DNA of 64,000 bases from positions 3,435,501 to 3,499,500 of the forward strand of contig NZ_CP020370.1 in NCBI RefSeq assembly GCF_002813775.1, written 5' to 3'. This document shows, one piece after another, positions 1-64,000 of the stretch (position 1 is the first letter of the stretch; each line of letters opens with the position of its first letter). Below the pieces are notes generated by a model that ran no database searches, was not told the DNA's origin, and was given only the letters and a program-made list of their open reading frames with translations. The position numbers and the translations under genes were made by a program. The stretch comes from Candidatus Thiodictyon syntrophicum (GTDB lineage Bacteria > Pseudomonadota > Gammaproteobacteria > Chromatiales > Chromatiaceae).

Positions 1-1166
1 AACGCCATCCGGACCTGGGCCTGCGCTCACTGGTGGTGAGCGAGGCCGGGGCCTCGGTCTATTCGGCCTCCGAATTCGCCTCCAAGGAACTGCCGGATCT
101 CGACGTATCGCTGCGCGGTGCGGTCTCTATTGCGCGCCGGCTCCAGGACCCCCTGGCGGAACTGGTCAAGATCGAGCCCAAGGCGATCGGTGTCGGTCAA
201 TACCAGCACGACGTGAACCAGGGCCGGCTCGCCCGCACCCTGGAGGCGGTGGTGGAGGACTGCGTGAACGCCGTCGGGGTCGATCTCAATACCGCCTCGG
301 TGCCGTTGCTGACCCAGGTTTCGGGGCTCAATCGCGGTCTCGCCGAGCATATCGTCGCCTTCCGCGAGGCCAATGGCGCCTTCACCAACCGCAAGCGACT
401 CATGGCCGTGCCGCGCTTCGGCGACAAGGCCTTCCAATTGAGCGCCGGCTTCCTGCGCGTGCCGGACGGGGACGAACCGCTGGACGCCTCCGCCGTCCAT
501 CCGGAGGCCTATCCGGTGGTGCGCCGTATCTGTGAGCGGGCGGGCAAGGGCATCCGCGACCTGATCGGCGATGTCGCCACCCTGCGTCGTCTGGAGCCCA
601 AGGACTTCATCGATGAGTCCTTCGGGCTGCCGACCGTCCAGGATATCCTGAGTGAACTGCAGAAGCCCGGTCGCGACCCCCGCCCCGAATTCAAGGCGGC
701 CGAGTTCAAAGAGGGCGTGGAGACGCTCAAAGACCTGGAACCCGGGATGATCCTGGAGGGCGCCGTGACCAACGTCACCAACTTCGGCGCCTTCGTCGAC
801 ATCGGCGTCCACCAGGACGGCCTGGTGCACATCTCCATGCTCGCCGATCGCTTCGTAAAAGACCCCCACGAGGTGGTCAAGTCCGGCGACCTGGTCAAGG
901 TCAAGGTGCTGGAGGTCGATTTGCCGCGCAAGCGGATTGCGCTCTCCATGCGCCTGTCGGAGCCCACGCCGCAGCGTGCCGAGGCCGGCGCCGGGGAGCG
1001 CCCGGAGCGCACCGCACCACGGCGTGATCAGCCGCGGCAGGGGGAGCAGGCGCGCCGCCCGCGCGACGACCGGCGTGCGCCGACTCAGCGTCAGCCGTTA
1101 GAGCAACAGCAGCCGCCCGCCAACAGTGCTTTCGCGGCGGCCTTTGAGAAGGCGAAGAAGGGGTGA
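1..1166 (+). CDS. tex: Tex-family transcription accessory protein, 3' part
   Basis: C-terminal 387 residues of a Tex/YqgF-type RNA-binding protein; the frame is open from base 3, so the start lies outside the window. Visible residues about 95-155 hold helix-hairpin-helix material ([20 protein letters not shown]) and about 245-320 hold an S1 RNA-binding domain ([30 protein letters not shown]). The tail after the S1 domain is rich in Arg, Gln and Pro, a low-complexity extension common in proteobacterial Tex. Tex is a cytoplasmic nucleic-acid-binding factor linked to transcription. The identification is firm; only completeness is unknown. Confidence 0.95.
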
Positions 1167-1298
1167 GATTGAGGCTAACGGCGATGTGGGGTTGTCAGTC
1201 ACCCCCGAAACATGAAAGCCCCCGGCGGGAGCGGCTTTCACGGTAACCCGACTTACGCGATTCTTCTCTGCGTCTCCGCGTCTCTACGTCGCGACCAG

Positions 1299-1386
1299 AA
1301 GCCCTGAAGGGGCGTAACATACCAGCCCAGGGCAACGCCCTGGGTTGGTCGGTTAAGGACGATCAGCCCTGAAAGGGCGTGACATT
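1299..1386. repeat. interspersed GCCCTGAAGGGGCGT-type palindromic repeat
   Basis: Two related palindromic units (AGCCCTGAAGGGGCGTAACA and AGCCCTGAAAGGGCGTGACA) flank an inner palindrome around CCCAGGGC/GCCCTGGG. The unit sits in the 249-base gap between tex and the small antitoxin gene. Just upstream, at 1212-1239, a stem of GAAAGCC/GGCTTTC without a T-run could end tex transcription. No coding potential is seen here. Such units recur in large environmental genomes. Confidence 0.6.
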
Positions 1387-1415
1387 CAATGTTAATGCAG
1401 GAGTACCGTTCACCC

Positions 1416-1637
1416 ATGCAAGTCACCACTGGTACGGTCGTAGCCGGGAAAATCGTCGTCGAGGGCCTTTGCCTTGCAGAGGGTTCCGTCGTCGCCGTCA
1501 TCTCCCGAGAACCCGATGAGTCCTTTAACCTATCGGCTGAGGACGAAAATGAACTGCTCGCTGCCATGGCGGAGATTGAGCGGGGTGAATTCATTTCGCA
1601 AGACCAACTTCTTGATAGCCTGCGTAATGATCATTGA
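1416..1637 (+). CDS. small antitoxin-like protein
   Basis: A 73-residue protein beginning MQVTTGTVVAGKIVVEG. It resembles small antitoxins that accompany RelE/ParE toxins: an N-terminal V-x-G-K-I-V-V-E-G beta segment, a SREPDESF middle and an acidic helical tail with E-LLAAMAEIERGE. The start at 1416 was chosen over an in-frame ATG at 1389 because the family starts close to the VATGTVV segment; a CAGGAG lies upstream at 1398-1403. No toxin gene follows; the next frame is a DUF29 remnant. It is therefore probably an orphan antitoxin. The family assignment is from pattern memory. Confidence 0.55.
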   Translation: MQVTTGTVVAGKIVVEGLCLAEGSVVAVISREPDESFNLSAEDENELLAAMAEIERGEFISQDQLLDSLRNDH

Positions 1638-1820
1638 TCGCGAGTTGGCGACCAAGTCCTCAAGGGAGGGCTTTCGGAATTGATCGCGGTTGCCTACGAC
1701 GATGCGGTCCTTCTGGCGGCGCGCGAGACGGGGCTTGCCGAGGCCGCGTTTCCGGCCTCCTGCCCCTGGACATTTCAGGAAATGATGGACGACGGATTCC
1801 GGCCCGACCCGTCGGCTTGA
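1638..1820 (+). pseudogene. DUF29 family protein, C-terminal remnant
   Basis: The frame ending at 1820 encodes AVLLAARETGL followed by CPWTFQEMMDDGFRP, which matches the conserved end of DUF29 proteins (A-x-x-ETGL, FPxxCPWTxxQ). The frame is closed by a TGA at 1635-1637 upstream, so only about 60 codons remain of a family that is normally about 150 residues. A TTG at 1680 or an upstream non-ATG codon would be needed to start translation. I read it as a decayed fragment. Confidence 0.5.
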
Positions 1821-1873
1821 CTCCACCGGACCCTTAAGGCAGGTTCAGCGGTTTGACGTCGCACCCTTAAGCC

Positions 1874-3313
1874 ATGGACCCGACCCCCCCCGATCTCCCG
1901 GCCCTCCCGCGCCCCCTGCCCGCCCTGCGTCACGATAGCGCGCGTCGGCGCCGCGTGGACCTGCGCGCCGTCGTGGCACTGGCCGCCCCGCTGTTCCTGA
2001 ACAGCGGCATCCAGGCGGTGCTCAATCTGACCGACACCTGGTTCCTGGGCCGCATCTCCACCGACGCTATCGCCGCGGTTGGCGGGGTCTACTGGTTCGT
2101 CATCGTACTGATCCTGCTGTTCGGCGGGGTGGCCATCGCGGTCCAGACCCTGGTCGCCCAGGCCTACGGCGCCGGTGACCGCCTGGGGGTGGCGCAGACG
2201 GTCTGGAGCGGGCTCTGGGTCGTGCTGGCCACCAGTCCGCTCTTCGTGCTCGCGGGGTTGGCGGGCGGCTGGCTCCTGGCCCCGGTGCAACTCCCGCCGG
2301 CGGTCGAGACCCTGGCCCTGGACTTCTGGTTTCCGCGCGTCGCCGGGGCCATGGGCGGGGTGGCACTCTGGTGCATCACCAGTTTCTTCAACGGGATCGG
2401 GCGCACCGGGGTCACCCTGGCCCTGATGGTCTTAGTCGGTGTGACCAATGCCGTATTGAATCAGGTCCTGGCGCTCGGCCTCGGGTTCGGGGTGGCTGGG
2501 GTCGCCTGGGCCACCACCACGGCCCAGGTGGTCGGCTTTATCGCCGGACTCTGGATCTTCCTGGGTCCGCGTGTGCGCCGCGAATTCGCGAGCCATCGTT
2601 GCTGGCGGCCCCGGTGGGTCCCCATGGGTCGCGCCCTGGCGCTGGGGCTGCCCATGGGCCTGCTGCCGGCCGCCGACCTGATCGCCACCGGGTGCTTCCA
2701 ACTCATGATGGTCGAACTGGGCTCGGTCGCCGGGGCGGCGACCCAGATCACCATCATGATGACCTCCATCGCCTACATGCCGGCGATCGGTATCGCCAGC
2801 GCGGGCACCACCCTGGTCGCCCAGTCCATCGGGGCCGGGGATCGGGACTGGGCGCGGCGCGTCGGCAACACGGCGATCGGGCTCACGGTGGCCTACATGG
2901 GCCTGATCAGCCTGGTGCTGGCCCTCGCCGGACCCTGGTCCATGCCGCTCTTCGTCAACCCGGCGGACGCCGATGCCGCGGCCGTGGTGCAGACCGCCGC
3001 CCTCCTGATCTGGCTCGGGGCCGCCTACCAGGTCTTCGACGGGCTGAACCTCGGCTGCGGCTTTGCGCTGCGCGGGGCCGGGGACGTGCGGGTGCCGGCC
3101 CTGCTGACGGTGCTCCTGTCCTGGCTCGGCTTCCTGCCGCTCGTGCATATGCTGGCCTTCGCCCCCGGCGCGGGCTGGGTGCCGGGCCTGCCCCAATTCG
3201 GCCTCGGCGCCCTGGGCGGCTGGATCGGCCTCCTGGCCTATGTCGCTGTGCTGGGCAGCATGATGGCGTGGCGCTGGCGTTCGGGGGCCTGGCGGCGCAT
3301 CGAGCTGCGGTAG
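1874..3313 (+). CDS. MATE family multidrug/Na+ efflux transporter
   Basis: A 479-residue inner-membrane protein with the two-bundle layout of MATE exporters: an N-terminal half starting LAAPLFLNSGIQAVLNLTDTW, the VAQAYGAGDR loop, and a second half with VAQSIGAGDRDWARR at the matching position. About 12 hydrophobic segments can be counted. It should extrude organic cations or drugs in exchange for Na+ or H+. The cytoplasmic N terminus is Pro/Arg rich. The last 132 bases recur as a fragment at 5871-6002. Substrate cannot be told from sequence. Confidence 0.93.
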   Translation: MDPTPPDLPALPRPLPALRHDSARRRRVDLRAVVALAAPLFLNSGIQAVLNLTDTWFLGRISTDAIAAVGGVYWFVIVLILLFGGVAIAVQTLVAQAYGAGDRLGVAQTVWSGLWVVLATSPLFVLAGLAGGWLLAPVQLPPAVETLALDFWFPRVAGAMGGVALWCITSFFNGIGRTGVTLALMVLVGVTNAVLNQVLALGLGFGVAGVAWATTTAQVVGFIAGLWIFLGPRVRREFASHRCWRPRWVPMGRALALGLPMGLLPAADLIATGCFQLMMVELGSVAGAATQITIMMTSIAYMPAIGIASAGTTLVAQSIGAGDRDWARRVGNTAIGLTVAYMGLISLVLALAGPWSMPLFVNPADADAAAVVQTAALLIWLGAAYQVFDGLNLGCGFALRGAGDVRVPALLTVLLSWLGFLPLVHMLAFAPGAGWVPGLPQFGLGALGGWIGLLAYVAVLGSMMAWRWRSGAWRRIELR

Positions 3314-3712
3314 GTTGTGCCGCAACACAAGGGGCGAAGCCATCAAGGCGGGACGGGGCTCGAGCCGGACGGGGTATGCCCCATCCACCGCGGCGGGACG
3401 GGGCATTCGCCCCGTCCCGAACGTTTGATCCGTGGCCGACCGTTGATTGGAACCGGCAGGTTCGGAGAAAACGTTTCGGACGGGGCGAATGCCCCGTCCG
3501 GCCCATGATTGAACGTCCGTCGCCCAAGCCGGAATCCGTCCCGCCATGTGTCCAACCATCTGGCGTATCATCCCCCAAGACGTGGGCTGATACCGGGGAC
3601 CTTGATCATCGTTCCGGCCTTCAGCCTCGCCGACGTTGCCCGCCGAGCCCGCCCGTGCAACACTTCGGACCAGCCCGTCCCGTCAATTCATCGGCCTGTG
3701 CGCCCCACCGCC
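3314..3712. repeat. intergenic stretch with GGGGCATTCGCCCC palindromes
   Basis: This 399-base gap holds two copies of a palindrome GGACGGGGCATTCGCCCCGTCC-like unit, one centred near 3406 and one with the inverse orientation near 3490. It also holds one copy (3599-3620) of the CCTTGATCAT-CCGGCC motif that forms a full hairpin at 48322-48380. Related GGACGGGGCGAATGCC units are at about 4529 and 12628. No convincing gene is present. Confidence 0.55.
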
Positions 3713-4492
3713 ATGCCCCGCCCCCCACGCCGACGTCCACGCCCGCGCCCCTCCGCCCGGCGGGCGCGGGCGCCGCAGGACGGCTCCTACAAACACCTGT
3801 TCTCCCACCCCGAGATGGTCGAGGGCCTGCTGCGCGACTTCGTGCAAGAGGACTGGCTGGCGCTGATCGACTTCAGCACCCTGGAGAAACAGGGCGGCAG
3901 CTATGTCACCGACGACCCGCGCGAGCGCGAGGATGACATCATCTGGCGGGTGCGCGTGGCCGGGGAATGGCTCTATGTGTACCTGCTGATCGAATTCCAG
4001 AGCCAGGTGGACCCCTGGATGGCGGTGCGGGTGATGGTCTACACCGGGTTGCTGTATCAGGACCTGATCAAGAGCGGGGCTGTGGCGGCGGGCCAACACC
4101 TGCCCCCGGTGTTCCCGCTGACGGTCTGGTTCGCGCGGGTCTTGCTGAGGCGCCTGCTGCCGGGCGAGAATTTGCCGCAACTGCACGATTTAAGGGAGGT
4201 CGAGACGATGCTTTCCGAACACGTTGATGAGTGGACGCAGAAGTGGAAGCGGGAAGGCTTGCGGGAAGGCAAGCGGGAAGGTGAGCTGACGGGCAAGCTG
4301 GAAGGCAAGCGCGATGCGCTGAAACGCCTGCTCCGGGTCCGTTTTGGTGATCTGCCGCCCTGGGCGCAGGCGCGTATCGACGCGGCGACCTTGGGCCAGT
4401 TGGACGCCTGGCTGGACGGCCTCTTCCAGGCCGCGACCCTGGATGTCCTGCTCGGCGCCCAGCCGCCGCAGTCGCGCCCACCCGCGGGTTGA
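3713..4492 (+). CDS. Rpn family recombination-promoting nuclease/putative transposase
   Basis: A 259-residue protein of the Rpn (PD-(D/E)XK transposase-like) family. It has the opening DGSYKHLFSHPEMVEGLLRDF, the FVQEDW segment, IIWRVRVAGEWLYVYLLIEF with the nuclease core E-x-Q (LIEFQS), and a C-terminal part with Lys/Glu/Gly repeats (REGKREGELTGKLEGKR). The start at 3713 gives the usual short basic lead-in; longer upstream in-frame starts would translate repeat DNA. Rpn proteins cut DNA and promote RecA-independent recombination, which fits its place inside a duplicated unit. Its last 86 bases recur at 12506-12591. Confidence 0.85.
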   Translation: MPRPPRRRPRPRPSARRARAPQDGSYKHLFSHPEMVEGLLRDFVQEDWLALIDFSTLEKQGGSYVTDDPREREDDIIWRVRVAGEWLYVYLLIEFQSQVDPWMAVRVMVYTGLLYQDLIKSGAVAAGQHLPPVFPLTVWFARVLLRRLLPGENLPQLHDLREVETMLSEHVDEWTQKWKREGLREGKREGELTGKLEGKRDALKRLLRVRFGDLPPWAQARIDAATLGQLDAWLDGLFQAATLDVLLGAQPPQSRPPAG

Positions 4493-4753
4493 GTGGTATC
4501 GGCGCGGTCTGGTCCGGTGCTTCGGGCCGGACGGGGCGAATGCCCAATGCCGTTAAGTTCAGCGCTGCCGGCTCCCAGGCTCCGGCGTCACTGCTATTGA
4601 GTTAAGCCGCAATGGCTACTGGGGGCGCCGCACCCTAGTGCGGCGCCGCCTCTGCTCAACCCACACTGGCGGGGCTGTCGGCGAGAGCGCGCCGCACTGG
4701 GGTGCGGCGCTCCCAGGCCGGGCCGCCCCGCGGGGCGGGCGGCCGGTCGGACA

Positions 4754-5833
4754 TCACCCGTCTACCGACTCGGTCCCTGAACCATCCGGCGCCGCGGCGC
4801 GGCGCAGGCAATGGATGGTGACCTCCGGCGGGCAGTTGAAGCGTGCCGCGATGATGCTGCTGCCGGCCCCGCGGGAGGTGTAGCCCTGCATCCGGCGCCA
4901 GCGCCAGGCGCCGGCACGCACGCGCTGCGGGGCGCGGGAGTGGCTGATCAGGGCGAAACCGCCGGGCAGACAGATCTGGCCGCCGTGGGTGTGGCCGCAG
5001 AGCATGAGGGCGAACCCCAGGCTGGCCGCCGCGCGAAAGGGCTCCGGGGCATGGGCCAGCAGGATCGCGGGGGCGTCGGGCGGGATGGCGGCGGCGGCGG
5101 CCTCCAGGTTGTGGGTGCGGTAGCGGTTGGGGTCGTCGATCCCGGCGAGGAAGACCCGCTCGCCGCCGCGCTCGATGGGCAGGGACTCGTTGATCAGCAG
5201 GCGGATGCCCAGGGCCTCGATCGGCGGAACCATCTCGATGCTGTCGTTGTTGCCCAGGACGGCATAAATGGGTCCGTGCAGGTGGGGGCGCAACTGGGCC
5301 AGGGCGGCGAGGGCCGGCTCGCAGGGGCCGGCGGCCGAGGCGCAATAGTCGCCGGTCACGACGCACAGGTCATAGCTGAGGGGGCGCACGCGCGCGATGA
5401 TGGCCTGGAGGATCGCCGCGTCCAGGTCGAGGTGCAGATCGGAGAGGTGCAGGATACGCAGGCCGTCAAAGGGGCCGGGCAGGGCGGCGATGGGCACCGT
5501 GCGTTCGACCAAGGCAAGCGTGGTGGCGTTACGCCGGCCGCGGGCGGACAGGCCGCTGCCGCGCACGCCCAACTCGATCAGGAGGTGGGTCAGGCGGTAG
5601 CGCTCCAGACCCAGGAAGCGGTAGCGATGCGCCCCGATGCTGTCGCGATAGTCCTGCTCCAGGCCCCGGCGCATCCTCACCAGGCAGGCGCCGAGGCGTC
5701 CGGCCAACGGGTCGGGGGCCCGGTTCGGGCCGGTCGGGGCCGGCGGATCGACCGGCGCGGCCGGCTCCGACGGATGGTGGACGGTGGCGATCGGCCCCCC
5801 CGGGGTCGTGGCCGCGGATGCTGCTCGGTTCAT
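4754..5833 (-). CDS. metallophosphoesterase, copy 1
   Basis: A 359-residue calcineurin-like phosphoesterase of the YkuE/YaeI type. Metal-binding blocks are all visible in order: LHLSDLHLD, VTGDY, LGNND (usually GNHD), LLAHAPE and LCGHTHGGQI. The first roughly 100 residues are a Pro/Ala-rich and amphipathic lead-in without a signal peptide. It is predicted to hydrolyse a phosphoester, possibly of lipid A-type or nucleotide substrates; the substrate is unknown. It is convergent with the Rpn gene and differs from copy 2 (12856-13935) at only about nine residues, nearly all in the first half. Confidence 0.9.
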   Translation of the reverse strand: MNRAASAATTPGGPIATVHHPSEPAAPVDPPAPTGPNRAPDPLAGRLGACLVRMRRGLEQDYRDSIGAHRYRFLGLERYRLTHLLIELGVRGSGLSARGRRNATTLALVERTVPIAALPGPFDGLRILHLSDLHLDLDAAILQAIIARVRPLSYDLCVVTGDYCASAAGPCEPALAALAQLRPHLHGPIYAVLGNNDSIEMVPPIEALGIRLLINESLPIERGGERVFLAGIDDPNRYRTHNLEAAAAAIPPDAPAILLAHAPEPFRAAASLGFALMLCGHTHGGQICLPGGFALISHSRAPQRVRAGAWRWRRMQGYTSRGAGSSIIAARFNCPPEVTIHCLRRAAAPDGSGTESVDG

Positions 5834-5870
5834 GGCGTGGGTCCTGTCATGGGGTCATGCACATCATTTC

Positions 5871-6002
5871 CCGGGCCTGCCCCAATTCGGCCTCGGCGCC
5901 CTGGGCGGCTGGATCGGTTTGCTCGCCTATGTCGCGGTGCTCGGCAGTATGATGGCATGGCGCTGGCGTTCGGGGGCCTGGCGGCGTATTGAACTGCGGT
6001 AA
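5871..6002 (+). pseudogene. MATE transporter C-terminal fragment (duplicate)
   Basis: These 132 bases repeat the last 44 codons of the MATE gene (3182-3313) through the stop codon, with mainly silent changes (for example GLL-AYVAVLGSMMAWRWRSG kept in frame). No start or membrane domain precedes it. It marks the beginning of the second copy of the 2.69-kb tandem unit, whose middle is missing. Confidence 0.85.
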
Positions 6003-6044
6003 GTCGCGCATCGACACCCTTACCGAACGTTCCCACGGACCGAG

Positions 6045-6105
6045 CGTCGTTGTCGTGGTCGTGGTCGTGGTCGGATTGTTCGATAACGACAACGACAACG
6101 ACAAC
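6045..6105. repeat. GTCGTG/AACGAC hexamer inverted array
   Basis: About four GTCGTK hexamers (6045-6072) are followed, after a short GATTGTTCGAT spacer, by about four AACGAC hexamers (6084-6105). The two halves are nearly complementary and could form a long hairpin ahead of the kinase gene. The rest of the 466-base gap (5834-6299) holds only the MATE fragment and plain intergenic DNA. Role unknown; terminator or regulatory hairpin are both possible. Confidence 0.5.
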
Positions 6106-6299
6106 GTACCCGGGATCTCGGTCACCACATCAGTTCTGATCGCACCCCACGAGGTGGCTACGATTGTCCAAGCAAGTTCACCGCACTACACTCTACAGGG
6201 CCTTGCCATCAGCGGTAGAGGGTGCAGCATGAAAGAAAACGGTTTCGCGGCGATGTCTTCTCCCGGCTCAGCGACCGACGTCCCCCCCCGCAACCCGCA

Positions 6300-9200
6300 A
6301 TGAACCAGGGGCGTGCGCAGTGGGTCGTCGGCATCGGCTCATCGGCCGGCGGGCTGGAGGCGATGCGGCCGCTGGTGCGCGAACTGCGGCCGGCCGGCCT
6401 GGCGACCTACATCGTCGCCCAGCACTTTCCGCGCGCCAGCGCGGACAACCTGACCGAGATCCTCGGTCGCGACTGTCCGCTGCGGGTCAAACGGATCGAG
6501 GACGGGGAGCCGCTGCGGCCGGACCAGGTGTTCGTGACGCCCCCGGGGCGTCATGTCGAGGTTCGGGACGGACGGCTGCGTCTGTTGGAGCCGGGCGCCG
6601 ACGCCGGCGTGGTGCCCTCGATCGACACCCTGTTCGAGTCTCTGGCACAAGGCTACGGTGTCCACGCGGTCGGGGTGCTCCTCTCCGGCACCGGCCATGA
6701 CGGGACGCGCGGCGCCGAGGCCATTCGCCGCGCCGGGGGCCGGGTCCTGGTGCAGCGCCCGGATAGCGCCGCCCAGGGCGGCATGGCCCAATCCGCGCTC
6801 ACCGCGGGCCTCGCCAACGATTCACTGGCCCCGCAAGACCTCGCCGCCTGGCTCAATACCATCGACGAGGAACCGGCGGGGGACCAACCCGCGGCGACGG
6901 CCCTGACCGAGATCGATGACCAGACCCTGAAGGAACTGCTGACGCTGGTCGCCGCGGCGAGCCAGACCGACTTCAGCCGTTACAAGGAGGCCACGCTGCG
7001 GCGACAAGTCCTGCGCCGCATGGGCGCCCTGCGTCTCGCCTGCCCGTCGGACTATCTGAGGTTCATGCGCGCCAATCCGGACGAGGCGCTGGTCCTGCGG
7101 CAGCACTTCATGATCTCGGTCAGCGCCTTCTTTCGCGACCCCGGGGTCTTTGCCGCCTTGCGCGGCGTCCTTGGTGCCCTGGTCGCGGCCGCCCGGCCGC
7201 CGGGGCCGATCCGCGTCTGGGTGCCCGGCTGCGCGGGCGGCGAGGAGGCCTATTCCATCGCGGCCATCCTGGCCGATCTGCTGGGGGAGCGTCTACCGCA
7301 GGTGGGGGCCCAGGTCTTTGCGACCGATCTCGATGCGCAGGCGATTGCGGCGGCGCGCGCCGGGGTCTATCCGCGGACCCGCCTCGAGGGCCTGGACGCC
7401 GGGCTGTGCGAGCGGTTCTTTGTCGAGGGACGCGATGCGCTGCGGGTGTCCAAGACGCTGCGCGAACTGTGTGTGTTCGCCGAGCACGACCTGCTGCGTC
7501 ACCCGCCCTTCACCCACATGGACCTGGTGAGTTGCCGTAATGTACTGATCTATTTCAGTGCCGCGCTTCAGGAGGAGTTGTATGCCAAGTTTCACTATGC
7601 CCTGAACCCGGGCGGGCTGTTGCTGCTGGGCAAAGCCGAGTGCGGCGAGACCGTCAGCCGGCTGTTTGAGCCGGTGGACCTGGAGAGTCGCATCTACCGC
7701 CGGCGCGACCTACCCACGCCGCCCCTGGCGCACCGACACTGGGGCGGCGCGGCGTCCCGGTTCGCGGAGCCGTCCCGGCCCCCTGCGGAGGTGCGAACCA
7801 GGGACACCGAGGGCACGATGCACGCGCTGCTGGTGCAGCACTACGCCCCCCCCAGCGTGCTGGTCAATGAGCGCTTGCAGGCCTTGCACTTCCACGGCCA
7901 GGTCCAGCGGTATCTGAACCTGGTCCAGGGGCAGGCCGATCTATCCGTAGTAGCGCTCAGTCTGCCGGCCCTGCGCAGTGAGGTGCGCACGACGGCGCAC
8001 CTTGCCCTCCTGCAGGGCGAGGGCGAGGTGCGTGGCCGACCCACGCCGGTAACAATCGACGGACAGACGGTGATGGTGCAGGTGGTGGTGCGTCGCACTG
8101 AGCCGCGGGCAGCGGTACTCACCTTGAGTTTCGAGGAGCAACCGGTACCGGGGGTCCCGGCGGCGGAGCCGAATGGGACCGGGCCGTCCATCGCCGATGA
8201 ATTACTCCTCGAACTGCAGGCGACGCGCGGCCATCTGCACGCCATCATCGGCGAGTTGGAGTCGTCCAACACCGACCTGCAATCACTGAACGAGGAGCTG
8301 CAGGTCTCCACCGAGGAACTCCAGTCGACCAATGAGGAGTTGCAGGCCGGCAACGAGGAGCTCAGCACCCTCAACGACGAACTGCAGTTCAAGACCAACG
8401 AGTTGGCCAGTGTCAACGACCTCCTGGACAGCATCCAGAACTCGATTCAACTCGCGTTGGTGGTGGTGGACGAGCAGTTCCGGGTCCGACGCTTCAATGC
8501 CCTGGCCGTGCGTATCTTCGGGTTGGTGCCCGACGACCTGGGTCATAGTCTGGCCGGGATTCCGTGCACCCTCACCCTGCCGAGGCTGCGCCAACAGGTG
8601 GAGACCGTGGTCGCCGGCGGGTCGCCGCTGGTGCAGCGGGTCAGCCAGCAGGGGCGGGACTACCTGATGCAGATCGCACCCCATCTCGATGCGGCCGGTC
8701 AACGTATCGGTGCCGTCCTCACCTTCGCGGACATCTCCGAGCTGACCCGCGCCGAGGCCCAGCGGATCGAGGCCGAGGAGCGCTTCCGGCTCTTCATGGA
8801 CCACAGCCCGGCGATCGCCTGGATCAAGGACGCCGACGGGCGTCACATCTATCTCAGCCGGACCTTCGAGCAGCGTTTCGGCGTCCGGTTGGAGAACTGG
8901 CGCGGCAAGACGGATGCCGAGCTCGGGACGGCGTCCGCGGCAGACACCTTGTGGCGGGCGGATCGGGAGGCGCTGGCGGCCGGTCTGCCGGTCGAGCGGG
9001 AAGACGAAACCCTGGACCCGGATGGTCGGGTCCGCATCTGGCACAGCATCAGCATCCCCTTCTGCGATGCGGCCGGGCGCTCTTACGTGGGTGGTATCGG
9101 CATCGATATGACCGAGCGCAAGCGTGCCGAGTTGGCGCTCGCCGCCAGTGAGGCCCGCTACCGTGCCCTGGTGGAGACCAGTTTCGACTGGATGTGGGAG

Positions 9201-11528
9201 GTCGACACGCAGGGGGTCTATACCTTTGCCAGCGGCCAGGTCGAGGAGATCCTGGGCTATGGGCCGGATGAGATCATCGGCCGCACGCCCTTCGATCTGA
9301 TGCCGCCGCAAGAGGTGGCGCGCGTGCGGGAGGGCTTCGCCGGGATTGCCGCGCAGCGGGGTGCCTTCCAACGTCTGGAGAACCGCAATCTGCGCAAGGA
9401 CGGCCGCGAGGTCATCATGGAATCCAGCGGGGGACCTATCTATGCCCCGGACGGCACCTGGAGCGGCTACCGCGGCTTTGACCGGGACGTGACGGCCTTG
9501 AAGGCGGCGCGCGAGGTATTGGAGCGCAGCCAACGTCAGTTGGAGGAACTGGTCGCCGCGCGCACCGCCGACCTGGCGGCAAGCGAGGACAAGCTGCGCC
9601 TGATCCTCGAATCCAGTGGGGATGGACTCATCGGCCTGGACGCCCGCGGTGCCGTGACCTTCACCAATCCCGCGGCGGAGGCGATGCTGGGTTACGCGGC
9701 CGGGGCCTTGATCGGGCAGGACCTGCACGCCGCCATTCACCAGTTCCGCGCCGACGCTACCCCAGAGCCCGCGGACCTTTGCCCGATCCTCGCGGCCCTG
9801 CGGACGGGGCTCCCCGCGCGCGTGGAAAACGACACCTTCCGGCGTGCCGACGGGACCGACCTCGCGGTCGCCTTCTCGACCCACCCCATGCGGCGCGACG
9901 CGGCCATCGTCGGGGCCGTCGTGGTCTTCTCCGATGCCACGCTACGCCGGCAGGCGGAGCAGGCCCGTGAGCAGGCGCGGGCCGAGGCGGAGCGGCTGGC
10001 GCGCATCAAGAGCGAGTTCCTGGCCAATATGAGCCATGAGATCCGCACCCCGCTCAATGGCGTGCTGGGCATGGCCCAGGTCGGCTACCGCGCGAGTCAC
10101 GCCGACCCGAAGCTGCATGAGACCTTCGCGCGCATCCTCGAATCCGGCCGGCTCTTGCTCTGCGTCGTCAATGACATCCTCGACTTCTCGAGGATCGAGG
10201 CCGGGAAGCTGCGGATTGAATCGGTTCCGATCGCCCCTGGCGCCATCGCCGATGAGGTCGCAGCGACCTTCCAGGAGTCGGCCCGGACCAAGGGCATCGC
10301 CTTGCATGTGGTCAAGTCCTCGGCGCTGCCGACGACCTGCCTGGGTGACCCGGTGCGACTGTCCCAGATCCTGCATAACCTGCTTGGTAATGGAATCAAA
10401 TTCACCCACCGGGGCGCCGTGACCTTGAGCGCCGGCCACGTCGGCGAGAAACTGCTGTTTACGGTCGATGACACCGGCATCGGCATGACCGAGGATCAAT
10501 TGACGCGCCTGTTTACGCCCTTCGAGCAGGCCGATGCGAGTACGGTGCGCAACTTCGGCGGCACCGGGCTCGGGTTGGCCATCACCCGCCGCCTCGTGGA
10601 GCTGATGTCCGGTGACATCCGGGTAACCAGCCAGCCGGGGCAGGGCACAAGCGTCCGGGTTTGCCTCCCCGGCGCGGCAACCGGCGACGCACCCACGGTG
10701 GGCGCCGCGGCTTGGACCGCCCCGACCGGTCGGCCGCGCCTTGCCGGCCTGCGCATCCTGGTCGCGGAAGACAATGAGATCAATCGCCTGGTGTTGGAAC
10801 AGATGCTGACGGCCGAGGGCGCCCAGGTCGGCCTGGCGGAAAATGGCCGCGGTGCCCTGGAGGCGGTCGGCGCCGACGGTGTCGCCTGGGATGCGGTCTT
10901 GATGGATGTGCAGATGCCGGAGATGGACGGACTGGAGGCCAGCCGACGGATCCTGGAACGGGCACCAGAGCTGCCGATCATCGGCCAAACCGCCCATGCG
11001 ATGGCGGAGGAACTCGATCAATGCCGCGCTGCCGGGATGGTGGGTCAGGTGTCGAAACCGATCGCGTATGAGGACCTGGTGGCCACGGTGCTGCTCCATG
11101 CGCGGCACCGCGGCCGGGAGCCGGGAGCCCAGGCTGACACCGACGCAACCCACGGTGACTTCGGCCGGAGTGGGGCGCCGGGTGACAGTGTGGATTGGGC
11201 GGGGCTCGCGGAGCGCTATCAGGGAAGAACCGCCTTTGTCGATCGTCTCGCGGCACTTGCCATCACCAACTATAGCGGGATGCCGGCGAGCCTGCGCCAA
11301 TGGGCCGCCGCCGGCAACCTGGCGGAGATCGGCGCCGCCGCGCACACCCTCAAATCCGTGGCCGGGAACCTGCGGGCAGACGCCACCGCCGCACTGGCCG
11401 AGTCGACGCAGCGGGCCGCCCGGACCGGAAATCCCGATGCCGCACTGTTGGCCCTGCAACTCGCCGACTCACTGGACTGGTTTATCGGGTCACTCGTGGC
11501 TCATCGCGCTGATCCCAAGCGGCCTTGA
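6300..11528 (+). CDS. CheB-CheR-PAS hybrid sensor histidine kinase with REC and HPt
   Basis: A 1742-residue fusion. In order: CheB methylesterase (1-190; GIGSSAGGLEA, AQHFP, GTGHDGTRG); CheR N-terminal and methyltransferase domains (about 205-460; VPGCAGGEEAYSIA); a long Glu/Asn/Leu coiled coil (about 630-720); four PAS regions (about 713-1217); HisKA with NMSHEIRTPLNG (His1246); HATPase (DTGIGMTEDQL, FGGTGLGLAI); REC with MDVQMPEMDG (Asp1536); and HPt with AHTLKSVAGNL (His1682). It should run a complete intramolecular phosphorelay in the cytosol; no membrane segment is seen. The start at 6300 opens directly on the CheB domain; GTG at 6222 is an alternative. The 3' end overlaps the convergent HD-GYP gene by 47 bases. 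Confidence 0.93.
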   Translation: MNQGRAQWVVGIGSSAGGLEAMRPLVRELRPAGLATYIVAQHFPRASADNLTEILGRDCPLRVKRIEDGEPLRPDQVFVTPPGRHVEVRDGRLRLLEPGADAGVVPSIDTLFESLAQGYGVHAVGVLLSGTGHDGTRGAEAIRRAGGRVLVQRPDSAAQGGMAQSALTAGLANDSLAPQDLAAWLNTIDEEPAGDQPAATALTEIDDQTLKELLTLVAAASQTDFSRYKEATLRRQVLRRMGALRLACPSDYLRFMRANPDEALVLRQHFMISVSAFFRDPGVFAALRGVLGALVAAARPPGPIRVWVPGCAGGEEAYSIAAILADLLGERLPQVGAQVFATDLDAQAIAAARAGVYPRTRLEGLDAGLCERFFVEGRDALRVSKTLRELCVFAEHDLLRHPPFTHMDLVSCRNVLIYFSAALQEELYAKFHYALNPGGLLLLGKAECGETVSRLFEPVDLESRIYRRRDLPTPPLAHRHWGGAASRFAEPSRPPAEVRTRDTEGTMHALLVQHYAPPSVLVNERLQALHFHGQVQRYLNLVQGQADLSVVALSLPALRSEVRTTAHLALLQGEGEVRGRPTPVTIDGQTVMVQVVVRRTEPRAAVLTLSFEEQPVPGVPAAEPNGTGPSIADELLLELQATRGHLHAIIGELESSNTDLQSLNEELQVSTEELQSTNEELQAGNEELSTLNDELQFKTNELASVNDLLDSIQNSIQLALVVVDEQFRVRRFNALAVRIFGLVPDDLGHSLAGIPCTLTLPRLRQQVETVVAGGSPLVQRVSQQGRDYLMQIAPHLDAAGQRIGAVLTFADISELTRAEAQRIEAEERFRLFMDHSPAIAWIKDADGRHIYLSRTFEQRFGVRLENWRGKTDAELGTASAADTLWRADREALAAGLPVEREDETLDPDGRVRIWHSISIPFCDAAGRSYVGGIGIDMTERKRAELALAASEARYRALVETSFDWMWEVDTQGVYTFASGQVEEILGYGPDEIIGRTPFDLMPPQEVARVREGFAGIAAQRGAFQRLENRNLRKDGREVIMESSGGPIYAPDGTWSGYRGFDRDVTALKAAREVLERSQRQLEELVAARTADLAASEDKLRLILESSGDGLIGLDARGAVTFTNPAAEAMLGYAAGALIGQDLHAAIHQFRADATPEPADLCPILAALRTGLPARVENDTFRRADGTDLAVAFSTHPMRRDAAIVGAVVVFSDATLRRQAEQAREQARAEAERLARIKSEFLANMSHEIRTPLNGVLGMAQVGYRASHADPKLHETFARILESGRLLLCVVNDILDFSRIEAGKLRIESVPIAPGAIADEVAATFQESARTKGIALHVVKSSALPTTCLGDPVRLSQILHNLLGNGIKFTHRGAVTLSAGHVGEKLLFTVDDTGIGMTEDQLTRLFTPFEQADASTVRNFGGTGLGLAITRRLVELMSGDIRVTSQPGQGTSVRVCLPGAATGDAPTVGAAAWTAPTGRPRLAGLRILVAEDNEINRLVLEQMLTAEGAQVGLAENGRGALEAVGADGVAWDAVLMDVQMPEMDGLEASRRILERAPELPIIGQTAHAMAEELDQCRAAGMVGQVSKPIAYEDLVATVLLHARHRGREPGAQADTDATHGDFGRSGAPGDSVDWAGLAERYQGRTAFVDRLAALAITNYSGMPASLRQWAAAGNLAEIGAAAHTLKSVAGNLRADATAALAESTQRAARTGNPDAALLALQLADSLDWFIGSLVAHRADPKRP

Positions 11529-12261
11529 TTTCAAGGATGCGCGGCAGACAGGTCTCCAAAGCCGCGATCAAGGCCGGATCGAACTGCTTGCCGGCACCCG
11601 CGCGCAGGGTGGCGAGCGCCCGCTCGACCGGCCAGGCCGCCTGGTCGGGCTCGGTCATGGTGAGCGCGGCCAAGGCATCGGCGATGGCGACGATGCGTGC
11701 CGCTTGCGGAATGGCCTCCCCGGCCAGCCCCATCAGGTACCCGCTGCCATCCCATCTTTCGTGATGATAGAGGGCAATCTCGGCCGCCAACTGAAAGAGG
11801 GGCGCGGCGCTGCCGGATAGGATCTCAAACCCGGCAGCACTGTGCTCCTGCATGACGGCCCACTGCCGGGCATCCAAGGCGCCGGGTTTGCGCAAGATGG
11901 TTCCGGGGATACCGATCTTGCCGGTATCGCGCATCGCCGCCGCCAGTTCGAGCAGTTCGCAACGCGCCGTTGACCAATGCCGCGCCACGGCCAGTTGGCG
12001 GGCAAAGGCGGCCATCCGCCAGATATGGGTACCGGTATCGGCATCATTGTAATGTGCGGCCCTGGCGAGCATGACCACCGCATCCCGCCAACTCGCCTCC
12101 AACGCCGTAGCCTGCACCAGCGACAGGTGATTGCGCACCCGCGCCCGCACGATCTCCGCCGACACCGGCTTGCTCAGATAATCGACACAGCCGGCCGCGA
12201 AGCCGATTCCCTCATCAGCCAGGTCCGACAGCGAGGCGATGAGAATGGGGTCGGGCATCAT
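11482..12261 (-). CDS. truncated REC plus degenerate HD-GYP domain protein
   Basis: A 259-residue protein starting at an ATG with GAGGAG in front. It keeps only the last third of a receiver domain (GFAAGCVDYLSKPVSAEIV) and lacks the phospho-acceptor Asp. The HD-GYP domain follows, but two hallmark sites are changed: the metal-binding HD of HDxGKIGIP is RD (Arg111-Asp112 in MRDTGKIGIP) and GYP is GYL (WDGSGYLMGL). HHERWDG and the TGTHIWRM block are kept. Without the His it is unlikely to hydrolyse cyclic di-GMP; it may bind it, or be decaying. The intact paralogue lies at 14044-15228. Confidence 0.85.
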   Translation of the reverse strand: MMPDPILIASLSDLADEGIGFAAGCVDYLSKPVSAEIVRARVRNHLSLVQATALEASWRDAVVMLARAAHYNDADTGTHIWRMAAFARQLAVARHWSTARCELLELAAAMRDTGKIGIPGTILRKPGALDARQWAVMQEHSAAGFEILSGSAAPLFQLAAEIALYHHERWDGSGYLMGLAGEAIPQAARIVAIADALAALTMTEPDQAAWPVERALATLRAGAGKQFDPALIAALETCLPRILEIKAAWDQRDEPRVTR

Positions 12262-12855
12262 GGCGTCACTCCTCAATCGCAGTTGTCCGGACAGACAGCG
12301 GCGCTGTTGTCAATGACTCGGCGGCGGGAAGATCAAAATCGGTCAAAGGGTGCAGGGGCATACCCGGTGCGGCCCCATCAGGGTCATCGCCCCGCACGAC
12401 GGTCCCGGTTGGGACCTGGGGTCCACGCGCACGCGCTCTGGCGCGCGCCGGCTTGAGTGTAACACCAGACCCGCCGGGCCCGCCGTCGCGTACCCAGGGT
12501 GAGGCCCTGGCTGGACGGCCTCTTCCAGGCCGCGACCCTGGATGTCCTGCTCGGCGGCCAGCCGCCGCAGTCGCGCCCACCCGCGGGTTGAGTGGTATCG
12601 GCGCGGCCTGGCCCAGTGCCGCGGGCTGGACGGGGCGAATGCTCAATGCCGTTGGGTTGAGCGCTGCCGGCTCCCAGGCTCCGCCGTCACTGCCACTAAG
12701 TTGAGCCGCAATGGCTACTGGGAGCGCCGCACCCCAGTGCGGCGCGGCCTCTGCTCAACCCACACCGGCGAGATTGTTTGCGAGAGCGCGCCGCACTGGG
12801 GTGCGGCGCTCCCAGGCCGGGCCGCCCCGCGGGGCGGGCGGCGGCCGGTCGGACA
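12262..12855. other. intergenic stretch with Rpn 3' fragment and palindromes
   Basis: The first 240 bases carry no recognisable gene. From 12506 the sequence matches the end of the Rpn gene (12506-12591, out of any long frame) and then the intergenic DNA upstream of phosphoesterase copy 1. It includes the GGACGGGGCGAATGC unit and two copies of a GAGCGCCGCACYCCAGTGCGG-type palindrome, at about 12720 and 12785. Confidence 0.6.
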
Positions 12856-13958
12856 TCACCCGTCTACCGACTCGGTCCCTGAACCATCCGGCGCCGCGGC
12901 GCGGCGCAGGCAATGGATGGTGACCTCCGGCGGGCAGTTGAAGCGTGCCGCGATGATGCTGCTGCCGGCCCCGCGGGAGGTGTAGCCCTGCATCCGGCGC
13001 CAGCGCCAGGCGCCGGCACGCACGCGCTGCGGGGCGCGGGAGTGGCTGATCAGGGCGAAACCGCCGGGCAGACAGATCTGGCCGCCGTGGGTGTGGCCGC
13101 AGAGCATGAGGGCGAACCCCAGGCTGGCCGCCGCGCGAAAGGGCTCCGGGGCATGGGCCAGCAGGATCGCGGGGGCGTCGGGCGGGATGGCGGCGGCGGC
13201 GGCCTCCAGGTTGTGGGTGCGGTAGCGGTTGGGGTCGTCGATCCCGGCGAGGAAGACCCGCTCGCCGCCGCGCTCGATGGGCAGGGACTCGTTGATCAGC
13301 AGGCGGATGCCCAGGGCCTCGATCGGCGGGACCATCTCGATGCTGTCGTTGTTGCCCAGGACGGCATAGACGGGTCCGTGCAGGTGGGGGCGCAACTGGG
13401 CCAGGGCGGCGAGGGCCGGCTCGCAGGGGCCGACGGCCGAGGCGCAATAGTCGCCGGTCAGGACGCACAGGTCATAGCTGAGGGGGCGCACGCGCGCGAT
13501 GATGGCCTGGAGGATCGCCGCGTCCAGGTCGAGGTGCAGATCGGAGAGGTGCAGGATACGCAGGCCGTCAAAGGGGCCGGGCAGGGCGGCGATGGGCACC
13601 GTCCGTTCGACCAAGGCAAGCGTGGTGGCGTTACGCCGGCCGCGGGCGGACAGACCGCTGGCGCGCACGCCCAGTTCGATCAGGAGGTGGGTCAGGCGGC
13701 CGCGCTCCAGACCCAGGAAGCGGTAGCGATGCGCCTCAATGCTGTCGCGATAGTCCTGCTCCAGGCCCCGGCGCATCCGCACCAGGGCGGCCCCGAGGCG
13801 GCCGGCCAACGGGTCGGGCGCCCGGTCCGGGCCGGTCGGGGCCGGCGGCGCAACCGGCGCGGCCGGCTCCGACGGATGGTGGACGGTGGCGATCGGCCCC
13901 CCCGGGGTCGTGGCCGCGGATGCTGCTCGGTTCATGGCGTGGGTCCTATGATGGGGTC
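12506..13958. repeat. tandem duplication unit 2, distal part
   Basis: Matches 4407-5856 with only scattered changes and a 3-base length difference near 12840. It spans the Rpn 3' fragment, repeat DNA and phosphoesterase copy 2. Similarity stops abruptly after the phosphoesterase leader at about 13958. Confidence 0.85.
12856..13935 (-). CDS. metallophosphoesterase, copy 2
   Basis: A 359-residue near-identical twin of the gene at 4754-5833, with the same metal-binding blocks LHLSDLHLD, GDY, GNND, HAPE and GHTHGGQ. About nine substitutions are visible (for example Cys to Ala in the LGA-LVRMRRG segment, Gly to Glu in DSI-AHRYRF, Tyr to Gly in LER-RLTHLL), all before residue about 190, while the last half is identical. 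That pattern suggests recent duplication or gene conversion. Reading frame and active site are intact, so both copies are probably functional. Confidence 0.9.
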   Translation of the reverse strand: MNRAASAATTPGGPIATVHHPSEPAAPVAPPAPTGPDRAPDPLAGRLGAALVRMRRGLEQDYRDSIEAHRYRFLGLERGRLTHLLIELGVRASGLSARGRRNATTLALVERTVPIAALPGPFDGLRILHLSDLHLDLDAAILQAIIARVRPLSYDLCVLTGDYCASAVGPCEPALAALAQLRPHLHGPVYAVLGNNDSIEMVPPIEALGIRLLINESLPIERGGERVFLAGIDDPNRYRTHNLEAAAAAIPPDAPAILLAHAPEPFRAAASLGFALMLCGHTHGGQICLPGGFALISHSRAPQRVRAGAWRWRRMQGYTSRGAGSSIIAARFNCPPEVTIHCLRRAAAPDGSGTESVDG

Positions 13959-14043
13959 GGGACCCGGCCGCGCCCCGTCCGGCTCAGGACGGCGGACCTC
14001 CTGGGCCGCGACCGTCTCAGCGGCCCCGGGGTCCGCCCGGTCA

Positions 14044-15228
14044 TCAGGGCGCCGGTCCTGCCGGTGTCACGGCCGGCGGTGCGGGCTCATGGGTCGCGGC
14101 GTCCTGATGGCGCCGTGCAATGGCGGCAAAGGCGTCGAACCCGGCGACGAAGGCATCCACCGCGTCCGGATCGAAGTGGGTGCCGCGGCCCTTGGCGATG
14201 ATCTCGCGGGCCTCCGCGAAGGGCAGGGCACTCTTGTAGACCCGTGCCGAGACCAGCGCGTCGAAGACGTCGGCGAGCGCCATGAGTCGGGCCGCCAGCG
14301 GGATCTGCTCACCGCTCAGACCGTCGGGATAGCCCTGGCCGTCCCACCGCTCGTGGTGCCAGCGGGCGATCTCCCGGGCCAGGGTGAGAAACTCCAACTG
14401 CCTGGGGATACTGCGCTCGGCCCAGGCAATCGCCTCGGCACCCAGGGCGGCGTGGGTCTTCATCACCGCCCACTCCTGCGGGTCGAGCGGGCCGGGTTTG
14501 AGCAGGATCTGGTCCGGGATGCCGACCTTGCCGATGTCGTGCAGGGGCGCGGAGCGGACCAGGACCTCGATGAAGTGGTTGGTCAGCACCGCGCTGAAGC
14601 GCGGATGGTGACGCAGCCGGCCCGCCAACTCCAGCACATAGCCCTGGGTCCGCAGGATGTGGTTGCCGGTTTCCAGATCGCGAATCTCGGCCAGGTGCGC
14701 CAGGGCGCGGATGCTGACCTCCTGGATCATGGTGTTCTCCTCCATGCGCCGACTGACCTCCTGCTCCAGCCAGGTATTCTGGTCGCGCAGGCGGTCGCGC
14801 GCCCACTTCAACTCCAGGTGGGTCCGCACCCGTGCCTGCACCACCGCCGGGATGAAGGGCTTGCTGATATAGTCCACCGCCCCGGCCGTCAAGCCCTGGA
14901 CCTCGGAGCGGGTGTCGTCCAGGGCGGTGACGAAGATGACCGGGATCGCCCGCGTGAGGGGGTTCGCGCGCAGGCGCTCCAGGACCTCGAAGCCGTCCAT
15001 CCCGGGCATCATGATATCCAACAGCACCAGGTCCGGGCGCGGTGGCGAGGCGGCGACCCGCAGGGCCTGGAGGCCGGAGCGCGCCGCCCGCACCCGATGG
15101 TGGTCACTGAGGATCTCCGCCAACACCGCCAGGTTTTCCGGCTGGTCATCGACGATCAGCAGCGTCGCCCCCGGGGCGTCGTCGCTGCGGCGAACGGTTG
15201 CCGGGGGCGGCGGCGTGGGGTCACTCAT
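14044..15228 (-). CDS. response regulator with HD-GYP cyclic di-GMP phosphodiesterase domain
   Basis: A 394-residue cytoplasmic protein. The receiver domain occupies about residues 22-140 (LLIVDDQPEN, phospho-acceptor in LVLLDIMMPGMDGFEV, VTALDD, GAVDYISKP). A helical linker leads to an HD-GYP domain with all key motifs: ETGNHILRTQ, HDIGKVGIPD, HHERWDGQGYPDGL and ARLMALADVFDAL. It should hydrolyse cyclic di-GMP under control of a histidine kinase; the hybrid kinase at 6300-11528 is a candidate partner by proximity only. The C terminus is Ala/Pro rich. Confidence 0.95.
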   Translation of the reverse strand: MSDPTPPPPATVRRSDDAPGATLLIVDDQPENLAVLAEILSDHHRVRAARSGLQALRVAASPPRPDLVLLDIMMPGMDGFEVLERLRANPLTRAIPVIFVTALDDTRSEVQGLTAGAVDYISKPFIPAVVQARVRTHLELKWARDRLRDQNTWLEQEVSRRMEENTMIQEVSIRALAHLAEIRDLETGNHILRTQGYVLELAGRLRHHPRFSAVLTNHFIEVLVRSAPLHDIGKVGIPDQILLKPGPLDPQEWAVMKTHAALGAEAIAWAERSIPRQLEFLTLAREIARWHHERWDGQGYPDGLSGEQIPLAARLMALADVFDALVSARVYKSALPFAEAREIIAKGRGTHFDPDAVDAFVAGFDAFAAIARRHQDAATHEPAPPAVTPAGPAP

Positions 15229-15773
15229 CTGGGGTCACTCATTGAGATCGCCGCTGCCGGCGGGGCGCGCAAGGGGCCGCGTCGCGCGGCTTGATGGTCT
15301 TGATGACATGCTCCAGGGTGGTCCCGGGTGTGTGACGATGTACCATGCTGCGGGTTTTGCGTCGGCAGTTCAACGCCAGGGTGCGCGACTTGACAAGTCG
15401 CGCCGCCGCCGGTCCTGTCCCCGGGGGCGGTTGTGCACACCCGGGACCCTCGGTGAAAAACGCACCAGGCGCGGCGGTCTTTCCCGTCAAGCAATTGAAA
15501 TAGGATCATAACAGATTATTATATAAGAACTTTTGCTGCCGGTTGCGGCTGCGCCCCAAGGAAAATGACGTCTGAAATGAGCGACTTGCCCGCCTGCCGC
15601 GGGCCTTCGTCCACAGAGTTATCCACAGGTTTGCCGGGCGCGCCCGGCGCTGCCGGCCACGGCCGCCGCGCAGGCTGGCGATGGCGGCCAGCCCATGGTC
15701 TAATCCGCCAGCCTTCGCGTCAGTTGCGTTGCGCGCGGACTCATTGTCGTTTCAGGCCAAGCCGAGGTGCCCG
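15229..15773. other. intergenic region between the HD-GYP regulator and ogt
   Basis: A 545-base gap with divergent genes on both sides. It holds an unusually AT-rich island (15490-15535) that contains a promoter-like element, and a single exact DnaA-box-like TTATCCACA at 15619-15627. No open frame in it resembles a known protein. Confidence 0.5.
15495..15522 (+). promoter_or_regulatory. candidate sigma-70 promoter
   Basis: TTGAAA (15495-15500), a 16-base spacer and TATTAT (15517-15522) match the -35 and -10 consensus at 5 of 6 positions each, inside an AT-rich island. It points toward ogt-xerD, about 250 bases upstream of the ogt start. A short transcript could equally start here. Confidence 0.35.
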
Positions 15774-16247
15774 ATGCCGATGGCCCTGTTCGCCACCCCC
15801 CTGGGTCCCATCGGCCTGCGCTGGACGGGGGAGACCTTGCTCGCGGTCGACCTGGAGCCGCCGTCCGCAGTGGCCGATGCGGCGGCGGTGCCGCCCGCGC
15901 TCGGCCGCCAACTCAGCGCCTACTTTGCGGACGGCGCGGCGCGCTTCGAGGTGCCCCTGCAACTGTGCGGTACGTCCTTCCAGCGGCGGGTCTGGGCGGC
16001 CATCCGGGCCATCCCGGCCGGGACGACCCGCACCTACGCCGACCTGGCGCGCGACCTGGGCAGCGCCCCGCGGGCCGTGGGTCAGGCCTGCCGGGCCAAC
16101 CCTTGCCCCATCGTCGTGCCGTGCCACCGGGTGGTGGCGGTGCGCGGTCTGGGCGGCTTCGCCGGGGAGCGTGCGGGACACAAGCTCGCGCTCAAGCGTC
16201 AGTTGCTCCGGCATGAGGGGGTGGCGGTGGACGCCGGGGGTGACTGA
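15774..16247 (+). CDS. ogt: methylated-DNA-[protein]-cysteine S-methyltransferase
   Basis: A 157-residue suicide repair enzyme that takes the methyl group from O6-methylguanine. Visible are the fold-defining GTSFQRRVWAAIRAIPAGTT, the arginine-finger region APRAVGQACRANPCP and the active-site PCHRVV with the acceptor Cys. The start at 15774 (MPMALFATPLG) removes a low-complexity lead-in that longer starts would add. The stop codon overlaps the start of xerD by one base (TGATG), so the two are translationally coupled. Confidence 0.93.
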   Translation: MPMALFATPLGPIGLRWTGETLLAVDLEPPSAVADAAAVPPALGRQLSAYFADGAARFEVPLQLCGTSFQRRVWAAIRAIPAGTTRTYADLARDLGSAPRAVGQACRANPCPIVVPCHRVVAVRGLGGFAGERAGHKLALKRQLLRHEGVAVDAGGD

Positions 16248-17143
16248 TGGCGGATGACCGCGCCGTCATCGAGGGCTTCGCCGACATCCTGTGGATGGAA
16301 CGGGGCCTGAGTCAGAACACGCTGGCGGCCTATCAGTCGGACCTGCGGGCCTTCGCCGTCTGGATCGAACGCGAGCGCGGGCGCTGTCTGCTCGAGGCGC
16401 AGCGGCTCGATTTGCTCGACTACCTGGCGGTCCTGTCGGTGGCGGGGCGCAAGCCGCGTTCCGCGGCGCGCCTGCTGTCCTGTCTGCGTCAGTTCTATCA
16501 GCACCAGGTGCGACAGGGCGAGATCCAGGCGGACCCGAGCGCCCGGGTGGACGCCCCCAAGCTGGGCCGGCCCTTGCCGAAGAGCCTGACCGAGGCGGAG
16601 GTCGAGGCCCTGTTGGGGGCCCCTGACCCCACGGACGCGCGCGGCCATCGTGACCGCACCATGCTGGAGGTCCTTTATGCCGGGGGGCTGCGCGTGACCG
16701 AGCTCGTCACCCTCGGTTCCGGCCAGGTGAGCCTGACCCAAGGGGTGGTGCGGGTCGCGGGCAAGGGGGGCAAGGAGCGGTTGGTGCCGCTCGGTGAGGA
16801 CGCCGTGGACTGGCTCGCGCAGTTCGTGCGTGGGCCCCGCCAGGACCTGCTGGGCGGGCGCACGAGCGACTTCCTGTTTCCTACCAGCCGCAGCGACTGC
16901 ATGACCCGCCAGGCCTTTTGGCAACTGATCAAGCGTTATGCGATCCAGGCCGGGGTTGTGAAGCCACTCTCGCCCCACACCTTACGCCATGCCTTCGCGA
17001 CGCACCTGTTGAACCACGGCGCGGACCTGCGCGTGGTGCAGATGTTGCTGGGCCACAGCAGCCTCTCGACCACCCAGATCTACACGCACGTCGCGCGCGA
17101 GCGCCTGAAACAACTGCACGCGCGGCATCATCCTAGGGGTTGA
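16247..17143 (+). CDS. xerD: site-specific tyrosine recombinase XerD
   Basis: A 298-residue tyrosine recombinase of standard XerD length. It has the SAM-like N-terminal domain (ENTLAAY-type SQNTLAAYQSDLRAF) and the catalytic set Arg in YAGGLRVTEL, Lys in VAGKGGKERLVPL, His and Arg in SPHTLRHAFATHLL, His in LGHSSLSTTQIY, and the Tyr nucleophile in IYTHVARE. With XerC it resolves chromosome dimers at dif. It forms an operon with ogt. The insertion sequence has landed just downstream of the stop codon. Confidence 0.95.
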   Translation: MADDRAVIEGFADILWMERGLSQNTLAAYQSDLRAFAVWIERERGRCLLEAQRLDLLDYLAVLSVAGRKPRSAARLLSCLRQFYQHQVRQGEIQADPSARVDAPKLGRPLPKSLTEAEVEALLGAPDPTDARGHRDRTMLEVLYAGGLRVTELVTLGSGQVSLTQGVVRVAGKGGKERLVPLGEDAVDWLAQFVRGPRQDLLGGRTSDFLFPTSRSDCMTRQAFWQLIKRYAIQAGVVKPLSPHTLRHAFATHLLNHGADLRVVQMLLGHSSLSTTQIYTHVARERLKQLHARHHPRG

Positions 17144-17173
17144 GCTGGCGTGACCCGGCGCCGCCCGCCGCCG

Positions 17174-17184
17174 GGCCGCGGCGC
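17174..17184. repeat. target-site duplication, left copy
   Basis: GGCCGCGGCGC immediately outside the left inverted repeat of the insertion sequence; its twin is at 19992-20002. Eleven bases is longer than usual for most IS families. Confidence 0.75.
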
Positions 17185-17337
17185 AGCCCTGAAGCATAAC
17201 CGCGCCACCCCAGTCACGGCGCGGGCTGGCGGGGGTTAGAGAAAGTTAATGTTCGCACAAGGGGGTAGACACCGCGCGGCGACTCTGGCAGGATTAATGG
17301 CAGGGTAATCGGTCTGCCGTTCCGCCGGGGGGTGGCG

Positions 17338-18237
17338 ATGGGTGCGATGAGTCCAGGACCGTGGGTGCACTGTGGTCGCGTCTTCAGCGTCGAGGAGATC
17401 GCCGGTATCCGCCAGACGGTGGCGTGGCTGCCGCGGTTGGGGCGGCGCGAGTTGGCGGCGACGCTGTGCGAGCATTTGCAGTGGTATACCGTGACGGGGG
17501 CGGCGAAGGTTCACGCCTGTCGGGAGTTTCTGGAACGTCTGGAGGCGGCCGGGTTGGTGGCGCTGCCCCCGTTGCAGGTCGCGCGGCGTCCCCGCCCGGT
17601 CCCCCCGGCGCCGGTGGTGGCGGCGCCGATGCCGATTCACGGCCCCTTGGCCGCGCTCGGCCCGGTGCGCCTGGCGCCGGTGCGCGCCGACGCCGCGGCG
17701 GTGGCGCAATGGAATGCGGCGGTCGCGCGTTGGCACCCCTTGGGCTACAAGGGTGCCTTCGGCTACCGGCTGCGCTACTTCATCACCGCGGGCGAGCAGC
17801 ACCTGGGCTGCCTCCTGCTGGCGGGCGCGGCGCGCGCGCTGGCGGTGCGTGACCACTGGATCGGGTGGGACGCCCAGACGCGCCGGGCCAACCAGGTGCG
17901 GGTGCTCAACAACAGCCGCTTTCTGATCTTTCCCCACGTCCAGGTGCCGCACCTGGCCAGCCATGTGCTGGGACAACTGGCGCGGCGGGTGCGCGCCGAT
18001 TGGCTCGAACACTGGGGGTTTGCGCCGCTGTTGCTGGAGACCTTCGTCGACCCGCGCCACTACGCCGGCACCTGTTACCGTGCCGCCGGGTGGGAACTGC
18101 TGGGGGAGACCAGCGGGAGCGGGCTGGCGCGACCGGGCCGGACCTATCACAGCGCCCCGCGCCAAGTCTGGGTCAAGCCCTTGAGTGCACAGTGGCGCGA
18201 GCGCTTGTGCGCCGCGTCCGGGGGGACGACGCCATGA
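17338..18237 (+). CDS. DUF4338 (DruA-like) protein of the insertion sequence
   Basis: A 299-residue protein. The second half is DUF4338, the domain of Druantia DruA: GYKGAFGYRLRYFI, LGCLLLAGAARALAVRDHWI, VRVLNNSRFLIFP, LASHVLGQLARRV, LLLETFVDPRHYAGTCYRAA and the ending HSAPRQVWVKPL. The first about 100 residues are a helical domain and a Pro/Val linker. Start 17338 has GGGG upstream; GTG 17332 is the alternative. Lying inside the inverted repeats and overlapping the transposase start (ATGA), it is cargo or an accessory of transposition. Its role is unknown. Confidence 0.85.
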   Translation: MGAMSPGPWVHCGRVFSVEEIAGIRQTVAWLPRLGRRELAATLCEHLQWYTVTGAAKVHACREFLERLEAAGLVALPPLQVARRPRPVPPAPVVAAPMPIHGPLAALGPVRLAPVRADAAAVAQWNAAVARWHPLGYKGAFGYRLRYFITAGEQHLGCLLLAGAARALAVRDHWIGWDAQTRRANQVRVLNNSRFLIFPHVQVPHLASHVLGQLARRVRADWLEHWGFAPLLLETFVDPRHYAGTCYRAAGWELLGETSGSGLARPGRTYHSAPRQVWVKPLSAQWRERLCAASGGTTP

Positions 18238-19754
18238 GCAAACCCTGCCGCCGCCTGTCACGCGCGGCCATCAAGGAGCAACGCGCGCACAAGAAACAGC
18301 AGGAACAGGCGCTACGCCAACAGCAGCGCCAGGACGGACTGATCCCCCGCGTACCCGCGCCGTTACCCAATCGCTGCTCGGCGTACGCCACGCTCGCCGA
18401 GGAACAGCAGGCCCGCGAGGCGGCGGTCAGCGGCCAGGTGCGCGTCCTGCGCCGGGAACTGCCCGCGTTGCTCGCCGCCCTGGGACAGATTCCCGAGCCC
18501 CGCAACCCCAAGAAGTGTCGGCATCGGCTCACCGTGCTGCTGCTCTACGGGCTGCTGATGTTCGTCTTTCAGTTCGCCTCCCGGCGCGCGGTCAACCGCG
18601 AACTGACGCACCCCCAGTTCGAGGCCAACCTACGGCTCCTGTTCCCCGAACTGGAGACCCTCCCGCACGCCGACACCCTGTTTCGGCTGCTGCGCGACAT
18701 CGACGTGACCCACCTCGAACAGGCGCACATCGACCTGGTACGCCGCCTGATCCGCGCCAAGACCTTCCGCCGCTACCTGATCAACCACGCCTATCCCATC
18801 GCCATCGACGGCTCCCAGAAATTCACCCGTGACCACCTCTGGGATGAGAATCTCCTGGAACGTCAGGTCGGGGCCGAGGACGCGCGCCACACCCAGTACT
18901 TCGTCTACGTCCTGGAGGCCAGTCTGGCCTTTCACAACGGGCTGGTGATCCCCTTGCTGAGCGAATTCCTCGAATATGCCAAGGGCGATACCAAGGCCGA
19001 CAAACAAGACTGCGAACGGCGCGCCTTCACGCGGCTCAGCGCCCGGATCAAGACGCTGTTCCCGCGCCTGCCGATCTTGCTGTTGCTCGACGGTCTCTAT
19101 GCCGACGGACCGGTGATGCAGTGCTGCCATCAGTACCACTGGCAGTTCATGATCGTTTTCAAGGACAAGGACTTGCCTACGGTCTGGGAGGAATTCCACG
19201 CGCTGCACGCGGTGCAGCCAGCGGGTTGTCAGCGCGACTGGGGGGAGCGCCACCAGCGCTTTTCCTGGGTCAACGCGATCGACTATGCCTTCTCAAACAA
19301 CACGCGCCGCCACCTCAGTCTGCATGTGGTGGTCTGTGAGGAGACCTGGGAGACGATCGATGAACAAGGCGCGCGCCTGACCAAGACCGCGCGCCATGCC
19401 TGGCTCTCCAGCCAACCACTCAGCCGCGCTAATGCGCATGAGCGCTGCAACCTAGGGGCCCGTTACCGCTGGGGCATCGAGGCCGGCTTCCTGGTGGAGA
19501 AACATCAGGGTTACCACTACGAGCACGCCTTTGCCCTGAACTGGAACGCCATGAAGGGCTATCACTACCTGATGCGCCTGGCGCACCTGTTCAACACCCT
19601 GGCACGCTTTGCCCGCCATCTGCGCGAGCTTTATCGCACCCTGGGCGTGCGTGGCGCCATCGCCTTCATCCGCGCGTCCTGTGCCGGCCCCTGGCTCGAC
19701 CCCGCGCGGATGCGCCGCCTGCTCGCCCAGCCGCTGCAGCTTCAGCTCGAATAA
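18234..19754 (+). CDS. transposase
   Basis: A 506-residue transposase. A highly basic N terminus (KEQRAHKKQQEQALRQQQR) precedes an IS4/ISNCY-like DDE region: YPIAIDGSQK (first Asp), LLLLDGLYADG (second Asp) and RYRWGIEAGFLVEKHQGYHY (Glu with Y-x-x-R-W-x-I-E). It also has the typical Asn/Lys/Gly segment near LNWNAMKGYHYLMRLAH. It should cut and join the 17-bp ends at 17185 and 19991. Full length with no frameshift. Confidence 0.87.
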   Translation: MSKPCRRLSRAAIKEQRAHKKQQEQALRQQQRQDGLIPRVPAPLPNRCSAYATLAEEQQAREAAVSGQVRVLRRELPALLAALGQIPEPRNPKKCRHRLTVLLLYGLLMFVFQFASRRAVNRELTHPQFEANLRLLFPELETLPHADTLFRLLRDIDVTHLEQAHIDLVRRLIRAKTFRRYLINHAYPIAIDGSQKFTRDHLWDENLLERQVGAEDARHTQYFVYVLEASLAFHNGLVIPLLSEFLEYAKGDTKADKQDCERRAFTRLSARIKTLFPRLPILLLLDGLYADGPVMQCCHQYHWQFMIVFKDKDLPTVWEEFHALHAVQPAGCQRDWGERHQRFSWVNAIDYAFSNNTRRHLSLHVVVCEETWETIDEQGARLTKTARHAWLSSQPLSRANAHERCNLGARYRWGIEAGFLVEKHQGYHYEHAFALNWNAMKGYHYLMRLAHLFNTLARFARHLRELYRTLGVRGAIAFIRASCAGPWLDPARMRRLLAQPLQLQLE

Positions 19755-19991
19755 CCGCCGCCGGGAACGGCGCCCGACCCCGGCACGCCGGCGACCACCG
19801 GTGCTGGCAACCGCTGGCCTGGCGAGCGTGACGCATGCCCGAGTACCGGTCCGACAACCCTCCCGGCACCTGCCAAACCTTCTGCCGCAACCCCCGGTCA
19901 GGGCCAACGCACCCCGCAGCGGCCAACGCCAGCGCCCAACGGCGCCGACGCCGCCCAATGTCAGCCGGCGGCAGGGTTATGCTTCAGGGCT

Positions 19992-20002
19992 GGCCGCGGC
20001 GC
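19992..20002. repeat. target-site duplication, right copy
   Basis: GGCCGCGGCGC immediately outside the right inverted repeat; identical to 17174-17184. Removing the element and one copy would rejoin the DNA downstream of xerD with the yajQ upstream region. Confidence 0.75.
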
Positions 20003-20134
20003 GTAGTCCTGGCAGCCGGGCTCGGCTTGCTTTATCGTATGCGGTTGGACGAGGTGGCTCGAGGCGCCTCGCCGGTCAGTGTCCATGCGTTCTCGAAAAA
20101 TCTATTTCAAGTTCTTAATTAAGGTTTTAAGTGA

Positions 20135-20617
20135 ATGCCTTCGTTTGACATCGTATCCGAGATCGACCTTCAGGAGGTCCGTAACGCGGTCGATCAAGCC
20201 AACCGGGAGATTGCGACCCGGTTCGACTTCAAGGGCGTCAAGGCGCATTTCGAGCTATCCGACGAACAGATCATGATGACTGCCGAGCAGGAGTTCCAAC
20301 TCCAGCAGATGATGGATATTCTGCGTCAGAAGCTGGTCAAGCGCGCGGTCGACCTCAAGGCCCTGGACCCCCAGGACCCTGCGGTGACACTCAGTACCGC
20401 GCGCCAGGAGGTCCGCCTCAAACAGGGCGTGGACACTGAAACCGCCAAGTCGATGGTCAAGCGTGTCAAGGGCAGCAAACTCAAGGTCCAGGCGCAGATC
20501 CAAGGGGACCAGGTGCGGATCACCGGAAAAAACCGCGATGACCTCCAGGAGGCTATCGCCCTGTTGCGTGCAGAGGACTGGGGGTTGCCGATAAAAGTCA
20601 GCAATTTTAGAGACTGA
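20135..20617 (+). CDS. yajQ: YajQ family nucleotide-binding protein
   Basis: A 160-residue cytoplasmic protein of standard length. Signature parts are MPSFDIVSEIDLQEVRNAVD, TRFDFKGVKAHFEL, LVKRAVDLKALD, VRLKQGVDTETAK and DDLQEAIALLR. Members bind cyclic di-GMP or other nucleotides and in some bacteria act as transcription cofactors. AT-rich DNA directly upstream (20088-20130) probably contains its promoter. It sits near several cyclic di-GMP genes but is not in an operon with them. Confidence 0.95.
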   Translation: MPSFDIVSEIDLQEVRNAVDQANREIATRFDFKGVKAHFELSDEQIMMTAEQEFQLQQMMDILRQKLVKRAVDLKALDPQDPAVTLSTARQEVRLKQGVDTETAKSMVKRVKGSKLKVQAQIQGDQVRITGKNRDDLQEAIALLRAEDWGLPIKVSNFRD

Positions 20618-20696
20618 AAGCGCGTCCCCCACGGCGACCGGCGCGACGCGGCAGCGTCCCCGGCGTCCACCGATTCCGCAGACCCGAGGAACCACC

Positions 20697-21458
20697 ATGC
20701 ACAGCCCCCGCTTGATCGTCGCCGCCGTCCTGTGGCTTGCCGCCGGCAGCCTGCTCGCCGCGCCTGAAGACAATATTCGCGCCGCCCTGACCAAGGTCAT
20801 CCCCGGTATCAAGATCACGAGTATCGCGCCGTCGCCGGTGAAGGGTCTCTTCGAGGTCCTGGTCGGAACCCAGATGATGTATGTCACGGCAGACGGCCGC
20901 TATTTCGTGGACGGGCGCATCGTCGACCTCACCAGCCGGGAGGACCTAACCGAGCCCCGCCTGTCCGGCGCGCGCAAGCAACTGGTGGACGGCCTGGGCG
21001 AGTCCCAGATGGTGATCTTCGAGCCCGCGGGCGAGGCCAAGCACACGGTCACGGTCTTCACGGACATCGAGTGCGGCTACTGCCGCAAACTCCACGGTCA
21101 GATCGCGGAGTACGGCAAGGAGGGCATCCGCGTGCGCTATCTCTTCTTCCCGCGCGCCGGTAAGGGCAGCCCGGCCTACCAGGAGGCCGTCTCGGTGTGG
21201 TGTGCGGGCGATGCGGCGGCGCGCCGCGCCGCCCTGACGGACGCCAAGGCCGGCAAGAGCGTCGAAGAAAAGACCTGTGACAACCCGGTGGATGCCCACA
21301 TGGCGGCGGGCGAGGAACTCGGCCTGCGCGGTACCCCGGCCATCCTCACCGACACCGGCGAATTGATTCCGGGCTATGTGGAGCCCAAGCGGCTGGCCGC
21401 GCAGTTGGCTGCCGGGCCCGCGAGCGGCGCCGGCACGGCAAGCGGCAACGTCCGCTGA
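20697..21458 (+). CDS. DsbC-type periplasmic thiol:disulfide interchange protein
   Basis: A 253-residue secreted protein with an N-terminal signal peptide (SPRLIVAAVLWLAAGSLLAAP). The first part is the DsbC dimerisation domain (LTKVIPGIKITSIAPSPVKG, YVTADGRYFVDGRIVDL). A thioredoxin-like domain follows with the active site DIECGYCRKLH and cis-Pro loop GLRGTPAIL. It should isomerise non-native disulfides in the periplasm. The C terminus has an extra Gly/Ala-rich tail. It would matter for any cysteine-rich exported protein, such as that encoded at 39067-39651, though no link is shown. Confidence 0.93.
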   Translation: MHSPRLIVAAVLWLAAGSLLAAPEDNIRAALTKVIPGIKITSIAPSPVKGLFEVLVGTQMMYVTADGRYFVDGRIVDLTSREDLTEPRLSGARKQLVDGLGESQMVIFEPAGEAKHTVTVFTDIECGYCRKLHGQIAEYGKEGIRVRYLFFPRAGKGSPAYQEAVSVWCAGDAAARRAALTDAKAGKSVEEKTCDNPVDAHMAAGEELGLRGTPAILTDTGELIPGYVEPKRLAAQLAAGPASGAGTASGNVR

Positions 21459-21518
21459 GCGGGAACGGGGGCCTGGCCCACCGCACCCTGGTCTGAGGTC
21501 GACACGGAGGCGGTCGCG

Positions 21519-22322
21519 ATGTGGGCCTATAAGCTGGAATATGCCTGGCGAACTGATCGCGGGCGCGTGCGCACGCGCAATGAAGACGCGGTCACCGTCC
21601 ACGCCGACATGGGTCTGGTGGTGGTGGCCGACGGGGTCGGCGGGGCCAGCGCCGGGGAGGTCGCGAGCCGGCTCGCCGCCGACACGATTCGCGAGCGTTT
21701 CAAACGCCAGGCCCTGCCGCGGACCGATGCCGACAAGGCGCGGTTGCTGACCGAGGCGGCGGTGGAGGAGGCCAATCGGGCCGTCTGGCAATTGTCCCAG
21801 ACCAAGACCGATTGTGTCGGCATGGGGACCACCGTGGTCTTGGGCTTTGCCGGTGCGGACTGGCTGGCCTATGCCAACGTGGGCGATTCGCGCCTGTACC
21901 GCCTGCGCGGTGAACGCCTGGAGCAACTCTCCCATGACCACTCGTTCATTCAGGAGGTGGTCGACCAAGGTTTCTTCCGCACCCTGGAGGACGCCCGGCA
22001 CTACGGCATCGGGGACAACATCCTGACCCGCGCCCTGGGTTCGTCCGCCGAGGTCCGTGTGTACTCGGGCGTCTCGGATCTGCAGACCGGCGACATCTAC
22101 CTCTTCTGCACCGACGGACTCACCGGCATGGTGCCGGTGGATTGGCTTCGGCAGATCCTGGTCGCCGCCGGCAAGAGCGAACTGGGTCCCGCCGCCGAGG
22201 CCTTGGTCCGACTCGCCAACGAGCGTGGCGGGACCGACAACATCACGCTGGCCCTGTTGCGGGTCGGCGAGCGGCCTGCTGAAGATGCGCCGGATGGCCC
22301 GGTACCGGTGGGGGCGCCTTAG
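21519..22322 (+). CDS. PP2C family protein serine/threonine phosphatase
   Basis: A 267-residue Stp1/PrpC-type metal-dependent phosphatase. Metal-binding and core motifs are visible: TDRGRVRTRNEDA, VVADGVGGASAGEVAS, GMGTTVVLG, NVGDSRLYRLR, SHDHSFIQE, FCTDGLTGMV and GGTDNITLALL. It removes phosphate from Ser/Thr of cytoplasmic proteins. No kinase partner is next to it. The downstream 150 bases hold nothing recognisable. Confidence 0.94.
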   Translation: MWAYKLEYAWRTDRGRVRTRNEDAVTVHADMGLVVVADGVGGASAGEVASRLAADTIRERFKRQALPRTDADKARLLTEAAVEEANRAVWQLSQTKTDCVGMGTTVVLGFAGADWLAYANVGDSRLYRLRGERLEQLSHDHSFIQEVVDQGFFRTLEDARHYGIGDNILTRALGSSAEVRVYSGVSDLQTGDIYLFCTDGLTGMVPVDWLRQILVAAGKSELGPAAEALVRLANERGGTDNITLALLRVGERPAEDAPDGPVPVGAP

Positions 22323-22473
22323 AGCGAACCATTGCGCGCGGATGAGGCTTTTCCTCGATCAACATTGGTACCAAGCCGACCGTCTTGTTTGATCCCCCCA
22401 GTTAAGATTTCAGGTGCCAGATAATACGGCAATCGGGGGCTGACGAAAGGAAGGCCAAAGCGTTACCCTGGTT

Positions 22474-22986
22474 TCACGGCGCTGCCGCGTCCACTGACGC
22501 ACCATTGCTCAACCGGTCGAAATAGTCGATACACAAATCAACTGACCGCTCCGCATCGGCCGCCGCCAACAAGGCCTGTAGCGCGGCCTCCCGCTCGTGC
22601 GTTTCCGCAAGCGCTTTGCGCTCCCAGATATTCACTTCGATATCGTGAATCAAGCGCCCGACGTACCTGAGCTTCGGGTCAGTAAGCCGGTGATGTTCAA
22701 GCAGCGTCTCGAATGTCGATTTGTTATGGTAACGCCGAAATTTCGCGTCGGGCGTGTCGAACGCAATGCCTTCGTCGATCGTCACACCGTGCGGATAAAA
22801 GCGAAAGATGGCACGCGCATCGATATGCCGCTTGATGAGCCAGATGGATGCGCACTTGTCAGGCTCCAAGGTATCCCAGGTGCTATAGACCTGGCCCGCG
22901 GCGCGCAGCGGCGCCGCAGCGGTGCACCAGACCACCAGAGCGCAGGTCAAGAATACACTTCGGCTGCAACGCACGCTTCGTACCAT
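22474..22986 (-). CDS. secreted ChrB-like (chromate-resistance exported) domain protein
   Basis: A 170-residue protein with a signal peptide (SRSVFLTCALVVWCTAAAPLRAAG). It is followed by the C-terminal ChrB/chromate-resistance exported domain: CASIWLIKRHIDARAIFRFYP, GIAFDTPDAKFRRYHNKSTFE and LIHDIEVNIWERKALAE. Its function is not defined; members accompany chromate transport or metal homeostasis genes. It overlaps the end of the ABC ATPase gene by 40 bases and is the last gene of the importer operon, so it may handle the transported metal. Confidence 0.8.
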   Translation of the reverse strand: MVRSVRCSRSVFLTCALVVWCTAAAPLRAAGQVYSTWDTLEPDKCASIWLIKRHIDARAIFRFYPHGVTIDEGIAFDTPDAKFRRYHNKSTFETLLEHHRLTDPKLRYVGRLIHDIEVNIWERKALAETHEREAALQALLAAADAERSVDLCIDYFDRLSNGASVDAAAP

Positions 22987-23684
22987 TTGAGCAAGTCCGG
23001 CTGAGTGAGAGAGGCAACCTGTTCCTGATTCAATGCACCCACCGCGCGACCCCGACTCATGAGCAGGATCCGATCCCCCAGTGCAAGCGCCTCGTCCAGG
23101 TTGTGTGTCACGTAGAGCACACCCAGCCCAAGGCTCGCCCGCAGGTCCTTCAATAAGCTGATCATCTGCCGCTTCAGCAAGGGATCAAGGCTGCTGAACG
23201 GCTCGTCCATCAACAGGTAAGGCGGACTCCCCGCCAGTGCCCGCGCAATGGCAAGGCGCTGGCGCTCGCCCCCCGACAGTTGGTGGGGATAACGCTTCCG
23301 GTGCCCGGACAGAGCCACCCGGTCCAGCGCCTCTGACACCGTTGCGCAGACCGCCGCACGCGACTGCCCGTGACCCTGCAGACCAAAGGCGACGTTGCCG
23401 AAGGCACTCAGGTGAGGCCATAGCGCCAGGTCCTGAAAAATCATGCTTAGGCCCCTGCGGTGGGGCTCCACCAGATGGCAGGAGGAACTCACACGGGCCC
23501 CGTTGATCGCAATCTCCCCCTCATCCGGCGCCTCCAGCCCCGCGATGAGCCGCAGCAGCGTCGACTTACCGCCGCCGGAAGGCCCCAACACAACGAGCGT
23601 CTCGGACCGGTCGAGCACGAGCGATATGCCGTCGGCCGCCGGCACTTGCCCGAACCGCTTCGTAACCGCCGCAACCCGGATCAT
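22947..23684 (-). CDS. ABC transporter ATP-binding protein (iron-type importer)
   Basis: A 245-residue ATPase of the FbpC/PotA class without the usual C-terminal regulatory domain. Walker A GPSGGGKST, Q-loop in MIFQDLALWPHLS, signature LSGGERQRLAIARAL, Walker B YLLMDEPFSSLD and switch-loop VTHNLDEAL are all present. It should power the permease encoded directly upstream, with which it overlaps by four bases. Confidence 0.93.
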   Translation of the reverse strand: MIRVAAVTKRFGQVPAADGISLVLDRSETLVVLGPSGGGKSTLLRLIAGLEAPDEGEIAINGARVSSSCHLVEPHRRGLSMIFQDLALWPHLSAFGNVAFGLQGHGQSRAAVCATVSEALDRVALSGHRKRYPHQLSGGERQRLAIARALAGSPPYLLMDEPFSSLDPLLKRQMISLLKDLRASLGLGVLYVTHNLDEALALGDRILLMSRGRAVGALNQEQVASLTQPDLLKWYEACVAAEVYS

Positions 23685-25276
23685 CGGCTAGCCCCGCGCT
23701 TCCAGCCCACGACGGCAAGTGCGAGCAGACACAGGACCAGTTGCGTCGCCAGCAGGATGAGGCTCAGCGCGGCTACCGCATCTTCCGCCCCATAGTGCAT
23801 CAGGTTGTAGATACGCACGGGCAAGGTCTCGACACCCGGGGGAACGACCAGCAAGGTCACGCCCAACTCCCCCATCGCCAGCACGAACACAATGAGAAAG
23901 CCCGCCGCCAGACCGCCACGGACCAAAGGCAGTATGATAAGCCGCGTAATCCGCATCCGACCGGGGATCGCCAGCCAGGCAGCCTCCTCCAGGCGCTGGT
24001 CAAACTGTTGCAGACCGGCATGGACCACGCAGATCGCAAAAGGGAGGAAGTGGGCCACATAACCCAGGACAACCATCGCGACGCTGTCATACAGCCACCC
24101 GGTTGCCGGACGATTCCACAACCCGATGAGTGCAATACCGAGCAGGATTGGCGGCACCGCAAAGGGCACCTGCGTCAGGTAGTGTAACCCTGCGCGCGGT
24201 CCCTGCCGCGCCCGCAGCAGCGAGTGGGCGATGACGAAAGCGAGCAAGGCCGTGAGACCCGCCGCCGTCAAGGCGAGGAGCAGGCTCATCCCCAGCGAAC
24301 CCAGCGCCGGTTCCAGGACGCGCGCATACGTTCCCGGCGCCCCCGCGGCAATGGCCAGGGTCACAACCGGCACCAACACCGACAGGGCCAGGATCAGCCA
24401 GCAGCACAGCAGCGCCGGAAATCGGGCCTGGCCGAGTGCATAGCGCCGCACCCCGGCAACACCATGGGAAAGGCTCACGTAGGCGCGTCCCCGCATGAGC
24501 CGTGCCTGCACGCCGACGAGCACCAGGGTCGCAACCAGAAGGGGCAGCGCCAACACCACAGCGCCCCGCTGGTCGTAAAGGGCACTGAACTGGATGAAGA
24601 TTTCCACCGCATAGACCCTGACACGGAGGATGTCCGGTACGCCGAAGTCGATGATCGCAAAGACGAAGACCAGGATCGCACCGGCCAAGACATGCGGTGC
24701 CACCAAGGGCAGAGTGACCCCGGCGATAGCCCGTCGCGGACCCTGACGTAGCAGAGCGGCTTCCTCCAGAGACGGGTCGACCGCCCTCAGTCCGGCCTTG
24801 GTCAGCAGGGCAACCAACGGAAACCAGGCAAGCCCGAGCACGCAGACCACGCCGGTGATGTTGAACATGCTCAAAGGCGCCGATCCCAGCCCGAGCGTCG
24901 CCTGCACCAACCGATTGACCGACCCGTTCTGCGCGAGCAGCCGCGACCACACGATAGCGTGCAGGTACGGCGGGATCAGGAGCGGGACCAGGTAGGCAAG
25001 GCCGAGGAGTCGGCGTCCCGGCAAATCCGTGCGTTCGCTGACGAACGCGAAGGGTACGCCGATGGCCACCGCCAAGCCGCTGGCACCGCCCGCGACCAGC
25101 AGGCTGTTAGCGAACAACCGTTGCTGGCTCTCGGTGAGCAACAGAGCCTGAACCGGCGCCAAGTCCCAGCTACCATCCCCACGCAGGCCGTCCCACGCGA
25201 GTTGCCCCAGCGGCAGCAGCGCCGTGAGGGCGAACGTCATCCAGGCCGCCGCAACGACCCACCGTGGCAGACGCAT
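23681..25276 (-). CDS. ABC transporter permease (FbpB/ThiP-type, fused double permease)
   Basis: A 531-residue inner-membrane protein with about twelve hydrophobic segments in two homologous halves, as in Fe3+ and thiamine importers. Each half carries an EAA-type loop contacting the ATPase: EEAALLRQGPRRAIAGVTLP in the first and EEAAWLAIPGRMRITRLIIL in the second. The overlap with the ATPase gene and the 2-base gap to the binding-protein gene show an operon. Confidence 0.93.
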   Translation of the reverse strand: MRLPRWVVAAAWMTFALTALLPLGQLAWDGLRGDGSWDLAPVQALLLTESQQRLFANSLLVAGGASGLAVAIGVPFAFVSERTDLPGRRLLGLAYLVPLLIPPYLHAIVWSRLLAQNGSVNRLVQATLGLGSAPLSMFNITGVVCVLGLAWFPLVALLTKAGLRAVDPSLEEAALLRQGPRRAIAGVTLPLVAPHVLAGAILVFVFAIIDFGVPDILRVRVYAVEIFIQFSALYDQRGAVVLALPLLVATLVLVGVQARLMRGRAYVSLSHGVAGVRRYALGQARFPALLCCWLILALSVLVPVVTLAIAAGAPGTYARVLEPALGSLGMSLLLALTAAGLTALLAFVIAHSLLRARQGPRAGLHYLTQVPFAVPPILLGIALIGLWNRPATGWLYDSVAMVVLGYVAHFLPFAICVVHAGLQQFDQRLEEAAWLAIPGRMRITRLIILPLVRGGLAAGFLIVFVLAMGELGVTLLVVPPGVETLPVRIYNLMHYGAEDAVAALSLILLATQLVLCLLALAVVGWKRGASR

Positions 25277-25278
25277 TC

Positions 25279-26280
25279 CTACCGGGCGAACAGCGCACGG
25301 CTGAAGCGAGTGGCTCGCTCCAGATTATCGGCGATCGCCCGGTAGTCCACCTCCATCGCTCGAATGGAATCGAAACCCGGCACCTGCGCAGGCTTATCAA
25401 CCCCGTTGCGCACCGGAATCTGCATCGAATCCGAGAAGGCGAGCTTACTCTCGACCTCGCGCGAGAGCAGGAAGTCGATCAGGCGCCTGGCCTCCTGTGG
25501 GTGCGGCGCCCCCGCTACCAAAGCGACGGTGTTAGGGATCATCAAGGTCCCCAGTCCTTCGCGGTCCGGGAAGATCATGCCCACGGGCTTGCCTGCCTGG
25601 ATGGCGACATATACGTCATCGGTGTCCGTGAACCCCAGCGGGACCTCGCCCTGTACGACGACATCCCGCGTCATCGCGTTGCCATCGACAAGGCGCACAT
25701 CATTGTCCTTGAGTGCCCGCAGATAAGCCTCGGCCTGCTCCGCCCCCATGACCGCATACCAGGCTGCGACCTGCGTCGCAGTGGTCCCGAAGAGCGGATA
25801 GCCCATCGTGACCCGGCCGCGCCACGCCGGTGCCGTCAGCTCGAAGACGGACTGCGGAAGCTCGGCGGACGCCAGCAGGTCCTTGTTGTAGATAAGCACC
25901 CGCGCGCGAGCCGCAAAACCTGTCCAGTAGCCTTCCGCATCCTTGAAGCGGACCGGAATGTCCTCGGCCGACGGGGACCGGTAGGGCGCGAGTACCCCCT
26001 TATCCTTTAGTACCAGGGTCCGGCCAACCTCTGAATTCCAGAAAACATCGGCCCGCGGCCGGTCCCGCTCCGCAATGAGCCGGTTTACAAGCCCCGTCGT
26101 CTTGGATACTTCCACGTCGAAAACAGCCTTGACCTCGATGCCGGTGCGGGCCTGGAAATCCCGCAGGATCGGCTCCGAAAAGACCTGATCAAGAGACGTA
26201 TAGATCACGACGTCCGCAGCCCCAGCCGCAACGCACAGCGAGAGTAGGGCGCCGAGAGCGAACAATAACTGTTGTTTCAT
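25279..26280 (-). CDS. ABC transporter substrate-binding protein (Fe3+-type)
   Basis: A 333-residue periplasmic binding protein of the FbpA/AfuA family. Signal peptide MKQQLLFALGALLSLCVAAG; core motifs VVIYTSLDQVFSEPIL, RADVFWNSEVGRTLVL, VLIYNKDLLA and IPNTVALVAGAPHPQEARRL. The start at 26280 puts the signal peptide at the N terminus and has AGGT upstream; longer frames would add a non-signal leader. Ferric iron is the usual ligand of this family, but other metals or phosphorylated compounds are possible. Confidence 0.92.
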   Translation of the reverse strand: MKQQLLFALGALLSLCVAAGAADVVIYTSLDQVFSEPILRDFQARTGIEVKAVFDVEVSKTTGLVNRLIAERDRPRADVFWNSEVGRTLVLKDKGVLAPYRSPSAEDIPVRFKDAEGYWTGFAARARVLIYNKDLLASAELPQSVFELTAPAWRGRVTMGYPLFGTTATQVAAWYAVMGAEQAEAYLRALKDNDVRLVDGNAMTRDVVVQGEVPLGFTDTDDVYVAIQAGKPVGMIFPDREGLGTLMIPNTVALVAGAPHPQEARRLIDFLLSREVESKLAFSDSMQIPVRNGVDKPAQVPGFDSIRAMEVDYRAIADNLERATRFSRALFAR

Positions 26281-26863
26281 AGATTTACCTGTCAGCCTCG
26301 CGTTATCGGTCTTGCGAAACGGTCTTGTGGCGGGGACCGATGTCCACTCGCTGTCGATCGTCATCCAACCCACCGACCGCAGGTCCACCCCACCCAGTCG
26401 TCACCTTGCGGCCCGGTTGGACTGCCCCCGACGAGCCGCCACCCGGAACCCGGGCCCCCTACGGCTGCGGCAGCATGGACTCCAGTGCTCCTCGGGCACC
26501 GCCGCGCGACTGGTGGGAAAGGTTAGCAAACTTTCTACGGCCTGCGAACCCCATCGCAACGCATCACACGCCGGATTGATCTGGATCAATATTTCGATCG
26601 AAATTTTCGGACAACGTCGATCCGGTCTGCTAGCCTAACTAAAACTGAAATTTTCCCGATTCTCCGAACGCGCCAGCGGCACCGGCGGTACGCCGCGCGT
26701 TTGCACAACATCGAGAAACCTGACTTGATCGAGCAACCGAGCTTCGGCATAACGCGCGGAAAATCGCGTCGACAGTCACTGAACGGCAGGCGCAGCCGGA
26801 GTTTGCTTTGCGTCCAGGTTATTGCATTCATGTTATCGGCTTCTGCAAGGCGGGGGAGTGATC
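26281..26863. other. divergent intergenic region between the importer and the PKD-protein operon
   Basis: A 583-base gap that must hold both promoters. Bases 26580-26660 are markedly AT-rich compared with the surroundings and contain a perfect 14-bp palindrome at 26591-26604. No gene was recognised in it. Confidence 0.5.
26591..26604. promoter_or_regulatory. perfect palindrome, candidate operator
   Basis: ATTTCGATCGAAAT is a perfect 14-bp palindrome in the AT-rich part of the divergent promoter region. It lies about 310 bases from the importer start and 260 from the PKD-protein start. Its shape fits a dimeric repressor site; no regulator gene is nearby to confirm it. Confidence 0.35.
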
Positions 26864-29800
26864 ATGAGAGCGCCGAAGGTCCGGCCGAACGTCCGATGGT
26901 TGACGATTCTATCTTTTTTATGGCTGTTCGCCGATGCTCGCCTATCGCTTGCGCAGATCGATTTCTCCAGCCTGACATCGCTCAGCGAACAACAGGTAAG
27001 CGCTGAATTTTCTAGGGCTTTTTTTGATCGTCGAACTGGGGAGCAAAGCTACACCGTAACACTGCGGAACAGGTCGGGCGCCCCGATTGGGAGCAGGGAT
27101 GGCCTCATCTACCTTGCCGTTGAAGGTATCAACCCCGCGTCGATCCCCTTGGTCAACGCGCTCGATCTGAGCGTCCAGGGCATACCCTATCTCACGGCGA
27201 ACGCAAACGCGCTGTCCCCCGGGACCGCGGTCGACCTGACACTGCGCTTCAGCAATCCGACCCGTGGCCGCTTCACGTTCACGGCCCGCACATACATCGC
27301 AGCGGCGCCCGCGAACAACCCACCGATCGCGAACGCGGGCCCGGATGTCAACGCCGTTTCTGCTACCCTCTTCAGGCTCAACGGCAGCGCCAGTTACGAC
27401 CCTGATGCCGATCTCATTACCTACGCCTGGTCCACGCAGTCGATCCCCTCCGGCAGTGTTGCGGCACTGGCTCAAACAGACCAGTACAACCCGAGCTTTA
27501 CACCAGACCAGCCCGGCAACTACATCTTTCAACTGATCACCAACGATGGCTTGCAGAATAGCTCGCCAGATTACGTCACCGTCCTGGTAACCACACCCAC
27601 TGCACCTCCGAGTGCCAATGCCGGTCCGGATCGGGAAGCTCGGGTGAGCGTCCCGATCTCCTTGGACGGCAAAGCAAGCTCAGACCCCCAGGGCTCCACT
27701 CTCGCCTATCATTGGACCTTCGCGCAAAAGCCGCCCGGCAGTGTTCTCGGCGATGGAGCCATTTCCAACAGTGCGGGCGCTGTCGCCACCTTCACGCCCG
27801 ACGTCGCCGGTACCTTCCTGCTGCTTCTTACGGTGAACAACGGAGTGTCCAACGGAACCGACACGACTCAGGTCGTTGTCGTCCCAAGCAATGCGAAACC
27901 GATCGCGGACGCCGGCGCCGACCAAGCCACGAGGGTGAATGTCGCCATCACTCTCGACGGAAGCCGAAGCAGCGACCCGGACACCCCAACAGGCGCACTC
28001 GTCTATCAGTGGGCATTGGTGAGCAGGCCGACCGCGAGCAACCTGACCACGGCGAATATCACCAGTGCATCAGCCGCGGTTGCCGGGCTTGCCCCGGATG
28101 CGCTCGGTCGCTACGTTTTACGGCTGACCGTGGGCGACGGCAGCCACACCGACAGCGATAACACCGTTATCCATGTGGAGAACACCCCGCCACAAGTCAC
28201 CATCACCAAGCCAATCAACGGCGGCTCCGTCAATACCGCCAGGCCGGAGATAGGCGTCGTCTTCAGCGATAACGAATCGGGCATCGACACATCATCCTTC
28301 CGCGCCACCATCAATGGCGTCGATCGGACCACGGCCTTTGCCATAGACGATACCGGTGCGCTATCACAACCGACCTTCGATCTGCCCGCTGGAAATAACC
28401 GCGTCTTCGCATCCGTGAAAGACCGTGCCGGCAACCAGGGCGAACACCAGTCGAGTTTTACTGTCGGGTTTCTGAGAGCCATTGCCAGTGCCACGCCTGC
28501 CGTCGGCACCGCACCCCTGACCGTGAGGTTCACCACCGCAGGTGATGACCCCGTGGGGACCATCCAATGGTACCGTTGGGACTTCGACGGCAACGGCACC
28601 TATGACAGCAACGACACTGTTGCCAATGATTACTCGCGCACCTACACAGCCCCTGGGGTCTATAATGCGAAGCTGCATGTCGACAGCAGCACCGGAAATT
28701 CCGCGGAGACCATAGTCCCAATCACCGTCCGCAACAACCCGCCTACCGCTTCCGCCGACGTGACGCCGTCGAACGGGCCGGTCCCCCTCATCGTCACACT
28801 GAGAGGTTCGGGGTCCGACACCGATGGCAGTATTGTAAAGTACGAATGGGATTTCGAGGGCGACGGAACCTATGATTACGCGAGCACGACCACCGGCAAC
28901 ACCAACCACGAATACGCGTCAGTCGCGACCTACACCGCGGTCTTTCGCGTAACGGACAACTCCGGAAACACCGCAACCGCCGTCGCGACCACGACCACAG
29001 TGCGCACCGGGCCCCCAGGGTCACCGACCGCTGTCGCGACGGTCTCACCCGCCAGCGGCAACTCGCCGCTCACCGTCACACTCACCGGAGCCGCGACCGA
29101 TCCGAACAACGATATCGCCCTATATGAGTGGGACTTTGAGAACGACGGGGTCTTTGATTTCTCGTCCTCAAACGGCGGCAACACCAGCCATGTGTACAGT
29201 CAAGGCGGAACCCATATCGCCACCCTGCGGGTCACCGACGCCACCGGGCTGACGGGAATCGACCAGGTATTGGTGAGGGTGAACCTGACCGCGGGCCTTG
29301 CAGTCTCACCGAATACGATCGGATTCTTTGGCGGCGTCACGGCTGCGGCGAACGCGAGCAGCGTTTACAGTGCCGGTTATCCGGCAACGCTTCTGTTTGA
29401 CGGCAACACCGGCGGAACGCCCTGGTACACCGCAGCCAACCAGACCGCCGCGTCCTGGTTTGAGGTTATCTATTCCGGCCCGCGAATAGTCACAGCTGTA
29501 ACAGTCTTTTGGAACAGCTATTATTATATGCAAAGCGCCACCATCGAGTTATTCGATCAAGATGGCTTACGCCTGTATCAGCAGAATGCAACCTTTACCG
29601 GGGGAGCCAGCAGGGTCCCATTGCCCAATGTCGAGAATGTCTATCGCTTGCGGGTGACGAGCATCACGGCGAATTCCGCCAGCTATGTGTCAGCTTTCGA
29701 GGTCGTCACCGAGAGCATTCCCTTCGGACCGCCAGTGCCCAGGGGTGCTAACATTCTGACCACCCTTTCTGCCGGCGCGGCAGTGACCTTGACGATCAAG

Positions 29801-30664
29801 GACGCTGCTGATCAGGTCGTTCGCACCCTCGTGGCGAACCAATACCGCGCGGGCGGCAGTTATGCGGACTACTGGAATGCCGCCGACGACCGTGGCGTTC
29901 CGGTCCCCGACGGCTCATATTTCGCTATCCTCGAGTACCTTGAGGACGGACAGCGAAAAGTGATCGATTACACCGATTCAACCGGCGGTACCCGCTATAG
30001 CGTGCCGACCGGGACTGCCTGCGATCAGCGCGAGACCGTACGCAGCAGCTTCAGCCCATACGCCGATGATTTACTGCCGATGGTATTCCGAAGCTGCAAG
30101 GCCTCTGAGTGGACCGTCTTTATCGGCCCTCTGAACGCAGGCGGTAGTGAGGGGCGCACACGCACCATCGTGAACCGAAAGGTTTTTCCCGCCGGGACGA
30201 ACACTGTTTACTGGGATGGACTGGACGACCAAGGCAACCTAGCCCATCCGCCCGCTGGAGATGCGCTGATCACAGGCTTCTGGCGTTATGACCTTCCGAC
30301 CAACGCCATGGTCATGACCGGGAGTGCCCCGACGCTCACCGGCGTCACTGCGACCCCGAACTATTTCAATCCCTTATCCAAGGTCTGCCGACCAAGCGAG
30401 TTGTCCGTCGATGTCACTTACACCGTAAATGAAGACGTCGCCGCGGTTGAACTCCGGGTGATCGACTTGAAGACCAAAGAGACTATTCACATCGTGCGGA
30501 CGACCAATGTCGTGGCAGGCGCGAATGTTATCCGCTGGCGCGGCACCAATTCGGTCGGCGACTACGTGGACGCGGGTGACTATCAGTTGCAACTGTCGGC
30601 CGCCGACTCCGCGGGCAACGCGACTCCGTTAGTCTCTGCAACCCTCGTGCGAGTCTACCAGTGA
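26864..30664 (+). CDS. large secreted PKD/Ig-repeat surface protein
   Basis: A 1266-residue protein with a signal peptide (WLTILSFLWLFADARLSLA). It has three K/PKD-like repeats (each with ANAGPD or ADAGADQ, SSDP and a YHW/YAW core) and a Big-like unit (PPQVTITKPINGG). Three classical PKD domains follow (YRWDFDGNGTYDSND, YEWDFEGDGTYDYAS, YEWDFENDGVFDFSS), then a discoidin-like region near residues 830-960. Two FlgD-like Ig modules end it (GGSYADYWNAADDRGVPVPDG; NVIRWRGTNSVGDYVDAGDY). The start has GGGGGAG upstream. It is likely an adhesin or scaffold. It stands 180 bases ahead of the RHS gene on the same strand and shares the FlgD-like module with the last gene of the block. Confidence 0.85.
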   Translation: MRAPKVRPNVRWLTILSFLWLFADARLSLAQIDFSSLTSLSEQQVSAEFSRAFFDRRTGEQSYTVTLRNRSGAPIGSRDGLIYLAVEGINPASIPLVNALDLSVQGIPYLTANANALSPGTAVDLTLRFSNPTRGRFTFTARTYIAAAPANNPPIANAGPDVNAVSATLFRLNGSASYDPDADLITYAWSTQSIPSGSVAALAQTDQYNPSFTPDQPGNYIFQLITNDGLQNSSPDYVTVLVTTPTAPPSANAGPDREARVSVPISLDGKASSDPQGSTLAYHWTFAQKPPGSVLGDGAISNSAGAVATFTPDVAGTFLLLLTVNNGVSNGTDTTQVVVVPSNAKPIADAGADQATRVNVAITLDGSRSSDPDTPTGALVYQWALVSRPTASNLTTANITSASAAVAGLAPDALGRYVLRLTVGDGSHTDSDNTVIHVENTPPQVTITKPINGGSVNTARPEIGVVFSDNESGIDTSSFRATINGVDRTTAFAIDDTGALSQPTFDLPAGNNRVFASVKDRAGNQGEHQSSFTVGFLRAIASATPAVGTAPLTVRFTTAGDDPVGTIQWYRWDFDGNGTYDSNDTVANDYSRTYTAPGVYNAKLHVDSSTGNSAETIVPITVRNNPPTASADVTPSNGPVPLIVTLRGSGSDTDGSIVKYEWDFEGDGTYDYASTTTGNTNHEYASVATYTAVFRVTDNSGNTATAVATTTTVRTGPPGSPTAVATVSPASGNSPLTVTLTGAATDPNNDIALYEWDFENDGVFDFSSSNGGNTSHVYSQGGTHIATLRVTDATGLTGIDQVLVRVNLTAGLAVSPNTIGFFGGVTAAANASSVYSAGYPATLLFDGNTGGTPWYTAANQTAASWFEVIYSGPRIVTAVTVFWNSYYYMQSATIELFDQDGLRLYQQNATFTGGASRVPLPNVENVYRLRVTSITANSASYVSAFEVVTESIPFGPPVPRGANILTTLSAGAAVTLTIKDAADQVVRTLVANQYRAGGSYADYWNAADDRGVPVPDGSYFAILEYLEDGQRKVIDYTDSTGGTRYSVPTGTACDQRETVRSSFSPYADDLLPMVFRSCKASEWTVFIGPLNAGGSEGRTRTIVNRKVFPAGTNTVYWDGLDDQGNLAHPPAGDALITGFWRYDLPTNAMVMTGSAPTLTGVTATPNYFNPLSKVCRPSELSVDVTYTVNEDVAAVELRVIDLKTKETIHIVRTTNVVAGANVIRWRGTNSVGDYVDAGDYQLQLSAADSAGNATPLVSATLVRVYQ

Positions 30665-30844
30665 TCCGCACGACGCTGCAGCGGTCCTTCGGGGGCTCCG
30701 GGTACCGGCGCGGCAGGCCGTGCCTTGCCTTGCCTGATCTGATGACCTGGAGCGCACTGGGTGATCATTCGCTATTTTGTCACCACGCCGCCATATCAAT
30801 CGGTCATTACCATCATCTCTGAAACGGCTGAAGGAAGAGCGAAG

Positions 30845-33220
30845 ATGCGCAACGCTGAAACTGCAAGATACCCATTAAGTGCATTGGCCGACCTGTTAGT
30901 GGTGGGTGCATTATTGGTGTCGGCCTCCTTGTATGCCTACAACAAACCCTGGGATCAGGGACACGACGGCACCAACCCGAGCAACCCCAACAATCCCAAC
31001 AATCCCCCGAATCCGCCGAACAATCCACATGGCGGCTCCGGATCCCCGGTCTATATCAAGTCCGGCAGTTTCATGCAGGTTCACATTGATCTGACTGTTC
31101 AGGCGTGCGGCAAGCCGATGAAGATCACCCGTTTCTACAACAGTGCTGACGAAAGCAGCGGCATCTTCGGTAATGGTTGGACCCTGGGCTACGGCATGCG
31201 ACTCCTGCCGACTCAGGAATCAGATGGCACCGAGTATGTGCTGGCACTCATGTCCAATGGACAACGCTACCGCTTTACGCGGAACTCCGACGGCACCTTC
31301 ACCCCCCCCCCGGGCACGATCTTCACCCTGACAATGGACCGTGGGGACTATGTTCTTAAAGATAACCTTGAATTGAGCTATCGCTTCGGCAGCGATGGCT
31401 TTCTAACCCACATGAGCGATCGGGGCGGCAGCACTTTGTCGTTCTCTTATCAGCTCTTTGGCGGCTGTTTCGACAAGATCAGTGACGAATCCAATCGTGT
31501 ATTCCAGTTCACGTTCGGAGCGAACGGTAAGGTGGCGAGTATCTCCGATCCCGTCGGCAACAGTGTCATCTACGAATATGACCAAAGCGGAAATCTGATT
31601 GTATTCACCGACTCCGAAGGTGGACGCTGGCAATATGGATACGACGCGACGAATAAGTTGACGTCGGTCAAGAATCCCAACAATGAGACCGTTACTACGG
31701 TTACCTACGAGGCCGGGGAATTGCATCGCGTGCTGACCTACTCAGATCGCGGCGAGACCTTCAGGCTGACCTATCAGTCGGCCAACCAGACTAACAAGCA
31801 AAACAGTCTGAATCGCACCGTTCAGTACCAATTTCTTGACAACGGCCTGATCACTAAGAAGACTTCCCCATTGGGGTTCGCCATTCAGCACGGCTATGAC
31901 GCGAGTTACAACTACACATCCTTTACCGATCAGAACAATCACGTCACTGCGTTCTCGTATGACGCTGCCAAGAATCTGACGGGCGTGCGGGACGCCTCTT
32001 CGGCTGCGACGACGCTGATATATGACAGCGACGGCAACGTCCTCAGCATCTCTGATCCACTAGGCCGAACAGCACAGTTTGTCTACTCTTCAACTTCCTC
32101 CGATCTGACCCAGATCGCGCGGGCCGGATCAGGCGATATCGCTATTACCTATGATGGCAAGGGGTACCTGCAGTCCATCAATTATCCGGGGGGGGAGAGC
32201 CTGGCGTTTGAGCGCGATATGATATGCAATCTCAAGCGTATCCTGTCATCCTCGGGTAAGGAGATAGCAATCGCCTATGATGGTCTCGGCAATCCGACCT
32301 CGATTACATCGCCATCCGGGACTCAGTTGATCGGATACAATAAGACCAGTCATATCACATCGGTCACAGATGGGACCGGTACGACCCACATCGGCTACGA
32401 TGCGACCGGGCGTATTACCCAGGTGGTCGAACCTGATGGCACCACGTTCCAGATGAGTCACAACGGTACACTGCAAAAGATTACCCAGACCAAGTATCCC
32501 GATAACAGCACATTTTCGTATGACTATTATTCGTTTGATCGGCTCAAGACGCTTACATTCGCACCCGGTAGCGGTCCCGGCACGAGTTGGGCGAAGCAGT
32601 TTGGGTATGATGCCGATGAGCGGTTGACCACCGTTACCCTACCCTCGGCGGCAACCATTACCTATTCCTACGATCCAGCCGGCAATGTCACGGGCATCCA
32701 GGATTCCAGTCTGGGCGTCGCTATTACTCTCGGGTATAACGCGGCAAATCGGGTTTCAAGCATCGACAGCGCCAACTACACGGACTCGTTTTTTTATAAC
32801 GAGATCGGTAACCGGATTAAGAAGCGCGATAACGCGGGAGTCGAGACAGTATATAACTATGACGCTCGGGATGGTTTGACCGGCGTGAGCACGCTGGGAG
32901 TCACCACAACCTTCCCGGCACCCGTGCGGAAACTGCCATCGACGATCATGCTCAGTGACGTCATCGGCTTGTACAACTCGCGTCAGAACCTGCGCCTCCT
33001 GTCTTATCTGGTTGCCTTTACGCCGGACGAATTGATCGCGATGTTGCGCTACGATCTTCAGTACCATCGTCTGGCGCTTAACGGCATTGAAGAGCGGCAG
33101 TTGACGGGCTTCCGCCACGCGGTGCTGCCCCAGGCTGACACCTTCGCAGTTCCACAGATTCTGACGATCTTCAATTTCGTCGATCAGTATCGACGCCTGG
33201 GTGCGGTTTGGCAACCATAG
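30845..33220 (+). CDS. RHS/YD-repeat protein without the conserved core end
   Basis: A 791-residue secreted or membrane-anchored protein. An N-terminal hydrophobic segment is followed by an Asn/Pro tract (NPNNPNNPPNPP) and a DUF6531-like start of an RHS shell (TRFYNSADESSGIFGNGWTL). About fifteen YD repeats follow (for example GYDATNKLTSVKNPNNET, YDPAGNVTGIQD, YNYDARDGLTGVS). The RHS core signature (DPxGxxxGxNxY) and a variable toxin domain are absent; the last about 110 residues are an unrelated helical region. It may act as a shell or adhesin rather than a toxin. Start 30845 has GGAAGAG upstream. Confidence 0.85.
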   Translation: MRNAETARYPLSALADLLVVGALLVSASLYAYNKPWDQGHDGTNPSNPNNPNNPPNPPNNPHGGSGSPVYIKSGSFMQVHIDLTVQACGKPMKITRFYNSADESSGIFGNGWTLGYGMRLLPTQESDGTEYVLALMSNGQRYRFTRNSDGTFTPPPGTIFTLTMDRGDYVLKDNLELSYRFGSDGFLTHMSDRGGSTLSFSYQLFGGCFDKISDESNRVFQFTFGANGKVASISDPVGNSVIYEYDQSGNLIVFTDSEGGRWQYGYDATNKLTSVKNPNNETVTTVTYEAGELHRVLTYSDRGETFRLTYQSANQTNKQNSLNRTVQYQFLDNGLITKKTSPLGFAIQHGYDASYNYTSFTDQNNHVTAFSYDAAKNLTGVRDASSAATTLIYDSDGNVLSISDPLGRTAQFVYSSTSSDLTQIARAGSGDIAITYDGKGYLQSINYPGGESLAFERDMICNLKRILSSSGKEIAIAYDGLGNPTSITSPSGTQLIGYNKTSHITSVTDGTGTTHIGYDATGRITQVVEPDGTTFQMSHNGTLQKITQTKYPDNSTFSYDYYSFDRLKTLTFAPGSGPGTSWAKQFGYDADERLTTVTLPSAATITYSYDPAGNVTGIQDSSLGVAITLGYNAANRVSSIDSANYTDSFFYNEIGNRIKKRDNAGVETVYNYDARDGLTGVSTLGVTTTFPAPVRKLPSTIMLSDVIGLYNSRQNLRLLSYLVAFTPDELIAMLRYDLQYHRLALNGIEERQLTGFRHAVLPQADTFAVPQILTIFNFVDQYRRLGAVWQP

Positions 33221-33237
33221 CGGATGAGGAGCCTACG

Positions 33238-34017
33238 ATGATCAAACGACACCACTGGGAATTGATTGCGGTACTGGTGTTGGCAGCCGTACCGACGTCG
33301 TCACCCCTGGCCTTTGAACTCAAATACCTCGATCAAACGGGGACGGTATTGGATTATTCGCTGAAGATAACGCGAGACAATGAGGCAACGTCCGTCGATG
33401 TCCAGCGTAGAGTAGACAGTAACCAAGGTGGCGTGTTGACGATCACGACGGCGTTCGCGAATGGCCAAAGCAGTCGTGGCGGAATTGTGACGCTGATCCC
33501 GGGCATGGATGGGACGAATCTGCGAACCGTCATGGATGAGCATGGCGTGGTCAGTTCAGTTACGCCCTTGGGTGACTTCGCGGCAACCTTGAATTCGTTG
33601 AATCTGGCGGTCGATCGCGACCTCTGGCATTCGCTGGGGATCTCCAGCTTTCCGGCGGGTGATCGGGCGGTCGGTGATTCCTGGACCAAGTCGGCCAGCG
33701 GCGGCAATCTGTTTACCTATCGTATCGCGGAGGAGGGACTGAGTTTGTCCGGCTACAGTTCGGTCGTACGCATTCATATCACCTCGACCATCGAACTGGA
33801 CAACCGCCAAGAGGTGTTCAAGGCGCGCAAGAGCTTTTATTCCCGTGGACGCATTGGGTTCACCGGGGACATCTATTTCGATGTCGATGTCGGGCGCATC
33901 GTTCGACAGGCGGTGTCGCTGAACACGCATGTGCTTACGGTCGTCGTCGATCTGGACGGTACCCCGCAGATATCCCACGACGAAGGTGTCACGAACGTCG
34001 AGTTAACGATTCAATAG
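33238..34017 (+). CDS. secreted protein of unknown function
   Basis: A 259-residue protein with a signal peptide (WELIAVLVLAAVPTSSPLA) and a beta-rich mature part. It resembles in layout the secreted lipoprotein-like proteins that follow surface-repeat genes (TYRIAEEGLSLSGYSSVVRI, FYSRGRIGFTGDIYFDVDVG). I do not recognise a family. GAGGAG precedes the start at 33238; it lies 17 bases after the RHS gene and 9 bases before the ABC exporter, so it is in the operon. Confidence 0.7.
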   Translation: MIKRHHWELIAVLVLAAVPTSSPLAFELKYLDQTGTVLDYSLKITRDNEATSVDVQRRVDSNQGGVLTITTAFANGQSSRGGIVTLIPGMDGTNLRTVMDEHGVVSSVTPLGDFAATLNSLNLAVDRDLWHSLGISSFPAGDRAVGDSWTKSASGGNLFTYRIAEEGLSLSGYSSVVRIHITSTIELDNRQEVFKARKSFYSRGRIGFTGDIYFDVDVGRIVRQAVSLNTHVLTVVVDLDGTPQISHDEGVTNVELTIQ

Positions 34018-34026
34018 ACGGCACCC

Positions 34027-35901
34027 ATGACGACTCCGGTGTTTACTGACAGGGCCTTGCTGCGAAAGCGGATAGGTCAACTCTTCGCGATTCACCGCTA
34101 CCTTATCCCTTTTTGGGGTAAGCAGGGACTGATGCTCCTGTGCTCCCTCGGTTTTATTTCCTTCGGCCTGATCACGCCCTTCCTCTCAAAGGTCGCTATC
34201 GACTACGGGCTGAATCGGGGCGATGCGGTGGTCTTCCACGCAGTTCTCGCCGCCGGCGCTATCTCTTTTCTGTTTTCTGCGCTGATTGGAATCATTCAGA
34301 AATACCTCGGATTCCACGTCAGTGTCTTGCTCGGGCTTGCCGTGCGCATGGACTATTATGAACGACTATGTCGCCAGCCGCTCTCTTTTTTTGATTCCCA
34401 TTCGCCCGGCGAATTATTTCATCGCTTGACCAACGACACTGCGTCCGTAGTAGGGTTGGTTACCGGCACGATTCCGAACGTGCTGCTGACGCTTTTCCGG
34501 CTGGTCCTCGTTGGTGTCATATGCGTAATGTTGAGCTGGCAGGTCACACTGTTCGTCGCGGGGGGCGCTTGCCTGCATTACGCGCTGAATCACTATTTCG
34601 GATTGCGCGGGCTGCGCATCACCACGGCGCTCGCGGAGAAGGGGCAGCGCATCAGTGGGCTGTGGCAGGACACGCTGTCGAGGATTGTGCTGTTCAAGGC
34701 ATTCTATCGGGAGCGGCAGGGGCTCAATGCCTATCGGCGAGAGGCCCTCGCGCAGTCCCGCATCCTGGCCGAGTCCTTTTGGCTGACGGCTGCAAGTGGC
34801 GGAACGCAGCAGGCCTTGAGCAGCGGGTTCGCACTGTTGCTTTCCTTATACCTGGGAACCCTTGTAATCAGTGGGCAACTCACGCTGGGTGCGTTCGTAG
34901 CACTTGCGATGTACCTGAGCCAGCTTTCCGGACTGCTACGCTCTCTCGGCGGGGTCTATCAGGGGTTGATTTCTCAGTTCGTCTATGTGGACAGGTTTTT
35001 CGAGGTCTACGGACCGGGGGAAGGGGCGCGCGCGCAGTCCAGGCCGGGGTCGCAACCGGGGTTAAGTGACTTTTCAGAGACAAGTAGTTCAGGTCCAGCG
35101 AGGCTCCGGCCAAGAACCAACTGTCGGCACGCCGAGGAGGTACCGGTAGTGCCTGAACCTTTACCAAGTGACGTACCTGCCATTGCGTTTGAAGACGTTT
35201 CGTACAGCTACCCAAACGGCCACTTGGTACTTGAGGGCCTCAATTTGTCGGTGTGGCCTGGTGAAACACTCTTAGTCCTGGGCAACAGCGGTGTGGGTAA
35301 GAGCACCTTTGCGAAGCTGCTGATGGGACTACTGGGGCCTGCAACCGGGCGAATCGTGATTTTCGGTAGAGCCCTGGACGGGCTGAGCGACCGGGAGCGG
35401 CGTCGTACCCTGGGGATTGCCTTACAGGATAGTCCCCTGCTCAACGCGAGCATGAGGGAGAACGTCACCTTCGGTCGGCGCAGCATCGCGGAGGAAGATT
35501 ATCGACAGGTCCTATCGATTTGCGGCTTGGAAGGGGTTTTCGCTGGGTCGGCATCGCGTGCGGACGCACGACTTGGAGACGCCGGTGGAACTGTATCCGT
35601 GGGTCAGCGCCAGCGAATCGCCATCGCCATGGCATTGTTGAAACAGCCGAGGATTCTCGTGTTGGACGAGGCCACCAATCAAGTGGAGACGCAACTGGAG
35701 GAGCAGATCGTCGCAAGGATTCATCGGTTTTATCCAAAGATGACGGTAATCGTTCTTTCCTGCAGGCATAGGTCTGGGTTTAGATCTGATCGTGTGCTTG
35801 AGCTTGTTGGCCTGGATCATGACCGGACCTTGGCGCCATCAACGGCCGCACCGCGATTGGCGTCGCGAATGTCGGCAGCGCTCGCGTCTGCTGCGGCGTG
35901 A
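34027..35901 (+). CDS. ABC exporter, fused membrane and ATPase domains
   Basis: A 624-residue half-transporter of the MsbA/peptide-exporter type. Six hydrophobic segments (about 30-320) hold the SFFDSHSPGELFHRLTNDT loop. The ATPase follows a Ser/Arg-rich linker of about 50 residues: Walker A GNSGVGKST, Q-loop IALQDSPLLNASMRENVTFG, a deviating signature VSVGQRQRIAIAMALL (Val-Ser-Val instead of LSG), Walker B ILVLDEATNQ and an H-loop in LSCRHRS. There is no C39 peptidase domain. It is the best candidate to export the cysteine-repeat peptide or a related product. Confidence 0.9.
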   Translation: MTTPVFTDRALLRKRIGQLFAIHRYLIPFWGKQGLMLLCSLGFISFGLITPFLSKVAIDYGLNRGDAVVFHAVLAAGAISFLFSALIGIIQKYLGFHVSVLLGLAVRMDYYERLCRQPLSFFDSHSPGELFHRLTNDTASVVGLVTGTIPNVLLTLFRLVLVGVICVMLSWQVTLFVAGGACLHYALNHYFGLRGLRITTALAEKGQRISGLWQDTLSRIVLFKAFYRERQGLNAYRREALAQSRILAESFWLTAASGGTQQALSSGFALLLSLYLGTLVISGQLTLGAFVALAMYLSQLSGLLRSLGGVYQGLISQFVYVDRFFEVYGPGEGARAQSRPGSQPGLSDFSETSSSGPARLRPRTNCRHAEEVPVVPEPLPSDVPAIAFEDVSYSYPNGHLVLEGLNLSVWPGETLLVLGNSGVGKSTFAKLLMGLLGPATGRIVIFGRALDGLSDRERRRTLGIALQDSPLLNASMRENVTFGRRSIAEEDYRQVLSICGLEGVFAGSASRADARLGDAGGTVSVGQRQRIAIAMALLKQPRILVLDEATNQVETQLEEQIVARIHRFYPKMTVIVLSCRHRSGFRSDRVLELVGLDHDRTLAPSTAAPRLASRMSAALASAAA

Positions 35902-35915
35902 CAGAGGAGAGCGAA

Positions 35916-36455
35916 ATGAACAGCGTTAGCGCCGCGAATCGCATTCACACTTGGGAATGGTGGTTTCTGCGCGTCATGCGTGACAGTCGGCTGGTCGCGC
36001 TGACCATGGTTATCTTGTTCGCCGGGCTCGGGGCCAGTCTGTGGATGCTGGCGGTCAGTACCCGGGTCGCCGAGGACTTTCCGCTCGTTGGCCGATTTGT
36101 GCTTGACGCATTTCCCGTCGAGCCAGAGGGAACTTCCAGCGATTCGCGAGACTCCTTAGTTGCAGTGCTGTCGTTCGTCCGCGATGACGCGGCTCGCGCT
36201 GCCTTGGAGCGGGTGGACCGTGCCGAGATCCGTGTGACCTCGGGCGGTCTCACCCAATCCCTTCCGCTGTCGCTCCGGGGGCCGGTGGAAATGACCGGCG
36301 ACGGGACCGGGTTTCTCGGCTATCGCGTGGCGGTAGATGGGATCGGGACCGCGCCTGCGGTAGTTGCCCATGGCCAGGTCGGTCTCATGAGTTTCGTGCT
36401 GCGTGTTCGCCGGAAGACACTTTGGCAGGTCTTGCGGGGCGGGGAAGCCCGCTGA
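35916..36455 (+). CDS. single-pass membrane protein, possible exporter adaptor
   Basis: A 179-residue protein with one membrane segment (LVALTMVILFAGLGASLWML, about 29-48) and a periplasmic part. The ending GQVGLMSFVLRVRRKTLWQVL resembles the C terminus of HlyD-type membrane-fusion proteins that pair with peptide ABC exporters, but the long coiled coil is missing. It follows the exporter by 14 bases. I treat the adaptor role as an inference. Confidence 0.5.
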   Translation: MNSVSAANRIHTWEWWFLRVMRDSRLVALTMVILFAGLGASLWMLAVSTRVAEDFPLVGRFVLDAFPVEPEGTSSDSRDSLVAVLSFVRDDAARAALERVDRAEIRVTSGGLTQSLPLSLRGPVEMTGDGTGFLGYRVAVDGIGTAPAVVAHGQVGLMSFVLRVRRKTLWQVLRGGEAR

Positions 36456-36456
36456 T

Positions 36457-37656
36457 ATGAACACGCCGCGACAGTGGTTAACAGGCACGCTGCCGGTCCG
36501 CGGGCTCCTTCTTCGGATCACAGCGTGTTGGTTGGGGGTAGGCATTGCAGCGGCGGGCGAGGGCGCGGCCCCCTATATGACCCGCTGCGAAGGACTTACC
36601 CGCACGTCCTTTGACTTCATCACGGCCTATGCTGATGGGGCACTTCGCGGTGATTTCCGTTACGGGCACTTGCGGTTCCGCTTTCCACCGGGGCTCGTCG
36701 CAACAGCCGACCTCCGCCAGTTGGCGCAGGAGTGTGAGTCGGCATATCAGGACATCAATCGTCGCTTTGACATGGCCTATCAGAAGGTCATCGAGATTTT
36801 CCTTTACCCGCTTGAGCATGAGGGGCGGGTCTGGTACGCACTACCCTGCCTGGGGCGCGCACACCGCGACCAGATCCATGTGGCGTATCGTAACCGGTTA
36901 GAGCACGGGCATATCCAGCACGAGATGGTGCATCTCATGGTCGAACCGTTACATCAGTTTGCGCCGCCCGACAGCATTCCCGCACTGCTCATTGAAGGCC
37001 TGGCTGAATATGTGGTCGATGCCCCCTGGGGAATCGATCTGGATGCCTGGGTCACTGGCAGCATCGCGCTCGGGCGGTTCGTCGGGTTGGACTCGCTGCT
37101 GCGGGACTCCTCCTTCCGATCGGCCAATCCGATCGTGGCTTACACGGAGGCGGGGTCATTCGTACGCTACCTCGTCACGCGCTACGGTCTCGAAGCCTTA
37201 AAGGGTCTCATGGCCAAGCCCTCTTTCTCGGCGACCTATGGGAAGACACTCGGAACGCTTGAAGCGGATTGGCTTAACGTCATCAGCGGCGCCGTTGCAA
37301 AGGGGGACCAGCAGGGTCTGATTGAGTACCGCATCGCACTGGGCGATCGAGTGCTGTCACCTGAAGCACTTGCCCGAACGCCTTGGATTGGTCTGGAATT
37401 GGCGGACGCGACAGATCATCTCGTCGTTGAGCGCGTCGCGCCGGGAAGCCCCGCGGCCGACGTCGACGTGCGGTCTGGCGACGCGGTTCTTGCCGTGAAC
37501 GAAGAGCCGCTGTCCGCTGGCGACGCGTGGAAGATCGGCCGGGCTCTCGAAGACCGCGCGCCCGGAGAACGACTGTCACTTTTGGTCGGCCGGGAAGATG
37601 ACATATGGCGTCTGCAACTGGTCGTGAGGACCAATCCGACTTGGGTAATACACTAA
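36457..37656 (+). CDS. HExxH metallopeptidase with PDZ domain
   Basis: A 399-residue secreted protein. After a signal-like hydrophobic start comes a peptidase-MA-like gluzincin domain with the zinc motif QHEMVHLM (His155, Glu156, His159) and the third ligand in IEGLAEYVVD (about Glu180 or Glu184). A C-terminal PDZ domain follows (WIGLELADATDHLVVERVAPGSPAADVDVRSGDAVLAVNE split over residues 308-350). It should act in the periplasm on unfolded or C-terminal peptide ends. It overlaps the radical SAM gene by one base and could trim the exported peptide. Confidence 0.82.
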   Translation: MNTPRQWLTGTLPVRGLLLRITACWLGVGIAAAGEGAAPYMTRCEGLTRTSFDFITAYADGALRGDFRYGHLRFRFPPGLVATADLRQLAQECESAYQDINRRFDMAYQKVIEIFLYPLEHEGRVWYALPCLGRAHRDQIHVAYRNRLEHGHIQHEMVHLMVEPLHQFAPPDSIPALLIEGLAEYVVDAPWGIDLDAWVTGSIALGRFVGLDSLLRDSSFRSANPIVAYTEAGSFVRYLVTRYGLEALKGLMAKPSFSATYGKTLGTLEADWLNVISGAVAKGDQQGLIEYRIALGDRVLSPEALARTPWIGLELADATDHLVVERVAPGSPAADVDVRSGDAVLAVNEEPLSAGDAWKIGRALEDRAPGERLSLLVGREDDIWRLQLVVRTNPTWVIH

Positions 37657-39080
37657 TGCAAAGGCAAACAGTCCATCAGTTTCTGACCGCCCAGACCCTT
37701 TCGCTGTTTGGGCCTGGGTCTGATTCCGGAGCACCCGATCAGCCTGGTTGTCCTCTGCCCCATGGGGAACTCCGCCAGACCCTGTTTGAACGCATCGAGC
37801 GTCAGTACGGCATTTGCCTGGCCGATGCGGTCGGTGATCGAGACCTCAGCCTCGGCGAACTCAATGGTCTTGTGATCTCCGAGATCAAGCGGCGGTCGCG
37901 TCTTACGGTAGACTCCAAGACCGTGTTTGAGAATTTCATTTTTGCAGGCCGCTGCAGGAAACTGTCAAGTCCATACGAGATCAATCTCGATCTGACCTTC
38001 AGATGCAATTATAGATGCGTCTTCTGTTATGCCTCGGCAGTGGATAGCGACGACCAACACAAGGAGTTGTCCACTGACGAGGTATTTGATATTCTCGATT
38101 CCTTCGCGAGTATGAACGGAGCCTTTGTGCTGTTCGGCGGCGGTGAGCCTTTTCTGCGCGACGACTTCCTGGAGATCCTCCGGTATACCAAGAGCAAGGG
38201 ACTGTGGACCTATATCATCACCAACGGCTCACTAATCACTGCGCAGGTCGCTGAGCAATATGCCCGGCTGACTGACTCGCGCCATGACAAGATTCAAGTG
38301 AGTCTCGATGGGTCCTGTGCCGCGATACATGACAAGCAGAGGGGTGTCAAAGGGGCCTTTGATATGACCCTAAAGGGGATTCGCAACCTTACCGGAAACG
38401 GCATTCGTCCATTGATCAACACGGTTGCGACCCAACTCAATTTCAGCGACATTCCCGAAATCCTGGATCTCGCAGCCCGCGAGAACGCGCTCACCTATCG
38501 CTGCCTCATGCTCCACAAGATCGGACGCGGGGCCAAGGATAAGCTTTATGCCCGCCTTGAACTCAATCAGGAGCAGAACGACTGGCTATATGGCTTTCTC
38601 GATGCCAAGCGTGATGAGCTGATGGGTCTGATCGGCATCGCCAGCGATAACGCCTGTGTGTTTCCAATGAGCACAGCGGCCATTCGCGTGCAGATTCCTC
38701 CGATGCCCGGTGCCGTCCCGAGCAGCTATTCCTGCGCTGCCGGAACCACCAAGCTGGCTATTTCGCCGGAGGGCGGAGTCGTCCCGTGTTCCTATTTCTA
38801 CGATTTCCCAGGTTTCTATCTCGCGTCTCTCAGAGAGCGCAGTCTTAAGGAAATTTGGGAAGACGATACCTTGTGGCGGGATTTCCGGGAACCACTCGAA
38901 CCAGAGGGAAAGTGCCGCGATTGCGATTACCTCTACACCTGCAAGACCGGATGCCGGATCATGTCCTATGTTGGATGCGGCTCCTTTGGTGGTCCGGACA
39001 TCGGCTGTACCTATGATCCCAGGGAAACCATCTCGGTTGGGGACCCAAGCACCGGAGGACCAGACCGTGAACACGTTTGA
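37656..39080 (+). CDS. radical SAM/SPASM peptide-modifying enzyme
   Basis: A 474-residue radical SAM protein. The 4Fe-4S/SAM motif is FRCNYRCVFC (Cys117, Cys121, Cys124), preceded by about 110 residues of substrate-binding lead-in. GGGEPFLRDD is the SAM-binding GGEP motif. The C terminus is a SPASM/twitch region with cysteines in YSCAAGTTKLAISPEGGVVP, CSYFYDFPG and GKCRDCDYLYTCKTGCR. Such enzymes install thioether or C-C links in ribosomal peptides. It ends inside the cysteine-repeat gene (14-base overlap), so enzyme and substrate are probably translationally coupled. Confidence 0.9.
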   Translation: MQRQTVHQFLTAQTLSLFGPGSDSGAPDQPGCPLPHGELRQTLFERIERQYGICLADAVGDRDLSLGELNGLVISEIKRRSRLTVDSKTVFENFIFAGRCRKLSSPYEINLDLTFRCNYRCVFCYASAVDSDDQHKELSTDEVFDILDSFASMNGAFVLFGGGEPFLRDDFLEILRYTKSKGLWTYIITNGSLITAQVAEQYARLTDSRHDKIQVSLDGSCAAIHDKQRGVKGAFDMTLKGIRNLTGNGIRPLINTVATQLNFSDIPEILDLAARENALTYRCLMLHKIGRGAKDKLYARLELNQEQNDWLYGFLDAKRDELMGLIGIASDNACVFPMSTAAIRVQIPPMPGAVPSSYSCAAGTTKLAISPEGGVVPCSYFYDFPGFYLASLRERSLKEIWEDDTLWRDFREPLEPEGKCRDCDYLYTCKTGCRIMSYVGCGSFGGPDIGCTYDPRETISVGDPSTGGPDREHV

Positions 39081-39651
39081 ACGCTGCGATCTCGAAAAGA
39101 TCGATTTTGCGGGCTGCCCCTGTGCCCCTTGCGGCGCAGCCGCCTGCGCGGCTGACGCCTGTGGGGGCGCCGCCTGTGGGGGGGATGCCTGCGGCGGCGC
39201 TGCCTGCGGCGGGGATGCCTGCGCGGGCGCCGCCTGCGGACTCGCCGGATGCGGAGGCGCTGCCTGTGGCGGCGCTGCCTGCGGCGGAGCCGGCTGCGCC
39301 GTGGACGCCTGCGGCGAGGCGATTTGTGGCGGTGACGCCTGCGGCGGTGCCGCGTGCGGTCTCGACGCGTGCGGCGCCGCCGCCTGCGGCGGCGCGGCCT
39401 GTGCGGCGAACGCCACGGTTGATGGCAAGCCCTGTGGCGCTGACGCCTGTCTGGTAAACTGCCCGGTAGTGGACGCCTGCTTGGCCGACGCCTGCTTAGT
39501 CGACCTCCTCCCGATCGTCCCGGGTATCTCGACGCCGGGCTCCGGCGGCATTCCGTACTCGTTCAGTTCGACGGCGGAGAGCGGCGCGATCATTTACGGT
39601 GACGCGCTTGCAGGGACCTTTGCGCTTCTTCGCGATACGATCGAGGATTGA
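39067..39651 (+). CDS. cysteine-pentad repeat protein, probable radical SAM-modified precursor
   Basis: A 194-residue protein from a GTG at 39067 with GGAGG nine bases upstream. After a 15-residue leader (NTFERCDLEKIDFAG) cysteine falls at every fifth residue without exception from 22 to 112 (19 Cys), with Cys17 in register. The pentads read mainly DACGG and AACGG in alternation, giving a ten-residue unit with Asp at Cys+3. A second, shorter array (Cys123, 128, 132, 138, 143) follows. The last 45 residues are cysteine-free (LVDLLPIVPGISTPGSGG and on). In all 27 Cys. It is flanked by a radical SAM/SPASM gene and a PqqD-like gene. The overlapping +2 and antisense frames are Pro/Ala artefacts of the repeat. 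Confidence 0.8.
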   Translation: MNTFERCDLEKIDFAGCPCAPCGAAACAADACGGAACGGDACGGAACGGDACAGAACGLAGCGGAACGGAACGGAGCAVDACGEAICGGDACGGAACGLDACGAAACGGAACAANATVDGKPCGADACLVNCPVVDACLADACLVDLLPIVPGISTPGSGGIPYSFSSTAESGAIIYGDALAGTFALLRDTIED

Positions 39652-39654
39652 TGC

Positions 39655-39981
39655 GTGGCCATTCACACCAAACAGGATGTCATAGAACGTATTGTTTATG
39701 TGAAAAAAGAAATGCCGGAGGTGCTGTTTCGTGAAGAGATCCTCAATGGCGAGTCCGTCGCGATCATTTACGATTCCATCACGAAGACGATGTTCCATGT
39801 CAAGGGAAATGGCGGCGCGATCTGGAAGCTCCTAGACGGCCGGCGCACCATACGCATGGTCAGCGAGGATCTTGCGCGCGCCAGCCCCGGCCTCGACGAG
39901 AGCGATGCCCTTGCTGACGTCACGCGGTTCGTCGTCCAGCTTGGCGAGCAACGGCTGATTCGCTTTGCCTACGAGGTTTGA
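39655..39981 (+). CDS. PqqD-like RiPP recognition element protein
   Basis: A 108-residue protein of the PqqD/RRE fold: EVLFREEILNGESVAIIYDS, TKTMFHVKGNGGAIWKLLDG, RTIRMVSEDLA, DVTRFVVQLGEQRLI. This matches the usual leader-binding winged helix, including the N-x-x-G-x-x-I-W-xx-L-D-G segment. The start is a GTG at 39655 with GAGG upstream, three bases after the peptide gene. It should present the leader to the radical SAM enzyme. Confidence 0.85.
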   Translation: MAIHTKQDVIERIVYVKKEMPEVLFREEILNGESVAIIYDSITKTMFHVKGNGGAIWKLLDGRRTIRMVSEDLARASPGLDESDALADVTRFVVQLGEQRLIRFAYEV

Positions 39982-40032
39982 CAAAGGCAAGGTCGCCCAT
40001 TTCTTCTACAACCTTATCCGGTGGAGAAAGAC

Positions 40033-40809
40033 ATGCCCCGCGCTACTTCTACATCCGCACTGGCAACTCTGCTGGCGCTTGTCGTGCTTACGCTTGCGGC
40101 AGTGTCGGCGTTCGGCGATGGAAAGCGTTTCTCTGAAATAGCTGAGATCAAGCTCACAGGACAAAACCTCCCGGCAGGCTGGGCGCTGGTGGAAGAGGTC
40201 ATTGCAGACGAAGCGGCCCTCGCCAAGTTCAAGACGATCTATGGCGTCAAGGCCGAATCCATTGTCAACCAGATTTTCAACGCTGCGGGCCAGCGGGTGC
40301 AGCTCAACTATTGCCTGTTTTCGGATGCGCCGCTCGCCGAGTTGGCGGCGGCGAAGATCTCGGTATTCACGCGCTCGCAGAATCCCATCGTTCAATCCGG
40401 CAACAGTGTCGTAGAGATTATTACGGGTGACCCTTGGAAGAAACAATCCGTTCTGACAGCTCTCGGCCTTCCCGGATTAGAGGGGGTGCTGCTTACCGAA
40501 CAAAGCACGCCTAAGGATTGGGCGCTGAGCGCCGTCGTACTCGTCGATCGCGCGCAGTTGCCGATCTTTCGCACCAAACTTGATGCCCCTGTCGAGATAT
40601 TGTTCAACCAGGTGTTCAAAGTGAATGGGACCATAGTTAAAATCAATTATATCGGAATGCCGGACGAAGCGGCGGCGGAGCGTCTGCGTTCGGTTATGGC
40701 AGGCACCGCCACCGAAGGCCGCGTCGTGCTCCGGCGGGGCCAGGTAGTCATCGAGATTCTCTCAACGGATCCGGATTTGGTGAGCAGAGCTGCCGCCGCA
40801 TTGGGCTGA
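40033..40809 (+). CDS. secreted protein with an internal duplication
   Basis: A 258-residue protein with a signal peptide (ALATLLALVVLTLAAVSAFG). The mature part is two similar halves: LPAGWALVEEVIADEAALAKF with VNQIFNAAGQRVQLNYCLF, and TPKDWALSAVVLVDRAQLPIF with FNQVFKVNGTIVKINYIGM. Each ends with a segment like VVEIITGDPWKK or VVIEILSTDPDLV. Family unknown. GGTGGAG precedes the ATG at 40033. It probably binds something in the periplasm, given the duplicated beta-alpha layout. Confidence 0.7.
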   Translation: MPRATSTSALATLLALVVLTLAAVSAFGDGKRFSEIAEIKLTGQNLPAGWALVEEVIADEAALAKFKTIYGVKAESIVNQIFNAAGQRVQLNYCLFSDAPLAELAAAKISVFTRSQNPIVQSGNSVVEIITGDPWKKQSVLTALGLPGLEGVLLTEQSTPKDWALSAVVLVDRAQLPIFRTKLDAPVEILFNQVFKVNGTIVKINYIGMPDEAAAERLRSVMAGTATEGRVVLRRGQVVIEILSTDPDLVSRAAAALG

Positions 40810-40907
40810 AGCACAGATTTCCGGATCAGGGCACCCGCGGACGGGTCACGCTGGAACGAGTCTGCGGGTTATATAGGCGAACACATTGCCGCGTCTTCGC
40901 GCTGGGG

Positions 40908-42359
40908 GTGAAGTATGGGTGCATTGCATTGACGGACTATCGCCTGGCGTTTCGGTTACTCAACGAAGACCTGTTTGGGCTTGCCGAGCAGAAGATGGAT
41001 CTGATCACTGAACTGCGGATGAACGACTCCGTGATCGATGGAAATCGCAAGATCATCTGCTTCGTTGGGCCACGTGGGGCGGGTAAGAGATCACTTGCTG
41101 CCACGCTTGCCCGCGCCTTGGGCCAGAAATTCCTCACCATAAGAATCGGCCAGGACGATGATTGCGGAGCGCCGAGATATGGCAGGAGCAAGGCGGGTGA
41201 ACTTGCGGGAAATCTGCTTCACCTGATGGACCGGAACCGCGGGCAACGGCTTTTGATTCTGCTTGATGGTATTGAATACATCAACCCGATCTTTCAGAAT
41301 AGGACAGTTACCAGCTTTCGTGAAGTTCTGACGATCTCTCACGAACATTCCTTGCGCCTTGGGCATATCGACCAACCGCTGAATTTCGCTGACGTGGTCT
41401 TCGTGGCGACGGCACGGGAGGCGCGGGGGATTACCCGAGAGATGCTGGACGAGCTAAAGTTGATTCAGTTCACGGGATATTGTGATGACGAAAAGGTCGA
41501 GATCGTCAAGCGCTGGATGATCCAGCCGAATCACTCAAGCAACGCGTGTTGCGGCGCGGCGCAGATCGACGATGACGGTATCTTTGATCTGATCCGGTGC
41601 TACACGAACGAACTCGGCGTTTTTGAGCTCAGGGCGGTCTTCGATCGCCTTCAGCGGCAGTTGGTCTTTGAGTCTACGGTCGCAGGAGCGGCCCCGCAAC
41701 AGCGTTTGGGGCGACAGGACCTGAGTCGCTATCTGGGGCCTCCACTGTATGACGCGGCCAGCGTGCGCAACGGTCTTCAGGTCGGCGCTGTTGCTATGCT
41801 TGGCCGTTGCGACGGACGGGGAGTGATTTCAGAGATCGAAGTGCTCACTATCCCGGATCCCCGGGCGAATCTGGTCCTCACCGGCAATCTCGACGCACTG
41901 TTCAGGGAGGTCGTCATGGTGGCCCTTTCATGCCTGAGAAAGCGGAGCGCTGAGTATGGGATCTCCCCGGAGTTCCTGTCCCGGCATACGGTTCATGTTA
42001 ATGCAATTCCCGGCGGCGTCCTCAAGTCCGGCGTATCGTCCGGGCTTGCGGTTCTGCTCGCCCTGTTCTCGGAGATCAAGGGTCTGCCGCTGCGCGCCGA
42101 TCTCAGTGCGATCGGCGAGGTCACCCTCCGGGGCGGCATACGCAGGGTCATTGGCGTACCTGAGAAGATCCTTGGCGCTCACCGCCTCGGTATTAGGACG
42201 CTGTGCTACCCAAACGAGAACCAGGGCGATATCGATCGCTTGCCAAGGGAGTTGGTTGGGGGATTGGAACTGATCGGTGTGGATTCGGTCGATCAGGCGC
42301 TGATGGCCGTGTTCGGGGATAAGTTTCATTCTCCGACAGCGCCTCGGGCCCGATCATGA
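40908..42359 (+). CDS. AAA+ ATPase with Lon-type (S16) protease domain
   Basis: A 483-residue LonB-like protein. The AAA domain has Walker A GPRGAGKRS (about 54-62), Walker B LLILLDGIE and the FVATAREARGI sensor. The protease domain has a serine in LKSGVSSGLAV (Ser377, aligned with the DGPSAG box) and a lysine in VPEKILGAHRLGI (Lys420), followed by the family ending LCYPNENQGDI. There is no N-terminal Lon substrate domain. GTG 40908 is the likely start; an ATG at 40995 would cut into the domain. It could clear or cleave the precursor leader in the cytoplasm. Confidence 0.85.
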   Translation: MKYGCIALTDYRLAFRLLNEDLFGLAEQKMDLITELRMNDSVIDGNRKIICFVGPRGAGKRSLAATLARALGQKFLTIRIGQDDDCGAPRYGRSKAGELAGNLLHLMDRNRGQRLLILLDGIEYINPIFQNRTVTSFREVLTISHEHSLRLGHIDQPLNFADVVFVATAREARGITREMLDELKLIQFTGYCDDEKVEIVKRWMIQPNHSSNACCGAAQIDDDGIFDLIRCYTNELGVFELRAVFDRLQRQLVFESTVAGAAPQQRLGRQDLSRYLGPPLYDAASVRNGLQVGAVAMLGRCDGRGVISEIEVLTIPDPRANLVLTGNLDALFREVVMVALSCLRKRSAEYGISPEFLSRHTVHVNAIPGGVLKSGVSSGLAVLLALFSEIKGLPLRADLSAIGEVTLRGGIRRVIGVPEKILGAHRLGIRTLCYPNENQGDIDRLPRELVGGLELIGVDSVDQALMAVFGDKFHSPTAPRARS

Positions 42360-42916
42360 GTACCCTATCTCTCATCTGGCTTCTTATTGGACTCTCGGTT
42401 GCTGTCTTCGCCGGGGTCTTATGGGCGATTCGGCGTCAGCGGTTTCTGGTGCCGAATGACGCAGTTAATGCTGTGCAGACGCTCGCCTTCAGCACGCGCG
42501 ATGTCGGTGCATGTGGCGCGACTTGTGCGCCACTCGCTATCTGGGAAGAAGTCGCGCTCCTGGATGATGACGATGGACAGCATCTTACGCTCACCTTCGG
42601 TCGGACTCCGGCGGAGGTCGTAGCGATCCGATGGTCGGATTCCGCTCGCGCTGCTGCTCAATGGAGCAACTATTACCGGCGAACTTACTATGATAAAGTT
42701 CGGCAACTGGCCCTCAGCAACACCGTGTTCAAACCCTATTTCATCGTTGGCCGATTTGGTTTGAAACCGGCGTGGGATTTAGCGGCTTGGTCGCAAGGCC
42801 GGTGGTTTTTCGCGGTCATCGTCCCAACGACAATCCCTGCTGCACATCGGGTCAGGCTGGAGATCGAGCGTCGTCTGCTGACCCACCTCGCTCATCTTGG
42901 TTGCGTGCGAGATTGA
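42356..42916 (+). CDS. small membrane-anchored protein of unknown function
   Basis: A 186-residue protein with one N-terminal membrane segment (LSLIWLLIGLSVAVFAGVLW) and a soluble domain of about 150 residues. Features include ACGATCAPLAIWEEV, a short Asp run, WSNYYRRTYYDKV and a C-terminal amphipathic helix. I do not recognise a family. It overlaps the Lon-like gene by four bases (ATGA), so it is in the operon. Confidence 0.65.
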   Translation: MSTLSLIWLLIGLSVAVFAGVLWAIRRQRFLVPNDAVNAVQTLAFSTRDVGACGATCAPLAIWEEVALLDDDDGQHLTLTFGRTPAEVVAIRWSDSARAAAQWSNYYRRTYYDKVRQLALSNTVFKPYFIVGRFGLKPAWDLAAWSQGRWFFAVIVPTTIPAAHRVRLEIERRLLTHLAHLGCVRD

Positions 42917-42933
42917 CGCCGGAGGAGACTCGG

Positions 42934-44658
42934 ATGCAAAGCGCGCTTGTCTTTCCGCCGTTCCTGGTCAGTTACCAACCTTATTCCAGCCTGCCCGCGC
43001 TTGCTGGTTTCCTCCGGGGGCAGGGCTTTACTGTCGCCCTGCTCGATGAGAATATCGAGTACCAAGCGCAGAGGCTGAGGCGGATTCATTTCGACGCCAT
43101 TGAGGCCGGCGTTCAAACCCTGCGAGCGGATTGTGCGAGGCTCGACTCCGACGATGGCAGGAGCCTGGGCCGCTATCTTGACAGTTGTTTCAGGCCAGAG
43201 TACTTTGCCGCCGTCGCTGCCGGACTGGAAGATGCAATTGCGGGTTTACGTAATTCACATATCCTTGCCGATGTGTGCAAGGCCGATCAGGCACGGAGCG
43301 TCTTGAATCGCGCGCAAAATCTCGTCCACCAATTCAACAAAGTATTTGAACTCTCGGTATTGGGCTATGGAAAGAGGCAAGGCGGTCTCACCTGGCAAGA
43401 CATCGCACTGCTAAGCGCACATCGCGCTAATCCCTACACATCTTTTCTGCGCAGCGAGACGATTCCCCGCCTGTCCTTGGCTCGACCTGCTCTGATCGGG
43501 ATTTCGTTGGTGTTTGAAGACCAACTGGTTGCCGCCTTTACGCTTGTCCGGGAGATCAGGAGAGAGCCTGCACTTGCCGACGTTCACATTGTGATTGGCG
43601 GGCCGGTGGTCACCATCTTACAGGACGAGATCCGCAACTCGCCTGAACTCTTCGATGCGGTCGACTCATTCGTTGTATACGAGGGGGAGTGGGCCTTGGT
43701 GAATTTGCTTAGAGCGGTCGAGTCGGGCGCTCCGCTGGACGCCGTGCCGAATTTGATCTATCGCGTCGCTGACGTTGTCAAGAGTAACGACATTGCGGTC
43801 ATTCCGGACCTCGATGTGCTGCCAACGCCGGATTACCACGGACTTCCACTTGAAAAGTACTTTTCGCCGCGCATGGTTCCGGTATTGCAGACAACACGCG
43901 GCTGCTATTGGGGAAAATGCACGTTCTGTAACAGCAGCTTCCTCAACGCCGGACCCCGCTATCGCAGCAGGTCGGCCGCGAAAATTTATGAGGATTTCGT
44001 AGGATTGCATGAGCGCTTCGGGCTGTCTGAATTTGCACTCTGGGAAGAGGCGGCCGTACCCAGAGTTCTGCGGGATCTTGCCGTATTGATCGCGGGCGGC
44101 GCTTATCGCTTCAAGTGGTTCGCGGAAGTGCGCCTGGACAAAGTGTTTTCTTACGATCTGCTTTCAACCCTCTATCGTGGGGGCTGTCGGGCCTTTGTCT
44201 TCGGCTTCGAGTCCGGCAGCGTCCGGGTTCAGGGTCTGATGAACAAGGGTTATGATCTGGCTGTCAGTAGCCAGGTGATCCGCGACTGCAGAAAGGTCGG
44301 GATCCGCGTCTATCTCACAAACATGGTTGGCTTCCCGTCGGAGGCTTCGCGGGATGTTTTCGATACGCTCGCGTTTCTCAAGGCCAACGCGCGCTATATT
44401 TATCACGCCGGCGTTTCGCACTTTGGTTTACGCAGGTACACCGATACCTGGCGGTTCCCCGAACGCTTCGGCATTTGCGTGGATTCGTCGGCGCCGACGC
44501 TCTCTGCGGGCGGAGATCTCTCTTATCAGGTTGACCCTGAACGCTGTATGTCGCTCAACCATTCGTTGGCCTTTTATGATCTCGTTCGCAGAGAAATCAA
44601 GCGGATGGGGCTCGAGGGGGGGGAGCCGGAGGCGCATTATCTGATCCGTTGTCATTGA
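42934..44658 (+). CDS. B12-binding-type radical SAM protein
   Basis: A 574-residue protein. The N-terminal about 300 residues resemble a cobalamin-binding domain (ALVFPPFLVSYQPYSSLPAL, GFTVALLDENIEYQ, IGISLVFEDQLVAAFTL, IVIGGPVVTIL) without a clear DxHxxG. A radical SAM domain follows with TTRGCYWGKCTFC (Cys324, Cys328, Cys331), FGFESGSVRVQGLMNKG and VYLTNMVGFPSEA. Relatives methylate or rearrange unactivated carbons, including in RiPP pathways. GGAGGAG precedes the start. It is the second radical SAM enzyme of this operon, of a different class from the SPASM one. Confidence 0.85.
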   Translation: MQSALVFPPFLVSYQPYSSLPALAGFLRGQGFTVALLDENIEYQAQRLRRIHFDAIEAGVQTLRADCARLDSDDGRSLGRYLDSCFRPEYFAAVAAGLEDAIAGLRNSHILADVCKADQARSVLNRAQNLVHQFNKVFELSVLGYGKRQGGLTWQDIALLSAHRANPYTSFLRSETIPRLSLARPALIGISLVFEDQLVAAFTLVREIRREPALADVHIVIGGPVVTILQDEIRNSPELFDAVDSFVVYEGEWALVNLLRAVESGAPLDAVPNLIYRVADVVKSNDIAVIPDLDVLPTPDYHGLPLEKYFSPRMVPVLQTTRGCYWGKCTFCNSSFLNAGPRYRSRSAAKIYEDFVGLHERFGLSEFALWEEAAVPRVLRDLAVLIAGGAYRFKWFAEVRLDKVFSYDLLSTLYRGGCRAFVFGFESGSVRVQGLMNKGYDLAVSSQVIRDCRKVGIRVYLTNMVGFPSEASRDVFDTLAFLKANARYIYHAGVSHFGLRRYTDTWRFPERFGICVDSSAPTLSAGGDLSYQVDPERCMSLNHSLAFYDLVRREIKRMGLEGGEPEAHYLIRCH

Positions 44659-44737
44659 CGGTATCACGGGCTGCATAATCGCCGACAAGGTCGTTGGCAA
44701 GGGGTTTTATGTCAAACTCTATGGCCAGGAGATCGAG

Positions 44738-45193
44738 ATGAAAGCAAATGATATCAGGGCTTGCGTCGGGGCGCGAAAATCCCAGGTGGTGGCGGCTATC
44801 ATGGGGTTATTTTTCAGTACGGCAGTATTGGCACTTACCCCCTTCGCGTATATTCAACTAACCGCCGAGATGATGCAGCATCGCGCCCAGGAGTACGAGC
44901 GCTTTGCCGTACTTGCGGTTAGGTTTCGGGACTCTCCCGCGGGCTGGCGGACAATGGAGACTGACCTCCACAGGCAGTCGGACGCGGAGATTGGGAAGCT
45001 CTATAGCCGTTACGGAGTCGACGAGAGGGAGTTCCTCTCTTATTACTCGGCGAATCCGCAGATTGTCGGAGCCTATCTGGACGCGAATCCGGACCAGCAA
45101 GAGCGTCTCCATGGCCTCCAGGAGCGCATGGAAAAGGCTTTGGCGGATTTCGAAGCGCAGAAAGCCAAGATCGGACCCGAGGCATTGCGTTGA
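44738..45193 (+). CDS. membrane-anchored helical protein
   Basis: A 151-residue protein with one membrane segment (VVAAIMGLFFSTAVLALTPFA) followed by charged helices (MMQHRAQEYERFAVLAVRFR; ERMEKALADFEAQKAKIG). Family not recognised. It overlaps the next gene by one base and lies 79 bases after the B12-type radical SAM gene. Confidence 0.65.
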   Translation: MKANDIRACVGARKSQVVAAIMGLFFSTAVLALTPFAYIQLTAEMMQHRAQEYERFAVLAVRFRDSPAGWRTMETDLHRQSDAEIGKLYSRYGVDEREFLSYYSANPQIVGAYLDANPDQQERLHGLQERMEKALADFEAQKAKIGPEALR

Positions 45194-46089
45194 TGGGATT
45201 CTCCGGCGCGATCGGCAACGCGATGGTCGTCCGTAAGCCATTTGCTGCAGGTCCCGGGTCCAGACCTTGGGAGGCCCACGGGTTGGCTGCGCGCCGTTGG
45301 CGGGTGCTTTGCCGGTTCTTGATCGCTTCGTTGCTCGTCGGTTCAGTTGACTGTGCCACGGCTCAGGGTCTCAGCGTCGAGCCGAACCCGGTGGATATGG
45401 GTCCGGTAGCCGCAGGATCCCGGCTTCAGGCGCGCCTTTCGGTGCGCAATGAGAGTGATCGGGTGCTCACTATCCTCGATTTGGAAAAAGGCTGCCACGT
45501 CATGGTCGATCTGCCGGACAGTGCAAAGCTCGCACCCGGAGCCGCGATGGTGCTGACCGTGACATGGGACGCGGATATGTCACTCGGGGTGAAGCAAACG
45601 CGCCTGTTCCTTCGGACTGACAGTCTCAGCGACCCGGAAGTCCCGGTGAATATAGTACACGATGTGCGAGACAGCGCTGCGCTGTTCCCGGCATCAGCGG
45701 TCCTGCGCGGCGGCGCCTGTCAGCGGGGAGAGCCCGTCTTTGTAGAACTCAGGCTGATAGGAGAAGCAGAGACGGACCTGAAAGAGATCAACGTCAGTGG
45801 GGTAGGGCTGCGGGCCTGGAGTGAGCCGTTGGACTCGCCAGGTAGACGGGGTTACCGCATCGGTGTGGCGCTTGAGAAGCTACGGTCTTTTGATGTGTCG
45901 ATGGAGGTGGTCACTCTGGAGATTGTTACGGCGGCGCACCGGCACTCTCTTGACCTGCCGGTTCTGGTGCTCTGCGAATCCCGTGAGCCCAGGCGCCCCG
46001 CTATTCTGCCAGAGCGGGAGAGAGTGCCCGCTGCGAATCGAGCACTCACGGATGGCGCCGTGTCTGCCGGCCGGGGGATCACGCCATGA
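45193..46089 (+). CDS. secreted DUF1573/ASH-like domain protein
   Basis: A 298-residue protein. After a 50-residue lead-in with a hydrophobic segment (FLIASLLVGSVDCATA) comes a DUF1573-like immunoglobulin domain: LSVEPNPVDMGPVAAGSR, LSVRNESDRVLTILDLEKGCH and LAPGAAMVLTVTWDAD. A second beta-rich region follows (AVLRGGACQRGEPVFVELRL). DUF1573 proteins are periplasmic or surface proteins of unclear role. The gene overlaps both neighbours (one base and four bases). Confidence 0.8.
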   Translation: MGFSGAIGNAMVVRKPFAAGPGSRPWEAHGLAARRWRVLCRFLIASLLVGSVDCATAQGLSVEPNPVDMGPVAAGSRLQARLSVRNESDRVLTILDLEKGCHVMVDLPDSAKLAPGAAMVLTVTWDADMSLGVKQTRLFLRTDSLSDPEVPVNIVHDVRDSAALFPASAVLRGGACQRGEPVFVELRLIGEAETDLKEINVSGVGLRAWSEPLDSPGRRGYRIGVALEKLRSFDVSMEVVTLEIVTAAHRHSLDLPVLVLCESREPRRPAILPERERVPAANRALTDGAVSAGRGITP

Positions 46090-47063
46090 GTTTACCGTTG
46101 GGGGCGATGTTTCAAGCGGTTCAACATAGGTCGAGTCAGGTTCGCAAGAACGTTTTCGCAGCGGGTATGCGACGGATTGCGTTTATTCTCTTGCTCGTCT
46201 CAGGCGCGATGGCGCACGGCGAGACCAGTCAAATGCCGCTGGCCGGGCTGTTTGCGTTTACGGCCTACCCGGTGGACAACTGGGAACTGTTCGTCTGGGA
46301 ACCGGCGTCACGGAAACCCCCTCGACAACTGACACACACACCGTTCGACGAGAAGTCCCCGGCGATTTCGGTTGATCGTAAACATATTGCTTTTGCAACC
46401 ACGGAAGGTGAAATTTTGGTCCATGCACTGGATACCGGGGACACAGTGCGCATCTCACCACGGATGCCCGGGGCCTGGGATTCCCCGAGCTACGCCCCGG
46501 ATGGCCGGCGACTGGCCGCGGTCTATCTTCCGCCCGGCAGCGCGGATCGGGCGGAGTTGGCCATTCTGTCCCTCGGGGGGGAACCGCCGCAATTTCCGCT
46601 GAAGCAGTTCGGTCCTCAGTACGCGCCGTCCTGGTCTCCCGACGGTCGACAACTCGCTTTTGGCTACGGGCACTGCTCCAATGCGTGCGGGCGTGTCATT
46701 CAAGAGCCCTGGACTTTGGACATGGTTCGCGGCAATGCCCGGCAGGTACTGCTGGGCGGGGCCTACGCTTATGATTTTAACTGGAGTCCTGACAGCAACC
46801 GGCTCGTTTTTGCCCGCAACGAAGAGCTTAGTCATATCCTGATGTACTACGATTTCACTGCTCAGAGGGTAACGCCTCTTGCCGCCGGTGATGAGCTGAG
46901 CGATTCGCCCTGCTTTAGCCCGGACGGGCGAAGCATTGCCTTTCTGTCCAGCCGTGATGGTTCCCGTGCGCTATGGGTATTCGATCTGACTTCCGGCGTC
47001 AGCGTGCGTATCACCCCCCCTCTGAACACACAGTACGGCTTTCAAGACTTCGCTTGGCGTTGA
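46086..47063 (+). CDS. TolB-like beta-propeller (PD40) secreted protein
   Basis: A 325-residue protein with a hydrophobic segment at about 30-46 (RIAFILLLVSGAMAHGET) and five or six PD40 blades: DSPSYAPDGRRLAAVYLPPG, APSWSPDGRQLAFGYG, DFNWSPDSNRLVFARNEE, SDSPCFSPDGRSIAFLSSRDG. The ATG at 46086 overlaps the upstream stop; an ATG at 46167 would place the signal peptide at the N terminus and is a fair alternative. Probably a periplasmic protein-interaction propeller. Confidence 0.82.
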   Translation: MSLPLGAMFQAVQHRSSQVRKNVFAAGMRRIAFILLLVSGAMAHGETSQMPLAGLFAFTAYPVDNWELFVWEPASRKPPRQLTHTPFDEKSPAISVDRKHIAFATTEGEILVHALDTGDTVRISPRMPGAWDSPSYAPDGRRLAAVYLPPGSADRAELAILSLGGEPPQFPLKQFGPQYAPSWSPDGRQLAFGYGHCSNACGRVIQEPWTLDMVRGNARQVLLGGAYAYDFNWSPDSNRLVFARNEELSHILMYYDFTAQRVTPLAAGDELSDSPCFSPDGRSIAFLSSRDGSRALWVFDLTSGVSVRITPPLNTQYGFQDFAWR

Positions 47064-47083
47064 TTAAGAGAGGAGACCCGATT

Positions 47084-48217
47084 ATGTCTGCCGGCTTTAC
47101 TATCTCACTGTTCGCGTCGCTGGTGTTATCAGGCTGGATGCTGAGTGCACCCGCGCCCGCCGCGTCGCAATCACTTCCTGCCGGGGATGCTGGGCAGATC
47201 TTTGGTTCCCTCAGCATCGGGAAGCCTGTTTTTAATCCCGCGGCGGGAGAGGCGATGGACCTGTCCCTAGGGCTAAAGAGATCGGGCAGAGTGACGCTGC
47301 GTGTCTTCGATGCGCAATGGCGCGAGGTTGCGGTCCCCGTCCAGGACGCTGACTTGGGGGCAGGACCACACAAGTTGTCCTGGGACGGGCACGACGCCGA
47401 TGCCGCCATCGTGCCCAACGAAGCTTACTTTTTTACAGTTGAGGTTGTCGGTGCCGATGGAAGCACCGAGATCTACGACCCGACGGCCTTCTCGGGGGGG
47501 ATAGAGAGCGATATCTCAGAGGCGGAGTTGGACCGCCTTCAAGGCACATTTCACTATCGGCTTCCTGGACCCGCGCGGGTCAATATCCGGATTGGGCTTG
47601 AATCTGGCCCCCTTCTACTCACTCTCGTTGACTGGGAGCCCCGGACCTCCGGGCAGATCAGCGAATATTGGGATGGGCGAGATCGAGACGGGCTGCTTGA
47701 CCTGTACGAACATCCAAAACGCAAGATCATCATCACCTGTTTTACCTTGCCCGACAACAGCGTCATTACGATTGGCAACGCCGATCGCGCCGTCGTGAAC
47801 GATGTCCCGGCCAGCCCCCGGGCGCTGAAGCCCGACCGGACAATCATCAATGCGCGTTCCGGAAAGGAATCGCCTCATTATCGTCTGAGTCGACAGCTCG
47901 ACCGGTCCCCGAACCTGCGGGTAGAGTTCAAGAGCCTTGAGGAAGTGATAAACGGGGTGTCGGTCATCACGGGCCGCACGATCGTGAATCTGGATATGGA
48001 CGAACGTAGCAAACGCGATTTCGTTAATTCAAAATTCGAGATTGTGTTCTTCTTGGACGGTCAATTCCTGGCGGAAGAAGAGGCCGGCTTTATACCCTAT
48101 AATTGGACTTGGGACACGACGCAGCACGCGCCTGGCGATCACCATCTTACCGTGAACCTGTCAACCGTCACCGACCAGATCGGCGTGGCCAGCAAACGCA
48201 TACGCATCGTTCGCTGA
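47084..48217 (+). CDS. secreted FlgD-like Ig-module protein
   Basis: A 377-residue protein with a signal peptide (ISLFASLVLSGWMLSAPAPAA) and FlgD-type Ig modules: SGRVTLRVFDAQWREV with LSWDGHDADAAIVPNEAYFF, and PARVNIRIGL with ISEYWDGRDRDGLLDLYE. A third beta domain ends WDTTQHAPGDHHLTVNLSTV. The same module type closes the PKD protein at 26864-30664, which supports treating the two ends of the block as one system. GAGAGGAG precedes the start. It is the last gene of the co-directional block. Confidence 0.78.
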   Translation: MSAGFTISLFASLVLSGWMLSAPAPAASQSLPAGDAGQIFGSLSIGKPVFNPAAGEAMDLSLGLKRSGRVTLRVFDAQWREVAVPVQDADLGAGPHKLSWDGHDADAAIVPNEAYFFTVEVVGADGSTEIYDPTAFSGGIESDISEAELDRLQGTFHYRLPGPARVNIRIGLESGPLLLTLVDWEPRTSGQISEYWDGRDRDGLLDLYEHPKRKIIITCFTLPDNSVITIGNADRAVVNDVPASPRALKPDRTIINARSGKESPHYRLSRQLDRSPNLRVEFKSLEEVINGVSVITGRTIVNLDMDERSKRDFVNSKFEIVFFLDGQFLAEEEAGFIPYNWTWDTTQHAPGDHHLTVNLSTVTDQIGVASKRIRIVR

Positions 48218-48321
48218 TCGAAGCCGTGACGCGCGGCCTTGCTCGTACCCGGGCGTCGCCATCCGGATGCGGCGAACCCGTCGGTGCGCCGCGGTCGTGC
48301 CTGGCGGCCCCGCATTCACGG

Positions 48322-48380
48322 CCTTGATCATTATTCCGGCCACCTCGAGCAAGGGCCGGTGGCCGGAGTTATGATCAAGG
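48322..48380. terminator. long hairpin between convergent operons
   Basis: Arms 48322-48344 and 48358-48380 pair over 23 bases with two mismatches and a 13-base loop. The core is CCTTGATCAT and CCGGCCACC. There is no T-run, so this is either a bidirectional transcription block or a REP-type element; a half copy is at 3599-3620. Confidence 0.5.
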
Positions 48381-48386
48381 TCGCAT

Positions 48387-48875
48387 TCACCTCCTGGATA
48401 TCCCAGTGATTTCCAGGAGTGTCGTGTCGCCGGCACGGCGCAGCTGTATACCGCGAGCATCGATACCAGTAACACGCCAGCCGGCGACCCAATCGCTCAA
48501 CTCCACAGTCCAATCGCGCCCAGTCTCGGCATCATGCAGGCGCGCCTGAGCGATACCTGGAGCAACGACCACATAACGCAGCGTGATCGCCGTGGGGAAG
48601 TTCTTCAACCGAGCGTCCATGGCGCGTGTTGCAGACGCGGGCGAAGCCTCGGGGCGACGCGAGGGTGCGAACAGCGGCTTTGCTGCAACCTGTTCAAACA
48701 ACTCGGCGGGAGGCATTTTCGGGAGGGACACAATGTTCGTCGCACGCGGGGGGGGCAGAAGGGTCGCCGGCATCACACAAGGCTCCGTCATCATGCGACA
48801 GGGCCATAGCCAGCATTCCGCTGCAACCAGAAGCGCCAACCATCCACAGGTGATGACGAGGGCGCGGCGGGTCAT
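48387..48875 (-). CDS. GspC/GspN-like general secretion protein
   Basis: A 162-residue protein with one membrane segment (ALVITCGWLALLVAAECWLW). It has a linker with the LFEQVAAKPLFAPSRRP phrase typical of GspC/GspN-type subunits and a small beta domain (ITLRYVVVAPGIAQARLHD, GWRVTGIDARGIQLRRAGD) like the GspC homology region or PilP. The start at 48875 overlaps the end of the GspM-like gene by four bases. It should bridge the inner-membrane platform to the secretin. Confidence 0.65.
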   Translation of the reverse strand: MTRRALVITCGWLALLVAAECWLWPCRMMTEPCVMPATLLPPPRATNIVSLPKMPPAELFEQVAAKPLFAPSRRPEASPASATRAMDARLKNFPTAITLRYVVVAPGIAQARLHDAETGRDWTVELSDWVAGWRVTGIDARGIQLRRAGDTTLLEITGISRR

Positions 48876-49441
48876 GGCTTTATCCAATAGCCGACGAGAT
48901 CCATCTGGATGGCGAGCATGCGTCTTGGTTGTTCTGTCCCCGTTCCCGGTCGGCTGTCGGCAGCACTTACGATCAGGTTCTCGACCGTTACCGGGGGACT
49001 GCCCCACTCGATGCTCCTTAATATCGAGACAAGTGCCTGCTCGTCACCCCTGACGTCTGCACGCAGTACGAGCCGAAGTTGCTCCCCCTCTGCAACACTC
49101 GGAAGTGACTGGGTTCTCGTCAGCTCAGCCTGAGCGCGCAGGACAGATTGCTTCAGTGCCTCGACCAGCCAGAGCGCAGCCCCGTCCGACGTATCCGCAT
49201 CAAGGAAGAGACCGCTTGCCTGCAGTCGCTTCTGTGTCTCCTGCCAGCGTTGCTCCAGATACGGCCGTTCTGCATTTATCTGCACGGCGCATGCCAATTC
49301 ACTTCCCTTACTCAGGATAGCTGCACGCAACGCTGCCATTTCATCCAACCACAATAGCATCAGCCCAGCAGCAATCATCAGCGTCAAGGTGACACCGATT
49401 CGCAACATATACACCGACGGCGTAGTCCTACTCGCCCCCAT
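48872..49441 (-). CDS. GspM-like secretion protein
   Basis: A 189-residue protein with one N-terminal membrane segment (IGVTLTLMIAAGLMLLWLDE) and a coiled-coil then alpha/beta periplasmic domain (VRGDEQALVSILRSIEWGSP, PRRMLAIQMDLVGYW) as in GspM/PilO. The start at 49441 overlaps the GspL-like gene by 14 bases. It works with GspL in the inner-membrane platform. Confidence 0.65.
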   Translation of the reverse strand: MGASRTTPSVYMLRIGVTLTLMIAAGLMLLWLDEMAALRAAILSKGSELACAVQINAERPYLEQRWQETQKRLQASGLFLDADTSDGAALWLVEALKQSVLRAQAELTRTQSLPSVAEGEQLRLVLRADVRGDEQALVSILRSIEWGSPPVTVENLIVSAADSRPGTGTEQPRRMLAIQMDLVGYWIKP

Positions 49442-49955
49442 GGTACTCGAAGTCGGCAATAAAATGGATACTTGAATAGGGGGAGTCACGGGTCGGTAGT
49501 AACGGCGCATATAATGATACGCGGGCGAACATTGCTGAATATTCCAAGCGGTCGCGTAGACCAAGAGGATTCCGAGCCCGCCCCTGAAGGACCAATGTGT
49601 CTCGCTGGATCGTCAGCGTCTGGAGCCAGGCATCGTCGGGAAACAGGTCAGTGAGTTCCAGCAGGGTCTCAGCGCGGGTTCGCATGGCGGAGCGCTCGAT
49701 AAGCCGATTCGTAATCAGTTGTTCGCGCTCGCCGAGGCGCTTGGCGAGAGTCTGCACAGTTTGTGTCTCGGGGGCTAAGATCGCCGCCCGGGCGGATAAC
49801 GCGTGGAGAGTCGACTGTAGCCGGATCAGCGGAAGCACCAAGGCGAGAACGAACAGGGAGGTGGCCAGCAACCCAAAAACGAGGTTGATTGCCCAGTCTC
49901 GGGATCGCCGCTGCGATGCACCCGGAGGTTCGGACACGCAAGGACGATTCATCAA
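49428..49955 (-). CDS. GspL/PilN-like protein lacking the cytoplasmic domain
   Basis: A 175-residue protein: membrane segment LVFGLLATSLFVLALVLPLI, coiled coil (LAKRLGEREQLITNRLIER), then a ferredoxin-like periplasmic domain with LLELTDLFPDDAWLQTLTIQ and the LQGRARNP phrase of PilN/GspL. Full GspL has an additional ATPase-like cytoplasmic domain of about 230 residues that is missing here; no such frame lies upstream. It is either a PilN-type subunit or a truncated GspL. Confidence 0.65.
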   Translation of the reverse strand: MMNRPCVSEPPGASQRRSRDWAINLVFGLLATSLFVLALVLPLIRLQSTLHALSARAAILAPETQTVQTLAKRLGEREQLITNRLIERSAMRTRAETLLELTDLFPDDAWLQTLTIQRDTLVLQGRARNPLGLRDRLEYSAMFARVSLYAPLLPTRDSPYSSIHFIADFEYHGGE

Positions 49956-50120
49956 GAACAGTGCAAACTGGTGCCGCTCAAGCCATCGCGTTACACAAGT
50001 CTGTAACGTATTGATCTAACGAGGAGATCATTACCTGGCGTGTCGTAGACAATGCTAACGGCTTACGGACTTGTGTGGCGCGATGCGTTCAAGCGGTTCG
50101 TGGTGCGCGGGCTATCAATG

Positions 50121-50708
50121 TCAGCGGCGGCGTGGATGACGCAGGCCGAATATCAGCCAGGGAGCAATAAGTAACCAAGGCAGTGGTGCGGGGATGGCTC
50201 GTTCTTCGGTTCGTACGTTGGCCACGGTGACGACGGAGGTGACGTCGCTATCAGCGGGTAGAGCCGCAAGTTGAAACTGCAGACCCAAGGTCAAGCCGGA
50301 CAGCGAGGTTAAGTCAAACGCAATAGTACCGGACCCGGCATTCCCGGTGTAGAACTCGAAGGGTGCGCTGCTCAAACCCGTTACGGCATTAAAGACGAAG
50401 GCGCCGAATTCATCGTCGTTGCCTGAAGGCTCCGTGAACTGGTAATCGAAGACCAAGAACACCTGGTTGCCGGGGACGATCAAGTCAGGACCGCCCGTTA
50501 CTGGGTCGTTGTACAGTAGAACAGGGGACAGCGACGGGTCTTCTCTCATCACGGCTGAGACTCCGCCACTTAGGATATCCACCGATGCGTCTTTGGTGAA
50601 ATCGGACAGCGAGATCGGCCCAGCCACCACGCTTGGGACCAACACGAAAAGTGACGCAGCGCACACGCAACCAAGGACGGCGTCAACACCAACATTCCTT
50701 CTAGACAT
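50121..50708 (-). CDS. PEP-CTERM-like exported protein
   Basis: A 195-residue secreted protein: signal peptide (VLGCVCAASLFVLVPSVVAG), a beta-rich middle (VFLVFDYQFTEPSGNDDEFG, GSGTIAFDLTSLSGLTLGL) and a C-terminal sorting-like tail of PAPLP, a hydrophobic helix (WLLIAPWLIFGL) and RHPRRR. This matches the PEP-CTERM layout with a variant of the PEP box. Such tails are processed by exosortase; no exosortase gene is in the window. Start at 50708 with GGAG upstream. Confidence 0.7.
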   Translation of the reverse strand: MSRRNVGVDAVLGCVCAASLFVLVPSVVAGPISLSDFTKDASVDILSGGVSAVMREDPSLSPVLLYNDPVTGGPDLIVPGNQVFLVFDYQFTEPSGNDDEFGAFVFNAVTGLSSAPFEFYTGNAGSGTIAFDLTSLSGLTLGLQFQLAALPADSDVTSVVTVANVRTEERAIPAPLPWLLIAPWLIFGLRHPRRR

Positions 50709-50833
50709 CACTTTGATCTCCGAAAAAATAGGCTATGTCCGCGTTGGCTATTGGTCACCAACAGCAAGTTTGAACGCTCCCAACCGGCGCCCAGCTTACG
50801 ATACTCGTCAAACTCGTCGATGGCAATACTCGG

Positions 50834-51172
50834 CTAGGTGGAGTCGCCCCCAGGCGGGACCGGTTCACCCTGCAGCGCCGCGAGGCTCTTCAGGCGCAGG
50901 TGCAGGGCCGCCTTCGCCAGCAGGTGCGCGCTGACCGGGGCGGTGATGAAGAGGAACAGGGTAACCAACACTTCGTGCAGGCTCAGTCCCGTACCGCGGG
51001 TGCTGAACCAGAGGGCGGAGGCCAGGAGCAGGCTGCCCACACCCAGGGTAGTGGCCTTGGTGGGTGCGTGCAGGCGCGTATAGAAGTCCGGGAGACGCAG
51101 CAGCCCCAGGGCGCCGATGAAGGTGAAGAGGGCGCCGGCGAGGATCAGGATGGAGACCAGGAGTTCAATCAC
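50834..51172 (-). CDS. mrpG: Na+/H+ antiporter subunit G
   Basis: A 112-residue membrane protein from a GTG at 51172: LLVSILILAGALFTFIGALG, RLPDFYTRLHAPTKATTLG, and the third segment LHEVLVTLFLFITAPVSAH. This is the standard MrpG/PhaG pattern with three membrane helices. It is the last gene of the Mrp operon, eleven bases after mrpF. Confidence 0.92.
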   Translation of the reverse strand: MIELLVSILILAGALFTFIGALGLLRLPDFYTRLHAPTKATTLGVGSLLLASALWFSTRGTGLSLHEVLVTLFLFITAPVSAHLLAKAALHLRLKSLAALQGEPVPPGGDST

Positions 51173-51183
51173 GTCTTGCGCAC

Positions 51184-51459
51184 CTATTCGATGATGTCGC
51201 CGCGCAGCAGGTATTTGCACAGGGCGACGGTCCCGACGAAGCCCATCAGGGCAATCAGGATAGCGGCCTCGAAATACAATGCGCTGCCCTGCTGGATACC
51301 GAACAGCACCAGCATCGCGATGGCCGTCACGGCGAGGGTATCGAGTGCCAGGATGCGGTCCGGGGCACTGGGGCCGATCAGCAGCCGCCACAGGGTGAGG
51401 GCGAAGGCACCGCCGACCAGTGCGAAGGCGATGGGGATGGCGATGGCGATGCTCAGCAT
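51184..51459 (-). CDS. mrpF: Na+/H+ antiporter subunit F
   Basis: A 91-residue protein with three membrane helices and the conserved GPSAPDRILALDTL loop after the first helix; ends VALCKYLLRGDIIE. It overlaps mrpE by seven bases. Accessory subunit of the Mrp complex. Confidence 0.93.
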   Translation of the reverse strand: MLSIAIAIPIAFALVGGAFALTLWRLLIGPSAPDRILALDTLAVTAIAMLVLFGIQQGSALYFEAAILIALMGFVGTVALCKYLLRGDIIE

Positions 51460-51947
51460 GGGTCGAATACCTGTCGCAACGGGGCCTCGTAACGGGCCTT
51501 GATGGTGGCGATCAGCGCGGCCGGGTCGTCCAGGTCCAGGGCGTGGACCAGCAGGGTGCGCCGGTCCGGGCTGAGCAGGGCGGAAACCGTGCCCGGGGTC
51601 AAGCAGATGGTGTTGGCCAACAGGCTGATGGCCAGCTCGGAGCTGAGATCGAGTGGAATTGCGACGAATCCGGGCCTCAAGCGCGTCGGCCCGCGCAGGA
51701 TCAGCCAGGCCACCACCAGGTTGGCGGCGAGGATGTCATAGAGCACCAGGGCGCCGAAGCGCAGCAGGGTCAGCGGGCGGCGCATCGGCGAGCGCTCCGG
51801 CCAGAAGCGCCGACTGAAGAGCGGGATCGTAAAGCCCAGGAAGATCCCCAGCAGGACCTGACCCGGGGCCAGGCCGTTCACCAGCAGGAGCCAGACCGCG
51901 GTCAGGGTGAGGGTCAGGATGGGGTGGGGCAGGAGTCGGGGTATCAC
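51453..51947 (-). CDS. mrpE: Na+/H+ antiporter subunit E
   Basis: A 164-residue membrane protein from a GTG at 51947: LTLTLTAVWLLLVNGLAPGQ, FGALVLYDILAANLVVAWLI, LLANTICLTPGTVSA and the D-D-P-A-x-L end. This matches MrpE/MnhE. The start lies two bases before the end of the inserted coiled-coil gene, so the insert is transcribed with the operon. Confidence 0.92.
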   Translation of the reverse strand: MIPRLLPHPILTLTLTAVWLLLVNGLAPGQVLLGIFLGFTIPLFSRRFWPERSPMRRPLTLLRFGALVLYDILAANLVVAWLILRGPTRLRPGFVAIPLDLSSELAISLLANTICLTPGTVSALLSPDRRTLLVHALDLDDPAALIATIKARYEAPLRQVFDPC

Positions 51948-51948
51948 G

Positions 51949-52644
51949 TCAATAGACCCGCGGCTGAAACCCATCGGGGACATCGAGCGTGAAGACCTGA
52001 TCCTGAATGCGTGCGACATAGAAGCCCTCGCGCAGGACCCGCTCGCGCAGCGCGGGCGTCAGGTCCACCGCCGCCAGGATGCCGTATAGCCGCTTGTCGC
52101 GATGCTCGGGAAAGAACTCGCGAAACCGCCGTAACAGGTCCCGTAACTGCGTAATCGCCTCCTCGCGCAAATGGCTCTTCACCTCGACCACATAGGCGGC
52201 ATTGACGGGACCGTTGGCGTAGGCCAGGACGTCGAGTTCCAGATGTCGGCCCTCTTTGGTGACGCGCACACTCGGGCTTACGACCTCCATGCCGAAGCGT
52301 TCGTGCAGCAGCCGCTCCATCGAGGGTAACGCCAGCCCCTCGGTGAAGCTGCCGAATTTCTCGCCCAGGCCGCCGATCTGTTTGCCCAGTTCCTTGATCT
52401 GCTTGTCGGTCTTGCGCCGCTCGCGGGCGGCCTCCTGAAACAGGCGCGCCGTCTCCTGAGACCGTCGCTCGGTCTCCTGAGACCGTCGCTCGGCCTCCTG
52501 GGACCGTCGCTCGGCCTCCTGGGACCATCGCTCGGCCTCCTGGGACCTTCGTTCGGCTTCTTCTTGTGCCTTCTTTTGGGCCTCCTTTTGTGCCGCGACC
52601 AGTTCGTGCAACAAGGCCCATACGTCGTCGGGAGTCGTGACCAT
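51949..52644 (-). CDS. coiled-coil PD-(D/E)XK-like (DUF3782) protein inside the mrp operon
   Basis: A 231-residue protein. Residues about 20-75 are a heptad coiled coil made of RSQEAE units (21-base DNA repeat, 52455-52560). The C-terminal domain is nuclease-like: HLELDVLAYANGPVNAAYVVEVKSHL carries Asp (LDV) and E-x-K (EVK) of the PD-(D/E)XK fold. Start at 52644; longer upstream frames lack the family start. It sits between mrpD and mrpE, has no counterpart in known Mrp systems, and is probably an accessory insertion. Confidence 0.8.
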   Translation of the reverse strand: MVTTPDDVWALLHELVAAQKEAQKKAQEEAERRSQEAERWSQEAERRSQEAERRSQETERRSQETARLFQEAARERRKTDKQIKELGKQIGGLGEKFGSFTEGLALPSMERLLHERFGMEVVSPSVRVTKEGRHLELDVLAYANGPVNAAYVVEVKSHLREEAITQLRDLLRRFREFFPEHRDKRLYGILAAVDLTPALRERVLREGFYVARIQDQVFTLDVPDGFQPRVY

Positions 52645-52706
52645 GGGTTGGTCCCTCCGGTGATGTCGATGACGAGAGTATAGAGGCTGCGCAACCATTG
52701 CGATGA

Positions 52707-54239
52707 TCAAGACCGCGGTCCCATGACCGCCTGCACATAGTCAGCCGGTTGCAGCAATTGCCTGGCCACGGCGGTGGTGTAATCGCTGAGCGGCCCCGCC
52801 CAGACCGTCATGGCCACCCCCAGGGCCAGCAATCCGGCGACCAGGCCCAGGGCCGCCCCCGAGGGCGGCGGTGTCTGAGCACCGGGGTCGAACTCCTGTT
52901 CGGTCGCCCGGTAGAACAGCAGGCTGCCCCCGCGCGCGAGCGTCATCAGCGCCAGGAGCCCGCCGGCCAGCACCACCGCCAACAGGCACCAGGGTACCCA
53001 GGCGGCGAGCCCCGGGTCCAGGGCCGCCCGCAGGATGAGGAACTTGCCGATGAAGCCCGACAGCGGCGGCAGTCCGCTGATGGCGATAGCGCACAGAAAG
53101 AACAGCACCCCCAGCACCCAGTGACGCCCCATCACCGGCCCCGGCGCCAGCCGGTCGGCCAGGTCCCCGCGGCCCCGGGCGATCAGGTCCGCGAGCAGGA
53201 ACAGGGCCGCCGCCGCAAAGCAACTGTGGGGCAGGTACCAGAGCCCGGCGCCGATCCCGGCGGCGGTCCCCAGTCCAAAGGCGGCGAGCAGGGTACCGAC
53301 CGAGGCCAGCACCAGATAGGCGGTCTGAACCCGCAGCCGGTCGCTCCCCGCCGCCCCCAGCATCCCCAGGGCCAGGGTCAGCAGGGCGAGCGGCAGCAGC
53401 CAGTCCGCCATCAGGTCCGCCGCCGGTCCGGCCCCGGGCCCGAACACCAGGGTCGATACCCGCAGGATGGCGTAGGCCCCGACCTTGGTCATGATGGCGA
53501 AGAGCGCCGCCACTGGCGCGCTGGTGTTGGCATAGGCGGCGGGCAGCCAGAGGTAGAGCGGTACCAGGGCCGCCTTCAGGGCGAAGACGCCGAACAGCAG
53601 CAGCCCCGCCGCACGCACCAGCGGGAGGTTCTCGGGCCGGATGGCCGCCACCTTTACCGCCAGGTCCGCCAGGTTGAGGGTGCCGAGCACGCCGTAGAAG
53701 ATGCCGGCCGCGATCAGGAACAGCGCCGAGCCGGCCAGATTGATGACCACATAGTGCAGCCCGGCACGGGTGCGCCGCCGCCCGCCGCCGTGCAGCAGCA
53801 GGCCATAGGAGGCGATCAGCAGGACCTCGAAGAAGACGAACAGGTTGAACAGGTCCCCGGTCAGGAAGGCCCCGCTGAGACCGAACAGTTCCAGTTGAAA
53901 GAGGACATGGAAGTGCCGCCCCTCGCGGTCCGTTCCCAGGCAGGCATAGGCAAGGGCGAAGAGTGCGAGGACGGCCGTGGCAACTAGCATCCAGGCGGCC
54001 AGCCGGTCCGCTGCCAGGACGATGCCGAAGGGCGCCGGCCAGTGCCCCAGCGCATAGACCAGGATGGTCCCGTCCGCCACCGCCCGGGTCAGCACCAGGG
54101 CCAGCGCGATCTGCCCGACCACCGAGACCAATGCCAGACCCCGCCGCCACCGGAGATCCAGGCCGCGGAACAAGAGCAGGACAATGCCCGTCAGCAGGGG
54201 CACCAGGACCGGGGCAATCACCAGCTCATTCATCCACAT
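52707..54239 (-). CDS. mrpD: Na+/H+ antiporter subunit D
   Basis: A 510-residue membrane protein of the NuoN/MrpD superfamily with about 14 segments. Visible are FNLFVFFEVLLIASYGLLLH (membrane Glu), AAFALFAIMTKVGAYAILR-like APVAALFAIMTKVGAYAILR (membrane Lys) and GLPPLSGFIGKFLILRAALD. The start may be 54239 or 54233. Core ion-translocating subunit of Mrp. Confidence 0.93.
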   Translation of the reverse strand: MWMNELVIAPVLVPLLTGIVLLLFRGLDLRWRRGLALVSVVGQIALALVLTRAVADGTILVYALGHWPAPFGIVLAADRLAAWMLVATAVLALFALAYACLGTDREGRHFHVLFQLELFGLSGAFLTGDLFNLFVFFEVLLIASYGLLLHGGGRRRTRAGLHYVVINLAGSALFLIAAGIFYGVLGTLNLADLAVKVAAIRPENLPLVRAAGLLLFGVFALKAALVPLYLWLPAAYANTSAPVAALFAIMTKVGAYAILRVSTLVFGPGAGPAADLMADWLLPLALLTLALGMLGAAGSDRLRVQTAYLVLASVGTLLAAFGLGTAAGIGAGLWYLPHSCFAAAALFLLADLIARGRGDLADRLAPGPVMGRHWVLGVLFFLCAIAISGLPPLSGFIGKFLILRAALDPGLAAWVPWCLLAVVLAGGLLALMTLARGGSLLFYRATEQEFDPGAQTPPPSGAALGLVAGLLALGVAMTVWAGPLSDYTTAVARQLLQPADYVQAVMGPRS

Positions 54240-54291
54240 TTGCGTTTACTTGCCGACCGCTCCAGGTCATCGTTACCCATAGGAAGAGTCT

Positions 54292-54360
54292 CACGCAAAG
54301 ACGCAAAGACGCAAAGGGGATAAGCACTTGGTCTTCTTTGCGTCTTTGCGTCTTTGCGTG
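54292..54360. repeat. perfect 25-bp inverted repeat of ACGCAAAG units
   Basis: Arms 54292-54316 and 54336-54360 are perfectly complementary with a 19-base loop; each arm is three tandem copies of the CGCAAAGA octamer. It lies between mrpD and mrpC. A related family (CACAAAGA units) is at 57693-57855. Such motifs are widespread interspersed repeats in large proteobacterial genomes; within the operon it could act as an mRNA stability hairpin. Confidence 0.7.
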
Positions 54361-54380
54361 AAATCTCTTCAAGACATGGT

Positions 54381-54710
54381 TCAAGGCTCATGGGTACCGT
54401 CCACATGGTCGTTACCCAATTCCGCCCTGGCCTTGAGCGCCAGCATGATGACGAACGCGGTCATGGCGAAGCCGATGACGATGGCGGTGAGCACCAGGGC
54501 CTGGGGCAGGGGATCGGTATAGCCCGCCGCGCCCGGGGTGATGATCGGTGCGCGACCGATCGCGAGCCGCCCCATGGCGAACAGAAAGAGATTGACCGCG
54601 TAGGACAGCAGGCTCAGGCCCAGCACCACCGGGAAGGTCCGGGCGCGCAGCAGCAGATAGATACCGCAGGCGGTGAGCAGGCCGATGATCAGGCTGAGCA
54701 GGGCCTCCAT
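54381..54710 (-). CDS. mrpC: Na+/H+ antiporter subunit C
   Basis: A 109-residue NuoK-like protein with three membrane helices: LLSLIIGLLTACGIYLLLRA, PVVLGLSLLSYAVNLFLFAMG and DPLPQALVLTAIVIGFAMTA. These are the MrpC hallmarks. It begins at the base where the mrpA stop codon ends. Confidence 0.93.
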   Translation of the reverse strand: MEALLSLIIGLLTACGIYLLLRARTFPVVLGLSLLSYAVNLFLFAMGRLAIGRAPIITPGAAGYTDPLPQALVLTAIVIGFAMTAFVIMLALKARAELGNDHVDGTHEP

Positions 54711-57517
54711 CAGCCGTGTTCCCGCTCGCGCGTGGGTTCGGCGTCGTCGCTCACGTCATGAACCAATCCCAGGTGGATCAGGATCAGGAGTGTCGCGCCC
54801 ACCACCACCAGATAGACCCCCAGGTCGAAGGCCATCGCCGAGGCCAGTTCAATGTCGCCCACCAGCGGCCAATGGAAATGGCCGAAGGCGGAGGTCAGGA
54901 AGGGGAAGCCGAAGGCCAGGCTGCCCAGGCCCGTCAGGGTGGCGATCAGCAGCCCCGCGCCGATCAGCGGGTGCAGGTCCCGGGGCAGTCGCGCCTGGGT
55001 CCAGGCGACCCCGTTGGCCAGGTATTGCATGATGAGCGCGACCGCCGTGACCAGCCCGGCGATGAAGCCGCCGCCGGGCAGTTGATGACCGCGCAGCAGC
55101 AGATAGACCGCCACCAGCAGGGCCAGCGGCAGCAGCAGCCGCACCAGGGAGGCCATGATCAGCGGGTGGCTGTCCGGGTCCCAGGCCCGCCCCTCCGCCC
55201 GGGGCGCGGTGAGCCGAAGCCCCTCGAGCATGGCATAGATGCCCAGGGCCGCCAGGGCCAGCACCGTGATCTCGCCCAGGGTGTCGTAGCCGCGAAAATC
55301 CACCAGGATCACGTTCACCACATTGGCCCCGCCGCCGCCCGGCAGGCTCTGCGTCAGAAACCAGTCGGCGATGGACTCATAGGGCCGGGTCAGCACCGCC
55401 CAGGCCAGGGTCCCGACCCCACCGCCGGCCGCCGCCGCCAGGCTGAGATCCCGGATTTGGCGCCCGCGGCTCGACTCGGCCGGGGTCGTCTGGGGCAGGA
55501 AAAAGAGCGCCAGGAGCAGCAGGACGATGGTCACCACCTCCACCGACAACTGGGTGAGCGCCAAATCCGGGGCGGAGAACTTGACGAAGATCAGTGCGAC
55601 GATCAGCCCGACCGCCCCCAGCAGCATCACTGCGGTGAGACGCTGGCGGTGCATCACGACCACGAACACCGCGCAGACCATCAGCCCCAGCGCGGCCAGC
55701 CCGCTCATCGGGTCCACCGGCAGCAAGGCACGCGGACCGGTCAGCGGCACCTGCTCCGACCAGAGCCCGGCCACCCCAAGCACCAGGGTCCAGAGGACGA
55801 AGAGCGCCAGCATCCGCTGGAGCGAGCCCCGATCCAGCCCCGCCGTGACCCAGCGCGCCGCGGCAAAGACCATGGCCGCCAGCCGGTCGTAGACCCGGCG
55901 CGCCTCCCAGCGGCCCTCCCAGCGCGCCGCCAGAGCGAACAGCGGCCGCCGCCCCAGATAGATGAGCCCGCCCCCGGTGAGCGCGCCCAGGCTCATCCAC
56001 AAGGCCGGGGTGACACCGTGCCAGATGGCGATACTGTGTTCCGGCAGCGGCCCTTGCAGGACCCCGGTCGCCGCCGCGGCCAGCAGCGGCTCCACCGTCA
56101 GGGCCGGCAGCATCCCCACCAGCAGGCACAGGGCCACCAGGACCTCGACCGGGACCTTCATCCAGCGCGGCGGCTCGTGCGGGGTGCGCGGCAGGTCGAC
56201 CGCTTCCCCGTTGAAGAAGACGTCGTGGATGAAACGAATCGAATAGGCGACCGCGAAGGCACCCGCCACCGTGACCGCGAACGGCACCAGCCAGCCGAAG
56301 CGATAGCGCGTGACCAGTTCCACCGTCTCGGCAAAGAACAGCTCCTTGGACAGGAAGCCGTTGAACAGCGGCACCCCCGCCATGGCCGCCGCCGCCACCA
56401 TGGCGAGCGTGGCCGTATAGGGCATGGCACCGAAGAGCCCGTTGATGCGGCGCATGTCGCGGGTGCCGGTCTCGTGGTCGATGATGCCCGCGGCCATGAA
56501 GAGCGAGGCCTTGAAGGTGGCGTGATTGATGATGTGGAAGACCCCCGCCAGCGCGGCCAAGGGGGTGCCGATGCCGAACAGCAGGGTGATCAGCCCCAGG
56601 TGGCTGATGGTCGAATAGGCCAGCAGCCCCTTGAGATCGTGCTTGAAAAGCGCAAAGACGGCGCCGATCAGGAGCGTCGTGAGCCCGGTCAGGCCCACCA
56701 GCCAGGACCATTCCGGGGTCCCGGACAGGGCCGGGAAGAGCCGCGCCAGGAGAAAGACCCCGGCCTTCACCATGGTCGCCGAGTGCAGATAGGCCGACAC
56801 CGGGGTGGGCGCCGCCATGGCATTGGGCAGCCAGAAATGAAAGGGAAACTGCGCCGACTTGGTGAAGGCCCCGAGCAGGATCAGGATCAGCGTCGGCAGA
56901 TAGAGCGGGTGGGCGCGGATCGCATCCCCGGCGGCCAGGACCACATTCAGGTCATAACTGCCGGTGATCTCACCGAGCAGCAGGATACCCCCGAGCAGCG
57001 CCAGCCCCCCCATCCCGGTCACGGTCAGGGCCATCCGCGCCCCCAGGCGCGCCTCCTCGCGCTGCTGCCAATAGCTGATGAGCAGAAAGGACGACAGGCT
57101 GGTCAGTTCCCAGAAGATCAGCAGTTGGATCAGGTTCTGCGACAGCACCACCCCCAGCATCGAGCCCATGAAGAGCATCATGCAGGAGTAAAAACGCCCC
57201 AGCGGGTCGCGCTCGGAGAAATACCAGCGGGCATAAAGGACCACCAGGAGCCCGATCCCCAGGATCATCAACGCGAACAGCAGGCCCAGGCCGTCCAGCC
57301 GGAAGCTGAGATCCAGCCCCTGATGCGGCATCCAGGCGTGCCGCTCGAGCGCCGTCGCCCCGCCGAAGGTCGCCCCGACCAGCGGCGCCAGCCAGCCGCC
57401 GGCCGCGAGCGTCACCGCGCCCGCCGCCCAGGCCGAGGCCCGGGTCCCCAGGCGCGGGGCCCAGGCGACCAGGGCGGCGCCCAGGAAGGGCGTGATGACG
57501 CACAGCAGCAGATTCAT
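54710..57517 (-). CDS. mrpA: Na+/H+ antiporter subunit A fused to subunit B
   Basis: A 935-residue membrane protein. The first about 650 residues are the NuoL-like MrpA antiporter core (QLLIFWELTSLSSFLLISYW, TKSAQFPFHFWLPNAMAAPT, HLGLITLLFGIGTPLAAL). Then comes the MrpA C-terminal region (KFSAPDLALTQLSVEVVTIV) and an MrpB-like domain (HQLPGGGFIAGLVTAVALIM, PHRLIGAGLLIA-like LIGAGLLIATLTGL). A separate mrpB is therefore not expected. First gene of the operon A-C-D-E-F-G; the complex exchanges Na+ for H+ and supports alkali or salt tolerance. Confidence 0.93.
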   Translation of the reverse strand: MNLLLCVITPFLGAALVAWAPRLGTRASAWAAGAVTLAAGGWLAPLVGATFGGATALERHAWMPHQGLDLSFRLDGLGLLFALMILGIGLLVVLYARWYFSERDPLGRFYSCMMLFMGSMLGVVLSQNLIQLLIFWELTSLSSFLLISYWQQREEARLGARMALTVTGMGGLALLGGILLLGEITGSYDLNVVLAAGDAIRAHPLYLPTLILILLGAFTKSAQFPFHFWLPNAMAAPTPVSAYLHSATMVKAGVFLLARLFPALSGTPEWSWLVGLTGLTTLLIGAVFALFKHDLKGLLAYSTISHLGLITLLFGIGTPLAALAGVFHIINHATFKASLFMAAGIIDHETGTRDMRRINGLFGAMPYTATLAMVAAAAMAGVPLFNGFLSKELFFAETVELVTRYRFGWLVPFAVTVAGAFAVAYSIRFIHDVFFNGEAVDLPRTPHEPPRWMKVPVEVLVALCLLVGMLPALTVEPLLAAAATGVLQGPLPEHSIAIWHGVTPALWMSLGALTGGGLIYLGRRPLFALAARWEGRWEARRVYDRLAAMVFAAARWVTAGLDRGSLQRMLALFVLWTLVLGVAGLWSEQVPLTGPRALLPVDPMSGLAALGLMVCAVFVVVMHRQRLTAVMLLGAVGLIVALIFVKFSAPDLALTQLSVEVVTIVLLLLALFFLPQTTPAESSRGRQIRDLSLAAAAGGGVGTLAWAVLTRPYESIADWFLTQSLPGGGGANVVNVILVDFRGYDTLGEITVLALAALGIYAMLEGLRLTAPRAEGRAWDPDSHPLIMASLVRLLLPLALLVAVYLLLRGHQLPGGGFIAGLVTAVALIMQYLANGVAWTQARLPRDLHPLIGAGLLIATLTGLGSLAFGFPFLTSAFGHFHWPLVGDIELASAMAFDLGVYLVVVGATLLILIHLGLVHDVSDDAEPTREREHG

Positions 57518-57968
57518 GGGCGACCAGGGTTCGGGACCGAGCCCGCATTGTGCGCGATGATCCCGGCGCGGTCACTAGCCGCTGCCCCCGGTCGCGCGGC
57601 GACGCTGTGGGAGCGGCTTCAGCCGCGACGAGGCCGCGCCGGCGCCCCGGCCTCGTCGCGGCTGACGGCTATGAAGCAAAATCCGGCAATTGCTCTCACA
57701 AAGACACAGAGACACAAAAAAATTGCTCTCACAAAGACACAAAGACACAAAGAAAAACAGATCATTCAAGCCGTTGGGCCGATCAGCGCCCAGGTGACCT
57801 CCGCGACCGACATATCGCTTTGAAAATCTTTGTGATCTTTGTGTCTCTGTGAGAGAACTGTCTTTTCGAGGGTTAGCCGGTCCCGCACCGGGCGCGATCG
57901 AAACTGATCAGAAATAACAATCTTTGCTACTATCTGTTACCAGTAACCGCTGCAGAGGCCCCAAGACC
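57518..57968. repeat. intergenic repeats upstream of mrpA and the parD-like gene
   Basis: Contains two repeat families. One is the GTGGGAGCGGCTTCAGCCGC unit with 16-base complementary arms at 57619-57634 and 57650-57665. The other is CACAAAGACAC-type tandem units (57693-57750) with an inverted partner at 57837-57855. No gene found. The mrpA promoter must lie in the first part. Confidence 0.65.
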
Positions 57969-58229
57969 ATGAATATCTCCCTGACCCCCCATCTCGAAAA
58001 CCTGGTGAAGGGCAAGGTCGAGAGCGGACGCTACAATTCCGCGAGCGAGGTGATGCGCGACGCGCTGCGTCTCCTGGAGGAACGCGACCAGTTGCGCGAC
58101 CTGCGGCTTGAGGAACTGAGGCGCGAGATTCAGCAAGGAATCGACAGCGGTGCGGCAACCCCCCTGGATATCCGGGAAATCAAGGCGCGCGGCCGTCGGC
58201 GGCTTGCCGCCCAAGACGGGCAGGGATGA
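57969..58229 (+). CDS. ParD-type antitoxin
   Basis: An 86-residue protein starting MNISLTPHLENLVKGKVESG. The ribbon-helix-helix YNSASEVMRDALRLLEERD matches ParD/CC2985 antitoxins, followed by an extended toxin-binding tail (LRREIQQGIDSGAATPLDI). Its neighbour is a truncated ParE, so it may no longer pair with a toxin. Confidence 0.88.
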   Translation: MNISLTPHLENLVKGKVESGRYNSASEVMRDALRLLEERDQLRDLRLEELRREIQQGIDSGAATPLDIREIKARGRRRLAAQDGQG

Positions 58230-58236
58230 TCGAGCG

Positions 58237-58359
58237 ATGGCGCTGGTACTGAAACGGTCGGCGGCCGAAGGCGACCTCGACGACATCTGGTGGTATATCG
58301 CGCAGGACAGTCCGCAGAATGCCGACCGGTTTCTCGATCGTATCGAGCGACTCTTTTAG
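58237..58359 (+). pseudogene. truncated ParE toxin
   Basis: Forty codons matching the start of ParE: LKRSAAEGDLDDIWWYIAQD, NADRFLDRIERLF, then a TAG at 58357. Intact ParE is about 95-100 residues; the C-terminal strand and catalytic-site region are missing. Start is seven bases after the antitoxin stop codon, as in intact operons. Most likely an inactive remnant. Confidence 0.75.
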
Positions 58360-58485
58360 TCTCGACCTCCGGTTCGGGCGAGTGCAGTCCGCGGCCTGCC
58401 CCATCCAAGGCACAAGCCCGGGACCGCTTCCGCCGCCGCCGGTCTTCGGTTAACCTGTACCGAAGCAACACCGGGAATCAGGGAT

Positions 58486-61400
58486 ATGCCGTCCACCACC
58501 GCGCCCGTCGGCCACCCGCCGCCGCCCCATCCGTTCCGGATCTTCCTCGCCTCGCCCGGCGACGTAGGCCATGAGCGCACGATCGTGCGCGAGGTCGTCG
58601 AGCAGGTGCGCGCCTATGGCCGCTTCCGCGGCCGGCTGGCCCTGGAATTGATCGGCTGGGACCAGCCGGGCGCCGCCGTCGCCATGCAGGCTGGCCTGAC
58701 CCCGCAGGAGGCGATCGACCGCGGGCTGCCGCGGCCCTGCGACTGCGACCTGGTCATCGCCGTCTTCTGGGGGCGGATGGGCACGCCCCTGCCGCCCGAG
58801 TATCACAAACCCGACGGTTCGCCCTATGCCTCCGGCAGCGAATGGGAGTACCGCAACGCGCTGGACGGCTTCCACGCGAACGGTCGGCCCGCGGTGTGGC
58901 TGTTCCGCCGGACTGAGCAGCCGAGCGTCCCACTCGGCGACCCCAACCTGGAGCGGCACCTGGACCAGTGGCGCGCGGTCGAGCGCTTCCTTGCCGCGGA
59001 ATGCGACAACCCGGACGGCTCCATCGCCAGCGGCATCAACCAGTACCGCGCCCCCGACGACTTTCGGGTCCAACTCGAAGGGTTGCTGCGCGAGCACCTG
59101 GAACGCCTGGTCATCAGGCTCGATCAGGCCGCGCCGGCCGTCCGGGAGGACCCGCCCGCCCCCGACGCACCGGCCGCACCGCCCGCGCAACCGGCCTACC
59201 GCGGCGACCCCTACCCGGGCCTGGCCGCCTTCACCCCGGAGCAGGCGCCCATCTACTTCGGCCGCGGCCCGGAGATCGACCAACTCCTCGCCCTGTTCAC
59301 GGACCCGCGGACCCGCTTCGCCGCCGTCGTCGGGCTGTCCGGGGCCGGCAAGTCGTCCCTGGTCGCGGCGGGCCTGATCCCGCGGCTGCGCGAGGGGCTG
59401 ATCGGCGGCGCGCCCTGGCTGGACTGCCGCTGCACCCCGGCGGAGCGCGGACCCGACCCCTTCCTCGCGCTCGCCACCGTGCTCAAGGGGCTGCTGCCGG
59501 GCGACGGCGGCACCGTCGCCGACCTGGCGCGCGACCTGCAAACCGACCCGAACCGCTTCGGCGCCGCCGCTGCCGCCCTGCTCGCGGGCCGCCCGGCGGG
59601 GGCCGAACTGCTGCTTTATATCGACCAGTTGGAAGAGCTGTTCGTCCAGACCGACCCCGCACTCACCCCGGGGTTCGTCGCCCTCCTGGCCCGCGCCGCG
59701 GACACCCCGCGGGTGCGCTGCCTGGCGACCCTGCGCGGGGACTTCTACGCCGCCGCCTGTGAGCAACCCGGACTGGCCTTCCTGCTGCGCCGCGACCGCG
59801 GCACCCTGCCGCTCGACCCACCGGGCCGCCCGGCCATGGCGCGGATGATCGCGGGCCCCGCCCGCGCGGTCGGGCTCGACCTGGAGGAGGGCTTGAGCGA
59901 TCGCATCCTGGAGGACGCCGGCGGGTCCGCGGCCGGTCCCGGGACCCTGGCCCTGACCGCCTTCGCACTCAATGAGCTGTATCGACTGGGCGGGGCCGCC
60001 GGGCGCCTGACCCTGGCCGACTACCGCGCCATTGGCGGCATCGACGGCGCCGTCTGTCGGCGCGCGGAGGAGACCCTCAGGCGCCTGGGCCCGGGTCCGG
60101 GCCAGTCCCCGGACGCGGCCCTGGGCGATCTCTTCGAGCGCCTGGTGGAGGTCGATGAACAAGAGGTCGCCGCCCGCCGCCGCGCCGCCTGGTCCGACCT
60201 GCCGCCCGGCTCCCGGCCCCTGGCCGCTGAACTGACCAAGGCGCGCCTGCTCACCGCCGGTCATGGCGCGGATGAGGCACCGACGCTGGAACTCGCCCAC
60301 GAGAGCCTGCTGCGCGCCTGGCCGCGCCTCGCCGACTGGGTGCGGGACCACGCCGAGGCCCTGCGCGCCCGCCGTGATCTCCAGCGCGCCGCCGCCGAGT
60401 GGCAGGCCGCCGGCCGCCCCGCCGCCGCCCTGCGGGTCGGTCCCTTACTCAAACGCTACCGGGCCGCCCCGCCGCCGCGCTCCGACCTGGCCGCGGACTA
60501 TCTGCGCGCCTGCGGCCGGCGGGTCTGGCGCGGCCGGGCGCTCGGGGCCATGGGGCTCATGCTGCTCGCCCTGGTGGGCTGGGTCTGGAACCGCATCAAC
60601 CAGCCTACCGGCTATCCGCCCGTCCTGATGGCGAAGGGCCTGGCCGTCGAACTCGGACTGGGGCGCCTGCCCGGGCCCCTGCGCCTCCTGCACGAGCCGG
60701 ACCTGGTGCCCATCCCAGGGGGGCGCTTTCAGATGGGCGACAGCGTCGGCGACGGCTACGACGATGAACGGCCGGTCCACGAGCGTACCATCGCCCCCTT
60801 CGAACTCGGCCGCACCGAGGTCACCTTCGACGACTACGACCTGTTCGCCGCCGCCACCGGCCGCCCCCGGCCGGGCGACGAGGGCTGGGGCCGCGGTCAA
60901 CGGCCGGTGATCAACGTCTCCTGGGAGGAGGCGAGCGCCTATGCCGCCTGGCTCGCCAGGATCACCGACCGCCCCTGGCGGCTGCCGAGCGAGGCCGAGT
61001 GGGAGTATGCCGCCCGGGCCGGGACCACGACGGCCCGCTGGTATGAGGAGACCGAAGGGGCGGATATGGAACCTTGTCGGTACATGAACGGGCAGGATCA
61101 AAGCCTCGATCGCTCGAGCTATTTCACCGAGGGCACCAAGAAGGCATACGCGAGTCAGGGTCTGTGGAAGCCGTTTGAGTGCGACGACCATTTCGTCTAC
61201 ACCGCCCCGGTCGGCAGCTTCCCGCCCAATCCCTGGGGGCTGCACGACATGCTGGGCAATGTCTGGGAATGGGTGGCCGACTGCCAGTACGGGTACGCGG
61301 AGGCCCCCAAAGACGGCACGGCGGTTACGGAGGATAGCGTTTCTATTAGCAAGAAATGTGCCACCCGGGTGTTGCGCGGCGGGTCTTGGCTCAACGACGG

Positions 61401-61488
61401 CCGTTTCCTGCGCGCCGCGGTCCGTTTCAGGCCCGCGCCGGCCTACCGGCTCAACAATCTCGGTCTGCGTCTCGCCAGATCACTTTGA
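58486..61488 (+). CDS. DUF4062-STAND NTPase with FGE/C-type-lectin-fold variable domain (DGR target)
   Basis: A 1000-residue protein. N-terminal DUF4062 (about 17-150; FRIFLASPGDVGHERTIVRE, CDLVIAVFWGRMGTPLP); a STAND/NACHT-type NTPase (about 240-660; PYPGLAAFTPEQAPIYFGR, Walker A GLSGAGKSSLVAAGL at 284, Walker B LLLYIDQLEELF); one membrane segment (ALGAMGLMLLALVGWVW, about 687-705); and a C-terminal FGE-sulfatase domain (FQMGD, WRLPSEAEWEYAARAG, GLHDMLGNVWEWVADC). The last 40 residues hold the variable repeat: residues 969, 974, 981, 983, 986, 987 and 989 differ from the template-encoded Asn/Asp. Probably a membrane-tethered sensor whose ligand-binding face is diversified; the DUF4062-STAND part suggests a conflict or defence switch. 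Confidence 0.9.
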   Translation: MPSTTAPVGHPPPPHPFRIFLASPGDVGHERTIVREVVEQVRAYGRFRGRLALELIGWDQPGAAVAMQAGLTPQEAIDRGLPRPCDCDLVIAVFWGRMGTPLPPEYHKPDGSPYASGSEWEYRNALDGFHANGRPAVWLFRRTEQPSVPLGDPNLERHLDQWRAVERFLAAECDNPDGSIASGINQYRAPDDFRVQLEGLLREHLERLVIRLDQAAPAVREDPPAPDAPAAPPAQPAYRGDPYPGLAAFTPEQAPIYFGRGPEIDQLLALFTDPRTRFAAVVGLSGAGKSSLVAAGLIPRLREGLIGGAPWLDCRCTPAERGPDPFLALATVLKGLLPGDGGTVADLARDLQTDPNRFGAAAAALLAGRPAGAELLLYIDQLEELFVQTDPALTPGFVALLARAADTPRVRCLATLRGDFYAAACEQPGLAFLLRRDRGTLPLDPPGRPAMARMIAGPARAVGLDLEEGLSDRILEDAGGSAAGPGTLALTAFALNELYRLGGAAGRLTLADYRAIGGIDGAVCRRAEETLRRLGPGPGQSPDAALGDLFERLVEVDEQEVAARRRAAWSDLPPGSRPLAAELTKARLLTAGHGADEAPTLELAHESLLRAWPRLADWVRDHAEALRARRDLQRAAAEWQAAGRPAAALRVGPLLKRYRAAPPPRSDLAADYLRACGRRVWRGRALGAMGLMLLALVGWVWNRINQPTGYPPVLMAKGLAVELGLGRLPGPLRLLHEPDLVPIPGGRFQMGDSVGDGYDDERPVHERTIAPFELGRTEVTFDDYDLFAAATGRPRPGDEGWGRGQRPVINVSWEEASAYAAWLARITDRPWRLPSEAEWEYAARAGTTTARWYEETEGADMEPCRYMNGQDQSLDRSSYFTEGTKKAYASQGLWKPFECDDHFVYTAPVGSFPPNPWGLHDMLGNVWEWVADCQYGYAEAPKDGTAVTEDSVSISKKCATRVLRGGSWLNDGRFLRAAVRFRPAPAYRLNNLGLRLARSL
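61362..61478 (+). other. variable repeat (VR) of a diversity-generating retroelement
   Basis: 117 bases matching the template repeat at 63339-63455 with offset 1977. Twelve mismatches, every one opposite an adenine in the template: AAC to CTC, TTC, TTC, CCC, TAC, CTC and GAC to GCC. The invariant GC-rich end (TCTGCGTCTCGCCAG) is the expected site where mutagenic homology starts. Confidence 0.95.
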
Positions 61489-61665
61489 CTTTTTTCTCTT
61501 GACTTTTTTCACTTTTCATCTTTCTCTTTTTTCTTCGTTTCCACGCTCTGACACTCTTAATTCCCGGCGCGCCTTCGGAGCCGGTCCGGCTGAAGCCTCG
61601 ACCTCCAGTTTGGGCGTAATCGCCCACGAGATCGAGGCTTACCGTGACGGTCGCGCAGCGACGCT

Positions 61666-61737
61666 GTGGGAGCGGCTTCAGCCGCGACGGGACCGCGCAA
61701 GCCGTCGTGGCCTCGTCGCGGCTGAAGCCGCTCCCAC
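61666..61737. repeat. perfect 24-bp inverted repeat between VR and avd
   Basis: Arms 61666-61689 and 61714-61737 of the GTGGGAGCGGCTTCAGCCGC family are exact complements with a 24-base loop. The remainder of the 381-base gap (61489-61869) begins with a pyrimidine tract that repeats TTGACTTTTTT at 61485-61495 and 61499-61509. The same palindrome family recurs at 57606-57665 and 63745-63870. Confidence 0.75.
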
Positions 61738-61869
61738 GGGGGACTTGCCCGCACCGCCCCTGCGGCGCAAGGCCCCACTGCCCAGCGCCGCGCGCCCGCG
61801 CCATGAGCTAAGCTGCAAGGCACGGACATCGATCCGCGCGCTGTCGTCCCTGCCCCCCCAGGAGCCACC

Positions 61870-62271
61870 ATGGCCCAGCCCACCAACACCCTCCCATCCG
61901 CCGTCCAGCGCTGCCACGAACTGCTCGCCTGGTTGATCCCACTGCTCGATCAATTTCCCCGCAGCCGCCGCTTCACCCTGGGTGAACGGTTGGAAAGCGG
62001 GCTGCTGTTCGTGCTCGAAAACCTGGTGGACGCGACCTATTCCCGCGACAAGCGCGAGGCCCTGGCCCGCGCCAACCGGCGCTTGGCCGTTACGCGGCAC
62101 CTGTGGCGTCTGTGTCTGGAACTGGAGGTCATCGGGCTCAAGCGCTACGAGTACGGGGCCAAGCTGATGTTGGCGCTGGGCGGGGAGATCGGCGCCTGGC
62201 TGCGCGCGCGCAGCGCGCCGCCGCCGCCCGCGGAGTCCGGTCCGGCCGGCGCACCGACGGCACCGGCATGA
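61870..62271 (+). CDS. Avd-like accessory variability protein
   Basis: A 133-residue helical protein of the Avd/23S rRNA intervening-sequence family: LLAWLIPLLDQFPRSRRFTL, GLLFVLENLVDATYSRDKRE, HLWRLCLELEVIGLKRYEYG. Positive charge clusters suit its role as a pentameric RNA- and RT-binding partner. It overlaps the reverse transcriptase start (ATGA), the standard DGR order. The last 25 residues are an Ala/Pro tail. Confidence 0.92.
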   Translation: MAQPTNTLPSAVQRCHELLAWLIPLLDQFPRSRRFTLGERLESGLLFVLENLVDATYSRDKREALARANRRLAVTRHLWRLCLELEVIGLKRYEYGAKLMLALGGEIGAWLRARSAPPPPAESGPAGAPTAPA

Positions 62272-63335
62272 AGCGTCTCGGGGACCTGTGGCCGCGGCTC
62301 GTGGCCTTCGAGAACCTCTGGTTCGCCTGGCGGCGCGCCCGCCGCGGCAAGTCGCGCTCCCAGGGCACCGCGCTCTTCGAACTGGATCTGGAGCACAACC
62401 TGGTCGGGCTGCAGCGCGAACTCACGCAGGGCACCTGGACCCCGGGTCCCTTTCGGCTCTTCACCATCTACGAGCAGAAGGCGCGGCTGATCGCGGCGGC
62501 GCCCTTCCGCGACCGCGTGGTCCATCACGCGGTGATGCGGGTCATCGAGCCGCCGCTGGACGCCCGCTTCATCTCCGACAGCTATGCCTGCCGCCGCGGC
62601 AAGGGTACCCATCGGGCGGTGGCGCGCTACCAGGAATGGGCGCGCCGCTACCGCTACGCGATGAAGCTCGATGTCCGGCGCTACTTTCCGTCCATCGACC
62701 GGCTACTGCTGCGGGATTGTCTGGCGCGCCGAATCAAGGATCGGCGGGTCCTGGCCCTGCTCGAGCAGATCATCGATTCGGGACCTGACTACAGCGAGCG
62801 GCCCGCGCCCTTTCCCGGCGATGACCTGTTGACCCCGCTGGAGCGCCCGCTCGGCATCCCGATCGGGAATCTCACCAGCCAGTTTTTCGCCAACCTGTAC
62901 CTGGATGATTTCGACCACTGGGTCAAGGAGTCCCTGCGCTGTCCCGCCTATCTGCGCTATGTCGATGACATGGTGCTGCTGGCCGATGACAAGCAGCAAC
63001 TGGCGGACTGGCGCGCGGCCATCGGTGAGCGGATGGCGGCGCTGCGCCTGCGTCTGCATCCCGAGCGCGGGCAGATCGAGCGCACCGCCGACGGCTTCAC
63101 CCTCTTGGGTTACCGGGTGTTCCCCGGCTTTTGCCGACTGCGCAGCGAAAACCCCATTCGCTGCGGGCGCCGCCTGCGGGGTCTGGCCGCGGCCCTGGCC
63201 GCGGGGCGGATCGGCTGGGAGCCGATCGACGCCTCGATCCACGCCTGGGTCGGTCATGCCTGCCAGGCCGATACGCTCGGACTGCGCACGGCGGTGCTGG
63301 GTAGGCTAGTATTCAGTCGTGGGGGCGGCGCCTGA
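62268..63335 (+). CDS. diversity-generating retroelement reverse transcriptase
   Basis: A 355-residue reverse transcriptase. Motifs: RDRVVHHAVMRVIEPPLDAR (RT2), YRYAMKLDVRRYFPSIDR (RT3), GIPIGNLTSQFFANLYLDDF (RT4; the IGxxxSQ box that marks DGR enzymes) and LRYVDDMVLLADD (RT5 catalytic YVDD at about residue 230). It copies the template-repeat RNA with adenine misincorporation and, with Avd, rewrites the variable repeat. The gene ends three bases before the template repeat. Confidence 0.95.
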   Translation: MKRLGDLWPRLVAFENLWFAWRRARRGKSRSQGTALFELDLEHNLVGLQRELTQGTWTPGPFRLFTIYEQKARLIAAAPFRDRVVHHAVMRVIEPPLDARFISDSYACRRGKGTHRAVARYQEWARRYRYAMKLDVRRYFPSIDRLLLRDCLARRIKDRRVLALLEQIIDSGPDYSERPAPFPGDDLLTPLERPLGIPIGNLTSQFFANLYLDDFDHWVKESLRCPAYLRYVDDMVLLADDKQQLADWRAAIGERMAALRLRLHPERGQIERTADGFTLLGYRVFPGFCRLRSENPIRCGRRLRGLAAALAAGRIGWEPIDASIHAWVGHACQADTLGLRTAVLGRLVFSRGGGA

Positions 63336-63338
63336 GCG

Positions 63339-63455
63339 CACCCGGGTGTTGCGCGGCGGGTCTTGGAACAACGACGGCCGTAACCTGCGCGCCGCGGTCC
63401 GTAACAGGAACGCGCCGGACAACCGGAACAACAATCTCGGTCTGCGTCTCGCCAG
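63339..63455 (+). other. template repeat (TR) of the diversity-generating retroelement
   Basis: 117 bases right after the reverse transcriptase stop codon. Read in the target frame it would give an Asn-rich version (SWNNDGRNLRAAVRNRNAPD) with six of the seven variable codons AAC, the codon that yields the widest set of amino acids when adenines mutate. The ends are identical to the VR. Confidence 0.95.
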
Positions 63456-64000
63456 CCCGCCCGTGCGTCCCAGGGCCGCCATGTCTCAGTCGAGGGAGCG
63501 CGGATATGGCGGGTGCGGCGACGGGTGATCATGAGCGCCGTTCCGGGTTCGGCAGGGTCGCCGGGCCGAACAGCTTGCCAAGGTCGGCGGAAACGGGGGT
63601 GAGTAGCCCACGCGCGAAAGTCCCCGTTTCACTTCTGCAACCGGTCGCTCGCCGACTCCCGCGACTGCCGTGCCCGGGACCGGGCTGGTGTCCATTCACC
63701 CCGCGTCCGCTGTAAGCCTCGACCGCCGGTCGCGCAGCGACGCTGTGGGAGCGGCTTCAGCCGCGACGAGTCCGCGGGAACTTGCGCGGTCCCGCGCTAA
63801 CCCGCGCGTGGCCTTCACGCGAAGGGCACGGCAGTGTGCGAGGTCGCGTCGCGGCTGAAGCCGCTCCCACGGGGGGTCAAACGGCCGGAGTCCAAGGCTT
63901 CAGCCTTGGCGCCCGCTCCAAGGCGTAAGCCTGGGACTCCGGCAAGGAACCCGAGCGGCGCGGCCTCAGCCGGTCATGCCGAAGAACCAGGCCCGATGGT
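63456..64000. repeat. intergenic repeats downstream of the DGR
   Basis: No gene recognised. A GTGGGAGCGGCTTCAGCCGC unit at 63745-63768 pairs exactly with 63847-63870. A second palindrome pairs CCGGAGTCC near 63883 with GGACTCCGG near 63933 and contains CCAAGGCTTCAGCCTTGG. The first 280 bases show no repeats or sites I can name. Confidence 0.6.

Follow-up and report, generated by a model that had tools for sequence, protein, structure and literature searches.

Parts of PMC7470986 treat a PqqD-like protein encoded near enzymes and transporters as a strong sign of an RRE-dependent RiPP cluster. In the window (the whole stretch of 64,000 nucleotides of Candidatus Thiodictyon syntrophicum DNA that was analysed) a PqqD-like RRE, a SPASM enzyme and a leader-bearing precursor are found together in one operon. 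The first-pass annotation had placed the precursor between the SPASM enzyme and the PqqD-type RRE, and this reading gains support from a Desulfobacterales metagenome-assembled genome (MAG) in which both the gene order up to the peptide start and the peptide leader are conserved.

Several described systems share features with this locus. The PQQ and mycofactocin systems likewise combine a PqqD-type RRE with a SPASM enzyme (PqqE or MftC), but the window enzyme scores 164.7 bits against mycofactocin MftC (TIGR03962, its second nearest NCBIfam model), under the cut-off of 265, its putative substrate is long and repetitive, and the scanned cassette genes gave no match to a mycofactocin or PQQ model that reached its cut-off. 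The ACGX system, which by its name has Ala-Cys-Gly repeats in its target, also uses a SPASM enzyme; the window protein gives 83.6 bits against that enzyme (TIGR04340), far under the cut-off of 400, and the unit has by name four residues there as against five here. In TvgA/TvgB, as set out in portions of PMC9062424, a radical SAM enzyme acts on a simple tandem-repeat (TVGG) precursor with peptidase and transporter genes in the operon, but the repeat contains no cysteine, the product is a cyclopropylglycine and an iron/ketoglutarate oxidase is among the enzymes. PapA/PapB (freyrasin) resembles the locus in having multiple Cys and Asp residues in a regular array and a radical SAM maturase; its motifs are CX3D according to passages of PMC9413430, whereas those of the window are CX2D and involve a minority of the cysteines.

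The closest described family is NCBIfam NF038108, "Cys-every-fifth RiPP peptide CefA", a precursor with cysteine at every fifth residue. The window peptide scores 49.3 bits against it (E 3.4e-13; curated cut-off 30), which places it in CefA by score and leaves homology with other CefA peptides unproven. It is about three times as long as the profile, the best-matching stretch (profile positions 11-64 of 65) lies within the ladder and outside the leader, and no Cef-named maturase was among the best 25 of 98 NCBIfam models for the SPASM enzyme. The model follows the cysteine pattern and yields a false match elsewhere: a search of 390 genomes from the G093 phylum gave 17 matches at E<=0.01, and the one over the cut-off (L049, 30.8 bits) lies on the strand opposite a lipoprotein gene with EQALK repeats. 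A search with the family over the organism's own whole genome did not report the peptide (0/1). As NF038108 already names the Cys-every-fifth kind, the proposal of a new RiPP class was not borne out; what is new here is the 21-kb low-GC cassette around the peptide. Among the open-licence PMC papers listed by a literature search, none names a Cys-every-fifth RiPP in its title or the opening of its abstract, and no account of a large gene set around such a peptide came to light. Through this locus the family-library name gains a concrete set of genes that can be tested, namely leader, RRE, maturase, exporter and peptidase, and a second lineage to compare it with.

The cysteine-ladder peptide gene

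The CefA-like precursor is encoded at 39067-39651 on the forward strand, an intact frame of 194 codons. Its GTG start falls within the final 14 bases of the radical SAM gene and is preceded by GGAGGA at 7 bases, in agreement with the first-pass annotation. The precursor can be laid out as a leader (residues 1-16), a CPCAPCGAAAC block (17-27), a pentad ladder to residue 112, five more cysteines (123, 128, 132, 138 and 143, three of them with Asp at +3) and a tail of 51 residues that is free of cysteine, as had been noted. The earlier count of 27 cysteines in 194 residues, 19 of them at exact five-residue spacing (22, 27 ... 112), was also reproduced, and Cys17 lengthens the run to 20 (17-112). 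By comparison, when the protein was shuffled 20,000 times no run at periods of 2 to 7 was longer than 7 (a length that came up in 10 shuffles), and no other cysteine run longer than 9 was seen among 111 sequences (the window and the loci, in six frames) except at two loci that hold this same gene. The 18 ladder units compared mostly read C-[G/A]-x-[A/D]-A, with Gly in 15 and Ala in 3 at position +1 and Ala in 15, Gly in 2 and Ile in 1 at +4. Position +3 is Ala in 12 units and Asp in 6, so that the reported alternation of DACGG and AACGG holds in part of the ladder only. Across these units minority letters number 3, 19 and 31 out of 90 at the first, second and third codon positions respectively, consistent with selection acting on the protein as read in this frame. 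The peptide had no match at E<=0.1 among PDB sequences, nor any by tblastn in plasmids with the low-complexity filter on.

An orthologous peptide start was found in the MAG "Desulfobacterales bacterium DeMMO6_21" (L033), where exporter, small membrane protein, peptidase, radical SAM enzyme and peptide start follow each other in the same order as in the window. The start lies 32 bases 3' of the radical SAM gene, at a start codon with AAGGAG upstream that opens MKEFKLSEIEKIDFLGCPCAPCGAAACG, and shares EKIDF-GCPCAPCGAAAC with the window peptide (67% over 27 aa at L033 4372-4452, E 1e-8, by tblastn from residue 1). Because of this shared gene order and orthologous start we judge 39067-39651 to be a real gene. 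The L033 contig stops 117 bases past its radical SAM gene and that of a second MAG, "Desulfatibacillaceae bacterium Yes70-12" (L034/L075), 15 bases past the radical SAM stop codon; with the two assemblies ending either at the ladder or shortly before it, the ladders of the relatives are implied and not observed.

Putative maturation enzymes and the surrounding cassette

The putative radical SAM/SPASM maturase (37605-39080, forward; its start may be an internal Met at 37656) has a helical N-terminal domain of about 100 residues and is 56-58% identical to two MAG proteins (55% over 462 aa in a separate comparison with L075). The CX3CX2C cysteines C134, C138 and C141 are invariant in the three orthologues, as are seven further cysteines in the SPASM region (C377, C395, C437, C440, C446, C450 and C468), a set that we take to be the pattern of a full SPASM domain; Pfam SPASM domain PF13186 is over cut-off. 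The enzyme passed no cut-off among the best 25 of 98 NCBIfam models, its best score being to the heme b synthase AhbD (186.7, cut-off 500), as for the L033 protein (197.5). The structure model of the maturase, built from three sequences and with a pLDDT of 38.6, is too poor to use; the best Foldseek match was SuiB, followed by PqqE, BlsE and SkfB.

The first 100 residues of the maturase are not an evident RRE. The L033 domain gave seven matches among PDB sequences at E<=10, four of them to acyl carrier proteins (E 0.11, 0.15, 0.18 and 0.96) and the others to sirtuin-7 (twice) and a cytochrome; a three-sequence profile again gave seven, with three acyl carrier proteins (E 0.03, 0.28 and 0.33), TnsB three times and sds3. 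This likeness is weak and suggestive only. In our reading of the alignments all three orthologues have Gly at the place of the carrier serine, which makes a carrier function unlikely and a docking role possible.

Directly after the peptide gene comes a PqqD-type RRE of 108 aa (39655-39981, forward; PF05402, 42.1 bits, gathering threshold 23.4). A predicted B12-binding radical SAM enzyme lies further downstream (42772-44658, forward; start probably at 42934), with PF02310 and PF04055 over cut-off and a CX4CX2C motif whose cysteines are invariant in three proteins. It is 43% identical to its homologues in both MAGs (E 1e-152 or better; 42% over 575 aa in a separate comparison with L093, another contig of the genome that holds L075), and its nearest NCBIfam model is TIGR03975 (126.1 bits, cut-off 281.85).

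These genes belong to a cassette at 26822-48217 (21 kb), much of whose gene content is common to the two Desulfobacterota MAGs and which comprises the SPASM and B12 radical SAM enzymes, an exporter, a gluzincin-PDZ peptidase, a Lon homologue, and RHS and PKD proteins. The genes overlap or sit close together, with gaps of -145 to +98 bases. Their GC content is 0.577-0.592, as against 0.638 at 22474-26388, 0.683 farther before and 0.670 after, which fits acquisition from elsewhere. The first-pass annotation had not remarked on this larger cassette.

All cassette genes lie on the forward strand. A PKD/FlgD-Ig multidomain protein (26822-30664; pieces of 36% and 49% identity to L075) and an RHS/YD-repeat protein (30761-33220; 47% over 781 aa to L075) are followed by a 269-aa protein that is probably exported (33208-34017; 40% over 256 aa, the L034 homologue being weakly DUF6263-like). 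The ABC exporter (34027-35901; 40% over 585 aa to L034) has membrane and ATPase domains in Pfam with no peptidase domain listed, and next to it is a small membrane protein of 185 aa (35898-36455), in whose place L033 and L034 have a protein of 169-175 aa without detected similarity. The peptidase (36403-37656), probably exported as well, scores 32.3 bits for PF13485, just below the cut-off of 32.4, and 31.6 bits for the PDZ domain PF13180, above 27; its gluzincin motif residues H173, E174, H177 and E198 (HEMVH, EGLAEY) are kept in L033, and it is 32% and 38% identical in two pieces to L075.

Beyond the RRE come a 262-aa protein with no family above cut-off (40021-40809) and a Lon homologue without the N domain (40908-42359; 41% over 472 aa to L093), whose alignment to a Lon of 784 aa begins at residue 312 of the latter. 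It keeps Ser at what is presumably the catalytic place, where the solved chain has Ala, and the Lys that we take to complete the dyad is Pro (GLKEK reads GVPEK), or His in L093 (GVHEK); with the catalytic lysine lost, peptide cleavage by this protein is doubtful. The cassette is completed by a 186-aa protein with homologues in both MAGs (42356-42916; 26%, E 7e-14 and 3e-13), a 151-aa protein (44738-45193) in whose place L093 and L085 have a 143-aa protein without detected similarity, a DUF1573 protein (45190-46089; 26%, E 4e-8 to L093), a PD40/TolB-like beta-propeller protein (46086-47063; 32%, E 8e-39 to L093) and an FlgD-Ig protein (46973-48217; 39%, E 4e-89 to L093). Rfam gave no match over 22000-50000, and a scan of 38900-40950 gave one promoter-like site against 0.5 expected and no terminator-like site against 2.4 expected.

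Proposed pathway and alternative readings

Our preferred reading, which we hold to be fairly probable, is that 39067-39651 encodes a CefA-type RiPP precursor, modified by radical SAM chemistry and processed by the enzymes of the cassette. Sequence establishes the gene, its leader, the enzyme motifs and the conservation of a cassette whose base composition is foreign; that the peptide is the substrate we infer, together with the thioether chemistry, the order of the steps, the horizontal acquisition and the final role. The PqqD-type RRE would bind the leader (about residues 1-16) and present the peptide to the SPASM enzyme, which would work iteratively along the pentad ladder and join many of the cysteine sulfurs to nearby carbons as thioethers (minus 2 Da each). 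Most units have no Asp at +3, which makes Ala or Gly the likely acceptor in the majority of them. Methyl groups may be added by the B12 enzyme, the ABC transporter would export the product and the gluzincin-PDZ peptidase would trim it. For the Lon homologue, deprived of its catalytic lysine, a chaperone or unfoldase role is probable. Were every step linked, the 20-step cysteine ladder with its two radical SAM enzymes would reach a degree of modification that is unusual among RiPPs.

It could also be that only those cysteines with Asp at +3 are linked, as Cys-to-Asp thioethers in the manner of a PapA/freyrasin-like ranthipeptide, and that the rest stay free thiols. The nine cysteines with Asp at +3 that had been pointed out earlier are indeed present (9 of 27: 27, 37, 47, 77, 87, 97, 123, 138 and 143), with a ten-residue phase at 27-47 and 77-97, and sections of PMC9413430 report that PapB accepts Cys-Xn-Asp with n = 0-6. 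As a general chemistry, Cys-to-Asp links fit poorly. Asp is at +3 for just 6 of the 19 cysteines in 22-112, so that such links are disfavored as the only chemistry, and the exact register is kept at the 13 others; at +4, the place expected from the CX3D motif of PapA-type peptides, Asp follows 1 of 27 cysteines (Glu left out of the count). The acceptor chemistry of the ladder is not readable from the CX3D rule. No PapB-type model was among the best 25 of 98 NCBIfam matches of the maturase, a library that may hold none. We regard this explanation as rather unlikely. That the register stays rigid in units lacking Asp points to selection on the cysteine spacing itself, which would suit either Cys-to-Ala/Gly links or a metal-binding ladder.

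In the latter case the ladder would be a metal or Fe-S binding peptide (a metallophore or store), the radical SAM enzymes would modify part of it or another substrate, and an importer would take up the complex. In favor of such a role are the 27 thiols, the exporter and an ABC importer module beside the cassette (22474-26388, reverse strand), possibly part of the system, which consists of a solute-binding protein (25279-26388), a permease (23681-25276), an ATPase (22947-23684) and a ChrB_C protein (22474-22986); the binding-protein gene also follows the cassette in L093 (60% over 188 aa). Copies of the module are present on plasmid pTs485 (L100; 79, 76, 77 and 66% for binding protein, permease, ATPase and ChrB_C) and in G025 (L099; 70, 52, 56 and 47%), both with PD40 and FlgD-Ig homologues beside them and L099 with RHS too, but these stretches (13-20 kb) hold no radical SAM homologue at E<=1e-5 and no cysteine ladder. 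Among 55 genomes including its own, 21 match the binding protein at E<=1e-20 and only G000 (the genome of the window) and G025 at 70% or more. The importer and the FlgD-Ig/PD40 proteins thus look like a separate unit that joined the cassette in two lineages, which is both the motive for a metal or uptake role and its weakness. The nearest NCBIfam models of the importer are 2-aminoethylphosphonate transporters, below cut-off, and the metal site in the peptide is only hypothetical; we consider a metal-binding ladder improbable.

The first-pass annotation had offered an unmodified right-handed beta-helix as an alternative, which the exact five-residue period would suit. Pentapeptide-repeat proteins of this kind usually have a Leu/Phe core, whereas the Gly/Ala/Cys units of the window have none. 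No Pfam family, pentapeptide-repeat ones included, matched at E<=0.1, and the single-sequence AlphaFold2 model (mean pLDDT 42, too poor to exclude a beta-helix and weak as evidence) contains none. A gene between those of a maturase and an RRE is also unlike what a plain structural helix would lead one to expect, and we find this reading highly improbable. That 39067-39651 is no gene at all but a frame that arose by chance, or as a shadow, in a GC-rich repeat, as a long antisense frame opposite it (335 aa, 38586-39593, reverse strand) and the shadow-frame match to NF038108 might suggest, is barely credible given the codon-level variation and the peptide start that L033 keeps at the same place with its own ribosome site.

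Going beyond the preferred CefA-type reading, we may speculate, with little confidence, that the 21-kb cassette is mobile and that its product is an exported Cys-ladder polymer, cross-linked by radical SAM chemistry at up to 27 sulfurs and perhaps also C-methylated. This polymer would be displayed or used extracellularly together with the RHS, PKD and FlgD-Ig proteins, and might serve as a material for handling metal or sulfur that is retaken via the importer. If this were true, the polymer would be a RiPP in a structural or metal-binding role rather than an antibiotic or cofactor.

Distribution of the cassette

The cassette was seen in three genomes only and is rare in what was sampled. The SPASM enzyme has an orthologue at E<=1e-60 in 1 of 369 genomes of the class, the window's own, and was found in 2 of 389 genomes of the order of G093, namely G093 and G094; these same two are the only ones with the peptidase among 395 genomes of their phylum. 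More distant matches are common: 79 of the 93 genomes in the set of relatives (including its own) match the SPASM enzyme at E<=0.001, the best non-self match being 32% identical (E 1.4e-35), and there were 11 loci in the genome contigs collection (2 above 33%), 8 in viral contigs (20-29%) and 761 plasmid records, all below 60%, with 27-30.5% in the 15 listed. At the DNA level plasmids gave no match. For the B12 enzyme three of 287 genomes of the phylum match at E<=1e-70 (G094, G184 and G330); in the 20-kb stretches around the G184 and G330 matches no other cassette gene was found at E<=1e-5, except a SPASM enzyme of 25% identity in L108, and no cysteine ladder of at least 5. In G094 the peptide had another candidate location, L094 (E 0.03), which was rejected, as it had no cassette gene at a convincing E value and no ladder.

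L075 has, in window order, homologues of the PKD, RHS and 269-aa proteins and of the exporter, then a small protein with no detectable similarity, and then homologues of the peptidase and the SPASM enzyme. L093 has counterparts of the Lon homologue, of the 186-aa protein and of the B12 enzyme, followed by the 143-aa protein, PD40, FlgD-Ig, DUF1573 (moved relative to the window) and a solute-binding protein. L085, from the DeMMO6_21 MAG, carries the B12 enzyme and the 186-aa and 143-aa proteins besides a partial Lon homologue. The PqqD gene was found in neither of the two MAG genomes (0/2), where it would fall at the contig ends, and the 262-aa protein is not on the compared contigs, which stop short of its place. 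The purple sulfur bacterium "Thiodictyon syntrophicum" Cad16T is reported, in parts of PMC5944118, to aggregate with the genus Desulfocapsa. The presence of the cassette both in a phototroph reported to form such aggregates and in Desulfobacterota MAGs suggests transfer within such communities.

Cysteine-every-fifth peptides in Desulfobacterota

Short peptides built of CHAPA/CHAPS repeats, with a cysteine at each fifth residue in runs 7-9 long, occur in four genomes from the phylum of G093, one of the two Desulfobacterota MAGs with cassette homologues (L070:7511-7726, minus strand; L058:1459-1626; L060; and L062:1489-1674, minus strand). NF038108, the public model for the cysteine-every-fifth peptide CefA, gives them 18.9-21.3 bits, below its cut-off of 30 bits. 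Their gene neighbourhoods were taken from three stretches, L070, L071 and L072. On L070 the gene before the peptide encodes a B12 radical SAM enzyme (ApyD-like, 244.6 of 750 bits) and the one after it a Trm112/OvoA-C-like methyltransferase; on L071 it is placed after a B12 radical SAM gene of the same kind and on L072 before such a methyltransferase gene.

NF038108 also gave a match above cut-off, at 30.8 bits (L049:1318-1797, minus strand; L073:6208-6855). The matched frame lies on the strand opposite the gene of an EQALK-repeat lipoprotein, and the match is a false positive of the model.

Lon homologue and radical SAM enzymes of the cassette

The Lon homologue at 40908-42359 is without the N domain and retains its serine, and the catalytic lysine is replaced by proline in the window and by histidine in the Desulfatibacillaceae contig L093. 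Judged from these residues it is probably a pseudoprotease kept across phyla.

The N-terminal domain of the SPASM enzyme (37656-37937) has a weak likeness to acyl-carrier-protein, with glycine at the carrier-serine position. In the B12 radical SAM enzyme (42934-44658) the cluster motif is C-X4-C-X2-C, invariant across three orthologues.

Flanks of the cassette

A unit of solute-binding protein, permease, ATPase and ChrB_C (22474-26388; also L099 and L100) accompanies PD40 and FlgD-Ig proteins, including on plasmid pTs485 and in genome G025. The stretches read around these last two copies (L100 and L099, respectively) showed no radical SAM homologues nearby. Immediately beyond the cassette, a PilN-like protein and small neighbouring proteins (48387-49955, minus strand) are of the kind that assembles type IV pili or type II secretion systems.
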